Positions 1 to 44,556 of a DNA stretch of 44,556 nt are shown piece by piece. A program made the position numbers and the translations under genes. Source of the DNA: Ectothiorhodospiraceae bacterium (GTDB taxonomy: Bacteria; Pseudomonadota; Gammaproteobacteria; Nitrococcales; Aquisalimonadaceae). The notes under the pieces are model-generated. The model was not told the origin of the DNA and ran no database searches. It saw only the letters and a program-made list of their open reading frames with translations. The stretch is taken from contig JAFIFU010000027.1 of NCBI GenBank assembly GCA_020831885.1, positions 1 through 44,556 on the forward strand. Reading direction: 5' to 3'. Position 1 is the stretch's first letter. Each line of letters begins with the position of its first letter.

Positions 1-143
1 TCTCGTCCACGATCCGCTGCTCCTCTACAGTGCCCTACGTTATACACGTTTCTCTTGAGTCACTGTCGGTAGGCAGGTTGACACGTAGGGCAGCTTATCG
101 AACGCGCTTCGATCTGCGCCTCGAGAAAGAAAAATTACGACAC
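1..143. other. non-coding left edge with inverted repeats
   Basis: No gene is recognised here. There is a perfect 10-bp inverted repeat, TGCCCTACGT at 31-40 and ACGTAGGGCA at 83-92. Inside the same stretch ATCGAA (97-102) and TTCGAT (108-113) form a short hairpin with a 5-base loop. Neither arm is followed by a T-run in the orientation of the neighbouring minus-strand gene, so I do not call a terminator. Confidence 0.4.
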
Positions 144-1133
144 TTATCCGAATAGTCTTCTTTTCACTTTAACAAACAACCCTTCATCACGCTCTTCTTC
201 CATTTTTTGAAAGTAGCTTTCCGCTGAAGCCCAGTCTAAGCTATGGTTGGGAAAAGACCCTGGACCCAATACTCTCTCCGGCTGAACCTTCTTCTTGTTA
301 CGCCTGTGCTCCTGAACATTCCACAAATGATTACTGATGATTGTGGCCCCAACCTCTGGCCCTATATCCACGAATCCCGCGTTTCTGAAAACCATTTGTG
401 GATCATAGCGTTTAATTTTGCACGTTGACCGCACTTTCTCACGAATTGAGTTTACTTCCGGCTCTTCAGCGGCAATGGAGAAGTCCAAATACTTTTCCGC
501 CAGCTTATGCCGCAACTGAAGAACTGTAACTGAAGCTTCGGGGTATTTGCACAGCACTGACAGCCCGCAACTACTGACCTTGTGCGCCCCCGAGCGTACA
601 CTTTTCACCCCCAAAGGATAGCGCTTGGACTTGAAGTGCGTCCAATCCCACATATCTTTGCATCCATAAACCCGCATAACTGGAGCTTCTTCCGACATCA
701 CGCATTCGTTAGCTGCTTTCTGCAGCATTTCTATATAACTGACCGGAATTGCGTCGTCATCATCCAACTGCGTTGTCAATAGAAAATCAGGCGTCTCGGC
801 CATGTACCTAGCAAGCCAGCCCGCATTGGACCAATCAATCCCATCATCATAATCGTGAATGACTAGCTCGACTTTTCCCTTGCAAATGTCCCTCAGGCGC
901 TTCCTATGACTCTCCTTCAAGTCTTTGTCAACCACAACAATCCAAATGAAATTCTTTAAAGTTTGACCAGCTAGGGATGATGCCGAGAGAATTTCAACAA
1001 GGTCCATTTTCCCTTTTACAAACTCTTCTTGTAACGGATCTCGATCAGATAACCAACCGCCGCCTCTAACTTTCCGTAGCGCTACCGGGTCTCTGATACA
1101 AAATGGTGTAATCACAAAATGTGCGAACTTCAT
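144..1133 (-). CDS. putative glycosyltransferase (rhamnosyltransferase-like, DxD type)
   Basis: The 329-residue protein has the layout of the bacterial 'putative rhamnosyl transferase' family (Pfam PF11316-like): an N-terminal region resembling a GT-A fold, then an acidic DDDD run at residues 124-127 (TTQLDDDDAIP), the expected metal/nucleotide-sugar site. It would add a sugar to a cell-surface glycan in the cytoplasm; donor and acceptor cannot be read from sequence. I start at the ATG at 1133 because AGAGG lies about 9 bases upstream; the in-frame TTG at 1142 abuts that Shine-Dalgarno. The gene is AT-richer than the right half of the window and sits at the left edge of a minus-strand polysaccharide block, consistent with acquisition by transfer. 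A different sugar specificity is quite possible. Confidence 0.6.
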   Translation of the reverse strand: MKFAHFVITPFCIRDPVALRKVRGGGWLSDRDPLQEEFVKGKMDLVEILSASSLAGQTLKNFIWIVVVDKDLKESHRKRLRDICKGKVELVIHDYDDGIDWSNAGWLARYMAETPDFLLTTQLDDDDAIPVSYIEMLQKAANECVMSEEAPVMRVYGCKDMWDWTHFKSKRYPLGVKSVRSGAHKVSSCGLSVLCKYPEASVTVLQLRHKLAEKYLDFSIAAEEPEVNSIREKVRSTCKIKRYDPQMVFRNAGFVDIGPEVGATIISNHLWNVQEHRRNKKKVQPERVLGPGSFPNHSLDWASAESYFQKMEEERDEGLFVKVKRRLFG

Positions 1134-1230
1134 ATAGCTCAACCTCTGCGCTTACTAAGAAACAAGAACGCTTCATTTCCGGGTTCCGGGAGCAACAGAC
1201 TAACCCAAATTTTTCCAAATTCTTAGATAA

Positions 1231-1824
1231 TCATTTCTGAACCAGAACATCTGAAACAGAACTTAGTGTTAAATCACCAGTTAACACATGACATCCTTCA
1301 ACGCCGCAGTCCACGACCATGTTTCCCTTTGAATTTAATTCATTTACAAACCTGATCCATTCTTCATAAATTGAAACAACTCTCGCTTCATTTCTATAAA
1401 TTCTTACCAATTTTCCATGCCTGACCAATCTTTCAATGAGCGTACCTGAAAACCATATGTCTGACCCAAAAAGCGACCTGGCAAATAGTTTAAGTCGCGA
1501 CCTATGTCGCTCTCGAAGCAAGCCCATTGATGCGACCAAAGTGACAGAATAATAATCGGCATCGTACCGAATTAATTCCTTTAATGATTTGCGTCTCTGC
1601 GGGGATAACCAGCCGCCCAAATCAATATGTACAGCCGCTACATCCTGCCGTTCCAAATCGAAATCTGCTATCTTGTTCAAATTGAAAGTCTTTATGTTGC
1701 GGGCCGTGTAATGCTGAATAATATTGTTAAGCGCTGGCATTTCTCTAGCCATCAGCCGCCGTAAGAAGTAACTTTTTCCAACGCACGGCACACCTCCAAC
1801 TAGAATAATGGCTTTCGACTTCAT
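1231..1824 (-). CDS. P-loop NTPase / kinase-like protein of unknown function
   Basis: The 197-residue protein begins with a hydrophobic beta strand and a Walker A loop, GGVPCVGKS at residues 10-18, typical of small-molecule kinases and AAA-like NTPases. I do not recognise a lid or substrate motif that would assign a substrate. The ATG at 1824 is preferred over the ATG at 1854 because GTGGAG lies 5-6 bases upstream. It lies between two glycosyl/sulfate-transfer regions in a low-GC block, so a role in surface glycan modification (for example phosphorylating a sugar or its precursor) is a guess from context. It is the last intact gene before the insertion-sequence pile-up. Confidence 0.5.
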   Translation of the reverse strand: MKSKAIILVGGVPCVGKSYFLRRLMAREMPALNNIIQHYTARNIKTFNLNKIADFDLERQDVAAVHIDLGGWLSPQRRKSLKELIRYDADYYSVTLVASMGLLRERHRSRLKLFARSLFGSDIWFSGTLIERLVRHGKLVRIYRNEARVVSIYEEWIRFVNELNSKGNMVVDCGVEGCHVLTGDLTLSSVSDVLVQK

Positions 1825-2040
1825 CTTAACTCCACTCAGATTCCTTGGAAACACCCCCTGACAACAGTCACCAAGCGCGAATCATACTTCAGTTATTCTA
1901 TTGCCAGATAAGCTCCTAAGCACTCGAAGGTCATGCCTGTTTAGAGAGATCTGTGACCATCATCGCTAAGTTATCAATGGTCAATTTTCATTGCACACTG
2001 CAATCCAATAGACACACTGAACCACAGAGTTAGCCTCCAA

Positions 2041-2221
2041 TTAGAGCAGACCAATAGCCCTCAAGGCAGAATCGTCCCAATGTTTTAGCCCGTAGGACAT
2101 ATTTAGCTCCGCCATCTCCTTGAAGATCTCATCGTTATGATTAACCACTGATTTATCCCACGGGCTTTCCTGGAACTCGTACTGCAGCCCCGAACATGCC
2201 AAGACATCTTTCAGAGCGTCC
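2041..2221 (-). pseudogene. 3' remnant of an unidentified gene, cut by an IS3-family element
   Basis: In the minus frame ending with a stop at 2041 there are about 60 codons ending in ALRAIGLL that do not resemble any transposase. Reading upstream, the sequence changes at about 2220-2230 into the middle of an IS3-type orfB. The simplest reading is the C-terminal end of a chromosomal gene whose front was removed when the element arrived or decayed. No matching 5' portion is seen on the far side of the insertion pile-up. The 186 bases from 1855 to 2040 hold no gene I can support. Confidence 0.45.
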
Positions 2222-2792
2222 TCCGCACTCTTCTGCCCACTCGGCCAACGCCGTTGAGATGAGTTCCGGACCATTGTCGAGCCTGAGCCGCTGCGGATAA
2301 CCACGCCACGCGGCAATGCGCTCAAGCACCCGGATCACCCGTGCCGCCGGCAGATTCAGGTCAACCTCCACCGCCAGCGCCTCGCGGTTGAAGTCGTCAA
2401 CGACATTGAAGGTTCGAAACCGTCGGCCATCCCACAGAGCGTCCGACCATGGAATCCGCAGACCAGCAGGCGCTCAAGGCACTCGCTGCCCCCAATGGCT
2501 GGCGCGGCCGGTGGGGCAGGCGCTTTCTGCCTCGGCGGCGCAGGTTCAGCTTCAACGCGCAGTAAACCCGCCAGACCCGCTTGTGATTCCACACCAGACC
2601 ACGACGCCGGATCAGCTTGAAAAGCTTGCCGAAGCCCCGCTCTGGAAAGCGTTCTACCAGTTCCTGGAGCACCGCAATCACCTGTTGGTCCCGATCCGGT
2701 TGCTTCCGATAGCGCACCACCGACCGGACTATTCCGGCAGCCTCACACGCCCGGCGCTGACTCATGCCATGATCCTTTATCAGCGCATCCAC
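2222..2792 (-). pseudogene. IS3-family transposase OrfB, frameshifted and truncated
   Basis: Reading from about 2792 the frame encodes the N-terminal helical part of an IS3 OrfB (GMSQRRACEAAGI, then HKRVWRVYCAL). It then runs out of frame at about 2447, where one extra C on the plus strand splits the sequence. The rve core continues in another frame (DGRRFRTFNVVDDFNREAL, then LDNGPELIS with the second catalytic Asp). Homology stops at about 2225, before the catalytic Glu of the DDE triad. With a frameshift and no third catalytic residue the product is dead. OrfA and OrfB would normally be joined by a -1 frameshift on the AAAAAAG at 2822-2828. Confidence 0.75.
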
Positions 2793-2815
2793 AACACGGC
2801 GCTTGTCGTCCGGGC

Positions 2816-3082
2816 TCAGAGCTTTTTTGTGATGACGTCCTTGAGCGCCGTGTTCTCCAGCGCCAAATCGGCGTACATCCGCTTGAGTCGGGCATTCTCC
2901 TCCTCAAGCTCCTTGAGGCGTCGAATATCGGCCGCTTCCATCCCGCCGTACTTCGACTTCCACTGGTAGTACGTCGCCTCGGAAATGCCGAGTTCCCGGC
3001 AGGCATCCTTCACCTTCCGGCCGCCTTCGACCTGCTTCAGCGTCTGGACGATCTGGCTCTCTGTAAACCTGCTCTTACGCAT
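2816..3082 (-). CDS. IS3-family transposase OrfA
   Basis: The 88-residue protein is a complete IS3/IS407-type OrfA. It has an N-terminal helix-turn-helix (RKSRFTESQIVQTLKQVEGG, then the ISEATYYQWKSKYGG recognition region) followed by a leucine-zipper-like coiled coil (LKELEEENARLKRMYADLA). It would bind the element's terminal repeats. Its 3' end contains the A6G slippery heptamer used for programmed -1 frameshifting into OrfB, but that OrfB is broken. Expression alone could at most act as a repressor of related elements. Confidence 0.8.
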   Translation of the reverse strand: MRKSRFTESQIVQTLKQVEGGRKVKDACRELGISEATYYQWKSKYGGMEAADIRRLKELEEENARLKRMYADLALENTALKDVITKKL

Positions 3083-3139
3083 CTGGGCCTCCTTGGGCTT
3101 AGTTTGCCCGGAGACCTCTAGTTTTCAATGGACCAATTT

Positions 3140-3458
3140 TCGGGGAAAGGCGACAGAGGCCTGGCGGGCGAGCTGCATGAACGCCAACGCAGCCGAGCAG
3201 GACAAGCGCTCGCGCCAGGAACGCAAGGCTGAGCGAAAGCGTGTGAAGAAACTCGAGCGCGGGCTCCGGCGCAAGGACAAGGCACTGGCGGTGACGGCGG
3301 CGCTGCTGACGCTGTCAAAAAAAACCGAGGCGATCTGGGGCCGCAACGACGAGGACGACTGGCCAGCCTCCTGGATCGCCAGCACACCGTCGCCTTGGTC
3401 GAACAGGCCCAGCGCGACGGTGCCCGGCTGGCCAAAGCCTGCGACGTCGTGGGCATGA
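3140..3458 (+). pseudogene. IS3-family transposase OrfA, N-terminally truncated
   Basis: The readable part covers the basic, coiled-coil C-terminal half of OrfA (CMNANAAEQDKRSRQERKAE and ELERGLRRKDKALA-like sequence, then LTLSKK). The N-terminal DNA-binding domain is missing, so no start codon is assigned. An uninterrupted run of eight A residues at 3317-3324 sits exactly where a -1 shift moves the ribosome from the orfA frame into the orfB frame, the usual way IS3 elements make the OrfAB fusion. Confidence 0.65.
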
Positions 3459-4405
3459 GCGTGCGGAGGTATCAACGCTGGAGCACACCGCAGGGCGTGT
3501 GCGCCGATGCCCGTCCGGATGCTGAACGCCCGGTCCCGCATAACAAACTCTCCGAACTGGAGCGCGCTGTGATCGTTGATCTGTGCAACCAGCCCCACTA
3601 CCGCAGCCGACCGCCGGCGTACATCGTCGCCGACCACGCCGACCAAGGGCGCTATGTCGCCTCGGAGTCGACGTTCTACCGCGTACTGCGGGACATTGAT
3701 CAGAACCACCACCGTGGACGTCACAAGGCGCCCGAAGGCAAACGGCCACCCACGACCCATGTGGCTGATGCGCCGAACCGACTCTGGTCGTGGGATGTCT
3801 CCTGGCTCCCGGGACCGGCCTGCGGCACCTGGTGGTATCTGTACCTGATCGTCGACGTGTTCAGCCGCAAGATCGTCGGCCAGGAGGTCTACGCCGCCGA
3901 GAACGGCGAGCTTGCCAGTGAGCTCATCGAAAAGGCGCACTGGCGGGAGCACCTGGCTGCGAAGGACAAGCCGCTGATCCTGCACTCCGATAACGGCAGC
4001 CCCATGAAGGCAGCGACATTCCTGCAGAAACTCTACGACCTCGGAATCACGCCTTCGCGCAGCCGTCCGCGGGTGAGCAACGACAACGCCTACTCCGAAG
4101 CGCTGTTCCGGACGCTGAAGTACCGTCCCGGGTTCCCGTCCAAGGGCTTCGTCACCCTGGAGCAGGCCCGCGAATGGATGCTCAGCTTCGTCCACTGGTA
4201 CAACGCCGAGCACCGCCACAGCGCGTTCAGCTACGTCACACCAAACCAGCGCCACAGCGGCGAGGCGACCCAAATACTGGCCAACCGCCGGGCCACTTAC
4301 GAGCGGGCACGCGCGACCCACCCTGAACGCTGGCCCGGAGCCATCCGGGACTTCGGCCTGCCGGCGTTCGTGGCTCTGAACCCGGAGACGGCGGCCAATT
4401 GTTAA
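3323..4405 (+). CDS. IS3-family transposase OrfB (DDE integrase core)
   Basis: The frame opened by the -1 shift at the A8 run gives an intact OrfB. It has an N-terminal HTH-like region (KACDVVGMSVRRYQRW), then the rve catalytic core with the three acidic residues in typical contexts: Asp in WSWDVSWL, Asp in LHSDNGSPM and Glu in NAYSEALFRTLK. The C-terminal tail (HWYNAEHRHSAFSYVTPNQR) is standard. The only initiation codon in frame is a weak TTG at 3395, so translation is expected as OrfAB. Because orfA has lost its DNA-binding end, transposition by itself is doubtful even though the catalytic part looks whole. Confidence 0.8.
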   Translation, partial: NRGDLGPQRRGRLASLLDRQHTVALVEQAQRDGARLAKACDVVGMSVRRYQRWSTPQGVCADARPDAERPVPHNKLSELERAVIVDLCNQPHYRSRPPAYIVADHADQGRYVASESTFYRVLRDIDQNHHRGRHKAPEGKRPPTTHVADAPNRLWSWDVSWLPGPACGTWWYLYLIVDVFSRKIVGQEVYAAENGELASELIEKAHWREHLAAKDKPLILHSDNGSPMKAATFLQKLYDLGITPSRSRPRVSNDNAYSEALFRTLKYRPGFPSKGFVTLEQAREWMLSFVHWYNAEHRHSAFSYVTPNQRHSGEATQILANRRATYERARATHPERWPGAIRDFGLPAFVALNPETAANC

Positions 4406-4450
4406 AGAACACTGAACCCTTTCGAGCGTCATCTACCTTGACAGATAGCG

Positions 4451-4605
4451 GGGCGCCCGCGACCACCACCCTTGGGGTAATAGGTATCGAGTTCGGCAAC
4501 AAGTGCCGCCCACGGCACCATGGCCTCCAAGCCGTTCAGGAACCGCTCACGCCGGGTGACCTTCTTCTTCCCGGCGAACTCAAGATCAGAGAAGCTTCGC
4601 TGCAT
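4451..4605 (-). pseudogene. IS5-family transposase, N-terminal fragment
   Basis: From the ATG at 4605 the minus strand encodes about 46 codons of an IS5-type transposase: MQRSFSDLEFAGKKKVTRRE, then FLNGLEAMVPW and a DTYYPKGGGRGRP segment. Homology then stops at the junction with the IS3 element and the frame ends after a few unrelated codons. The start of the family is therefore preserved and the catalytic domain lost. A probable IS5 terminal repeat, GGGAAATGCTGATTTAT on the minus strand, is at about 4681-4696. The opposite end of this element is not in the window. Confidence 0.75.
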
Positions 4606-4734
4606 CGGTCTCGAACTCGCTGCTGGGCGCCAATGCGAAGTATCTCAACTCGTGCCCGCTCCCGGAACACCAGCGGGCGAATAAATCAGCATTTCCCTAA
4701 AGCCTCGACAATAAGTCGGCAACACGCTCTAGCG
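4606..4734. mobile_element. left end of the IS5-family remnant and short spacer
   Basis: This stretch is the leader between the IS5 transposase start and the element's outer end. The likely terminal inverted repeat (TAGGGAAATGCTGATTTAT on the minus strand) lies at 4681-4699. The remaining bases to 4734 are unique sequence before the stop codon of the next gene. I see no separate gene here. Confidence 0.5.
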
Positions 4735-5784
4735 TTACGCCAATTTTCTTACGGAGTTCGGAGAAACCAAACCCCTCCGAAATTGAGCCAAACTTTCTCG
4801 CCAACCTTTTGGCGGATCTTGCACGGCACGCGTACCCCATGCCCGTCTCTTTATCAGAGCCTTCCAATACCGCAGTTTCCGCCCTCTGCATCCCAGCCAT
4901 TCTCGGTATCTATAGAACACCTCATTTTCTAATAAATTGATCCATTCCTGAGAGATCTTTTCCGTTGTATAATTTTCTGCTCTTAAATACCCATTGTTTA
5001 TCATTCTAAAATACAAATTGCGATCCTGCTTAAGCATCTTCAGGGCATTCACAACCGTTTCAGGGCAACCAGCCTCCAAGAAATCCAAATTTGATTCCCT
5101 GATCTCTCGGTAGCCTGGTTCCGGATTAACGATGGCTGCGCATCCTGCATGCCATGCATTAACCACCTTACTGGCAGGTTTTATCGCCAGATAGAACGGC
5201 GCACCGGCTCTGACAGCCAACACAACGTCGGCTTCCCGGTAATCCCACCACTCAGATTCCTGAATGATGAAATTTAGATTCAATCGTCTTAATTGATTTA
5301 AGAACTCGGTGGATTGCAATTGCTTATCAAGGTTATCCCGCTTTCCCATATAGACGACATTCTCAACCGTCTCTCCGCGACGGGCATCTCTGGGCACTAG
5401 TCCCGGCTGTGGCCAATGAGGGATATAAAAATCATCATCCGACCAGACAGAGTATCTATTCTGAACAATCTCAAGTTGACTAACAAAAGCCGGATCTCTA
5501 TCCGCCCTGACCGAAACAATAAAGTACCTCCAAAGGTCTGGAAAAATGCGAATATCATCACAGTGAACAACGTTTATCGATCCACTATCCAGCCCGCCAG
5601 TCAGTTTGACTTTATAGCCTTTCTTTCTAAGAAGCTGAAACGCTTGCACAATCCAAATTTCTCGCCCCAACTTAATCCTTGGGGCAAGTGCATCCAAAGA
5701 GATATCAATCCCATCGTCAGCCGCGACGTCTCTCCAGTTATCGATATCACCGTGAATAAAATTAATGACTGGCATATTATCCAT
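4735..5784 (-). CDS. putative glycosyltransferase (GT-B-like), uncharacterised
   Basis: The 349-residue protein has no signal peptide and resembles GT-B glycosyltransferases in its second half: VVYMGKRDNLDKQL starts a Rossmann-like domain, the middle has ADVVLAVRAG, and KPASKVVNAWHAGCAAIVNPE is followed by YREIRESNLDF, the usual 'pro-Glu' style donor-binding region. Family assignment beyond this is not secure. I start at the ATG at 5784 (AGGA about 11 bases upstream) rather than upstream codons, since these would overlap the preceding gene. It follows the GT4 gene by 19 bases and so belongs to the same low-GC operon. Its stop is about 35 bases from the IS5 remnant end, so it escaped disruption narrowly. 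Confidence 0.5.
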   Translation of the reverse strand: MDNMPVINFIHGDIDNWRDVAADDGIDISLDALAPRIKLGREIWIVQAFQLLRKKGYKVKLTGGLDSGSINVVHCDDIRIFPDLWRYFIVSVRADRDPAFVSQLEIVQNRYSVWSDDDFYIPHWPQPGLVPRDARRGETVENVVYMGKRDNLDKQLQSTEFLNQLRRLNLNFIIQESEWWDYREADVVLAVRAGAPFYLAIKPASKVVNAWHAGCAAIVNPEPGYREIRESNLDFLEAGCPETVVNALKMLKQDRNLYFRMINNGYLRAENYTTEKISQEWINLLENEVFYRYREWLGCRGRKLRYWKALIKRRAWGTRAVQDPPKGWRESLAQFRRGLVSPNSVRKLA

Positions 5785-5803
5785 CTTTAAACTGTTCCTG
5801 TTT

Positions 5804-7003
5804 TCACGCCTCTTGCTTCTTGACCAGCACAAAGTCTTCCAGAATCCGTTTAACCACCGTCCGATGGTAAGCACCTTCCTCCAATGCGTACTCCGCCCGA
5901 CGCCGAGCATTTATCCCCAATTGCAGACGAGCACCATCACATAGAATCAGGTAATCCAGCGCCCTTGCCAGCGACCATGGATCGCCTGCGGGGACCAGTA
6001 TCCCATTCTCCGGATCACCGACTTGTTCGGGTACGCCTCCGACCGCCGTGGCGACAACCGCCTTCCCGGCCGCCAGTCCTTCGGCAACGGCGGATGGGCA
6101 GGCGTCACCCCAAATAGAGGGCACAACAACGATATGAGATTGTGCGACGAGTGACGCCGTTCCCTCTGTTTCCCCGTGGAACGTGAACACGCCATGCAAT
6201 CGCCATTTTTCTACGAGACTTTCAAAAAATTCAATATCCGGTCCATCACCTGCGTAATCAATAAGAAAATCTTCTTGGGCAAGCTTTTCACGTAAAATAT
6301 GCGCTGCCTCTATAAGGACTTGAACCCCCTTATACCGCGATGCTCGACATGCGCAAACAATCCTGAGCTTTCGTCCTTTCAATAAACCATCATCAACCGA
6401 GTCCGGTATCGGAACACCGTTCAGGATAGTAGTAACAATATGCGATGGAAGTCGGGCTTTCAGTGTCAACCGATCCCTGACAAAATCTGAAACAGCGTAT
6501 ACCGCATCCGCCCTGAGAAAACCAACTCTAGCGATCAGGTATTTGATAATTGATTCTAGAACCCAATCCGGTTTGGCTGGCGCTGGATCCGGGACCGAGA
6601 CTCTACAATGAACGACGATTTTCTTAACCCCGATCAATCGGTATAACAGGTACCGCCAGTCGACAGAACGCAGATCCGTTACATACAAAAATCGAATCCG
6701 ATGGCGACGGAGAGCCCCTAAAAAAGAAACGAGGGAGCGGAGACTTCTGGGCTCTGGCTCCAAACAAAGAATGTCTTGAAAAACATCCTGGTCTACGCAA
6801 TCCACCGGATGTTCGATACTAGAAAAAGACATAAACACATCGCAATTTTCGACACTCAATGATTTCGCGATAGCCTCGTAAAGCCGATGAATATTTCTCC
6901 ATGCAAAACCGGTCTTATTCGAGTAATTACTTACAAGCAATACTCCGGGCTTCGTGGAACGAACGTCCTTATCGCTCTTAGCCTCAACAGAATCTTCCCT
7001 CAT
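5804..7003 (-). CDS. glycosyltransferase family 4 (GT-B)
   Basis: This 399-residue GT4-type enzyme transfers a sugar from a nucleotide donor to a growing surface glycan at the cytoplasmic membrane face. Visible features are an N-terminal Rossmann half (GVLLVSNYSNKTGFAWRN), the domain-linking segment LRIVCACRASRYKGVQVLIE (start of the donor-binding half) and the C-terminal motif with SIWGDACPSAVAEGLAAGKA then VVATAVGGVPE, which binds the nucleotide sugar. The start overlaps the stop of the sulfotransferase-like gene by four bases (ATGA at 7000-7003), indicating translational coupling. Sugar specificity cannot be predicted. Confidence 0.8.
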   Translation of the reverse strand: MREDSVEAKSDKDVRSTKPGVLLVSNYSNKTGFAWRNIHRLYEAIAKSLSVENCDVFMSFSSIEHPVDCVDQDVFQDILCLEPEPRSLRSLVSFLGALRRHRIRFLYVTDLRSVDWRYLLYRLIGVKKIVVHCRVSVPDPAPAKPDWVLESIIKYLIARVGFLRADAVYAVSDFVRDRLTLKARLPSHIVTTILNGVPIPDSVDDGLLKGRKLRIVCACRASRYKGVQVLIEAAHILREKLAQEDFLIDYAGDGPDIEFFESLVEKWRLHGVFTFHGETEGTASLVAQSHIVVVPSIWGDACPSAVAEGLAAGKAVVATAVGGVPEQVGDPENGILVPAGDPWSLARALDYLILCDGARLQLGINARRRAEYALEEGAYHRTVVKRILEDFVLVKKQEA

Positions 7004-7917
7004 TTTCTTAGCAGTTCCCGCGTTCCCGCGATCTCACCAAATATGGCACCTGAAAGCTCATGCAACTCCTTATCAAGCACTAGCTTTCGATAAAAACCAT
7101 CTTCCTTGAAAGCACGCCAGCGCTCCAGCACTTTCATGCTTTCAGCACGCCCCTCAAACTTTAATCCATCAAACGAATCTGCGGTAACAGTAGGCCCCCA
7201 CTTAGCAACCTCCTGTTTTCCGATATCCCGATTATCAAACCCCAAAATCGACCCAACCTCATCTCTATAATCTCGATCCAAAAACCATTTATTATAGCTG
7301 ACGTTGACGCGATTCCTTAGAAAGCTTGTTTCGCCCAAAAATTCTCTTGCATAAACCTTCCACAGTTCCTTACTTTTCTCGACATCTTCAAGCGTCGGCT
7401 TAGAAGGACGCTCGACGCCACCACGCGCCCATTTTAGTTTACTGGCGAGGAGATTAAACGGATCACGGAGAATCAACACATCGTGACGCTTCCCGCTTGG
7501 CCCGATCCAATCAGTCTCCGATTTTGCCGGCATCAGTTGAGGCACCGAGGCCAAATCAACTTCTTCGTAATTGTAAATCAACACGCCCTTCTTGGTGAAC
7601 CGCCCAGGTCTTTCCATATCCGGCCTAAAAATTCGACGCTCACCAAAGCCACCGTACACCAAGCTGGAGGACAGAACTGCGGAACGGAAAGGGTTTTCTC
7701 CAGGCTTGCAATCATTAAGAAAATAATGTCGGCCAGAATACTGGTAACGGATCCAGTTTATCACCGCGTGATGGCCACTCCGCCGCATCGCAAAAACTCT
7801 CAATGCGACATCATTCGGAACCTTGATCCAGCGCCCACCAAGAAACGCTACCCCCCAGTCTACTTCACCAACGATACGAGTTATCAATCGTTGAACAATG
7901 GTTTTTTCTTCAGCCAT
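7000..7917 (-). CDS. putative PAPS-dependent sulfotransferase
   Basis: The 305-residue protein carries both nucleotide motifs of the sulfotransferase fold: a 5'-phosphosulfate-binding loop at residues 43-55 (AMRRSGHHAVINW) and the 3'-phosphate-binding segment at 151-159 (RDPFNLLAS). It is therefore expected to move sulfate from PAPS to a hydroxyl, here probably on a glycan or glycolipid. The overall sequence is divergent and the acceptor is unknown. The ATG at 7917 has only a weak, distant AGGT upstream. It is coupled to the following GT4 gene and preceded by UDP-xylose synthase, which points to a sulfated, possibly xylose-containing, surface glycan. The gene is visibly AT-rich compared with the NRPS block. 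Confidence 0.65.
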   Translation of the reverse strand: MAEEKTIVQRLITRIVGEVDWGVAFLGGRWIKVPNDVALRVFAMRRSGHHAVINWIRYQYSGRHYFLNDCKPGENPFRSAVLSSSLVYGGFGERRIFRPDMERPGRFTKKGVLIYNYEEVDLASVPQLMPAKSETDWIGPSGKRHDVLILRDPFNLLASKLKWARGGVERPSKPTLEDVEKSKELWKVYAREFLGETSFLRNRVNVSYNKWFLDRDYRDEVGSILGFDNRDIGKQEVAKWGPTVTADSFDGLKFEGRAESMKVLERWRAFKEDGFYRKLVLDKELHELSGAIFGEIAGTRELLRK

Positions 7918-7967
7918 TATGTTAGAAATAACCTGCGTCGTGGAAACGGAGGAGACAGAGCATCAGG

Positions 7968-8918
7968 TCACAACACCGTCTTCTTGAAGTATTCTATCGT
8001 CCGTCTCAAGCCTTCATCGAGACCAATTGTAGGCTCCCAACCCAAAAGCTGCTTCGCCAGGGTGATATCCGGGCATCGTTGTGTCGGATCATCCGCCGGC
8101 AATGGACGAAACTCCAACTCCGACGGGCTATCGGTCAACGCGACAATCCGTTCAGCAAGCTGCAGAATCGTAAACTCGGATGGATTTCCCAAGTTTACAG
8201 GACCTGTCACACTATCACCCGTATCCATAAGACGTACTAAACCATCAACCAGATCATCCACGAAACAAAATGCCCGTGTCTGGGAACCTTCCCCATAGAT
8301 GGTTATCGACTCACCCTGAAGTGCCTGTACGATAAAGTTGGATACCACACGACCATCACTGGGGTGCATATTCTCCCCATAGGTATTAAAAATTCTGGCG
8401 ACTTTGATCTGGAGATTATGCTGTCGCCTGTAATCAAAGAACAGCGTTTCGGCGCAGCGCTTTCCTTCGTCATAGCATGAGCGAATACCGATCGGATTAA
8501 CGTCACCCCAATAACTCTCTTTTTGTGGGTGGACTTGCGGATCACCGTATACTTCGCTGGTCGATGCCTGGAGAATCTTCGCCTTCACGCGCTTCGCCAA
8601 ACCAAGCATGTTGATAGCACCATGAACACTGGTTTTTGTCGTCTGGACGGGATCAAACTGATAATGAACCGGGGAGGCCGGGCAGGCCAAGTTGTATATT
8701 TCATCCACTTCCACATACAAGGGGAAGGTGACGTCGTGTCGCATGACTTCAAAATGCGGATCAGACATCAACTCAATAATATTATCCTTGGATCCTGTAT
8801 AAAAATTATCAACACACAGGACGTCACAGCCCTCGCTTAGAAGGCGGGCGCACAGATGGGACCCGATAAAACCCGCTCCGCCGGTAACCAAAACCCGCTT
8901 CCTACCATAGTTCTTCAT
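7968..8918 (-). CDS. uxs: UDP-glucuronate decarboxylase (UDP-xylose synthase)
   Basis: The enzyme is an extended short-chain dehydrogenase/reductase that oxidises and decarboxylates UDP-glucuronate to UDP-xylose with tightly bound NAD. Seen in the 316-residue sequence: the Rossmann glycine loop GGAGFIG at 13-19, the catalytic Ser/Thr region TSEVYGD near 120-126, and the active-site YxxxK with Tyr149 and Lys153. The NLACPASP and [11 protein letters not shown] segments are characteristic of UXS rather than of GalE or RmlB. The length is normal. AAGGA lies about 10 bases before the ATG. It probably supplies UDP-xylose to the neighbouring glycosyltransferases. Confidence 0.88.
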
Positions 8919-8968
8919 TCTTAAGCATCCTTATTCGATGACTGTTGTACGCAAATAGCACCCAACAC

Positions 8969-10783
8969 TCAACTGACCTTTCCAACCAGACCACGGAAGT
9001 CAGCACTGGACTCAAGCAACTCGTCGTATTTTCCAGAAACGATCACTTCACCACTTTCAATAAAGCAGATCAGGTCACACTCCCGTACAGTGCTAAGACG
9101 ATGTGCGATAAGCACAATCGTCTTCTGGTTACCCAAATTGTGAACTGCCTCCATAACGGCCTGCTCCGTGCGGTTATCAAGCGCACTGGTCGCCTCGTCC
9201 AAGATCAGAACATCCGGGTCACGATACAGAGCGCGTGCGATACCGATCCGCTGGCGCTGCCCCCCTGAGAGCCGCACACCGCGCTCGCCCACCATCGTGT
9301 TGTAGCCGTCCTTCAACTGGGTGACCACGAAATCATGGAGATTGGCAACCCTGGCCGCCTTTTCCACAGCCTGATGATCGATCTGGTCGGGGGGGATGCC
9401 GAAGGCGATATTGCCGCTGATGGTGTCATCCGCAAGGAAAATCTGCTGGGGCACATAGCCAATGCTGCGCTGCCAGGCACGCCGGTTTTCGCCGGTAATG
9501 GGCACGCCATCCGCCACCAATCCGCCTGCATGGGGTTCCAGCAGGCCCAGCATCACGTCCACCAAGGTCGTTTTTCCGGAGCCGGTGGGCCCCACCAGGC
9601 CCACGGTGGAATACGCCCGGATGGTGAGGCTGACTGACTTCAGCGCCGGCCGATCCGCTTGCGGATAGCTGTAGGTGACGTTGGCGAGTTCCAGTTGTTG
9701 CCGCAACCCCATCGCCGTTTCCTTCGTCCCCGTGCCTCCGCTTACCGATCTTGTGGAAGCGTGCGTGGTTTCTTGACACAGCCCTTGATGAATCGCATCC
9801 AGCACCGCAAGGTTCACCCGCATCTGGGAGAGATTGCTATAAATGGCCTGAAGGGACGGCATCAGCCGATAGCCGGCCAGAGCAAATAAGGAGAACACCG
9901 GCAGCGCCGTCTGGAGGCCGCCCCGATCGCCGAGAAAATACAGCAGCACCACCATCACGCCGCCGAACACCAGCGCCTGCATGGCGAAAGACGGCAGTTC
10001 GGACAACACTCTTGCAGCGATCTGGCGTTGGGCATAGATCAAGGCCGGGCGGCGGAACCGTCGCTGGAACGGGGTTTCCAGGCCATAGATCTTCACGTCC
10101 TTGATGCCACCGAACATTTCCTGGGTGAGCCGGAACCGCTCCCGGTTGGAGGCCTTCACCTCCGTTCCGATCCGGGCCAGGTAGCGCCGCACCGTCACGT
10201 AGAGCGCCCCGTAAGCCCCGCCGAGGATGATGGCCACCGAGATAGCCAGCAGGGGATCGACGCCCACCAGGAGGCCGAACAGGAACACCGCAACCAAACC
10301 GTGGGACACCACCTGCAGCGCCGGAAACAGCGCCCCGTTGACAACCTTCTGCACCTCGCTCAGCACGGACGAGGCCAGGGCCCCACTGTGCTGATTCAGG
10401 AACCACTCATAGGGTCGGTTCAGGTGCCGTTCCACCAGCCGGCTGGACCAGGCGTAGTTGCGCTTCTGGGAGAACCGCACCTGCACCCAGAAGGCGAAGG
10501 CGCGGAACACCAGGGAGCCGACAATCAGCACCAGGAACACGAAACCCAGGAAGACCAGAAAGGCATCGGTGGACTCGAAACCCAGGGTATCGTACGCCAG
10601 GGCCAGGTAGCGGTTGGTCTCCACCACCTCCGGATTCGCCAGCACGGCCATGAACGGCATGATGGAGGCCACGCCGACGGCCTCCACAAAGGCAACCACG
10701 ATGAACAGCAGCAGGACGATGACCGTGAGCTTGCGCTCGCGGGCATCCAGGATTTCGTAAAGCTTTCGGTAGACTTCGAACAT
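8969..10783 (-). CDS. ABC transporter, fused membrane and ATPase domains (MsbA/PglK-like exporter)
   Basis: A type IV ABC half-transporter of 604 residues. The N-terminal half has about six transmembrane segments (for example VIVLLLFIVVAFVEAVGVAS and FLVFLGFVFLVLIVGSLVF). The C-terminal ATPase has Walker A GPTGSGKTT near 398-406, the signature LSGGQ at 505-509, then a DPDVLILDEATSALD Walker B/D-loop and an IAHRLSTV H-loop. Such proteins flip lipid-linked glycans or export lipids or peptides. I start at the ATG at 10783, with AGGGA 7 bases upstream; the open frame continues further up but without family similarity. No Wzx-type flippase is seen, so it may serve the glycan, or it may export the NRPS product, as it diverges from NRPS 1. 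Base composition shifts from about half GC at the 3' end to high GC upstream of about 9300. Confidence 0.85.
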   Translation of the reverse strand: MFEVYRKLYEILDARERKLTVIVLLLFIVVAFVEAVGVASIMPFMAVLANPEVVETNRYLALAYDTLGFESTDAFLVFLGFVFLVLIVGSLVFRAFAFWVQVRFSQKRNYAWSSRLVERHLNRPYEWFLNQHSGALASSVLSEVQKVVNGALFPALQVVSHGLVAVFLFGLLVGVDPLLAISVAIILGGAYGALYVTVRRYLARIGTEVKASNRERFRLTQEMFGGIKDVKIYGLETPFQRRFRRPALIYAQRQIAARVLSELPSFAMQALVFGGVMVVLLYFLGDRGGLQTALPVFSLFALAGYRLMPSLQAIYSNLSQMRVNLAVLDAIHQGLCQETTHASTRSVSGGTGTKETAMGLRQQLELANVTYSYPQADRPALKSVSLTIRAYSTVGLVGPTGSGKTTLVDVMLGLLEPHAGGLVADGVPITGENRRAWQRSIGYVPQQIFLADDTISGNIAFGIPPDQIDHQAVEKAARVANLHDFVVTQLKDGYNTMVGERGVRLSGGQRQRIGIARALYRDPDVLILDEATSALDNRTEQAVMEAVHNLGNQKTIVLIAHRLSTVRECDLICFIESGEVIVSGKYDELLESSADFRGLVGKVS

Positions 10784-11049
10784 ATCGCGTCCCTGGAGGC
10801 GCACGCACACCAGCGCCCGGCCCGGGGCGGCTGACGCGGCGCTGGATGTTCCGTACCGGGCCCGCGCCGGCCCAATGGATCCGCTACACTGCCGCAAGGG
10901 GCGCCGCCCATGCAATACCGGTAGGGTCCCGCCGTCGCGGCCTGGCGGCACATCAATGCATAACGTACCATCGATCGCGTGGGCGCTATACCAAAATCTG
11001 GTCCCGGCGCTGCGTCCGGACCGCGCCGTGGACAGTCAGGGTGGATACG
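10784..11049. promoter_or_regulatory. divergent intergenic region between the ABC exporter and NRPS 1
   Basis: These 266 bases separate two divergent genes and must hold both promoters. I find no convincing -35/-10 pair or sigma-54 site. The NRPS 1 ribosome binding site (AGGGTGG, 5-6 bases before the ATG) is at its right end. Confidence 0.35.
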
Positions 11050-14000
11050 ATGACGCAACAGGGATACCCGCTGACCAGCATTCAGGAAGGTATGGTGTTT
11101 CATCACGCCGCCGGTGGGCACCGGGGCGTGGACATCGAACAGATCCTCATCGATTTCCCCATCTCCCCGGACACCGCGCTGTTCCTGCAGGCGTGGGAGC
11201 GGGTGCTCGCCGCCCACCCGTCGCTGGCATCACGCCTGCACGAGGAAGGCGGCGCCACACGGCTGGCCCCCGAGCCCGGGTTTCGTCTTCCGGTCACGGA
11301 GGCGGTTCAGGCGGACAACCCGGCGGATTGGGAACACTGGCTGGAGCAGGACCGGGAACGGGGTTTCGATCTTTTCAAGGATGTGCCCATGCGTCTGGCC
11401 CACGGCCCGCTGGACGGCGGCCGCCGGTTCGTCTGGACGTTCCATCATCTGCTGTTGGACGGCCGCAGCTTTCCCGACGTGCTGGTGGACGTGCTGGACG
11501 CCTACCAGGCACTTGTGGAAGGGCGATCAGCGGACGTCCCGGGCCGCCCGGACCGCACTCCCTATCTGAACTGGTTGCAGGCGCTGGACCACAGCCGCTC
11601 CATGAACTTCTGGGGCGATCACCTGAACGGGCTGGAATCCTCCGGCTCACTGGTGGATGCGCCGGACCCGGCGGCTTCATGGGCCTTGCAGACGCTGCAC
11701 CTGCCGGAGGAGGAAACCCGGGCACTCCGGGCGGGGGCCGAAGCCCTGGAGGCCGGCATGGGCACGCTGGTGCAGGCGGCCTGGGCCGTGCTGCTGGGCC
11801 GGTATACGGATCAGCAGGATGTCTGTTTCGGTGTCACCCGGGCCGGCCGCCAGGGCAGCCCGGTGCCGGATACGGACCGGATGCTGGGTGTCTTCATCAA
11901 CACCGTGCCGGCACGGGTGCGGCTGGAGCATCTCACCGGCCGGCAATTGCTGGCCACGCTGCAGCAGTTCGGCCGGGACGTGCGCCCCCATGAACGCACA
12001 CCCCTCACCCTGATCCAGCGGGCAGCGGAGGGGCTGCCCTCGCCGCTGTTCGACTCGTTGGTGATGTTCGATCACGCCTCGCTGCAGGCCGCCATCCACC
12101 AGTTGCGGCCGCAGCTCAAGGATCTGCGCTTCACCCTGCGGGAGCGGCCGCCCTACCCGGTCACGCTCTATGCCTACGCGGATCCGGAGCTCCAGCTCCG
12201 GATCAATCACCGGCGCGATGCGGCCACCAATGACCAGGCGTGGCGCATGCTGGCCCATGTGCGGCAGTTGCTCACGCAACTGGTGCAACGGCCGGACACC
12301 CCACTCAGTGAACTGACCATGCTCACGCCGGAGGATTACAGCGCCTTACGGCGGTTCAATCAGACGGCGGCGGAGGTACCGTTCCAGGATATCCACACCG
12401 GCTTCCGCCGGGCGGTGGACCGGCACCCGGATCGAACTGCGCTGCTGGCCGGCGGCCGCTCCCTGAGTTACCAGGGGCTGGATGCCCTGGTGTCCCGCAT
12501 GGCCGCGGGCCTCCGGCAGGCAGGTGTGGAACCCGGGAGCGTGGTGGGCATCGGCCTGCCCCGGTCCTTCGAACTGGTGGCCGCCGTGCTGGCCACCCTG
12601 CGCGTGGGGGCCGCCTATCTGCCGCTGGATCCGGACTACCCGGTGGACCGCCTGCAGCACTACGTGCGGGATTCCGGTGCGGGCTTCATTGTCAGCGCCC
12701 CCGCGCAGCGTTCGCTTTTCGCCGACGCCGGGGCCCGGCTACTGGACGCCGGGGCGCTGGCCTCGGGCAGTGCCGATGCCCAGGCGCCCCACGGTCCGGG
12801 CCCGGAGGACCTTGCCTACATCATCTACACCTCCGGCTCCACCGGCGTGCCCAACGGCGTGATGCTCCGCCAGCGCAACGTGGTCAACTTTTTCGCCGGC
12901 ATGGACCGGGTGATCACCCCGGATCCCCCCGGGCGCTGGCTGGCGGTGACCAGCCTTTCCTTCGATATCTCGGTGCTGGAGCTGCTGTGGACCCTGACCC
13001 GGGGCTATGAAGTGGCGATTCACGGCGCGCAGTCGCTGGAACACGCCGGGAAACGGGCCGGTTTCAGCATGTTCCACTTCGCCCAGGGGGCGGACGAAAC
13101 CGACGAGAACCCGTACCGGCTGATCCTGGAAGCGGCCCGCTTCGCCGATGAGGCGGGATTCGAGGCGGTGTGGTCTCCGGAGCGGCATTTCCATGATTTC
13201 GGCGCCCCCTATCCCAACCCCTCGGTGATCGGCGCGGCCATCGCCGCCACCACGCAACGCATCGGCATCCGCGCCGGCAGCGTGGTACTGCCCCTGCACG
13301 ACCCGCTGCGGGTGGCGGAGGAATGGGCGCTGGTGGATCAGCTCTCGGATGGCCGCATCGGCCTGGCCATGGCCTCCGGCTGGCAACCCAATGATTTCGC
13401 CCTGGCCCCCGACAGCTACGAAAACCGCAAGGAGGTCATGTACGCCGCCATCGAGCAGTTGCGGGCCCTGTGGCGGGGGGAGGCCGTGGAACGGGTGAAC
13501 GGCGTGGGCGATGCTGTTGCCCTGAAGACCTATCCCCGTCCCCGGCAGAAGGAACTGCCCATCTGGATCACCGCCGCCGGCAATCCGAACACCTTTGCCC
13601 AGGCCGGCGCCATCGGCGCCAATGTGCTTACTCATATGCTGGGTCAGTCGGTGGAGCAGGTGCGGGCCAACCTGGCGGCCTCCCGGGAAGCTCGGCATGC
13701 CAACGGCTTCGACGACGGCCACGTGACCCTGATGCTGCATACCTTCATCGGCGAGGATGAGGCCCGGGTGAAGGAACTGGTGCGGGAACCCATGAAACGC
13801 TACCTGGCCAGTTCCGCCAGCCTGGTGGGGCAGTATGCGGACACCTGGAGCGCGTACCGCCGGGGCAGCGCCGCCCAGGTGAGCGCCGGCGACATCGCCG
13901 AGCTGGATGAGGATACCCGGGACGAGCTGTTCGAGTTCGCCTTCGAGCGGTTTTTCGAAACCAGCAGCCTGCTGGGATCCCGGGACAAATGCGCCCGGCT

Positions 14001-15306
14001 GGTGGAGGCCCTGCTGGATGCGGGCGTGAACGAGATCGCCTGCCTGATCGATTTCGGTGTGCCCACGGATCAGGTGATCGCCCACCTGCCGTACATCGCC
14101 GAACTGGAGAAACAGATCAACGGAGACACCGGCCCCGGCGAGGAGCCCGCGGACCTGGCGGAGGATATCCGACGCTTTGCGCCCACCCATCTGCAGTGCA
14201 CGCCGTCCCAGGCGCGGATGCTGCTCCTGGGCACGGACGAGAACGCGGATTTCACCTCCCTGCGCCATGTCATGCTGGGCGGCGAGGCCGTGCCCCCGGA
14301 TCTGTGTCAGGAACTCTACGGGAGGCTTTCCCGGGCGGCACGCATCACCAATATGTACGGCCCCACGGAGACCACCATCTGGTCCACCACGGCGGATGTG
14401 CCCCGGGATGCCGGGACCGTTGCCATCGGCCATCCCATCGTGAACACGGGCTGCCATGTGCTGGATTCCGAAGGCCACCCGGTGCCCGAAGGGCGCACCG
14501 GCGAGCTGTTCATTTCCGGGGACGGCCTGGCCCTGGGCTACCATGACCGCCCCGAGCTGAACGCGCGGCGCTTCGTGCTGCGCCGGCCGGACCCGGAGTC
14601 GGATCCCGTGCGCATGTACGCCACCGGCGATCTGGTGCGGTTGACGGACCAGGGGCTGGTTTACGTGGGCCGGCGGGATTTCCAGCTCAAGGTCCGGGGT
14701 TACCGCATCGAGCTGGGGGAGATCGAGTCCGCGCTGCGCCAGCGGCAGGATGTACAGGACGCGGTGGTGATGGCGCGGCCCGATGCCGCCGGTTCACTGC
14801 AGTTGGCCGCCTACCTGGTACCGAAGCCCGGCATCCGGCTGGACCGGACCGAACTGCAGACCGCCCTGCGCCAGCAGCTGCCGGATTACATGGTACCCGG
14901 CATCTACGTGCAGCTACCGCGCCTGCCGCTGACCCCCAACGGCAAGATCGACCGCAAGGCCTTGCCGGATCCGGGGCAGGGTTCGTTGGAGGCGCCAGCC
15001 GCGGAGGCGGCACCCACCCCCGCCCCGGCTTCCCCGGCGGAACCCGCCGGCGGGAAGGTCGAGCCCGCCGGCAAACACGAGGATATGCTGCAGGAACTGT
15101 GGCAGCGGCTGCTGGGGCAGCCCGAGATCGGGCGGGAGGATAATTTCTTCGACCTGGGCGGGCACTCGATTCTGGCGGTGAAGCTGCAGGGGGAGCTGCG
15201 CAAGGCGCTGGGCTTCCGGGTGCCGGTGACCGAGATCTTCCGTAACCCCACGATAGCCGGGCTGGCCGGACGACTGCAGGCCCTGGAGGCCGCCAAGGGC
15301 CGATGA
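11050..15306 (+). CDS. NRPS 1: C-A-T module with a luciferase-like monooxygenase inserted in the A domain
   Basis: A single 1418-residue module. The condensation domain (about 5-440) has an intact HHLLLDG at 132-138. The adenylation domain starts near 460 with A3 YTSGSTG at 593 and A4 FDISVLELL at 638. It is then interrupted from about 672 to 1025 by an FMN-dependent luciferase-like monooxygenase (FSMFHFAQ, SPERHFHDFGAPYPNPS, ASGWQPNDFA) of the MupA/Atu3671 type. Adenylation resumes with A5 NMYGPTETT at 1101 and ends with A10 NGKIDRKAL at 1297. A carrier domain closes the protein (LGGHS, phosphopantetheine Ser1373). No thioesterase is present. My reading of the specificity code, D-I-L-Q-L-G-M-I-W, is close to the glycine code. 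By analogy with MtaG of myxothiazol biosynthesis it may hydroxylate carrier-bound glycine. Start at the ATG at 11050 with AGGGTGG upstream; its TGA overlaps the next ATG. Confidence 0.9.
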   Translation: MTQQGYPLTSIQEGMVFHHAAGGHRGVDIEQILIDFPISPDTALFLQAWERVLAAHPSLASRLHEEGGATRLAPEPGFRLPVTEAVQADNPADWEHWLEQDRERGFDLFKDVPMRLAHGPLDGGRRFVWTFHHLLLDGRSFPDVLVDVLDAYQALVEGRSADVPGRPDRTPYLNWLQALDHSRSMNFWGDHLNGLESSGSLVDAPDPAASWALQTLHLPEEETRALRAGAEALEAGMGTLVQAAWAVLLGRYTDQQDVCFGVTRAGRQGSPVPDTDRMLGVFINTVPARVRLEHLTGRQLLATLQQFGRDVRPHERTPLTLIQRAAEGLPSPLFDSLVMFDHASLQAAIHQLRPQLKDLRFTLRERPPYPVTLYAYADPELQLRINHRRDAATNDQAWRMLAHVRQLLTQLVQRPDTPLSELTMLTPEDYSALRRFNQTAAEVPFQDIHTGFRRAVDRHPDRTALLAGGRSLSYQGLDALVSRMAAGLRQAGVEPGSVVGIGLPRSFELVAAVLATLRVGAAYLPLDPDYPVDRLQHYVRDSGAGFIVSAPAQRSLFADAGARLLDAGALASGSADAQAPHGPGPEDLAYIIYTSGSTGVPNGVMLRQRNVVNFFAGMDRVITPDPPGRWLAVTSLSFDISVLELLWTLTRGYEVAIHGAQSLEHAGKRAGFSMFHFAQGADETDENPYRLILEAARFADEAGFEAVWSPERHFHDFGAPYPNPSVIGAAIAATTQRIGIRAGSVVLPLHDPLRVAEEWALVDQLSDGRIGLAMASGWQPNDFALAPDSYENRKEVMYAAIEQLRALWRGEAVERVNGVGDAVALKTYPRPRQKELPIWITAAGNPNTFAQAGAIGANVLTHMLGQSVEQVRANLAASREARHANGFDDGHVTLMLHTFIGEDEARVKELVREPMKRYLASSASLVGQYADTWSAYRRGSAAQVSAGDIAELDEDTRDELFEFAFERFFETSSLLGSRDKCARLVEALLDAGVNEIACLIDFGVPTDQVIAHLPYIAELEKQINGDTGPGEEPADLAEDIRRFAPTHLQCTPSQARMLLLGTDENADFTSLRHVMLGGEAVPPDLCQELYGRLSRAARITNMYGPTETTIWSTTADVPRDAGTVAIGHPIVNTGCHVLDSEGHPVPEGRTGELFISGDGLALGYHDRPELNARRFVLRRPDPESDPVRMYATGDLVRLTDQGLVYVGRRDFQLKVRGYRIELGEIESALRQRQDVQDAVVMARPDAAGSLQLAAYLVPKPGIRLDRTELQTALRQQLPDYMVPGIYVQLPRLPLTPNGKIDRKALPDPGQGSLEAPAAEAAPTPAPASPAEPAGGKVEPAGKHEDMLQELWQRLLGQPEIGREDNFFDLGGHSILAVKLQGELRKALGFRVPVTEIFRNPTIAGLAGRLQALEAAKGR

Positions 15307-16040
15307 TTCCCCGCTTGCTGGATCCGGTGTTCATCGGCCTGGTGGCGCTGCTGGTTGGCCTGGCGGCGGTGACGCTGTCCACCCCGGGGCGGCGGTGGCG
15401 TGCGCCCTTGCTGCTGGCCTGGCTGGGCTTCGCCTGGCTCTGGCTGGCGGCATCCCCCTGGTTTTCCAACCCCCTGATCCGGATGATGCAGCCGCCGCCC
15501 ACGGATGTGGCCGCGGCGGTGGCGGCAACGCCGCCGGAACGGCGCGCCATGGTGATTCTGGCCCAGACCTACAAGGCGGAACAGCCCTTCGTGCCTCCCA
15601 TGGAGCGGCTGGACGGCACCACCCGCGCCCGGCTGCTGGGCGGCGCGCGGATTTTCCGGGAGGCGGAGGGCTTCGGCCTGGTCATCGTGACCGGGCCCGG
15701 CGAGACCTTCGTTGAAGCCATGGCGGATTACCTGGAGCTGCTGGGGCTTCCCCGGGAGCGGATCGCGCTGGAACCGGATGCGGTGAACACCCGGACCAAT
15801 GCCATCGAGTCCGCGGCGATCATCCGCCAGCATGGGATGGATCAGGTGGTTCTGGTCACCAGTGCGTTGCATATTCCCCGGGCGGTGGCGGCATTCAGTG
15901 CGGCGGATTTGGCGGTGGTGCCGGCACCGGTGGATTACCTGGACGACCGGAGCTGGCGGTTGTTGCCGTCATCCCGGCAGCTTTACCGGAGTTTCAAGTT
16001 GAGCCACGAAGTGTTCGGGCGGGTAGCCGCAAGATTGTAG
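15303..16040 (+). CDS. YdcF/ElyC-like membrane protein (DUF218)
   Basis: The 245-residue protein has two hydrophobic N-terminal segments (about 8-25 and 33-50), then a periplasmic-type DUF218 domain with MVILAQTYK, VTGPGETFVEAMADYLELLG, NTRTNAIESAAII and VTSALHIPRAVAAF, matching the ElyC/SanA/YdcF family. Family members are implicated in envelope and peptidoglycan/lipid-carrier homeostasis; the biochemical role is unsettled. The ATG overlaps the NRPS 1 stop (ATGA), so the two are co-translated. Comparable DUF218 proteins occur in exopolysaccharide clusters. Structured repeats begin two bases after its stop codon. Confidence 0.8.
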   Translation: MIPRLLDPVFIGLVALLVGLAAVTLSTPGRRWRAPLLLAWLGFAWLWLAASPWFSNPLIRMMQPPPTDVAAAVAATPPERRAMVILAQTYKAEQPFVPPMERLDGTTRARLLGGARIFREAEGFGLVIVTGPGETFVEAMADYLELLGLPRERIALEPDAVNTRTNAIESAAIIRQHGMDQVVLVTSALHIPRAVAAFSAADLAVVPAPVDYLDDRSWRLLPSSRQLYRSFKLSHEVFGRVAARL

Positions 16041-16042
16041 TC

Positions 16043-16139
16043 GTAGGTCGGAAGCCCCGCGGAGCAGGGATCTCCGACGATGCGGCGATGGGGTTGGTTG
16101 ACGTCGGTGATCCGCGCTGTGCGCGGCTACCGACCTACG
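16043..16139 (+). repeat. 97-bp structured repeat, copy 1
   Basis: The unit starts GTAGGTCGG and ends CCGACCTACG-1, so its 9-base ends are complementary. Inside are three further pairings: CCCCGC/GCAGGG around a GGA loop, CCGACG/CGTCGG around a 22-base loop, and CCGCGC/GCGCGG around TGT. Together they draw a cloverleaf-like fold. It begins two bases after the stop of the YdcF-like gene. Confidence 0.85.
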
Positions 16140-16158
16140 CGGGGCGGGGCTGTGTTCT

Positions 16159-16255
16159 GTAGGTCGGAAGCCCTGCGAAGCAGGGATCTCCGACGATGCG
16201 GCGGTGGGGTTGGTTGACGTCGGTGATCCGCGCTGTGCGCGGCTACCGACCTACG
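16159..16255 (+). repeat. 97-bp structured repeat, copy 2
   Basis: The unit has the same length and ends as copy 1 (GTAGGTCGG to CCGACCTAC plus G). Its first inner hairpin is CCCTGC/GCAGGG with a GAA loop and the last is CCGCGC/GCGCGG. It is separated from copy 1 by 19 variable bases. Confidence 0.88.
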
Positions 16256-16268
16256 GGGGCGGGCTTTC

Positions 16269-16365
16269 GTAGGTCGGAAGCCCTGCGAAGCAGGGATCTC
16301 CGACGATGCGGCGATGGGTTTGGTTGACGTCGGTGATCCGCGCTGCGCGCGGCTACCGACCTACG
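16269..16365 (+). repeat. 97-bp structured repeat, copy 3, overlapping the end of the hydrolase gene
   Basis: The unit again is 97 bases with complementary 9-base ends. Its last 13 bases (16353-16365) are also the final codons and stop of the minus-strand alpha/beta hydrolase. The third hairpin is CCGCGC/GCGCGG with a TGC loop. Confidence 0.88.
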
Positions 16366-17225
16366 CGGGAGGAGGGTTGTTGGTTGTTGACGCCGGGGAG
16401 CCATTGGAGGACGGTCTGGTAGAGCCATTGGCGGTCGGTGCGATCGCTCAGGATGTGGTTGGCCTGGGGGCGCCATTCCACCTGCAGCACCGGGGATCGG
16501 GGCGACAGCTTCAGGCTGTCCGCGACCTGCCCCGGGTAATTGCAATACCGGTGCGCGCCGCCGGTGAGCACGTACAACAAGCGGACGCCGTCCGCCTCCA
16601 ACTGCTTCGCCTTTTCCTGCATGGCCTCCGGCGGGTCGGTGAGCAGGCCGTAATGATCCGGCGGCAGCACGTCGTCTTCACTCCCCAGGCGGTCCTTCAG
16701 CCTTAACGCAATCGACCGGCCCGACACCACGTTCAACCACGAACGCGCACTGGTTAGCCGCTGCTTCATCTTCTCCCGTCGGAATCCGGGGGTCTCGTGC
16801 ACCATGGGGTCGATCAGCACCAGACCACGGACCCGCGGATCGGTCGGGGCCACGTGGAACGCATTGTCGGCGCCGGAACACAGGCCGATGAGCACGACGC
16901 CGCCGGGGCAACGCCCGTCCTCCAGAGCCAGGGTGATGGCATCATCGATATCCTGTTTCACGATCTCCGTGAGCGGCGCTTCCCGGCGGGGCAAGGCGCT
17001 GTCGCCGATCCCCGAGAGATCGAAACGGAAGCTGCGGTAGCCTGCCTCCGCCAGGGTCCGCGCCAGTTGCACGGTGAAACGGCTCGCTCCCACCCGGTGG
17101 ATGATGCCGGCATTGAGCAACACCACCGCCACGGGCATCTCCGGCCCCTGGCGCGGCTCCGAGAAAAGCCCCAGCAGATTGCCTTCGCGCCCGAAGACCC
17201 GGCCCTGTTCCCTTATGTCACCCAC
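16353..17225 (-). CDS. alpha/beta hydrolase, exosortase A system-associated type 1-like
   Basis: A 290-residue cytoplasmic alpha/beta hydrolase. The oxyanion/strand region VAVVLLNAG is followed by FRFDLSGIGDS. The nucleophile elbow is GLCSG, which puts a cysteine, not a serine, at the central position. Late in the chain QANHILS supplies the probable catalytic histidine and DP(M)VHE lies near the acid position. This pattern fits the hydrolase 1 family found with exosortase A loci (TIGR03100-like). Next to two thioesterase-less NRPSs it could release or edit carrier-bound product. The start is a GTG at 17225, 13 bases inside the preceding gene, with GGGG about 10 bases upstream. The C-terminus (VGR, stop) is encoded by repeat DNA. 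Confidence 0.75.
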   Translation of the reverse strand: MGDIREQGRVFGREGNLLGLFSEPRQGPEMPVAVVLLNAGIIHRVGASRFTVQLARTLAEAGYRSFRFDLSGIGDSALPRREAPLTEIVKQDIDDAITLALEDGRCPGGVVLIGLCSGADNAFHVAPTDPRVRGLVLIDPMVHETPGFRREKMKQRLTSARSWLNVVSGRSIALRLKDRLGSEDDVLPPDHYGLLTDPPEAMQEKAKQLEADGVRLLYVLTGGAHRYCNYPGQVADSLKLSPRSPVLQVEWRPQANHILSDRTDRQWLYQTVLQWLPGVNNQQPSSRVGR

Positions 17226-17944
17226 GCTGCAATCCCCTTGGACAATTCATAGGGCACGGCACCGGCACCGAAATCCCGCTCCTCTTCCCAGCAACGGGGC
17301 GCCTCCACGGCAACCGTTTCCACCTGCCGCGCCTGAAGCCCCAGCGCCTCCGGTTCCGGCACCGCCCCGGAACCGGCCAGCAGTACCCGGGCCCGCGTTC
17401 CGGGCAGACCCGCCAGGTGGGCATCGGCCAGTTCCCCCAGGAAGGCGGCGGACAGCTCGAACCCCTGGCGTTGCAGGGGCTCCCCGGAAGCCTCTTCATC
17501 GGCGATCCCCAATTCGGCCAGGTAATCCGGGCCGGAGGGCACGGAATCCCACAGCACCAACTGGTTCACCTGCCGCGGCCGGCGGCCCGCCAGCCGCGCG
17601 GCCACGAGGCCGCCGAAGCGCAGGCCGATGACACTGGCCTTGTTCACGGACGCCAACCGCAAAACCTCGTCCAGCGCCCACTCCGCATCCTCGACGCAAC
17701 CGCTCAACGTGACCTCCGTGGCCTCGCCGAAGGAGTCGCCGGTACCGTAATAGTCGAAGCGGAACACGTCCATGCCGGCCCGGGCCAGCAGATCCCCCAG
17801 GTGCTTGAGCGAGCGATGGGCCCGCAGGGCTTCGAAACCCCAGGGATTGAGCAGCAGGACCGCCCGACGCTTCCTGGGCTCGGCCGCCGGCGTGTAGACG
17901 CCGAACAGCAGCCGCTCCCGGGTTCCGAAATGCACGGGCATCAT
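17213..17944 (-). CDS. alpha/beta hydrolase-fold protein, exosortase A system-associated type 2-like
   Basis: The 243-residue protein has the fold markers AVLLLNPWGFEALRAHRSLK and VFRFDYYGTGDSFGE. The nucleophile elbow, however, reads GLRFG: arginine stands where Ser or Cys should be, so ordinary hydrolase chemistry is unlikely. The exosortase-associated hydrolase 2 family (TIGR03101-like) as I recall it has a similar GLRLG, so this may be a family trait rather than decay. The start overlaps the NRPS 2 stop by four bases (ATGA at 17941-17944) and its own end overlaps the hydrolase 1 start, so the three are one translation unit. A binding or chaperone role for its neighbour is possible. Confidence 0.7.
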   Translation of the reverse strand: MMPVHFGTRERLLFGVYTPAAEPRKRRAVLLLNPWGFEALRAHRSLKHLGDLLARAGMDVFRFDYYGTGDSFGEATEVTLSGCVEDAEWALDEVLRLASVNKASVIGLRFGGLVAARLAGRRPRQVNQLVLWDSVPSGPDYLAELGIADEEASGEPLQRQGFELSAAFLGELADAHLAGLPGTRARVLLAGSGAVPEPEALGLQARQVETVAVEAPRCWEEERDFGAGAVPYELSKGIAAWVT

Positions 17945-20900
17945 GCCTGTTCACCCTCCGGCAGGCGGCAGCCGTTGGCCTCCGCCTGGGCGGCCAGTTG
18001 CGCCACCGACAGATAGTAGAATTCCCGGGGCTGGAGCCCGGCGCCGGGCAGGCGTTTGTCCAGCGCCGCCAGCACGCGCATGGCCATCAGGGAATGCCCC
18101 CCCAGTTCGAAAAAGTTGTCGTGCCGACCCACCCGGCCCACGTCCAGATACCCCTGCCAGACATCCGCCAGGACGCGCTCCGCCGGGGACTCCGGCGCCT
18201 CATACTCCGGTTGTCCGGCCGCGCTGGCCAGGGGATCCGGCAGGGCCTTGCGATCCACCTTGCCGTTGGGGGTCAGCGGCATGGATTCCATGGGCACCAG
18301 CAGCCCGGGCACCATGTAGTGGGGCAGGGTCTCCATCAGGTGCCGGCGCATCTCGCCGGCCAGCAATTCCTGCCCGGGCTCGAACACCACGTAGGCCACC
18401 AGGCGTTTGTCCTCCGCCTCTCCCCGGGCCACCACCACCGCCTGGCGGATCTCCGGCAGCGCCTCCAGACCGGCCTCGATCTCCCCGGCCTCGATCCGGT
18501 AACCGTGCACCTTGAGCTGGAAATCCACCCGTCCCAGGTGCTCCAGCCGGCCGTCCGGCGTCCACCGGCCCAGATCGCCGGTCCCGTACATGCGTTCGCC
18601 CTCCACGAACGGATCCGGCCGGAAACGCTCCTCCGTCAGGTCGGGGCGGCCATGGTAGCCGCGGGCCACACCGCTGCCGGCGATCCAGATTTCCCCATGA
18701 ACGCCATCCGGCACCAGTTGCCCGGCCTCGTCCAGCACGTACACCCGGGTGTTCGCCAGCGGCCGCCCCACCCGCACCGGGCCCACGCTGGCAAGCCGTT
18801 CCGCGGTGGACCAGATCGTGGTCTCGGTGGGGCCGTAGAGGTTCCAGACCGCCTCACCCCGCTCCAGCAGGCCGGGAACCAGCCCTTCCGGCAGTGCCTC
18901 CCCACCGCACAGCAGCAGCCGCAACCCACCGCCCCAGCCGGCATCCAGCAGCATGCGCCAACTGGCCGGCGTTGCCTGCATGACCGTGGCGCCGCTCGCG
19001 TCCAGCAGCTCCGCCAGGGCGCCGCCGTCGCTGGCGGTATCGGTATCGGCGATCAGCACCCCGGCGCCGACGCACAGGGGCAGAAACAGCTCCAGGCCGG
19101 CGATATCGAAGGACAGCGTGGTCACCGCCAGCAGCCGGTCCTCCGGATCCAGCCCCAGGTCATCCCGCATGGAGCCGAGAAAGTTGCGCAGCGCCCCGTG
19201 GGGGATCTCCACGCCCTTGGGCCGCCCGGTGGAGCCGGACGTGTAGATCACATAGGCCAGATCATCCGCTCCGGGCATGTGTTCCGGAACCGCATCCGCC
19301 GCCGCTTCCAGCAAGGCCTCCGGCGGAACCAGCGCCGCCTCGCCGAATGCCGCACCGGGGTCGTCGGTGATCACCAGACGTGCGCCGCTATCCTCCACCA
19401 TGTAGCGCAGCCGCTCCGGGGGGAAGTCCGGGTCCAGCGGCACGTAGGCGGCGCCGGCGCGGAGAATCCCCAGTACCACCGCCAGCATGGGTGCGCCCCG
19501 TTCCAGGTTCACCCCCACCAGCCCGCCGGAGCCCAGCCCCCGCCCGGCGAGCCCCGCCGCCACACGTTCGGCAAGCGCCCACAACTGCGCGTAAGTCCAG
19601 CACTCGCCGGCTTCATCCTCCACCGCCAGCGCGTCACTCCGCCGGGCGGCCTGCTCCCGGACCCATTCCAGAAAGCTGCCGGTAGCCAGCTCCGGGACAA
19701 CCCGCCCGGCGCGTTCCCGCACCAGGGCCTGCTGCTCCGCCTCGTTCAGCAACGGCAGGGAGAGCACCGGGGCATCCGGGTCCTGCACCACGGCCCGGGC
19801 CAGACGTTCGAAGCGCTGCGCCATTCCCTCCACGAAATCCCGGTGGAACAGATCGATGTCGTACTCGAAGTCGCAGATCAGGGCATCTTCGCGCTCCACC
19901 GCGTACAGCGCGATATCGCTGATCGCGCCGCGACGCTCCAGCCGCACCTCCTCCACCACCAGATCATGGAAGGCCGGTGGCGCATCCAGACGCTCGTAGG
20001 TGAGCATGGCCTGCACCAGCGGCGCCCGGCTGGAATCCCGCCGGATATCCAGGGCCCCCACCACACGGTCGAACGGGATGGCGGCAAACTCCAGGCTTTC
20101 CAGCACGGCGCTCAGTGCCTGTTCCACCAGGGTGGCAAAGGTGCTGGTCCGGTCCAGCCGGGCGCGCATGGCCATGACGTTGAGGAGGAAGCCGACCATC
20201 CCTTCGGTGGCGGAATCGGAGCGCCCCGCCTCGGCCACCCCCACCACCAGGTCCTGCTGCCGGCTGTACCGGGCCAACAGCAACTGGAACAGGGCCAGCA
20301 CCATCATGAACGGGGTGGCCCCCAGCTCCCGCCCCAGGCTGGTCAACTGCCGGCGCAGGGCCGGTTCCAGCACCACCGTGACCACGTCGCCCCGGTGCCG
20401 TTGCTCGCTGCCGCGCGGGTAAGACGTGGGCAGCTCCAGCGGCGGTGCGTGGGACAATGTCTCCTGCCAGTACTGGAGGCCGTCGGACAGCAGTTCCCCG
20501 TCCTCTTCCAGCATCCGCCGCTGTTGTTCCGCCAGGGCGAAGAAATCCTCCCCCCGGGGCGGCAGCCCGGCTTGGGTGCCGGCCACCTGTTCCCCGTAGA
20601 GCGCCGCCAGTTCCCGCTGCACCTGAATCCAGGACTGGCTGTCCGCGGCCATTTCATGCACGGCCAGCACCAGCAGGTGATCCGTGTCCCCAAGCCGGTA
20701 AAGCAGCGGGCGGAACAGCGGCCCCTGCTCCAGATCGTAGGGCGCCGCCACGGCGTCGGAGGCCCGTGCCACGGCGGCGTCCAGCGGCGTGGCTTCACCG
20801 GAGAGATCCTCCACCGGCAGGGATACAGGCCCGGGGGGCGGAACATCCACCACGGGCAGACCGTCCGCGGCCGGGTAGCGGGCCCGTAGAACCGCATGCC

Positions 20901-21090
20901 GGGCGATCAGTCGGGCCAGAGCCCGCTCCAGCGCCTCCACCGCCAGGGGACCCTGCAAGCGCAACGCGGCGGCGCGATTGTAGGCCGCGCCCACGTGCTC
21001 CAGCTTATCCAGCACCCAGAGCCGCTCCTGGGCATGGGACGGGCGAACCGGTTGTTGCCCGGCCGGGTGGGAAACGTCGACACTGTCCAT
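17941..21090 (-). CDS. NRPS 2: C-A-T module with a degenerate condensation motif
   Basis: About 1049 residues. The condensation domain starts near residue 15 (RPSHAQERLW). Its catalytic HHxxxDG is HEMAADS at 145-151, the second, catalytic His being Glu and the Gly being Ser. The adenylation domain runs from about 460: A3 YTSGSTGRPKG at 616, A4 FDIAGLEL at 661, A5 NLYGPTETT at 750, then GYRIEAGEIE and NGKVDRKAL. The carrier domain has LGGHSL with Ser1000. No thioesterase follows. My code reading, D-I-L-Q-C-G-L-I-W, is again glycine-like. I choose the ATG at 21090, preceded by GGAGG at about 10 bases. ATGs at 21114 and 21132 are alternatives; the latter would share the bases CATG with the divergent PPTase start. 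The enzyme heads an operon with the two hydrolases. Confidence 0.88.
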   Translation of the reverse strand: MDSVDVSHPAGQQPVRPSHAQERLWVLDKLEHVGAAYNRAAALRLQGPLAVEALERALARLIARHAVLRARYPAADGLPVVDVPPPGPVSLPVEDLSGEATPLDAAVARASDAVAAPYDLEQGPLFRPLLYRLGDTDHLLVLAVHEMAADSQSWIQVQRELAALYGEQVAGTQAGLPPRGEDFFALAEQQRRMLEEDGELLSDGLQYWQETLSHAPPLELPTSYPRGSEQRHRGDVVTVVLEPALRRQLTSLGRELGATPFMMVLALFQLLLARYSRQQDLVVGVAEAGRSDSATEGMVGFLLNVMAMRARLDRTSTFATLVEQALSAVLESLEFAAIPFDRVVGALDIRRDSSRAPLVQAMLTYERLDAPPAFHDLVVEEVRLERRGAISDIALYAVEREDALICDFEYDIDLFHRDFVEGMAQRFERLARAVVQDPDAPVLSLPLLNEAEQQALVRERAGRVVPELATGSFLEWVREQAARRSDALAVEDEAGECWTYAQLWALAERVAAGLAGRGLGSGGLVGVNLERGAPMLAVVLGILRAGAAYVPLDPDFPPERLRYMVEDSGARLVITDDPGAAFGEAALVPPEALLEAAADAVPEHMPGADDLAYVIYTSGSTGRPKGVEIPHGALRNFLGSMRDDLGLDPEDRLLAVTTLSFDIAGLELFLPLCVGAGVLIADTDTASDGGALAELLDASGATVMQATPASWRMLLDAGWGGGLRLLLCGGEALPEGLVPGLLERGEAVWNLYGPTETTIWSTAERLASVGPVRVGRPLANTRVYVLDEAGQLVPDGVHGEIWIAGSGVARGYHGRPDLTEERFRPDPFVEGERMYGTGDLGRWTPDGRLEHLGRVDFQLKVHGYRIEAGEIEAGLEALPEIRQAVVVARGEAEDKRLVAYVVFEPGQELLAGEMRRHLMETLPHYMVPGLLVPMESMPLTPNGKVDRKALPDPLASAAGQPEYEAPESPAERVLADVWQGYLDVGRVGRHDNFFELGGHSLMAMRVLAALDKRLPGAGLQPREFYYLSVAQLAAQAEANGCRLPEGEQA

Positions 21091-21130
21091 CCCGGACCCA
21101 CCTCCGTCGGTCATTATTGGTTGGAGAACC

Positions 21131-21847
21131 ATGCTAGCACTCCGCGCCGATGCCGTTCATCTGGTTCAGCAGCGGCTGGACGCCCCCTGGGCGGCGCCGC
21201 TGCCCGCGGAGGCGTACCTGACGGGAGCCGAGCGCCGGCGCGTGGACCGGCTGCGCTTCCCCCATCTACGCCGGCGGGCGGCCCGTTCCCGGGCCCTGCT
21301 GCGGCTGCTGCTGGGGGCGGTCCGCGGCGAGTCGCCACACGCCGTGCCCATTGCCCTTGGCGAACAGGGGAAACCCAGGTGCCCGGGCGGGCCCGCCTTC
21401 AATCTCAGTCACGCGGACGAGGACTGGCTGCTGGCCCTGACCCCGGACGGGCGGCTGGGGGTGGACCTGGAACGGGTGCGGCCGCTGGATGATCTGGACG
21501 CCGTGGCGGGAATGAACTTCTCCCAACGGGAGCTGGAGGCACTGACCCGGGTACCGGAGGCATCCAGGCTGCGGGCCTTCTACCGCTGCTGGACGCGGAA
21601 GGAGGCCCTGGTCAAGGCCATGGGCGGCGGCCTGAGCCTGCCCCTGCAGCAGTTCTCCGTGGCCGTGACCGGGGGGGAGCGCAATTGCCTCACGGAGCTG
21701 TCGCTCCCGGGGGAATCCCTGACCGCCTGGCGGGTCCTGCCGGCACTGGACACCGACGACCGGGTGGCGGCCGTGGCCCTGGACGACAGCCGGCCGCGGC
21801 AGCTCATTCATCACTCCGCGGAGGACTTCCTGTCCAGGCGCCGGTGA
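21131..21847 (+). CDS. Sfp-type 4'-phosphopantetheinyl transferase
   Basis: The enzyme transfers phosphopantetheine from CoA to the serine of carrier domains, turning apo-NRPS into its active form. In the 238-residue protein the magnesium motif GVDLE is at 110-114 and the second motif WTRKEALVKAMG at 154-165; the length and FNLSHADED region fit the Sfp/Gsp class. GGAG lies 5 bases before the ATG. It is divergent from NRPS 2 and about 6 kb from NRPS 1, so it very likely primes Ser1000 of NRPS 2, Ser1373 of NRPS 1 and perhaps the free-standing ACP. Its last 37 bases overlap the end of the convergent acetyltransferase gene. Confidence 0.9.
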   Translation: MLALRADAVHLVQQRLDAPWAAPLPAEAYLTGAERRRVDRLRFPHLRRRAARSRALLRLLLGAVRGESPHAVPIALGEQGKPRCPGGPAFNLSHADEDWLLALTPDGRLGVDLERVRPLDDLDAVAGMNFSQRELEALTRVPEASRLRAFYRCWTRKEALVKAMGGGLSLPLQQFSVAVTGGERNCLTELSLPGESLTAWRVLPALDTDDRVAAVALDDSRPRQLIHHSAEDFLSRRR

Positions 21848-22929
21848 ACCCGCAATAGCTGATGCTCCAGCCGGTTCTTCAGGGTCTTGCGCCGCAGGGC
21901 CACCCAGCACAGCTCGTTGGCGTCCTTGGCCAGCCGCCGCTTGTATTGGGCATCGCCGGCCAGGAAATCGTAACTGGTCATACCGAGGTCCAGGTTCCAC
22001 TCCACTGCCAGACTGTTGCACACCAGCCCCACCTGGTAATCCTCGAACTCCGCATAGTTGAAGCCGCTCTGGAGCATGGCCACATGACCGCGATGCACCA
22101 GGGTGTAGATATAACCCAGCGGCTTCTCCCCCGCGGAGAAGCGCAGGAGCTGAACGCGGCCGTCACCCAGCCCCGCGGTGATCACGTCCCGGTGAAACGC
22201 CTCCCAGCGCGGATTGGCGAATGAACCGGAACGCCCGCGGCTTTGCCAGTAGCGCTGGTGAAACTCCTTCAGCCCGTCGAAGTGGGCATGGGCCTCCTCC
22301 ACGGTGCGGGCCTGGTCCGTCCGCACCTCCCCCAGCTCGGCAAGCCGGCGCAGTTGCCGGCGGATCTGGTAGCGGGAGTTTTTGCCCAGGCTCTGCAACA
22401 GCGTGCGCCGCTGGGCACGCAGTCCCGTGAGATCCACATACCAGCAGGGTGAACGGTTGAGCTCGTCCACCAGGACCATCCCGCGACGGGTCGCTGCGGC
22501 CAGCAGGGGATCCTCCGCCCGCACGGCGCTCAACACCAGTTCCGACCAGGCGGCTTCCGCCAGAAACCAGTCCAGCATGGACTCGGCCACCGCCTGTTCA
22601 TAACCGCGCCGGATCACAAGTCCGTTGTATTCGATGACGAAATTGCTCCGTCCCCAGCCGGATTCATGCAGAAACAGCGTCCGGTTCGGGAAGCGGTGGA
22701 GGGCATAGCGGTCGCGGCCGCAGATCACGGCCAGCCCCACGTCCCGATCACCGTCCGTCCAGCGCAGCACCCGGGGGCGCGCCTGATCGCCGATATGGTC
22801 GAGCCAGGCACCGATCCAGAGCCAGGACTGGAAAAAGGAGATATCCGCCTCATGCTCCAGTGCAGTCCAGCGGTTGGCCAGGGCCGCCCGGTCCGACACC
22901 GGCTCCACGTGCACGGTGAGCTCTCCCAT
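21811..22929 (-). CDS. BcsL/CelD-like GNAT acetyltransferase
   Basis: The 372-residue protein matches the Acetyltransf_6 (CelD/BcsL) type found in polysaccharide clusters. An N-terminal half has FFQSWLWIGAWLDHIGD. A long basic helix region follows (LGKNSRYQIRRQLRRLAELG), and a C-terminal GNAT half has EKPLGYIYTLVHRGHVAMLQ, then YQVGLVCNSLAVEW. It probably acylates a sugar amine or an intermediate in the cytoplasm; the substrate is unknown. Its ATG overlaps the stop of the aldo/keto reductase by one base (TGATG), so the two are co-translated. The 3' end overlaps the PPTase gene. Confidence 0.7.
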   Translation of the reverse strand: MGELTVHVEPVSDRAALANRWTALEHEADISFFQSWLWIGAWLDHIGDQARPRVLRWTDGDRDVGLAVICGRDRYALHRFPNRTLFLHESGWGRSNFVIEYNGLVIRRGYEQAVAESMLDWFLAEAAWSELVLSAVRAEDPLLAAATRRGMVLVDELNRSPCWYVDLTGLRAQRRTLLQSLGKNSRYQIRRQLRRLAELGEVRTDQARTVEEAHAHFDGLKEFHQRYWQSRGRSGSFANPRWEAFHRDVITAGLGDGRVQLLRFSAGEKPLGYIYTLVHRGHVAMLQSGFNYAEFEDYQVGLVCNSLAVEWNLDLGMTSYDFLAGDAQYKRRLAKDANELCWVALRRKTLKNRLEHQLLRVHRRLDRKSSAE

Positions 22930-23888
22930 CAGGCACCCCTCCCGGCGAGCCGGCCCAGCCGGCGCCCCAGGCCGGCGAGCACCTGGGCCAGCGGGCCCTG
23001 GACACCCGGCAGTGCCCGGAAGCTCCGCTCCACGGCGCGCAGCAGGGCGCGGTCCGGCACCGCATCCAGGGCCCGGATGGCGCTGTCCACCCGGGCCTCG
23101 GACCGCGCCCCGGGAATGGGGACAAGGTTGTCCGACAAGCCCATCAACCAGGCCAGCACCAGTTCCTCCGCACTATAGCCCGCCTCCGCCGCCAGTTCCG
23201 CCAACGGTGCGCACGCGCGGACCGCCGCAACGCGATCAGGGCCGCCCAGGGGCGAATGCGCCAGGAACAGAATGCCCTGGCGGCGGCAGTACCCGATCAC
23301 CGGAGAGGGGCGGATGGACACGCCCCAGGGATTCATCTGGTTCTGCACCGAGGCGATGGGCACGATACGCCGGGCCTCGCGGATCTGCGGCACCGTCACA
23401 TTGCACAGCCCCACGGCGGCGATCTTGCCCTCCTCCCGCAGCCGGGCCAGGGCGCCCACGCTCTCGGACCAGGGAACCCGGGGGTCCGGCACGTGCAACT
23501 GGTAGAGGGGGATGCAATCCGTCTCCAGCGCGCGCAGACTGGCCTCGCAGGCACGGCGCAGGTGCTCCGGCCGGCCGTCCCGCCCCCAGCGCTCGCCCCG
23601 CCGGGTCATGCCGCCCTTGGTGGCAATGATCACATCCCCACGAACGCTCCCCGGCAGCGCCTGGGCCACCAGCCGTTCTCCATAGCCCAGTTCCCCGTCA
23701 TCCAGGCAGTAGACGTCGGCGGTATCGATCAGCCGCAGGCCCCGCTCCACCGCATGGCGGATCACCGCCAGGCTCCGCTCCCGTGGGGGACGGCCGCGCA
23801 GCCCCAGCGGCATGCACCCCAGACCCGGGCGGGCGGGAACGCGGCCGGCGATGGAGGCATGACTGGTAGTCAGGTGAACTGTCGCCAT
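22929..23888 (-). CDS. aldo/keto reductase
   Basis: A 319-residue NAD(P)H-dependent oxidoreductase of the AKR TIM-barrel fold. The catalytic tetrad is visible: Asp55 and Tyr60 in LIDTADVYC, Lys91 in IIATKGG and His132 in YQLHVPDP. The cofactor-binding end has PIPGARSEARVDS. The substrate is unknown; in this setting it could reduce a sugar or the carbonyl of a carrier-derived intermediate, but AKRs of this type are often general. It is the first gene of a two-gene operon with the CelD-like acetyltransferase and is divergent from the GNAT gene across 104 bases. Confidence 0.82.
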   Translation of the reverse strand: MATVHLTTSHASIAGRVPARPGLGCMPLGLRGRPPRERSLAVIRHAVERGLRLIDTADVYCLDDGELGYGERLVAQALPGSVRGDVIIATKGGMTRRGERWGRDGRPEHLRRACEASLRALETDCIPLYQLHVPDPRVPWSESVGALARLREEGKIAAVGLCNVTVPQIREARRIVPIASVQNQMNPWGVSIRPSPVIGYCRRQGILFLAHSPLGGPDRVAAVRACAPLAELAAEAGYSAEELVLAWLMGLSDNLVPIPGARSEARVDSAIRALDAVPDRALLRAVERSFRALPGVQGPLAQVLAGLGRRLGRLAGRGA

Positions 23889-23992
23889 AGAATGACATAA
23901 TGCTCCTGCTCAATCCCCGGGGCCCGGGGGTCCGGGGCCATCGCCGCCCCGATCGATGGGCAACGGCCCGCCATACACGCGACAGGTACGGC

Positions 23993-24637
23993 ATGCTCGG
24001 CAACTGGTTAAAAACCGTCAAGGGTCAGTCGCCATTCATCGTGGCCCAGGACCTGCTGAACAAACTGCCCAGCCGGTTTTTCCGGATGGGCCGGTTCCAC
24101 GTGCTGGACATCCAGGACCTGGGCAGCCTCCGGGTGCGGGGCGTGGGCAGCATCCGGGACGGCACCGCCGGGGACATCCCCGCCCTGTGCCAGCTCCAAC
24201 GCCGGAAGCGCGCCTTCACCCAGCGCTTCGCCGCCGGGGACCGGTGCCTGGTTGCGGAGCACCAGGGGGAGATCGTCGGCTACCTCTGGTACACCGAAGG
24301 GGATCGCCACGAGGACAGCCGGTTCAACTACGCCTTTTCCGTCCCCAGCCATTCCATCTTCGGTTACGACTGCTACATCGCCCCGCGCTACCGCCTGCGG
24401 GGCACCTGGCTTTTGCTGCAACAGCGCCTGTTGGAGAAGGCCTACGCCCTGGGCCGCAGTCATGTGACCTGCCATATCGACTACGGCAATACCGCCTCGC
24501 TGAAGGCGCATCTCCGACTGGGGTATACGCTCATCGGCGACGTGATCGTGGTGCGGGTGGGATCCCGGTGCTTCTCCCATGTCAGGCGCGGGCCACCGGT
24601 ACCGGCATCAGCGGCGGCAGGGACAGGTAGCGCGTAG
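23993..24637 (+). CDS. GNAT-family N-acetyltransferase
   Basis: The 214-residue protein has a GNAT core: DIPALCQLQRRK, then CLVAEHQGEIVGYLWYTEG (central strands) and YIAPRYRLRGTWLLLQQRLL (acetyl-CoA pyrophosphate loop region, although the RxxGxG/A motif is weak). NTASLKAHLRLGYTLIGDV is the usual C-terminal helix. Such PEP-CTERM/exosortase-associated acyltransferases are frequent in XrtA loci. The ATG at 23993 with AGG 8 bases upstream is preferred over an ATG at 23900. The last 56 bases overlap the convergent NAD-synthase-like gene. Confidence 0.65.
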   Translation: MLGNWLKTVKGQSPFIVAQDLLNKLPSRFFRMGRFHVLDIQDLGSLRVRGVGSIRDGTAGDIPALCQLQRRKRAFTQRFAAGDRCLVAEHQGEIVGYLWYTEGDRHEDSRFNYAFSVPSHSIFGYDCYIAPRYRLRGTWLLLQQRLLEKAYALGRSHVTCHIDYGNTASLKAHLRLGYTLIGDVIVVRVGSRCFSHVRRGPPVPASAAAGTGSA

Positions 24638-25562
24638 TCTTCCGCTTGGCCTCGATATCCCGGTACACCCAGGCGGCCCGCTGCTCGTCACACCCGAGTC
24701 TGACGGCCAGCTCCGCCGCCGGCAGCCCCTGCTCGTAGGCCCACAGGGCCAGATCCATCTGCTGGTACGGCAGGGCGAAATAGAACTCGTCCTGCCCCTG
24801 GGGCAGGCTGTAAGTGTCGGTGGTGGGCCTGGCCGCACAGATCTCCGCCGGGATCCCCAGATAGTCCGCCAGGGCGTAGACCTGGGTCTTGTACAGGTGC
24901 GCGATGGGCTTGATGTCCGCCGAGCCGTCCCCGTTCTTGACGAAAAAGCCCTGGTCATACTCCAGGCGATTGGGCGTGCCCACCACGGCGTAGTTCAGAC
25001 GATCCGCATGGCAGTACTCCAGCGTCTTGCGGATGCGCTGCTTGAAATTGGTGGCGGCCACGATCTGCAGATAGTTCGGCAGGCTGAGCCGGGCCTCCTG
25101 ACGCTGCCCGTCGGGGCGCTCCACCACCAGGGCGAAATGATTGATCTGGCCCTGCTGGCCGCCGCGGATCACCAGTTTGTTCTTCCAGTTCCCGTCATAG
25201 TCCGGAAACACCTGCCGGATGGCCTCGTCCCGCCAGCGGTAGCAGCCGATGGCCTCCAGCGCTGGCGCGATATCCTCCAGCCGGTGGTCGATGCCCAGTT
25301 GATCCACGAGCTGCCGGCCCAGGCGCACGCTGTCCGGGGAGGAGTCCTGCTCCGGCATGAGCAGGGCGAAGACCCGGGAGGCACCGATGGCACGGACACA
25401 GAGGGCGGCACACACGGCACTGTCCACGCCGCCGGAGACGCCCACCACCAGGCCGCGCCGGTTGAGATCGCCACGGAGCATGTCGCGCATGGCGCCGGTG
25501 ATGCGCACCACTTCGGCTTCCGGATCGATACGCAGGGGATCGGTGTCATGGGACGGCTGCAT
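24582..25562 (-). CDS. NAD synthase-like ATP-pyrophosphatase (NH3-dependent type)
   Basis: The 326-residue protein looks like NadE without the glutaminase domain. The PP-loop SGGVDSAV at 43-50 binds ATP pyrophosphate, VVGTPNRLEYDQGFFVKNG and DIKPIAHLYKTQVYALADYL are the NAD/adenylate regions, and KRKTTRYLSLPP lies at the C-terminus. NadE adenylates and amidates nicotinate-adenine dinucleotide. Finding it as the last gene of an exopolysaccharide operon with an asparagine-synthase-like amidotransferase and next to NRPSs is odd. It may be a paralogue that amidates another carboxylate, or just a resident nadE. GGAGGAG lies about 5 bases before the ATG; the gap to the methyltransferase gene is 18 bases. 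Confidence 0.75.
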   Translation of the reverse strand: MQPSHDTDPLRIDPEAEVVRITGAMRDMLRGDLNRRGLVVGVSGGVDSAVCAALCVRAIGASRVFALLMPEQDSSPDSVRLGRQLVDQLGIDHRLEDIAPALEAIGCYRWRDEAIRQVFPDYDGNWKNKLVIRGGQQGQINHFALVVERPDGQRQEARLSLPNYLQIVAATNFKQRIRKTLEYCHADRLNYAVVGTPNRLEYDQGFFVKNGDGSADIKPIAHLYKTQVYALADYLGIPAEICAARPTTDTYSLPQGQDEFYFALPYQQMDLALWAYEQGLPAAELAVRLGCDEQRAAWVYRDIEAKRKTTRYLSLPPLMPVPVARA

Positions 25563-25580
25563 GGTCTCCTCCAGTCGGCA

Positions 25581-26477
25581 TCAGGGGCCGGAACGTTTGC
25601 GGACGCCCAGGGCGCGCACATCGCCGTTATCATCGGGGTGGTTCACCACCTGGTCGAAGGCCGGGTTGCGGGCCAGGCGCCGGGCCAGGAGCTCCCCCTG
25701 CCCCAGGCCCACTTCGAACAGCAACCAGCCCCCGGGGCGCAGCAGGCGGGGTGCCTCGGTGATCAGCCGCTGCACGATACCCACGCCGAAGGGCCCGCCG
25801 TCGAAGGCCAGCCGCGGTTCGTGGGCGGCGATTTCCGGGTGCAGGGTGTTCACCTTTCCGGTGGAAATATAGGGCGGGTTGCAGAGCAACAGATCCACCT
25901 GCCCGTGGAATTCCGGCTGGTCGAAGGGCCCGGCAAGATCCCCTACCAGAAACCTTACCTGTTCGCAGCCAAGCTCCCGGGCGTTTTTCGTGGCCAGGGC
26001 CACGGCCTCCGGCGACAGATCGCTGCCGTACACCCGCGCGCCGGGCACCCGGTGGGCGACGGTCAGCGCCAGATTGCCGCAGCCGGTGCAGAGATCCACC
26101 ACCAGCGGGGCCTCCACCGGATCCGCCGCCAGCCGCTCCAGGGCGGCCCGGGCCAGAATCTCGGTTTCCCGGCGGGGCACCAGCGCGGACCGGGAAACCC
26201 GGAAGGGCAGGCCCATGAACAACTGGCGCCCCACCAGGTGGGCCAGGGGCACGCCCTCCACGCGCTGGGCGATCAGCCGCTGCAGGCGCTCCCGGGCGGG
26301 GGCGTCCAGCTCGGGCAGTGCGCCGCTCACGGGTTCCCCCACCGCCACCGGCACCCCCGCGGCGGTCAGCCACAGGTAGCGCAATGTGCTCTCCGGCGTT
26401 TCATCCGGCTTGTCCGGCAGCAGGGTCAACCGCTGCTCCAGCAGCGCCAGCCGGTCCGCGTAGTCTCCGTCGTTCAC
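25581..26477 (-). CDS. HemK/PrmC-family glutamine-N5 methyltransferase-like protein
   Basis: The 298-residue protein has the HemK/PrmC/PrmB layout: an N-terminal helical domain, ALVPRRETEILARAAL, the SAM loop VDLCTGCGNLAL at 127-138, then the catalytic NPPY at 200-203. Typical family members methylate the glutamine of release factors (PrmC) or ribosomal protein L3 (PrmB). As a gene inside the XrtA operon it may instead methylate a small-molecule or carrier-bound amide, or be a displaced housekeeping gene. Translation starts at a GTG that overlaps the stop of the AMP ligase (GTGA at 26474-26477). Confidence 0.75.
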   Translation of the reverse strand: MNDGDYADRLALLEQRLTLLPDKPDETPESTLRYLWLTAAGVPVAVGEPVSGALPELDAPARERLQRLIAQRVEGVPLAHLVGRQLFMGLPFRVSRSALVPRRETEILARAALERLAADPVEAPLVVDLCTGCGNLALTVAHRVPGARVYGSDLSPEAVALATKNARELGCEQVRFLVGDLAGPFDQPEFHGQVDLLLCNPPYISTGKVNTLHPEIAAHEPRLAFDGGPFGVGIVQRLITEAPRLLRPGGWLLFEVGLGQGELLARRLARNPAFDQVVNHPDDNGDVRALGVRKRSGP

Positions 26478-28054
26478 GGTTCCACCGCCTGCAATTCCTT
26501 CCTGCTGATCTTGCCGTTCTCGGATTTCGGCAGGGCGTCCACGAACAGGATGTCCCGCGGCACCATGAAGTTCTCCAGGCGGTTCACCAGCTCCCGACGC
26601 ACACTGCGCTCCTCCAGCCGGGTGCCGGCCACGGGCACCACGAAGGCACGGATGGCCTGGCCCAGCATCGGATCCGGCACGCCGATCACCGCGGCTTCCT
26701 GAACCCCGGGGATGGCGTACAGGGCGTTCTCCACCTCCACCGGGCTGACCTTCTCCCCCCGGGTCTTGATGATGTCGTCGCTGCGCCCGTCGAAATACAG
26801 AAACCCCTCGGCGTCCATGCGGAACCAGTCCCCGGTCCGCAGGACCCGCTCACCGGGATAGCGCCCCGGGCGCAGCATCTCGGCGGTTTTCTCCGGCAGG
26901 TTCCAGTAACCCAGCATCACGTGGGGCCCGCGCACATGCAGGATGCCCGGCTGCCCCGGCGGCACCGGCGCATCGTCCGGCCCCAGCAGGTAGACCTCGG
27001 TACCGGGAATGGCCTTGCCCACGGACCGGGACTTGCTGTCCACCAGTTCCGGCTCCAGGTAGCTGACGCGCTTGCACTCGGTCAGGCCGTACATCCTGAA
27101 GATCAGGGCGTTGGGAAACACTTCCCGCAGACGGGGGACATAGTCGGTGGGCAGGTCAGCGGCGGTGTTGGTGATGCGCTGGACCGACGGAAAGCACAAG
27201 GGCTTGCGCCCATGGGCCGCCAGCAGCATGGCGTAAATGGTGGGCACCCCGGGAAAGGCGGTGACGCCATGGGCCTCCATGCGCTTGAACACCTCGGCGG
27301 GATAGGTGAAGGAGCGCTCCAGCACCAGGGTGGCCCCCAACTGCACGGCCATGAGCAACTGGTAAAGGCCGTAGTCGAAGGCCATGGGCAGGACGTTGAG
27401 GATGACCTCGTCCTGCCCCATGCGCAGGTACTGGATCAGGCTCTGGGCGGCGAACAGCATGGACTGGTGGGTGTGCATCACACCCTTGGGGTTGCCGGTG
27501 GTGCCCGAGGTGTAGATCAGCGTGGCCAGGTCCAGGGCGATGGTGCCCGGCGGCGCCATGGCCGCCGGGGTGGCGTCCAGCACCTGTTCGAACACCTCGC
27601 CGGCCGGGGTGAGGGTTGCACAGCACGCCTCGGCACGCTCGCCCCCGGACACCAGCACACCGGCCAGACCGGGCACCCGCGGCACCACGTCGGCGAAGAC
27701 GAAGGCCAGGTGGCTGTCGGTGAGCAGGAAACGAACGCCGCAATCGTTCAGCACGTAGTGCAGCTTGTCGTGCTTGGTCTGTGGATTGATGACGATGAAG
27801 GCGGCGCCGGCGCGGAGTATCCCGTAGATGCTCACCACGCAGGGCCAGGTGTTGTCCATGTACACCGCGACCCGGTCGCCGCGCTGAAGGCCGCGCCGCT
27901 GCAGGGCCGTGGCCAGCCGTGCGCTCTGATCATCCAGTTCCCGGTAGGTGTGGGGCTGCCCGGCCACCACCACGGCGGGCTTGTCCGGCGTCCGGTGGGC
28001 GTGCTGGGGAATCTGTTCATGCAGCAGGCGCTGGGGAGGGGGTGGCCGGATCAT
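26474..28054 (-). CDS. acyl-CoA/acyl-ACP ligase (AMP-forming), exosortase A system-associated
   Basis: A 526-residue ANL-superfamily enzyme that activates a carboxylate as an acyl-AMP and passes it to a thiol. Motifs: LIYTSGTTGNPKGV (P-loop), FRMYGLTE, RTGDWF, DDIIKTRGEKVSPVEVE hinge and the catalytic lysine in NGKISRKEL at the end. The family with XrtA loci (TIGR03098-like) is well known but its substrate is not. The ACP gene ends 11 bases upstream, so the two most likely work as a loading pair. The PLP-dependent decarboxylase that often accompanies this ligase is not found in the window. GAGGGA lies 7-8 bases before the ATG. Confidence 0.88.
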   Translation of the reverse strand: MIRPPPPQRLLHEQIPQHAHRTPDKPAVVVAGQPHTYRELDDQSARLATALQRRGLQRGDRVAVYMDNTWPCVVSIYGILRAGAAFIVINPQTKHDKLHYVLNDCGVRFLLTDSHLAFVFADVVPRVPGLAGVLVSGGERAEACCATLTPAGEVFEQVLDATPAAMAPPGTIALDLATLIYTSGTTGNPKGVMHTHQSMLFAAQSLIQYLRMGQDEVILNVLPMAFDYGLYQLLMAVQLGATLVLERSFTYPAEVFKRMEAHGVTAFPGVPTIYAMLLAAHGRKPLCFPSVQRITNTAADLPTDYVPRLREVFPNALIFRMYGLTECKRVSYLEPELVDSKSRSVGKAIPGTEVYLLGPDDAPVPPGQPGILHVRGPHVMLGYWNLPEKTAEMLRPGRYPGERVLRTGDWFRMDAEGFLYFDGRSDDIIKTRGEKVSPVEVENALYAIPGVQEAAVIGVPDPMLGQAIRAFVVPVAGTRLEERSVRRELVNRLENFMVPRDILFVDALPKSENGKISRKELQAVEP

Positions 28055-28065
28055 GGGCGGATCCC

Positions 28066-28317
28066 TCAGGCGGCGGCGCGCTTGCGCTGGACGAAGGCGA
28101 CCAGGTTGCGGACCGAATCCAGGTTCTCCGGCACCATCTCCTCGTCCTCCACGGAGACCCCGAACTCCTCCTCCAGGAACATGATCACCTCCAGGATGCC
28201 GGTGGAGTCCACGATGCCCCGGTCCAGCAGGGAGTCATCGCTGGCCAGAGCGGACGGGTCGTCGGTAAACAGGTAGTTCTCCAGAATGTATCCCTTGATT
28301 TTCTGCTCCAGTTCCAT
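28066..28317 (-). CDS. acyl carrier protein
   Basis: An 83-residue acidic helical protein with the carrier-domain pattern: LFTDDPSALASDDSLLDRG, then IVDSTGI with Ser38 as the phosphopantetheine site, and LEEEFGVSVEDEEM. The DSTG sequence differs slightly from the usual DSL, as in small carrier proteins of dedicated pathways. It is in an operon between the amidotransferase (19 bases upstream) and its probable ligase (11 bases downstream). It could be loaded by the ligase and feed an acyl group to the glycan or to the NRPS condensation domains. GAGGG lies about 7 bases before the ATG. Confidence 0.85.
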   Translation of the reverse strand: MELEQKIKGYILENYLFTDDPSALASDDSLLDRGIVDSTGILEVIMFLEEEFGVSVEDEEMVPENLDSVRNLVAFVQRKRAAA

Positions 28318-28336
28318 GCCGTGCCCTCGATTGACG

Positions 28337-30316
28337 TCACGGGCGCCCGACGGCGCCCTCGGTAACCCCGTGGAAGTTCCGGTGATGGTTTTCCACGAAA
28401 TGGTAATGCCAGAGCTGGGTGGACAGAATGCCCACCAGCGCCATGTTGTCCTTGTTTCCGATGGCCCGGCCCCGGCGGATTTTCTCCACCAGCCGCTGCA
28501 CCCGCGCCGGATGAAAATAGCCGTAGCGGTGCAGCACCTCGGGGCTGAGCAGTTCTTCCACGTAATCCGCACCGGCTCCGTCACTGAAGAAGGCCGGAAT
28601 ATCCGGCGCCCGGTAGGGCTGCTTGTGCCGGGACAGGACCGGTTCGGGAACCAGGCCGCGCATGGCCCGCTTGAGCAGGAATTTCTCGTTCAACGCCCGC
28701 ATCTTCATGCGCGGATGCAGCCGGTTGGCGAAGGCGATGACCCGGTGATCCAGGAACGGGAAACGCCCCTCCACCGAGTTGGCCATGAGCATGCGGTCGC
28801 CCTGGGAGCAGAGCAGGTAGGCGGCCATCAGGGTTCTCGCCTCCACATACTGCGCCTTGTGAAAGGGGTGCCAACCATCCAGCTCCGGGGGCAGGCTCTG
28901 CCGGAGTCGGGCGATGGGGTCACTGCCGCCGTCCCGCAAGGTGGCCTGCAGACCATCCGAGAAGAACAGTTTGCACTGGGCGGTGCTCTGCCAACGGGTC
29001 AGGTGACTGAAAAACGGGGAACGGGGGTCGTCCAGCCCGGTGCCGAAAAAGCGCTTCAGGTATTCCAGCCCCTGACCCCGGGTGATGTTCAGATACGGGT
29101 ACAGCCGTTTCAGCAGCAGCGGTCGCCAGGCCGATCCCGCCTGAGCGGCCCAGAACTGCCGGATCTTGCCTTCCTTGAACAGATCGTAGCCGCCCAGTAC
29201 CTCGTCGGCGCCCTCGCCGGTGAGCACCACCTTGAAACCCTGCCGGCGGACCAGACCGGAGAGCAGCCGCATGGGTACCGGGGCGGTGCGCAGGACCGGG
29301 GACTCGGCATGGAACACGGTTTCCGGGAAGGCGGCGCCCACATCCTGTGCACGGCACTGAACCCGGCTGTGGTCCGCCCCCACGTGCCGGATCACCTGTT
29401 GCTGGAAGCCGGTTTCATCCAGGTCCTGATCCTGGAAGCCGATGGAAAAGGTGCGCAGGGCCGTGATGCCTCCGGCCTGGATCATGCCCACCAGCGCGGA
29501 GGAATCCAGCCCGCCGGACAGATACGCGCCCACCGGCACATCGGCCCGGAGGCGGATACGGGTGGCATCCTCCAGCAGCTCCCGCAGTTGCCCGGCCAGG
29601 GCGTCATCGCTGCCGTTCAGATAGTCCCCGCCCTCCGGCGGGTACAACCAGTCCCAGTAACGGCGGGTGTGGAGCCCGCCATGCTCCGCGATCAGCATCT
29701 CCCCGGGGCGCAACTGCCGCACGCCCCGGAACGGCGTCCGGGGGGCCTGGGCGGCCCAGAACGTCATGATCTCGTCCAGGGCTTCCGGATCCAGCGCCGG
29801 CGCCGCATCGAACGCCGGCAGCAGGGCCTTGACCTCGGAGGCGAACAGCAGCCGGCCCCGCTGCTCCGTGTAAAACAACGGCAGGATGCCCACCCGGTCC
29901 CGCACCAGCAGCAGGCGCCGGCGCCGGGCATCCCACAAGGCAATGGCGAACTGCCCGTTCAGATGGTGGACGAAATCATCCCCGTGGGCCTGGTACAGGT
30001 GCAGGATCACCTCGGTGTCGGAGCGGGTACGGAACCGGTGGCCGCGGGCGATAAGATCCGCCCGCAGCTCCAGGTAGTTGAAGATCTCGCCGTTGAAGGC
30101 GATCCAACAGTCGCCCGCCGGGCCGGCCATGGGCTGGCCGCCGCCGGCCGGGTCGATGATGCTGAGCCGGGCATGACCCAGGCCCAGGCCGCCATCGCAG
30201 TGAAATCCGTGGGCGTCGGGGCCACGGTGGTGAAGCCGGCCCACCATCGGCTCCAGTTCCTCCCGGGTCACGGGATAATCCGCACGCAGGTTCAGGATGC
30301 CGGCGATGCCGCACAT
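28337..30316 (-). CDS. asparagine synthase-like amidotransferase, exosortase A system-associated
   Basis: A 659-residue two-domain amidotransferase. The N-terminal glutaminase domain begins MCGIAGI with Cys2 as nucleophile and continues with RLHHRGPDAHGF and FNGEIFNYLELR. The C-terminal synthetase domain has the PP-loop SGGLDSS at 267-273 and LTGEGADEVLGGYD, all expected for AsnB-type chemistry: ammonia from glutamine is passed to an adenylated carboxylate. Known exosortase-A-associated members (TIGR03108-like) probably amidate sugar acids of the polysaccharide. It is translated six bases after the O-antigen ligase-like gene. Confidence 0.9.
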   Translation of the reverse strand: MCGIAGILNLRADYPVTREELEPMVGRLHHRGPDAHGFHCDGGLGLGHARLSIIDPAGGGQPMAGPAGDCWIAFNGEIFNYLELRADLIARGHRFRTRSDTEVILHLYQAHGDDFVHHLNGQFAIALWDARRRRLLLVRDRVGILPLFYTEQRGRLLFASEVKALLPAFDAAPALDPEALDEIMTFWAAQAPRTPFRGVRQLRPGEMLIAEHGGLHTRRYWDWLYPPEGGDYLNGSDDALAGQLRELLEDATRIRLRADVPVGAYLSGGLDSSALVGMIQAGGITALRTFSIGFQDQDLDETGFQQQVIRHVGADHSRVQCRAQDVGAAFPETVFHAESPVLRTAPVPMRLLSGLVRRQGFKVVLTGEGADEVLGGYDLFKEGKIRQFWAAQAGSAWRPLLLKRLYPYLNITRGQGLEYLKRFFGTGLDDPRSPFFSHLTRWQSTAQCKLFFSDGLQATLRDGGSDPIARLRQSLPPELDGWHPFHKAQYVEARTLMAAYLLCSQGDRMLMANSVEGRFPFLDHRVIAFANRLHPRMKMRALNEKFLLKRAMRGLVPEPVLSRHKQPYRAPDIPAFFSDGAGADYVEELLSPEVLHRYGYFHPARVQRLVEKIRRGRAIGNKDNMALVGILSTQLWHYHFVENHHRNFHGVTEGAVGRP

Positions 30317-30322
30317 ACCCGC

Positions 30323-31681
30323 TCAGGCCTCCCGTGGCTGGCGGGATTCCCGCAATTCCAGGCGCTGGGCCGTGAGCATGCAGACGCAGAGGGTGAGATG
30401 GATCCACAGATAGGGATAGTAGGCCACAGTGACAAACTGCCCCGCCACCACGTAACCCAGCAGCGCCAGGTTCATGCCCCGGGCCATCTGGGCGAAAAAC
30501 ACATCCCCCCGGGCCTCGGCCAGCTTCCGTAGCCGCCGCATGGAGGTGAAGCCCATGAGGATCAGCAGGCCGAACACGGTCAGGCCGATGAGGCCGGCAT
30601 CCGTGCCCACCTGTATAATGATGTTATGGGGCAGTTCGGCGCTACCACGCACCTGCAACCAGCGAATGATGATGTCCTCAGGATAGAAGGTGTTGAAGTA
30701 AGGCACGAAGTTGAAATACCCCACCCCAAGCACCGGGTGGTCGCGGATCATGTCCATGCCCCGCTCCCAGTAGAGAAACCGCTGTTGCGAGGTCTCATCC
30801 TCCCCCATGGTCTGGAAGCGCTCCATCTGTTCCGGCGGCAACAGGGCGTACAGGCCGTAGCCCAGCACGGCGATCAGCAGCAGCGCCTTGATGCGGTGCT
30901 TGCTCACCAGGACCATGGCCAGGAGCTGCGCGACCACGGCCAACTGCCCGCCCCGGGTATTGGTGCCCATGACCGTCATCACCGCGGTCAGGGGCATGAG
31001 CAGCAGGGCGTAGAACAGCCAGGGCTTGAGGTACTGCCGGATACCCAGGGCGAAGTACAAGGCCATGGGGGCGAATACCACCATCTGTATGGCCAACTCC
31101 CCGGGGTTCTGAAAAAACCCCTCCGGGCCGCGCAAGCCCCAACTGGAAAACCCGAATCCCCGTTGCGCCCAGGTGATCGCGCCGTGCTGGGACAGCTTGA
31201 AGCTGGCCAGCAGGAAGATGATCAGCAGGATGTAGAACCGGTGCCGGGTGGTGACCGTCTGGGTGAGCACGAAGAAAATCACCACCCAGTTGAAGAACGC
31301 CATGAAGTATTCGCGGGAGACCTCCGGCCAGTAGGCATTCCAGGAGGCGACGATGATCACGCCGAGAAACACCATGATGCCGGTGGAGATGCGCGTCCAG
31401 ACAAAGCGGCGGTTGGCATCGAAAAACCAGCCGATCAGCGCCAGCAGGACAAAGGTCCGGGCCCAGTAGGGATAGACATCCAGCGGCGTGAAGATAGCCT
31501 GGGGCCGCACGTACTCGAAGAACAGGTACAGGCAGCTCATCCAGAAGGCGAAGCCGCCGGCGGTGAAGGCCCGGGCCAGGGCCGTTGGGCTCAGGGCATA
31601 GAGCTGCTCCATGGGCGGCAATGGCGGCCGGCCCCGGCGCTGCACCCCGACGCCGGTGATCTGGTCCCCGGGAGCGGCCAT
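30323..31681 (-). CDS. O-antigen ligase/Wzy-like membrane protein, exosortase A system-associated
   Basis: A 452-residue polytopic inner-membrane protein with about ten to twelve hydrophobic segments (for example FVLLALIGWFF, FNWVVIFFVLTQTV, LLIIFLLASF, FYALLLMPLTAVMTV) and a large periplasmic loop holding VGYFNFVPYFNTFYPED. It fits the putative O-glycosylation ligase/polymerase of XrtA loci (TIGR03097-like), which joins polysaccharide units or transfers them at the periplasmic face. The ATG at 31681 overlaps the phosphatase stop by one base (TGATG), so it is coupled to that gene; a later ATG at 31612 has no Shine-Dalgarno. Confidence 0.85.
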   Translation of the reverse strand: MAAPGDQITGVGVQRRGRPPLPPMEQLYALSPTALARAFTAGGFAFWMSCLYLFFEYVRPQAIFTPLDVYPYWARTFVLLALIGWFFDANRRFVWTRISTGIMVFLGVIIVASWNAYWPEVSREYFMAFFNWVVIFFVLTQTVTTRHRFYILLIIFLLASFKLSQHGAITWAQRGFGFSSWGLRGPEGFFQNPGELAIQMVVFAPMALYFALGIRQYLKPWLFYALLLMPLTAVMTVMGTNTRGGQLAVVAQLLAMVLVSKHRIKALLLIAVLGYGLYALLPPEQMERFQTMGEDETSQQRFLYWERGMDMIRDHPVLGVGYFNFVPYFNTFYPEDIIIRWLQVRGSAELPHNIIIQVGTDAGLIGLTVFGLLILMGFTSMRRLRKLAEARGDVFFAQMARGMNLALLGYVVAGQFVTVAYYPYLWIHLTLCVCMLTAQRLELRESRQPREA

Positions 31682-32268
31682 CAGTGCACCACGCCGGCCG
31701 GGGCCGGCTGAACCGGTTGGAGCCGAGCCGCCAGATCATCCAGCGCCCGGTCGATGACGGCGTAACAGTGCTGGAAGGTGGGGGCGGAATCGGAATACGG
31801 GTCCGGCAGCCAGGGCATGGCCAGCCCGCCCCAGAGGCCCAGCAGACTGCATTGCGCGCCGGAGCGGCGGCACAGGCGGGCGACGCCCCGCAACTGCCAG
31901 GGTTCCATGGCCAGCAGCAGATCGCCGCTGTCGATCGCCAGGCCGTTCTGCACCCTGGCCCGGGCGGCGGACAGATCCACATCCCGGCCCAGGGCCGTTT
32001 CCAGCGCCAGCGGGTGCGGAGGGCGGCCGTCCCGGGCATCCAGGCCGAAGGACACGGCGTTCAGGCCCAGGGCGCGGGCGCGGAATTCCGCGTAGGGGCT
32101 GCGGCAGATATTGCCCTTGCAGACGAACACCAGGCGCTGCACGCGGTGCCAGGCCACCTGCCGACAGGCGCGGTACCCCCCCAGATACAACCAGATACGT
32201 GCCAGCGCCGCCCGGGCCAGCGTACTGCGCGTGCGGCACAGCGGGGCAAGATCCTTTACCACGTGCAT
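31681..32268 (-). CDS. low-molecular-weight protein-tyrosine phosphatase (Wzb-like)
   Basis: The enzyme has the P-loop CKGNICRS at residues 50-57, fitting the C-X5-R signature, and DPYSDS near 157, the general-acid Asp. The N-terminal 45 residues before the phosphatase domain are an extension. In capsule and exopolysaccharide systems such phosphatases dephosphorylate the BY-kinase, here the protein at 40071-40964. It is the first gene of the seven-gene minus-strand operon. A strong AGGAGG lies 4 bases before the ATG, and it diverges from the ATP-grasp gene across 112 bases. Confidence 0.88.
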   Translation of the reverse strand: MHVVKDLAPLCRTRSTLARAALARIWLYLGGYRACRQVAWHRVQRLVFVCKGNICRSPYAEFRARALGLNAVSFGLDARDGRPPHPLALETALGRDVDLSAARARVQNGLAIDSGDLLLAMEPWQLRGVARLCRRSGAQCSLLGLWGGLAMPWLPDPYSDSAPTFQHCYAVIDRALDDLAARLQPVQPAPAGVVH

Positions 32269-32380
32269 GCAACCTCCTGACCGCGCCGCACACCCGCCGG
32301 GGGTACCCGCATCGCTTCGCGAACGACGGCGCTATGCGTATGATCACGTGATGCCGACAGGGAATGCAACAGGAAGTATC

Positions 32381-33544
32381 ATGCGTGTGCTGGTTCTTGA
32401 CGGAAACCAGCGCAGCGGGCTGGCCGCCACCCGGGCGCTGGGCCGCAGCGGGGCCGAGGTGATCACCGCCGACAGCCGGCGGCCCACACTGGCGGGGGCC
32501 TCACGCCACGCCAGTGCCTCCCTGATCTATCCCTGCCCCTACACCCGGCCGGCCGCCTTCCGGGACGCGCTTCCGGCCCTGGCCCACGGCGCCGGCGCGG
32601 ACGTGGTGCTGCCCATGACCGAGGTCACCACCTACCTGGTGGCCCGTCACCGGGACGACTATGCGGGCATCCACCTGCCGCTGCCGGCATTCGACGCCTT
32701 CGAGCGCCTGTCCGACAAGGGCCGGTTGTTCCAGGAAGCGGCGGCGCTGGGGGTGCCCATTCCGGAAACCCGGATGGTGACCGATCCGGCCAGGGCGCCG
32801 GACCTGGCGGACGCCCTGGGCTACCCGGTGGTGCTGAAACCCTACCGCTCCCGCATTCTGGAGGGCGGCCAGTGGCTGGCGGCCAGTGTGCGTATCGCCC
32901 GTGACCGGCAGGCGGTGGAAGCCGCGATACGGGATGAACCCGCCCTGTCCCGGCACCCGTTCCTGCTCCAGGCCTACGTGAGCGGCACGGGACAGGGGGT
33001 CTTCGCGCTTTACGGGGACGGGGAGCCACTGGCGTTTTTCGCCCACCGCCGACTGCGGGAGCGCCCGCCCTGGGGCGGCGTGAGTGTGCTGTCGGAAAGC
33101 ATACCGGTGAACCCGGACATGGAGACCATCAGCCGGCGCCTGTTGGGCACCGTACACTGGAACGGGGTGGCCATGGTGGAATTCAAGGTGGCCCGGGACG
33201 GGACCCCTTACCTCATGGAGATCAACCCCCGGTTCTGGGGCTCGCTGCAACTGGCCATCGACGCCGGGGTGGACTTCCCCACCATGGCCTGCCGTCAGGC
33301 CATGGGCGCCCCAGTGGCACCGGTGACCGGCTACCGCGAGGGGGTTCGCCTGCGCTGGCTGCTGGGGGACCTGGATCACCTCTACCTGCTGTGCCGCTAT
33401 GGTGACCGCCCCTGGCGGGACAAGGCGGCGGCCTGCCTGCGCTTTTTGAACCCGGCCCTGGGCTCGGTGCACTACGAGGTCAACCGCTGGGGGGACATGC
33501 GCCCCTTCTGGCAGGAACTGCGGAACTATCTGCGGGGCGACTGA
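32381..33544 (+). CDS. ATP-grasp enzyme, carboxylate-amine ligase-like
   Basis: A 387-residue ATP-grasp protein: an N-terminal pre-ATP-grasp domain (MRVLVLDGNQRSGLAATRAL), an ATP-clamp strand VVLKPYRS and the metal/phosphate site LMEINPRFWGSLQL. Such enzymes join a carboxylate to an amine or thiol through an acyl phosphate; the substrates here are unknown. Start at the ATG at 32381 with AGGAAG 6-7 bases upstream; the ATG at 32351 is an alternative. The final 19 bases overlap the convergent glycosyltransferase gene. Proteins of this type are common in XrtA clusters. Confidence 0.75.
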   Translation: MRVLVLDGNQRSGLAATRALGRSGAEVITADSRRPTLAGASRHASASLIYPCPYTRPAAFRDALPALAHGAGADVVLPMTEVTTYLVARHRDDYAGIHLPLPAFDAFERLSDKGRLFQEAAALGVPIPETRMVTDPARAPDLADALGYPVVLKPYRSRILEGGQWLAASVRIARDRQAVEAAIRDEPALSRHPFLLQAYVSGTGQGVFALYGDGEPLAFFAHRRLRERPPWGGVSVLSESIPVNPDMETISRRLLGTVHWNGVAMVEFKVARDGTPYLMEINPRFWGSLQLAIDAGVDFPTMACRQAMGAPVAPVTGYREGVRLRWLLGDLDHLYLLCRYGDRPWRDKAAACLRFLNPALGSVHYEVNRWGDMRPFWQELRNYLRGD

Positions 33545-34668
33545 GCCGCCCCCGCATCGGCCACCGGATCACCCGCGTGGTCGTAGAGCTGCCGGTAGCG
33601 GGCCAGCATGGCCTGCAGCGTGAACCGCCGGGCGGCACTGGCGGCCGCGGCGCCGGCCAGCCGCTTCCGCAGGTCCGGCCGGGCGGCCAGGTCCGACATG
33701 GCCTTGCCCAGGGCGGCGGAATCCCGCGGCGGCACCAGCCAGCCGTCCTCGTCGTGGGTGATGATATCCTCCGGCCCGCCGCAGCGCGTGGCCACCACGG
33801 GCAGCCCCGCCACCATGGCCTCCACCACCACAATGGAAAACCCTTCCGCCGACGAACTCAGTACCAGGCCATCCAGTCCGGACAGGAAACCGGGCACATC
33901 GTCCTGGAAGCCCAGAAAGTGCAGACGGTCCTCCAGCCCCAGATCGGCACGCAGGCGCTCGGCCTCCGGGTAGTAGCGGTCGTCCTCCTGACCGATCACC
34001 GCGCAGGTGACCGGTGCCCCCAGGTCCCGGGCATGGGCCAGCGCGCGGACCAGATTGGCGTAGTCCTTGGAGCCGCGGAAATTCCCCACGGCGCCCAGCA
34101 GTACATGCCCCGCCGGGACGCCCAGCCGCTCCCGCAGTGCCCGGCTGGCATCCCGCCGGAACCGGGACGGGTCCACCCCGTTATGCACGGTCATCACCTG
34201 CCGGGACGGAAACCCGCGACGGGTCAGCAGACCGGCCAGGCTGTCCGAGACGGTGACGATACGCTCCGCGGCCAGGCGCAGCAGCCCGAAACGCAGCCAG
34301 GCCAGGCGGCGGCCCTGATCGATCTCGGTATGGCCATGCATGGTGACGATGAGCCGGCGGCGGGTCAGCAGCGCCACCAGGGCCGCGTAGACGCCGGTAC
34401 TGAACAAGTGGGCGTGGATCACATCGATGCGCCGCTGCCGGACCAGCCGCGCAAGCTGCAGGACGAAGCGCCAGTCCAGCCGGTTGCCCATGGGGACGAA
34501 CACCGGCTCCACCCCGCGCTTGCGCAGGGTATCCGCCACCCAGCCGGGGCCGGTGAGCACCGCCACGGTGGGATAGACCTCGGCGGGAAACCCGGTGGAC
34601 AGCTCCACGTAGACGGTTTCAGCCCCCCCCGGCCCACAGGTGTCAATGACTTGGAGTATGTTGGGCAT
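33526..34668 (-). CDS. glycosyltransferase family 4, exosortase-locus type
   Basis: A 380-residue GT4/GT-B enzyme: ILQVIDTCGPGGAETVYVEL at the start, VIHAHLFSTGVYAALVAL in the acceptor half, GAVGNFRGSKDYANLVRAL at the domain boundary and AEGFSIVVVEAMVAGLPVVA with GGPEDIITHDEDG in the donor-binding half. It would extend the repeat unit of the exopolysaccharide in the cytoplasm. It is divergent from the deacetylase gene (116-base spacer) and convergent with the ATP-grasp gene. The high GC content matches the neighbouring XrtA genes, unlike the two GTs at the left edge. Confidence 0.82.
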   Translation of the reverse strand: MPNILQVIDTCGPGGAETVYVELSTGFPAEVYPTVAVLTGPGWVADTLRKRGVEPVFVPMGNRLDWRFVLQLARLVRQRRIDVIHAHLFSTGVYAALVALLTRRRLIVTMHGHTEIDQGRRLAWLRFGLLRLAAERIVTVSDSLAGLLTRRGFPSRQVMTVHNGVDPSRFRRDASRALRERLGVPAGHVLLGAVGNFRGSKDYANLVRALAHARDLGAPVTCAVIGQEDDRYYPEAERLRADLGLEDRLHFLGFQDDVPGFLSGLDGLVLSSSAEGFSIVVVEAMVAGLPVVATRCGGPEDIITHDEDGWLVPPRDSAALGKAMSDLAARPDLRKRLAGAAAASAARRFTLQAMLARYRQLYDHAGDPVADAGAAQSPRR

Positions 34669-34784
34669 GCTCTGTCCGATCCGGCATTTCTGCTACATTG
34701 TTGGGCCGTGGCTGCTCGCCGTCACCGCTGAGCATGCCCACCGCCCGCCGGCGGTGCAACCGAGAACCGGGGATCGATCCATCC

Positions 34785-35786
34785 ATGGGCGCGAAACAGT
34801 TCATCAAGGCCTCGCTGCAGGCCGGCGCCGCGCTGGCCGGCAGACACCGCTGGCCGGGCAGCGGCAGACACCTGGTGGTGCTGATGTATCACCGTATTCT
34901 GCCGGCGGATGACCCCCGCTACGCCCTGGAACAGCCGGGCATGGTGGTCACGCCGGAGACCTTCGCCCGGCACCTGGAATGGATCCGGCGTCATTTCAAT
35001 CCCGTGCACCTGGCCGACTGGGTCAGTGGCCGGTTCACCCCGGGAAAGCGCCCGGCCTGCGCCATCAGCTTCGATGACGGCTGGCGGGACAACTACGAGC
35101 ACGCCTATCCCCTGCTGCAGCGGGCGGACCTGCCGGCCACGATCTTCCTGGTGGCGGACTTCATCGGCACCAACCGCGATTTCTGGCCCGGCCGGGTGCA
35201 GCGCCTGCTGGCCCATGGGCTGGACGCCGCCTCCGGTTCGGAGGACGCGGCGTGGCTGACCGGCCTGATGCCCGGGAACGGGGAAGGCGCGGACGTGCGG
35301 GAGCGCGCCGACCGGGCGATTGAAGCCCTCAAGACCCTGCCGGACGGGGAGATCGAGGCCCGGCTGAGTCGTCTGGAGGCCGCGGCGGGGCTGGACACCG
35401 CGGACCAGTCCCCGGTGATGCTGGACTGGGAACAGGTGGGTGCGATGGCCGGCGACGGCCTGGTGCAGATGGGCTCCCATACCCGCAACCACCGCCGCCT
35501 GGACACCGACCTGCCGCCGGAGGAGCTGGAGAGCGAGATCGTCGGTTCCGCCCGGGTGATTCAGGAACGCACGGGAACGGCCCCTACCCTGTTCTGCTAC
35601 CCCAATGGGGACCGGAACGCGGAAGCGGAACGGCTGGTGCGGAGCACGTACCGGGGGGCCTGCCTGGTCAGTCGCGGCTGGAACCGGCCGGGAACCGACC
35701 CCTTCGCGCTGAACCGTATCGGCATGCACGAGGACGTCTCCCGCAGCCGGATCGCCTTTCTGTCCCGGGCCAACGGCGCCCTGTGA
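34785..35786 (+). CDS. polysaccharide deacetylase (NodB/CE4-like), PEP-CTERM locus type
   Basis: The 333-residue protein has the NodB-homology elements LVVLMYHRIL, SFDDGWRDNYEHAYPLL with the metal/catalytic Asp pair at 97-98, and the metal-binding HxxxH in GSHTRNH. TLFCYPNGDRN is the later substrate-groove motif. It would remove N- or O-acetyl groups from the polysaccharide. No signal peptide is obvious from the chosen ATG at 34785, whose upstream GGGGA is rather far; an ATG at 34698 gives an implausible arginine-rich extension. It is a single gene between two minus-strand units and convergent with the FemAB-like gene. Confidence 0.82.
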   Translation: MGAKQFIKASLQAGAALAGRHRWPGSGRHLVVLMYHRILPADDPRYALEQPGMVVTPETFARHLEWIRRHFNPVHLADWVSGRFTPGKRPACAISFDDGWRDNYEHAYPLLQRADLPATIFLVADFIGTNRDFWPGRVQRLLAHGLDAASGSEDAAWLTGLMPGNGEGADVRERADRAIEALKTLPDGEIEARLSRLEAAAGLDTADQSPVMLDWEQVGAMAGDGLVQMGSHTRNHRRLDTDLPPEELESEIVGSARVIQERTGTAPTLFCYPNGDRNAEAERLVRSTYRGACLVSRGWNRPGTDPFALNRIGMHEDVSRSRIAFLSRANGAL

Positions 35787-35796
35787 CGGCCGCGAC

Positions 35797-36846
35797 TCAG
35801 GGCAGGGATTTGACGATCCGCGGCCCCACCAGATTGGCAACCGCCACCGGCAGCCGCTGCCAGGCGGCGATGGCCAGGCGGAATTTCGGATTATCCGGCG
35901 AGAGCCCGGGCATGCCGGCGCCGTCCCGCAACCAGTAGTGCCAGTTGAGCTGAACCGGTTCCGCACCCCATTGACGCTTGAACCGATAGGTGCCGCTGTC
36001 CCGGGTGGAGCGGCCGAAATCGAACACGCGGTAGCCGTCGCCGATGGCGTACCGGAGCACGTCCCAGTAGAGCAGCATGTTGACGCCCAGCCGGTTGTGC
36101 TCCCGCAACGACGAGGCCCAGGGGATCTCCAGCATCCCGCGCCAGCCCAGCAGAAAAGCCGCGGCCACCGGCTGGCCCTGCAGGTCCACCACCAGAATGC
36201 GTGACTGCGGATAACGACGCAGGATCTCCCGGAACAGGCGTCGCGGATAGACCGGGGTGCCCAGATCCCGCATATTGCGGGAGAACACCCCATAGAAATC
36301 CGGCAGCAGCTCCTCGCCGCCGGAGCGGGTGGTGGCGCCTTCCCGTTCCGGCCGCCGCACCTGGGCGCGGACCTTGGAGCCCAGTTGCTTCCACAGCGCG
36401 TCTTCCGTTTCCGGCAGGGCCAGGTGCATGGCCACCTTGTCCTGGCGCAGCCCCCAGGTGCCGGAGCGCCCGGAGACATCCCGGTATTCCACGTGCCCGG
36501 CCCCCAGGGACGCGGCCAACTGGCCCGCATGCGCCATGAGCTGCTGCTCGATGGCCGGGGAATCGCCGATGGCACCGCCGTAGTTGAAATACGGCATGGA
36601 CACCAGGAAATGCCCGAACAGGCGGCTGCGCAGCTCCACCAGGGGCAGGCAGCCCACCAGCCGGCCGTCGCCCGGCTCCACCGCCACCAGGTAATGTCCC
36701 GGATGGCCGAACACGGAGCGGATCACCTCACGCCAGACGAGCTGATGGTAGGCGGAAGCCCGGGGGTGGTGGGCCACGTACGCGTCCCAGGCCGATTCCT
36801 GAGCGGGTTCCAGACGCTTGATGAGGACGGTGGAAAGATCGGTCAT
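35797..36846 (-). CDS. FemAB-related GNAT-fold protein, PEP-CTERM system-associated
   Basis: A 349-residue protein of the FemAB/peptidoglycan-bridge superfamily (TIGR03019-like): HHPRASAYHQLVWREVIRSV, then GGAIGDSPAIEQQL, RPEREGATTRSGGEELLPDF and the C-terminal GNAT half with AFLLGWRGMLEIPWASS, NMLLYWDVLRYAI and RSTRDSGTYRFKRQWGAE. FemAB proteins add aminoacyl groups from tRNA to cell-wall precursors; in exosortase systems a role in attaching or processing amino groups on the polysaccharide is assumed. The start overlaps the XrtA stop (ATGA at 36843-36846), making it the last gene of the export operon. Confidence 0.85.
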   Translation of the reverse strand: MTDLSTVLIKRLEPAQESAWDAYVAHHPRASAYHQLVWREVIRSVFGHPGHYLVAVEPGDGRLVGCLPLVELRSRLFGHFLVSMPYFNYGGAIGDSPAIEQQLMAHAGQLAASLGAGHVEYRDVSGRSGTWGLRQDKVAMHLALPETEDALWKQLGSKVRAQVRRPEREGATTRSGGEELLPDFYGVFSRNMRDLGTPVYPRRLFREILRRYPQSRILVVDLQGQPVAAAFLLGWRGMLEIPWASSLREHNRLGVNMLLYWDVLRYAIGDGYRVFDFGRSTRDSGTYRFKRQWGAEPVQLNWHYWLRDGAGMPGLSPDNPKFRLAIAAWQRLPVAVANLVGPRIVKSLP

Positions 36847-38390
36847 CGGGCTGATCCTGGCGATTCATGCTCCATGGTCCGGGCCACATGCCGGAACACG
36901 GCACTGCCCATCCCCCTGTCCACGAGCAGTTGCCGGGCGTCCGCACAGTCCGCCTGGTGACAGTCGGCCATCACCGCCACCAGGGCACCGTCGCGCCGGC
37001 CACGAAAGGCGGCGGGGAGCATGGCGGCCTTGGTGTCCAGGCTGCCCTGGGCCCAGCGCCCCGGGAGGCGGTAACGGTACCAGACCAGCACCCGGTCGCC
37101 CCCGTAACGGCGCTCCAGGGTCAGCAGTACGCCACCCTCCCCGGCCCCGGACCGGTTGGCCACCCGCCACTCCTGCTGATCCACCAGGCTGTTATTATAC
37201 TGGATCAGCTCGCTGCCCTGCCGCTGCTCCGGGTAGTACCAGAGCAGTGCGTGCACCCGGGGCCAGGGGTGCTCCTGATCCGGTAACCGGTAAGCCCGGT
37301 GCTGATCCTGGTAGGCGCCGTGCATGCGGGCGCGCCATGGCGGGGCCGCCGGGTCGCCGATGCTGACGGCCTCCCCGATCTGGTCGGGCAGACCGGGGGC
37401 CGGCGGCGTGCCGGCGCCACCGGCCAGCAAACCCAGTGCCAGTCCGGGCGCCACCACCAGAACCAGGCTCAGGCCGGCGGTGGCCAGCCCTCTGCCGGCG
37501 CCGACCCGAGGCGTCGGCGATGGAGCGGTCTTCCGGATTGTCGCGCCGGCATCACCCCGGTGCTCCAGCCGCACGGCCACGTAGAAGAACGGTAGCAGGG
37601 CGATGGCGAACACGACCCAGCCGAAGAGCTCGTGCTCATCGATGAGGGCGCTCTGCATTTCGGTCTCGTAGCCCACGAGAATGATGACGAAGATCCGGAT
37701 CCAGTTCACCAGCAGAGCCAGCAGCACGGCCACCCCGTGGAGAACCAGCCAGTCCCGTACCCGGACGTAGTTCAGGGCGCTGTACAGTGTGGCCAGGGTG
37801 AGGGCCACCACCAGGTAGCGGAGCCCGGAACAGCCGTCGGCGATCTCGAAGATGCCCACATCCAGCAGATGAATGTAAACCCCTTCGACGCGGAAATGGA
37901 TGCCCCGGAAACCCAGCAGCAGATCATTGACAACCACCGCCAGCGCCACCAGTGCGCCGGTGAGATAGTCCCAGAACGGGATGGCGTAGTAGACGAAGCC
38001 GATGGGGATGAACAGGCGCCATCCGGCCCGCCAGCCCAGCAGCCCCAGGCACAAGGCCCACCACAGGACCACCAGTCCCATCCACTGGAGGATCAGGATG
38101 TTGACCACGCCGGCCAGGGCCACGGCCAGGGCGGTGACGCCGGCCAGCAGCGCACCGGACAGACTCGGCCGGACCGGGAGGCGTTCTGCCCGCAGCAGGC
38201 GGTACAGCAGGAACAGGCTGGCACCGAAGACGAACAACCCGTGGGAGTAGGCCTGGTCGAACTGGGTCCAGCGGTTCAGCAGGTAGCTGAGGGGGTGAAG
38301 ATGCAGCGCCACCACCACACCCAGCGCGGCCGGGACTGCGACCGCATCCCAGCGCCAGGTTTCTTCGCGGGTGTCCACCGGCTCCGTCAT
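36843..38390 (-). CDS. xrtA: exosortase A (XrtA/EpsH) fused to an EpsI domain
   Basis: A 515-residue inner-membrane protease/transpeptidase. About eight transmembrane segments carry the exosortase triad: Cys187 in DGCSGLR, Arg232 in NWIRIFVIILVG and His253 in DEHELFGW. From about residue 310 the protein is a periplasmic EpsI-type domain (WYRYRLPGRWAQGSLDTKAA near the end), the fusion normally seen for XrtA. XrtA is thought to cut PEP-CTERM proteins at the PEP motif and join them to a surface molecule. A substrate is encoded at 43546-44184. The ATG follows the beta-barrel gene stop by three bases. Confidence 0.93.
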   Translation of the reverse strand: MTEPVDTREETWRWDAVAVPAALGVVVALHLHPLSYLLNRWTQFDQAYSHGLFVFGASLFLLYRLLRAERLPVRPSLSGALLAGVTALAVALAGVVNILILQWMGLVVLWWALCLGLLGWRAGWRLFIPIGFVYYAIPFWDYLTGALVALAVVVNDLLLGFRGIHFRVEGVYIHLLDVGIFEIADGCSGLRYLVVALTLATLYSALNYVRVRDWLVLHGVAVLLALLVNWIRIFVIILVGYETEMQSALIDEHELFGWVVFAIALLPFFYVAVRLEHRGDAGATIRKTAPSPTPRVGAGRGLATAGLSLVLVVAPGLALGLLAGGAGTPPAPGLPDQIGEAVSIGDPAAPPWRARMHGAYQDQHRAYRLPDQEHPWPRVHALLWYYPEQRQGSELIQYNNSLVDQQEWRVANRSGAGEGGVLLTLERRYGGDRVLVWYRYRLPGRWAQGSLDTKAAMLPAAFRGRRDGALVAVMADCHQADCADARQLLVDRGMGSAVFRHVARTMEHESPGSAR

Positions 38391-38393
38391 GGC

Positions 38394-40010
38394 TCAGAAC
38401 AGCCGGGTGATCTGGGCGCTGACCGCGTGTTCCACGTATTCGTCCTCCGCCGCCTGGGAGCTACGGGATTGCCGGCGCACGGAAATGCCGCCCTGCATGT
38501 TGGGGCTGATCAGGTGCGCCAGGCTCAGCCGGTAGCCGCGGATGATGTCCTTGCGGCCGTCGCGGAACTCCACCTGCTCCCAGTTGGCCCGGGGGATGAT
38601 CGCCGTGCGGGGGAGCCATTGCCAGCGCCAGGAGGCCTCGGCGCCCAGCCGTTGCTCGTCATCACCCAGCACCTGGAACTCCCGGTCCTCCCGGAACACG
38701 GAGAGGCGCAACAGGGAACGGCCGGTGACGTAGTTGCTGCTGGCCGTGGCGCGCTTGCTGATGAAAACCTCGTTTTCCGCGACGATAATGGAGGGGATTT
38801 CCAGCGGCTCGCCGGTATCCGGGTCCGGGACCACCGGCGGCAGGCCCAGATCCTCCGGCGCCAGCACCACGAACCGGTCGGAGATCTGCTGGGTTTCGGT
38901 ATAGCTCAGGGATGCCGTGTGGCGGGCGGTACGGCGGCTGATTCTGGCCAGCCAGGTGTCGCCGTAGAAGCGTTCGCCGTAGCGGGCCTCCACGGCGGTG
39001 CGCTCGTCCGCCCAGCGGAAGCCCACGTCCCAGAAGTCACTCCCGAACCGATCGTAACGGCCGTCCGCCAGGGGTTCCGTTTCCACGCCGCCGCGCCCCA
39101 GCAGCTCAAACCGTCCCCAGACCCGGTAGGACAGTTCCAGGGATGCCTCGTCGAAGTAGGAATTGCGGTCCTCGCCCCTGCGGCTCACCTGTTCCGAACG
39201 GACGCTGGCCCGCCAGCCCAGCCGCTCCAGATCCCCGGGGCTGGTGACCAGCAGGCTGCCGCTGTGGCGTGTGGTATCGGCGACATCGCGCTCGTCGTAA
39301 TCCACATGGTTGAACGTGTATCGCAGCACGCTACTGCCCACCGGGCCGAGATCCTGCAGCAGGTAGGGGCTGGCACGCAACCGCAGGGCATCGGTGCGGT
39401 TATCGGTATCGATGATGTTGTCGTCGGCGAAAGCGCCGCGGGTGGTGATGGGTTCCTGCGCGTAGGTGGCGCCCAGATCCAGGAACAGCCGCTCGCGCAT
39501 GATCACCGCGCGGTTGGTGGCGTTCAGCCGGTGGAACACGTCGTTGCGATCGGAATCCCCCGCGTAGGCGGTCAGTTGCGCCTCGTAGTCGAGCTGGGAC
39601 ACCAGCCGCGCGCTGGAGCGACAGAGGCTGATGGCGGGGATGAGCTGGGTGACCCAGTCGGACTCCTTCTCCCGCGCATCCTCCGTCCCATCCTCCGGCG
39701 CCAGGGTGATGTTGTCGGAATAGCTCTGGCGCAGCGTCAGGGACGGCGCCAACAGGTATGGCCGCCCGCGCCGGCCGTCCAGATAGAGCCCGGACAGGCC
39801 GCTGTCCAGGTCGCCGCCACCGGGTAACGGCAGACTGCAGCCGGCCAGCGTATCCGGAAGCGTTTGACCGGTGTCGGGGCCCCTGGGCTCCAGTTGCTGG
39901 GCCGCCGCCGGAACCAGTATCGCCATGGCGACGATCCCGACCGCCAACGGCCCGGCCAGTGCCCGGGTTCCGCTGTACTGGGCCATTCCTCTGGTCCGCC
40001 ACCCGCGCAT
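38394..40010 (-). CDS. outer-membrane beta-barrel protein, PEP-CTERM/XrtA system
   Basis: The 538-residue precursor begins with a signal peptide (ALAGPLAVGIVAMAILVPAAA, cleavage near AQQ). It then has a long repetitive region with alternating hydrophobic and polar residues and aromatic girdles (YLLQDLGPVGSSVLRYTFNH, VWGRFELLGRGGVE, TASLSYTETQQISDRFVV), ending with VSAQITRLF and a terminal aromatic, as in porin-like proteins. It fits the TIGR03016-type putative outer-membrane barrel of exosortase loci, perhaps the outer-membrane exit of the polysaccharide. Start at the ATG at 40010, with GGGGGGAG 6 bases upstream; the ATG at 39986 is an internal alternative. Confidence 0.85.
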   Translation of the reverse strand: MRGWRTRGMAQYSGTRALAGPLAVGIVAMAILVPAAAQQLEPRGPDTGQTLPDTLAGCSLPLPGGGDLDSGLSGLYLDGRRGRPYLLAPSLTLRQSYSDNITLAPEDGTEDAREKESDWVTQLIPAISLCRSSARLVSQLDYEAQLTAYAGDSDRNDVFHRLNATNRAVIMRERLFLDLGATYAQEPITTRGAFADDNIIDTDNRTDALRLRASPYLLQDLGPVGSSVLRYTFNHVDYDERDVADTTRHSGSLLVTSPGDLERLGWRASVRSEQVSRRGEDRNSYFDEASLELSYRVWGRFELLGRGGVETEPLADGRYDRFGSDFWDVGFRWADERTAVEARYGERFYGDTWLARISRRTARHTASLSYTETQQISDRFVVLAPEDLGLPPVVPDPDTGEPLEIPSIIVAENEVFISKRATASSNYVTGRSLLRLSVFREDREFQVLGDDEQRLGAEASWRWQWLPRTAIIPRANWEQVEFRDGRKDIIRGYRLSLAHLISPNMQGGISVRRQSRSSQAAEDEYVEHAVSAQITRLF

Positions 40011-40070
40011 GCTGTCTCCCCCCGCAAGATTGCCGGGCACGGTCAGTGTCCCGAATCAGACGTTCGTTGC

Positions 40071-40964
40071 CTACGCGGCCCCTGCGCTGTCGCTGTAGGT
40101 CTGGTAATAGTCCCCGTACTCCTCCCCGCCGATGCCGCCCAACGTCTGGTTCAGCACCATGTTGATCGCCTTGCTCTGATCCAGCAGGTCCACCGCCTCC
40201 ACCACCTGGTGGCGCAGCGTGGAACCCGCCTTGACCACCACCACGACCTGCCCGACCGCGGATGACAGGCTCAGTGCGGCCGGGCTGGACAGTAGCGGCG
40301 GTGAATCGAACAGCATGATGTGATGCCGGTTACGATCAGCCAGCGCGGAGATCACCCGCTCCATTCGGGAACTGGACAGCAGTTCCTCGTTCCTGGGATG
40401 GGGACGCCCCGCCGGCAACACGTTCAGCGACTCCACTGTGGTGGGACGCACCAGTTCCCCGGGCGCGATGGATTCGTCCGCCAGCAGATCCAGCAACCCC
40501 AGCGTATCACGTACACCGAGCAGCCGGCTGACATGCGCCCGGACCACGTCCCCATCCACCAGCGTGACGGAGAAATCCGGGTCCTGGGCGATACTGAGCG
40601 CCAGATTCAGCGAGGTGAACGTCTTCCCTTCGCCGGGCAGTGCGCTGGTGACCATGATGAGGTTGCCGCGGTCCACGGACAGACCCTTGCGACCAATGGC
40701 GTTGGCCAGCAGCGGCCGCTTGATGCGCCGGTACTGATCGCGCACGCCCGGTTTCATCGCGTCCGGCGGGAAAATGCCGTAGCGCCGTAGCTGCCGGAAG
40801 TCCACCATGAGCTTCTCCCCCGAGGGCCTGGCCACATCGGCCCGGCCGGGGGAAGCGGGCATTCCAGTCCGGGCATCCGGCGTATCGGCAAGCGGAGAAT
40901 TCACCTGTTGTTGACCGCCAGCCGCCTTTTTCAGACGGCCCATGGCCTTTTCGATGGTACTCAC
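40071..40964 (-). CDS. BY-type protein-tyrosine kinase, XrtA system-associated
   Basis: A 297-residue cytoplasmic autokinase domain related to Wzc/CapB. Walker A ALPGEGKT is at 109-116, Walker A' VTLVDGD near 133-139 and Walker B HHIMLFDSPP near 214-223. The C-terminus holds a tyrosine cluster at Tyr283, 286, 287 and 290, the usual autophosphorylation sites. Phosphorylation cycles with the LMW-PTP control chain length and polymerisation through the Wzz-like partner. The start is a GTG overlapping the Wzz-like stop (GTGA at 40961-40964). Confidence 0.88.
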   Translation of the reverse strand: MSTIEKAMGRLKKAAGGQQQVNSPLADTPDARTGMPASPGRADVARPSGEKLMVDFRQLRRYGIFPPDAMKPGVRDQYRRIKRPLLANAIGRKGLSVDRGNLIMVTSALPGEGKTFTSLNLALSIAQDPDFSVTLVDGDVVRAHVSRLLGVRDTLGLLDLLADESIAPGELVRPTTVESLNVLPAGRPHPRNEELLSSSRMERVISALADRNRHHIMLFDSPPLLSSPAALSLSSAVGQVVVVVKAGSTLRHQVVEAVDLLDQSKAINMVLNQTLGGIGGEEYGDYYQTYSDSAGAA

Positions 40965-42529
40965 AGTGGGAGCCTCCGCACGATGTCCTGCAGATGTTCC
41001 GCACCCAGCTCCGCAAACAGCACGCTTGCCATCACGGCCCCGACCAGGCAGAGCACGGCCAGCCCGAAAACAGCCACGGCCCCGAACTTCAGCCGCCGCT
41101 GCATGGGGGACATCACCAGACTGACGGAACCCAGCACCGGCCGGCCGGTGAGCTCACTCAGGGACCGGCGGCTCTGGAATACCGGCCGCAACTGATGCAG
41201 CAGGTAGGCGATACCGCCCCCGAAACCCAGGCCCAGTGGCAGCAGTGCCGCCAGGTACAGCTTGCGCGGCGGGCCGGACGGATTATTCGGGGCCAGCGGT
41301 GGATCCAGCACACGGAACCGCACCTGACCGCCGCTGGTTCCGGCCTCAGTGGACAACTGCGCGGTACTCAAGCGGCCAAGCAGCATCTGGTAGCGGTCAC
41401 GGGTGACTTCGTAGTCGCGACTGAGGTCCGCCAATTGGGTCTCCACCCGGGTGATGTCGTCCACCTGGCTCAGCAGATTCTCGATTCGGCGCCGCTGGTC
41501 GCTGATGCGGGTTTCCAGGGCCGCGATTTCGGAGTTCTGCTCGTTCATCCGGATCTGCAGCTCCTGATAGACCGGATTGCTGCTGAGCCGGTCCGGCTCG
41601 ATGGTGGTTTCCCGCTGGTTCAGGGCGACTTCCCTTTCCTGTTGCAGCCGTTCGATCTGCGCTTCCGCGGCGATGACATCCGGATGCTGATCGGTATACC
41701 GGAGTCGCAGGTCTTCCAGGCGCTCGCGGCTGGCCTGGATCTGCTCGTCCAAGGCCGCCACACGGGGATTGATCACCTCCCGGGACTGCTGACCGGATTC
41801 CATCAGCTCGATCTCACGGCGGAGCGCGTTGCGGCGGTTCTGCGCCGTGCGCAATTCCGCCTCCAGCTCTTCCAGGTTGTCCTCGGCGGCCCGCAGGCGC
41901 TGGTAGTAATCCCGCCCGCCCTGATCCGGTAGCAGGCCGACATTCTCGCGTTTGAAGTTGGCCAGGCGTTCCTCGGCCGAGCGGAGCCGATCCTCATACT
42001 CCCGCACCTGGCGTTCCAGGAAATCCGTGGCGGTGTCGGAATCGGTGCGGGTGACCCCGAGCGTCTGATCCATCAGGATATCCAGCACCGATTGCACCAC
42101 CTTCCGCGAGACTTCCGGATCGCCGGACTCGTAAGCGATGGTGTATACATTGTTGCGCCCGCCGGAACTCAGACTGATATTACTGCGCAATCCGTTGAGC
42201 ACGCGCTGCTCTTCCACCGCATCGTTGGCCGTGATCAGCAGATCACTCTCCCGGGCGATCCGTTCCAGGTTATCCCGGTTGAGCAGGGTGTTGGCCATCA
42301 TCGCGACACGGTCGCTGAGGTTCGGCGAAACCGCCAGACCGTCCAGCAGCGGCCGGAGCACGGATTCCGTGTCCACCTGCACCCGGGCATCAACCCGATA
42401 TTGGTCCGGCATTTTCAGGACCACGATCACGCCGGCAATGACCACTACCCAGGCCACAAGCAGGGCGTACCAGCGGAACCGCCAGGCGCCCCTAAGCTCG
42501 CCCAGGATGAATGCGTACAACTCGTGCAT
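40961..42529 (-). CDS. Wzz/GumC-like polysaccharide chain-length determinant
   Basis: A 522-residue polysaccharide co-polymerase: an N-terminal transmembrane helix (LLVAWVVVIAGVIVVLKM), a periplasmic part rich in coiled coil (RQVREYEDRLRSAEERLANF, NALRREIELMESGQQ, ERLEDLRLRYTDQHPD), then a proline-rich PLAPNNPSGPPRKLYL and a second transmembrane helix near the end. It fits the XrtA-specific TIGR03007-like group. It forms the inner-membrane oligomer that sets chain length and docks the kinase. It starts 14 bases after the wza-like gene. Confidence 0.9.
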   Translation of the reverse strand: MHELYAFILGELRGAWRFRWYALLVAWVVVIAGVIVVLKMPDQYRVDARVQVDTESVLRPLLDGLAVSPNLSDRVAMMANTLLNRDNLERIARESDLLITANDAVEEQRVLNGLRSNISLSSGGRNNVYTIAYESGDPEVSRKVVQSVLDILMDQTLGVTRTDSDTATDFLERQVREYEDRLRSAEERLANFKRENVGLLPDQGGRDYYQRLRAAEDNLEELEAELRTAQNRRNALRREIELMESGQQSREVINPRVAALDEQIQASRERLEDLRLRYTDQHPDVIAAEAQIERLQQEREVALNQRETTIEPDRLSSNPVYQELQIRMNEQNSEIAALETRISDQRRRIENLLSQVDDITRVETQLADLSRDYEVTRDRYQMLLGRLSTAQLSTEAGTSGGQVRFRVLDPPLAPNNPSGPPRKLYLAALLPLGLGFGGGIAYLLHQLRPVFQSRRSLSELTGRPVLGSVSLVMSPMQRRLKFGAVAVFGLAVLCLVGAVMASVLFAELGAEHLQDIVRRLPL

Positions 42530-42543
42530 CGAAGGTCGCTCTG

Positions 42544-43164
42544 CTAAAAGAAGGCTTCCGGGATCACGATGACGTCCCCGGGCCGCAGGCGATGGTTCTG
42601 CCGCATGTCTCCGTCATTGAGCAGGTCGTTCAGGCGCAGCCTGTAACTGCTGGCATTATCGCCCGAGCCGCGCACCAATCGGGCGCGATTACCGGCGGCA
42701 AACTGGGTCAACCCCCCCACCTGGATGATGGCGTCCAACACCGTCATGCCGTCCCGGTAAGCAATGGCCTGCGGCTGCACCGCCTGCCCGATGATGCGCA
42801 CCTGGTCGTCATACGAACCGACGAAGCTCATTACCATCACCGTGACGTTTGGATCACGGATATAGCGGGAGAGTTCCCGTTCCAGCTCGCCGGCCAGCTC
42901 GCTGGGGGATTTTCCGGAGGCCGGCACGTCCTGAACCATGGGTACGGAAATCCTGCCATCCGGGCGCACGGGCAGGGACACGGACAGATCCGGGTGATTC
43001 CTGACATAGATCTGCAACTCGTCGCCGGCGCCGATGATGTAGTCACCGGCGCCCGATGATGCGCCCTCGCCCAGATCCCGGGGGGACTGGGACGAGGAAC
43101 AGGCGGCAAGCAGCAGCGTGGAGACCAGCACCAGGATGCCCGTCAGCAGTCGATTCCGTTTCAT
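42544..43164 (-). CDS. Wza-like polysaccharide export lipoprotein (SLBB)
   Basis: A 206-residue outer-membrane lipoprotein of the Poly_export family. It has a signal peptide with the lipobox LLAAC (Cys22), then DYIIGAGDELQIYVRNHPDL (poly-export domain) and a SLBB-type domain (SYDDQVRIIGQAVQPQAIAY to GDVIVIPEAFF). It would make the outer-membrane channel together with the beta-barrel protein. I start at the ATG at 43164 with GAGGAAG 6 bases upstream; the upstream GTG at 43179 is less likely. It is the first gene of the export operon. Confidence 0.9.
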   Translation of the reverse strand: MKRNRLLTGILVLVSTLLLAACSSSQSPRDLGEGASSGAGDYIIGAGDELQIYVRNHPDLSVSLPVRPDGRISVPMVQDVPASGKSPSELAGELERELSRYIRDPNVTVMVMSFVGSYDDQVRIIGQAVQPQAIAYRDGMTVLDAIIQVGGLTQFAAGNRARLVRGSGDNASSYRLRLNDLLNDGDMRQNHRLRPGDVIVIPEAFF

Positions 43165-43372
43165 CCTTGTCTTCCTCACTTACCTCTGTGGGACCGGCGG
43201 CTACGCGGACGCGCTCTGAAGCTATGGCCCATTACCGGTCAGTCTGTATCAAGTCATCCTGGAATACCACCTTCCGGGACCAGGTCCAAGTCGTCGGGAT
43301 CCTTTACAAATCCTTTTCACCGACAGCGGACCAAAATCTACAAACTAGTGAAAAATAAAGAAAAATCAAACA
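43165..43372. promoter_or_regulatory. region upstream of the export operon
   Basis: This stretch must hold the promoter of the wza-led minus-strand operon. It includes an A/T-rich tract at about 43330-43372, unlike the GC-rich surroundings. No convincing sigma-70 or sigma-54 site was found on the minus strand, and I see no gene here. Confidence 0.3.
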
Positions 43373-43388
43373 TGGCATGTTGGTTGCA
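43373..43388 (+). promoter_or_regulatory. sigma-54 (RpoN) promoter-like site
   Basis: TGGCATGTTGGTTGCA matches the sigma-54 -24/-12 consensus TGGCAC-N5-TTGCA with one mismatch and the required 10 bases between GG and GC. It is the only such match noticed in the intergenic regions I inspected. It points at the PEP-CTERM gene 158 bases downstream. In other bacteria PEP-CTERM genes are controlled by RpoN with the PrsK/PrsR two-component system, which agrees with this placement. Confidence 0.65.
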
Positions 43389-43399
43389 ACACTGATTCC

Positions 43400-43545
43400 G
43401 CAGAGCCTTTATTCGGTACAGGCCGCGCGGATGAAAGCCCCAGGGTAAACCCCACACGGGCTTTCGCTTGGCCCTTCGGGGCTGCTGATCGCTCTGGACG
43501 CCGATCAACGGATCCATCACGCGATTCTCGCTGGAGATGAAGGAT
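43400..43545 (+). promoter_or_regulatory. structured 5' leader of the PEP-CTERM gene
   Basis: If transcription starts about 12 bases after the -12 box, the mRNA has a leader of about 145 bases. It contains GAAAGCCC (43433-43440) pairing perfectly with GGGCTTTC (43458-43465), and directly after it GCCC-TTCG-GGGC (43471-43482), a stem with a stable UUCG tetraloop. I do not recognise a known riboswitch class. Confidence 0.4.
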
Positions 43546-44184
43546 ATGAACAACCGTTTCCTCGCTGTGGCTGCGGCCGGTCTCGCCGGCCTCCTGTTCG
43601 CCGGTCAGAGTCTGGCCGGACCGATCGACTGCGACCTGACCCCCGGCGCGGAGGCCGAGGGCCAGCCGCCGGAGGCATGCGCGGCCTTTAACCTGACGAA
43701 CTCAGGCATCGATACTGAAACTGGCGCCATCAACAATGATTCGGGCTTTGGTGGCGGCTTTCTTTACATCGGAAAGTACGATTCCGCTTCAGACGCGTTC
43801 GATGGCACCGGCGGAATTCCGGGCCTGACCCTGTCGGTCTGGGAAATCGATGACGACGACTGGGGCTACCAGTACCAGCTCACGGCGGCGGAGGGCTCGG
43901 ATTACTTCGGGCAGACCATCGACTTCGTGCTGATGACGAAGCAGGGTAGCGGCAGCGGACAGCTCTGGGACGAGTACGCCGAGTACGCCTACCTGTTCAC
44001 TGGCTTCACCCTGGATATCGACGGCCTGGTGAACAGCTTCAACTGGCGCGGCAGGGATGCGTATTCCCATGTGACGGCGTTCGTCCGCCCGTCTGTGGCC
44101 GTGCCGGAGCCCACCACGCTGGGGCTGCTGGGCCTGGGGCTGCTGGGCCTGGGCATGGCTGCCCGCCGTCGGCGCCAGCAGTAA
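43546..44184 (+). CDS. PEP-CTERM sorting-domain protein (XrtA substrate)
   Basis: The 212-residue secreted protein has an N-terminal signal peptide (MNNRFLAVAAAGLAGLLFAG, cleavage after QSLAG). A soluble region without recognised domains follows, rich in Gly, Asp and Ser (DSGFGGGFLYIGKYDS, DDDDWGYQYQLTA). A C-terminal sorting tail starts at about residue 186: VPEPTTLG motif, a Leu/Gly-rich transmembrane helix and a basic ARRRRQQ end. XrtA is expected to recognise this tail. The function of the middle part is unknown. Start at the ATG at 43546 (GGAG 9 bases upstream); the ATG at 43537 abuts its Shine-Dalgarno. Confidence 0.92.
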   Translation: MNNRFLAVAAAGLAGLLFAGQSLAGPIDCDLTPGAEAEGQPPEACAAFNLTNSGIDTETGAINNDSGFGGGFLYIGKYDSASDAFDGTGGIPGLTLSVWEIDDDDWGYQYQLTAAEGSDYFGQTIDFVLMTKQGSGSGQLWDEYAEYAYLFTGFTLDIDGLVNSFNWRGRDAYSHVTAFVRPSVAVPEPTTLGLLGLGLLGLGMAARRRRQQ

Positions 44185-44220
44185 ACGACAGCCGCCCGTC
44201 ATCGCGGGCAGGTCGGGAAA

Positions 44221-44249
44221 AGCCGGTGGAGCAATCCACCGGCTTTTTT
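44221..44249 (+). terminator. rho-independent terminator after the PEP-CTERM gene
   Basis: AGCCGGTGGA (44221-44230) and TCCACCGGCT (44235-44244) form a perfect 10-bp stem around GCAA, followed by TTTTTT. It lies 37 bases after the stop codon, as expected for a single-gene transcript. Confidence 0.9.
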
Positions 44250-44310
44250 GTTGTCGGGGAAGCTGACAGTCGGTTGCCGCGGGCATGGGTTGGTTTTTGG
44301 TGTCGGTGGG

Positions 44311-44357
44311 GTTGGTTGACGTCGGTGATCCGCCCTTCGGGCGGCTACCGACCTACG
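44311..44357 (+). repeat. 97-bp repeat family, partial copy (right half)
   Basis: This is only the 3' half of the unit: GTTGGTTGACGTCGGTGATC, then CCGCCC-TTC-GGGCGG and CCGACCTAC. The left half is missing. It shows that the family also lies beyond the terminator of the PEP-CTERM gene. Confidence 0.75.
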
Positions 44358-44370
44358 GGCGGGCGGCTTC

Positions 44371-44467
44371 GTAGGTCGGAAGCCCTGCGCAGCAGGGATC
44401 TCCGACGATCCGGTGGTGGGTTTGGTTGACGTCGGTGATCCGCCCTTCGGGCGGCTACCGACCTACG
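44371..44467 (+). repeat. 97-bp structured repeat, full copy
   Basis: The copy is complete, GTAGGTCGG to CCGACCTAC plus G. The first hairpin is CCCTGCGCAGCAGGG and the third is CCGCCC-TTC-GGGCGG. In the third stem both paired bases differ from the 16-kb copies while pairing is kept. Confidence 0.88.
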
Positions 44468-44481
44468 GGTGGGCGGGCTTT

Positions 44482-44556
44482 GTAGGTCGGAAGCCCTGCG
44501 CAGCAGGGATCTCCGACGATCCGGTGATGGGGTTGGTTGACGTCGGTGATCCGCCC
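44482..44556 (+). repeat. 97-bp structured repeat, copy cut by the window end
   Basis: The unit begins with GTAGGTCGG and continues as the full copy at 44371, but the window ends inside the third hairpin. The remaining DNA between 44185 and 44370 other than the terminator and half-copy holds no gene I can support. Confidence 0.85.

What the first reader, a model, noticed from the sequence alone, without database searches (positions are those of the whole stretch)
11050..24637. Two-NRPS pathway embedded in an exosortase A locus
Two C-A-T NRPS proteins, a Sfp-type PPTase, two alpha/beta hydrolases, two acetyltransferases and an ABC exporter lie inside or directly beside the XrtA export and ligase genes. 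The NRPS/hydrolase unit is translationally coupled and the PPTase starts beside NRPS 2. Exosortase A loci are known for a ligase/ACP/hydrolase/decarboxylase set; an NRPS pair with its own PPTase is not something I know to be described. It could make an aminoacyl or peptide substituent for the polysaccharide, or a small signal or metabolite co-regulated with it.
Basis: partly seen in the sequence, partly recalled or inferred. Interest (0 to 1): 0.85.

Follow-up and report, generated by a model that had tools for sequence, protein, structure and literature searches.

The report
Glycine-loading NRPS with paired hydrolases
Inside a gene cluster that makes and exports a sugar polymer, this bacterium carries an enzyme line that probably loads glycine and passes it to a conserved pair of hydrolase-like proteins found at the end of similar lines in many bacterial phyla, which may mean that the pair attaches small acyl or peptide groups to something such as the polymer.

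Summary
The window holds two NRPS genes, a PPTase and two alpha/beta hydrolases inside an exosortase/exopolysaccharide locus with a PEP-CTERM protein. NRPS1 is not plain C-A-T: a luciferase-like monooxygenase sits inside its A domain. NRPS2 (glycine-type A code, degenerate condensation motif) overlaps hyd2 by 4 nt, and hyd2 overlaps hyd1 by 13 nt. hyd1 keeps a Cys and a His; hyd2 has Arg where the nucleophile should be. The unit 'carrier - hyd2 - hyd1' is no chance insertion: of the 79 best relatives in named genomes, 73 have the pair and 62 have NRPS/PKS upstream. The pair is homologous to exosortase A hydrolases 1 and 2 but falls in another branch. The nearest relative, a Gemmatimonas contig, has the same parts beside an exosortase. 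Linkage to exosortases recurs (four Marinobacter genomes, relative G005) but is the minority state: in a class sample only the window's own genome, of 11 with the unit, has both on one contig. Best reading: hyd2-hyd1 is a two-protein off-loading acyltransferase; here it may put a glycyl group on the polysaccharide or a precursor. Neither the catalysis nor the acceptor is shown.

The parts
11050..15306 (+). NRPS1: C - A with luciferase-like monooxygenase inserted in the A domain - T (open frame from 10846)
   Evidence: Pfam and TIGR04020 (475 bits, cut-off 244); nearest solved monooxygenase 6ket PuwE, E 3e-102; A code D-I-L before the insert, QMGMIWK after it
15303..16040 (+). DUF218/ElyC-like protein, 4-nt overlap with NRPS1
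   Evidence: PF02698
16353..17225 (-). hyd1: alpha/beta hydrolase with Cys at the nucleophile elbow (GLCSG, Cys116) and His257
   Evidence: TIGR03100 90.8 bits, under the cut-off 168; Cys116 and His257 invariant in 66 aligned rows; model pLDDT 89.9, alpha/beta-hydrolase fold
17213..17944 (-). hyd2: alpha/beta hydrolase fold with Arg109 in place of the nucleophile (GLRFG)
   Evidence: TIGR03101 79.4 bits, under the cut-off 203; Arg invariant in 58 aligned rows; model pLDDT 92.2
17941..21132 (-). NRPS2: C (motif HEMAADS) - A (code DILQLGLIWK, glycine type) - T
   Evidence: Pfam, translation, code; best solved match linear gramicidin synthase subunit A, chain residues 787-1794
21131..21847 (+). 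Sfp/HetI-type phosphopantetheinyl transferase
   Evidence: PF01648 64.7 bits; NF042922 99 bits, under its cut-off
21811..22929 (-). GNAT (Acetyltransf_6)
   Evidence: PF13480
22929..23888 (-). aldo/keto reductase
   Evidence: PF00248
23900..24637 (+). GNAT acetyltransferase
   Evidence: PF00583
24582..25562 (-). NAD-synthase-like (PRK00876)
   Evidence: NF002048 493 bits, cut-off 313
25581..26477 (-). PrmC/HemK-like methyltransferase
   Evidence: TIGR03534 213 bits, cut-off 199
26474..28054 (-). acyl-CoA-ligase-like (ligase_PEP_1 type)
   Evidence: TIGR03098 446 bits, under the cut-off 592
28066..28317 (-). free-standing acyl carrier protein
   Evidence: PF00550; NF052616 64 bits, under its cut-off
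28337..30316 (-). asparagine-synthase-like amidotransferase
   Evidence: TIGR01536 496 bits, cut-off 267; TIGR03108 409 bits, under its cut-off
30323..31681 (-). O-ligase-like (PEP_O_lig type)
   Evidence: TIGR03097 124 bits, under the cut-off 188
34698..35786 (+). polysaccharide deacetylase
   Evidence: PF01522; PgaB model 66.7 bits, under its cut-off
35797..36846 (-). FemAB-family, exosortase A associated
   Evidence: TIGR03019 388 bits, cut-off 260
36843..38390 (-). exosortase with EpsI-type C-terminal domain
   Evidence: PF09721 144.7 bits; TIGR03109 181 bits, cut-off 208
38394..43179 (-). polysaccharide export core: TIGR03016 outer membrane protein, tyrosine kinase, chain length determinant, export protein
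43537..44184 (+). PEP-CTERM protein, possible exosortase substrate
   Evidence: PF07589 34.8 bits, TIGR02595 30.1 bits, cut-off 16
8969..10951 (-). MsbA/PglK-type ABC exporter
   Evidence: NF050066 330 bits, TIGR02203 292 bits, both under cut-off

Best explanation
NRPS2-hyd2-hyd1 is a loading and off-loading unit. The A domain of NRPS2 activates a small amino acid, most likely glycine, and puts it on its carrier domain after the PPTase has armed the carrier. hyd2, which lacks a nucleophile, docks the carrier or forms the scaffold. hyd1 takes the thioester on its cysteine and hands the acyl or aminoacyl group to an acceptor. Because the unit lies in an exosortase/exopolysaccharide locus, the acceptor here is most likely the polysaccharide, its lipid-linked precursor or a sugar amine. 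NRPS1 (glycine-type A domain with monooxygenase) makes or oxidises a second residue. Shown here: the genes, overlaps, conserved Cys/His and Arg, the recurring order carrier-hyd2-hyd1, glycine-type codes, recurrence beside exosortases. Inferred: the catalysis, the heteromer, the substrate and the acceptor. Separate estimates: off-loading by the pair 0.75; glycine on NRPS2 0.8; acceptor is the exopolysaccharide or a precursor 0.4.
For: Pair adjacent in 73 of 79 loci, NRPS/PKS within 6 kb upstream on the same strand in 62 of 79 (52 within 1 kb). A carrier domain lies within 600 nt upstream of hyd2 in 55 of 79 loci; in the class sample in 9 of 11 loci of the high-scoring group (the window one of them) and 8 of 19 of the low-scoring group; 24 nt away in the window. 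hyd2 is in one frame with a carrier domain in 5 of 79 loci (L096, L137, L149, L164, L166) and in G005. hyd1 has Cys at the elbow in 88 of 91 and His in 88 of 91 domains; hyd2 has Arg in 82 of 84 and Gly in 2; in the class sample 30 of 30 and 28 of 28 resolved. The nearest A domain upstream of hyd2 has a code of the form DILQxGxxWK in 38 of 49 loci with such a domain within 4 kb (one of the 38 is a split domain read in part), against 9 of 79 A domains in control NRPS regions, which were not limited to last modules. Polysaccharide-locus markers in 28 of 79 pair loci against 1 of 40 control regions (Fisher p 2.6e-5); 23 of 79 with the less specific markers dropped (p 4.6e-4), 23 of 73 without Marinobacter (p 1.9e-4); none of these corrects for kinship. 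Exosortase on the same contig as the pair: G420 adjacent, four Marinobacter at 11-20 kb, G434 about 34 kb, G446 about 45 kb; G005 about 26 kb.
Against: 51 of 79 pair loci show no such marker within the DNA held, at most 10 kb each side. 22 of 50 searched genomes with a hyd1 relative gave no exosortase. In the class sample no genome but the window's has both on one contig (10 others). Both control regions that carry the pair show no marker, though one ends right after hyd1. No acceptor is identified. Many pair loci belong to long PKS/NRPS lines that could make free metabolites. A carrier domain was not found before hyd2 in 24 of 79 loci and 11 of 19 low-group loci. The glycine code and the argument from Cys to acyl transfer are recalled. 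No hyd1-hyd2 complex was modelled.
Confidence: 0.45

Rival explanations
1. The NRPS genes make a free small molecule, for example an acylglycine or glycine-amide lipopeptide or signal, which hyd1-hyd2 releases; it lies with the exosortase genes only because both serve biofilm life.
For: Many pair loci end PKS/NRPS lines, often with an aminotransferase and several C-A-T modules, and 51 of 79 show no polysaccharide marker. N-acyl amino acid synthase genes are reported to lie frequently next to PEP-CTERM/exosortase genes (PMC7293339, passage read), so small acyl amino acids in such loci have a precedent. The monooxygenase-in-A layout is recalled to give terminal amides in myxothiazol-type lines.
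Against: Polysaccharide markers are 28 of 79 against 1 of 40 in control NRPS regions. The pair is homologous to exosortase A hydrolases 1 and 2. The ABC exporter's best models are lipid or polysaccharide exporters, all under cut-off.
Confidence: 0.33
2. hyd1-hyd2 is a proof-reading (type II thioesterase) pair that clears carriers and does not make the product.
For: Type II thioesterases are trans-acting alpha/beta hydrolases beside NRPS genes (general knowledge).
Against: NRPS2 has no release domain of its own. The order carrier-hyd2-hyd1 recurs, with hyd2 fused behind a carrier domain in G005 and 5 of 79 loci. In G005 and L089 a separate Thioesterase-family protein (PF00975) is encoded within about 6 kb of the pair. 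hyd1 has Cys, not Ser.
Confidence: 0.15
3. The NRPS block is a chance neighbour of the exosortase genes with no functional tie.
For: Same-genus G001 and G002 have the exosortase core without a condensation domain on that contig, but those contigs are only 6-7 kb. In the class sample no other genome has both on one contig.
Against: Exosortase and pair share a contig in Gemmatimonas, four Marinobacter and G005; in G434 O-ligase-like, phosphatase, glycosyltransferase, ATP-grasp, deacetylase and FemAB homologues of the window lie between exosortase and pair. Base composition is the same.
Confidence: 0.12

Closest known systems
Exosortase A associated hydrolases 1 and 2 (TIGR03100, TIGR03101)
   Same: Same two-gene order; Cys in hyd1 and Arg in hyd2; in 8 of 19 low-group loci a carrier protein directly upstream
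   Different: Window proteins score 90.8 and 79.4 bits, under cut-offs 168 and 203, while 7 tree rows of the other clade score 215-352 against TIGR03100. The window lies among the other 81 rows of the tree; its carrier is an NRPS T domain
Gemmatimonas sp. S07.Bin148 locus (JAABRO010000021.1; L227, L089, L228)
   Same: Monooxygenase-A NRPS, A(glycine type)-T-hyd2-hyd1, PPTase and exosortase within about 20 kb; its hyd1 is sister of the window's with 100/100 support
   Different: Its A-T unit has no C domain; it also has PKS modules and a second pair; no homologues of the window's export core were seen in the 42 of 48 kb read
NRPS modules with monooxygenase inside the A domain (MtaG/MelG type, recalled; PuwE, PDB 6ket)
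   Same: NRPS1 layout; monooxygenase matches PuwE at E 3e-102 and TIGR04020
   Different: Lies in a polysaccharide locus, with no thioesterase domain in the gene
N-acyl amino acid synthases linked to PEP-CTERM/exosortase genes
   Same: Acyl amino acid chemistry next to exosortase genes (PMC7293339, passage)
   Different: Single acyltransferase-type enzymes (recalled), not NRPS lines
Linear gramicidin synthase LgrA module 2
   Same: Best solved match of NRPS2 (820.8 bits); recalled to activate glycine
   Different: C motif degenerate in NRPS2; followed by hyd2-hyd1

Membership tests
Exosortase A (XrtA) locus | Exosortase over the XrtA model's cut-off (TIGR03109, 208 bits) | tested here: not met
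   181-183 bits
Exosortase A (XrtA) locus | XrtA-associated chain length (TIGR03007), outer membrane (TIGR03016), FemAB (TIGR03019) and export (TIGR03027) proteins over cut-off | tested here: met
   494.7/278.85, 226.1/90.85, 388/260.35, 227.4/180
Exosortase A (XrtA) locus | XrtA-associated kinase (TIGR03018) over cut-off | tested here: not met
   209.8 of 230.65 bits
Exosortase A (XrtA) locus | PEP-CTERM substrates in the genome | tested here: met
   5 matches over cut-off, one in the window
Exosortase A ligase/ACP/hydrolase/decarboxylase set | TIGR03098, TIGR03100, TIGR03101 over cut-off | tested here: not met
   446/592, 90.8/168, 79.4/203
Exosortase A ligase/ACP/hydrolase/decarboxylase set | PLP decarboxylase | tested here: inconclusive
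   no match among the genes scanned; not every frame of the window was scanned
NRPS | C, A and T domains with phosphopantetheine Ser and A-domain core motifs | tested here: met
   LGGHS and TSGSTG in both; NRPS1 has PNG in place of PKG
NRPS | Catalytic HHxxxDG in the C domain | tested here: inconclusive
   NRPS1 HHLLLDG intact; NRPS2 HEMAADS
Interrupted A domain with luciferase-like monooxygenase | TIGR04020 inside an AMP-binding domain | tested here: met
   residues 740-1087 of NRPS1, between two AMP-binding pieces
NRPS/PKS-linked hyd2-hyd1 pair (this report) | Carrier domain directly before hyd2; Arg in hyd2; Cys and His in hyd1; place among the 81 rows of the tree | tested here: met
Trans-acting thioesterase or acyltransferase | Transfer or release activity on a carrier-bound substrate | not testable with these tools
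   needs enzymology

The most novel reading that the evidence does not exclude
Carrier-hyd2-hyd1 is a general two-protein acyl/aminoacyl transferase: one subunit with a cysteine nucleophile and one dead, arginine-bearing subunit. It moves groups from a carrier (free ACP in exosortase A loci, the last T domain of an NRPS/PKS line elsewhere) on to exopolysaccharides or their precursors. The ligase/ACP/hydrolase set of exosortase A loci would be its minimal form and the window a hybrid of both forms, giving bacteria of many phyla a route to peptide- or acyl-decorated polysaccharides.
Probability: 0.3. Interest if true: 0.88.

Novelty: new variant of a known kind. Interest (0 to 1): 0.72.

Why it matters
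The ligase and the two hydrolases of exosortase A loci are listed by NCBI only as hypothetical equivalogs. The window and its relatives suggest one job for the two hydrolases, off-loading a carrier protein, and predict which residues matter (Cys116 and His257 in hyd1; Arg109 in hyd2). That makes the function testable in cultured strains such as Marinobacter lipolyticus or Corallococcus. It would also define a release step for a group of uncharacterised NRPS/PKS clusters found across many phyla.

Tried and rejected
Rejected: 'C-A-T pair' as a complete description (NRPS1 has an inserted monooxygenase). Rejected: recent transfer of the NRPS genes judged by composition; it is the left island (5804-8918, GC 0.48-0.50) that differs. 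Rejected: the hydrolases as the ordinary exosortase A hydrolases (tree; scores). Rejected: general linkage of condensation domains to exosortase loci; of 136 exosortase-positive genomes (112; 24 of 25 nearer relatives, the weak match in G051 left out) 30 have a condensation domain, and 3 (G000, G005, G022) have one within about 30 kb of the exosortase on the same contig. Corrected on checking: a first fusion test by coordinates alone named six loci; a test in one frame upholds L137, L149, L164 and L166, drops L154 and L162, and adds L096.

Led nowhere: the monooxygenase family searched in 95 relatives is over cut-off only in the window's genome. hyd2 as a single protein query gave mostly weak hydrolase matches. 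Paper searches on exosortase with NRPS, hydrolase, PKS or ACP listed no paper whose title or abstract start describes this unit; (NRPS with capsular polysaccharide, glycine, amide-linked) likewise among the 15 of 49 listed. The library holds open-licence PMC papers only. The Leptothrix/Sphaerotilus sheath idea (glycine and cysteine peptides on polysaccharide, recalled) was not confirmed: passages of PMC11412304, PMC8264430 and PMC11087309 give no such composition and no such genes; PMC8264430 says that the fibres contain thiol, carboxyl and amino groups. Of the other listed papers only PMC7293339, PMC12078418 and PMC8776678 were opened, as passages (the last two name exosortase only in reference lists). 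The fold search for hyd1 gave generic alpha/beta hydrolases in the 50 rows shown; none was made for hyd2.

Weak points: the 79 loci are the best-scoring part of 479 relatives found with one short pattern and a profile led by the window's own hyd1, which may favour NRPS-linked relatives; the class sample and the control set were made to check this. The alignments A3 and A4 hold 65 of 80 and 57 of 69 listed domains plus the window; rows left out include L152, whose hyd1 elbow reads His, and hyd2 of L132 and L162 (Gly) were below the listing threshold, so 'invariant' holds for those rows and one search gives the wider count (exceptions there: one Ser in a hydrolase of L167 apart from the pair, one His, one gap). 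The markers for polysaccharide loci were the window's own proteins. The control is 40 regions chosen from the condensation hits; hits left out include G145, G040, G205:C163, G020:C2/C3/C55 and G121:C14. The glycine-code rule and its positions are recalled from the PheA motif order; I set them on NRPS2 by eye and carried them over by alignment.
Full report
Observation. The window is the whole of contig C54 of a 4.13-Mb draft genome (contig length). From left to right: an ABC exporter; NRPS1 and a DUF218 protein on the + strand; then, convergent to them, hyd1, hyd2 and NRPS2 on the - strand; the PPTase back to back with NRPS2; a GNAT, an aldo/keto reductase, a second GNAT; then NAD-synthase-like, PrmC-like, acyl-CoA-ligase-like, ACP, asparagine-synthase-like, O-ligase-like, phosphatase, ATP-grasp, glycosyltransferase, deacetylase, FemAB, exosortase, outer membrane protein, kinase, chain length and export genes, and a PEP-CTERM protein. 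NRPS2 overlaps hyd2 by 4 nt and hyd2 overlaps hyd1 by 13 nt.

Corrections. NRPS1 carries a TIGR04020 monooxygenase between two parts of its A domain; the nearest solved relative of that domain is PuwE, 6ket. The C domain of NRPS2 has HEMAADS where HHxxxDG is expected, while NRPS1 keeps HHLLLDG. The exosortase stays under the XrtA cut-off (183 of 208 bits), though four XrtA partner families pass theirs and the genome has five PEP-CTERM matches over cut-off.

The hydrolase pair. Both are alpha/beta hydrolases by sequence; the models are confident, and for hyd1 the fold search agrees. In an alignment of 66 hyd1 proteins Cys116 and His257 never change; in 58 hyd2 proteins Arg109 never changes and stands at the nucleophile elbow. 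Counted over the domains found in the window, four other loci and the 79 loci, hyd1 has Cys in 88 of 91 and His in 88 of 91, and hyd2 has Arg in 82 of 84 and Gly in 2. In 30 loci of the class sample the resolved elbows are Cys in 30 of 30 hyd1 and Arg in 28 of 28 hyd2. So one partner looks built for thioester exchange and the other like a pseudo-enzyme; this step is inference from sequence.

What it travels with. A scan of named genomes gave 79 loci, the best of 479 relatives, from Gemmatimonadota, Pseudomonadota, Myxococcota, Planctomycetota, Acidobacteriota, Nitrospinota, Chloroflexota and others. The pair is adjacent in 73, and NRPS or PKS homology lies within 6 kb upstream on the same strand in 62 of 79. 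In two further loci, L101 and L151, the NRPS/PKS line with hyd2 runs on the other strand. hyd2 is in one frame with a carrier domain in five loci (L096, L137, L149, L164, L166) and in G005. A carrier domain lies within 600 nt upstream of hyd2 in 55 of 79 loci. The nearest A domain upstream of hyd2 has a code of the form DILQxGxxWK in 38 of 49 loci; from memory this is the glycine code, and the nearest solved module of NRPS2 is in LgrA, recalled as its glycine module. A monooxygenase-A domain like that of NRPS1 scores over 200 bits in 6 of the 79 loci and again in the Gemmatimonas contig just outside L089.

Controls. Forty condensation-domain regions from exosortase-positive genomes carry the pair in 2, and in both it again stands directly after the NRPS. 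Polysaccharide-locus markers occur in 1 of the 40 but in 28 of the 79 pair loci (Fisher p 2.6e-5). Dropping asparagine synthase, ATP-grasp and phosphatase as less specific leaves 23 of 79 (p 4.6e-4); dropping Marinobacter leaves 23 of 73 (p 1.9e-4). These tests do not correct for kinship. Glycine-type codes make 9 of 79 A domains in the control.

Class sample. In 369 genomes of the class, the hyd1 profile at E 1e-20 finds 49 genomes in two score groups: 11 genomes with a match of 218 bits or more (13 matches) and 38 with 167 bits or less. Of the 11 loci read from the first group, 9 have a carrier domain before hyd2; of the 19 loci read from the second, 8 do, several of them matching the window's free-standing ACP. 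In 14 of the 38 genomes of the second group the match lies 1-55 kb from an XrtA-model match on the same contig (G159, G173, G176, G180, G186, G264, G279, G287, G298, G352, G373, G378, G386, G401). In the first group 5 of 11 genomes have an XrtA-model match, and only the window's genome has it on the same contig.

Tree. Among 91 hyd1 proteins a branch with 99/97 support parts 10 rows from the other 81. Eight of the 10 form a clade (100/99); seven of these were scanned and all pass the TIGR03100 cut-off at 215-352 bits, while the other two of the 10, L054 and L069, do not. The window's hyd1 lies among the 81, as sister of hyd1 of a Gemmatimonas contig with 100/100 support. That contig holds, within about 20 kb, C-A(monooxygenase), KS-AT, a first hyd2-hyd1, a PPTase, a glycosyltransferase, A-T-hyd2-hyd1 and an exosortase; an asparagine-synthase-like gene lies to one side and a further PKS-aminotransferase-C line to the other. 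It is close to the window's NRPS inventory in another phylum, next to an exosortase.

Linkage to exosortases. Fifty of the 79 genomes, those with the longest contigs, were searched: 28 have an exosortase match. In G434, O-ligase-like, phosphatase, glycosyltransferase, ATP-grasp, deacetylase and FemAB homologues of the window lie in between. In the window's own family, G005 has hyd2 fused to a C-A-T NRPS, then hyd1, about 26 kb from its exosortase. G022 has an NRPS with A and C domains beside an exosortase-type hyd1, about 26 kb from its exosortase. G053 has hyd1-hyd2 with NRPS and PKS on a 14-kb contig, its exosortase on another. The unit is therefore a module of its own that appears to have been joined to exosortase loci more than once.

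Mechanism. Shown: parts, order, overlaps, fusions, conserved residues. Inferred: the PPTase arms the carriers; NRPS2 loads glycine. Its C domain may be idle; in the Gemmatimonas sister it is missing, whereas 34 of 53 terminal units keep HHxxxDG by pattern. hyd2 docks, hyd1 takes the group on Cys116 and transfers it. A Cys in place of Ser favours transfer over hydrolysis; that is a general chemical argument, recalled. The acceptor in this locus is probably the exopolysaccharide or a precursor; the nearby deacetylase, with homologues in 13 of 79 pair loci, might supply free amines, but its cell compartment was not tested. The metabolite rival stays strong because 51 of 79 pair loci show no polysaccharide marker.

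Known or new. The pair is a relative of TIGR03100/TIGR03101, listed by NCBI as hypothetical equivalogs. The searches named under Tried and rejected listed no paper that describes the NRPS-linked pair; the library holds open-licence PMC papers only.

Noticed in passing
16037-16343 and 44304-44556: A dispersed repeat (core GTAGGTCGGAAGCCC...GGATCTCCGAC, spacing 110-116 nt) in three copies between DUF218 and hyd1 and two at the right end of the contig.
   Followed up: no
5804-8918: Low-GC island (GC 0.48-0.50 against 0.62-0.73 for the other genes measured) with a glycosyltransferase, an unassigned gene and an epimerase.
   Followed up: no
24582-30316: NAD-synthase-like, ligase-like, ACP and asparagine-synthase-like genes: parts of this set recur in L154 (NAD synthase, ligase, ACP), L118 (AsnB, NAD synthase) and L100 (ligase, ACP, AsnB); in G067 (L080) ligase and AsnB homologues (60% and 65%) lie near the exosortase. 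It may be a separate amidation cassette.
   Followed up: partly
36843-38390; XrtA-model matches in the class range from about 130 to 371 bits, and several genomes hold one strong and one weak match. The window's exosortase is among the weaker and may be a distinct type.
   Followed up: no
32111-33544 and 34698-35786: ATP-grasp and deacetylase genes lie on the + strand inside the otherwise - strand exosortase block.
   Followed up: no
L074:10775-12673: In G022 a hyd2 is followed in the same frame by what reads, by eye, as a family 2 glycosyltransferase domain, a further hint at a sugar acceptor.
   Followed up: no
G000:C82:6813-8126: The genome has another NRPS (frame of 3870 codons); same-genus G002 has one of similar size (3872 codons).
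   Followed up: no
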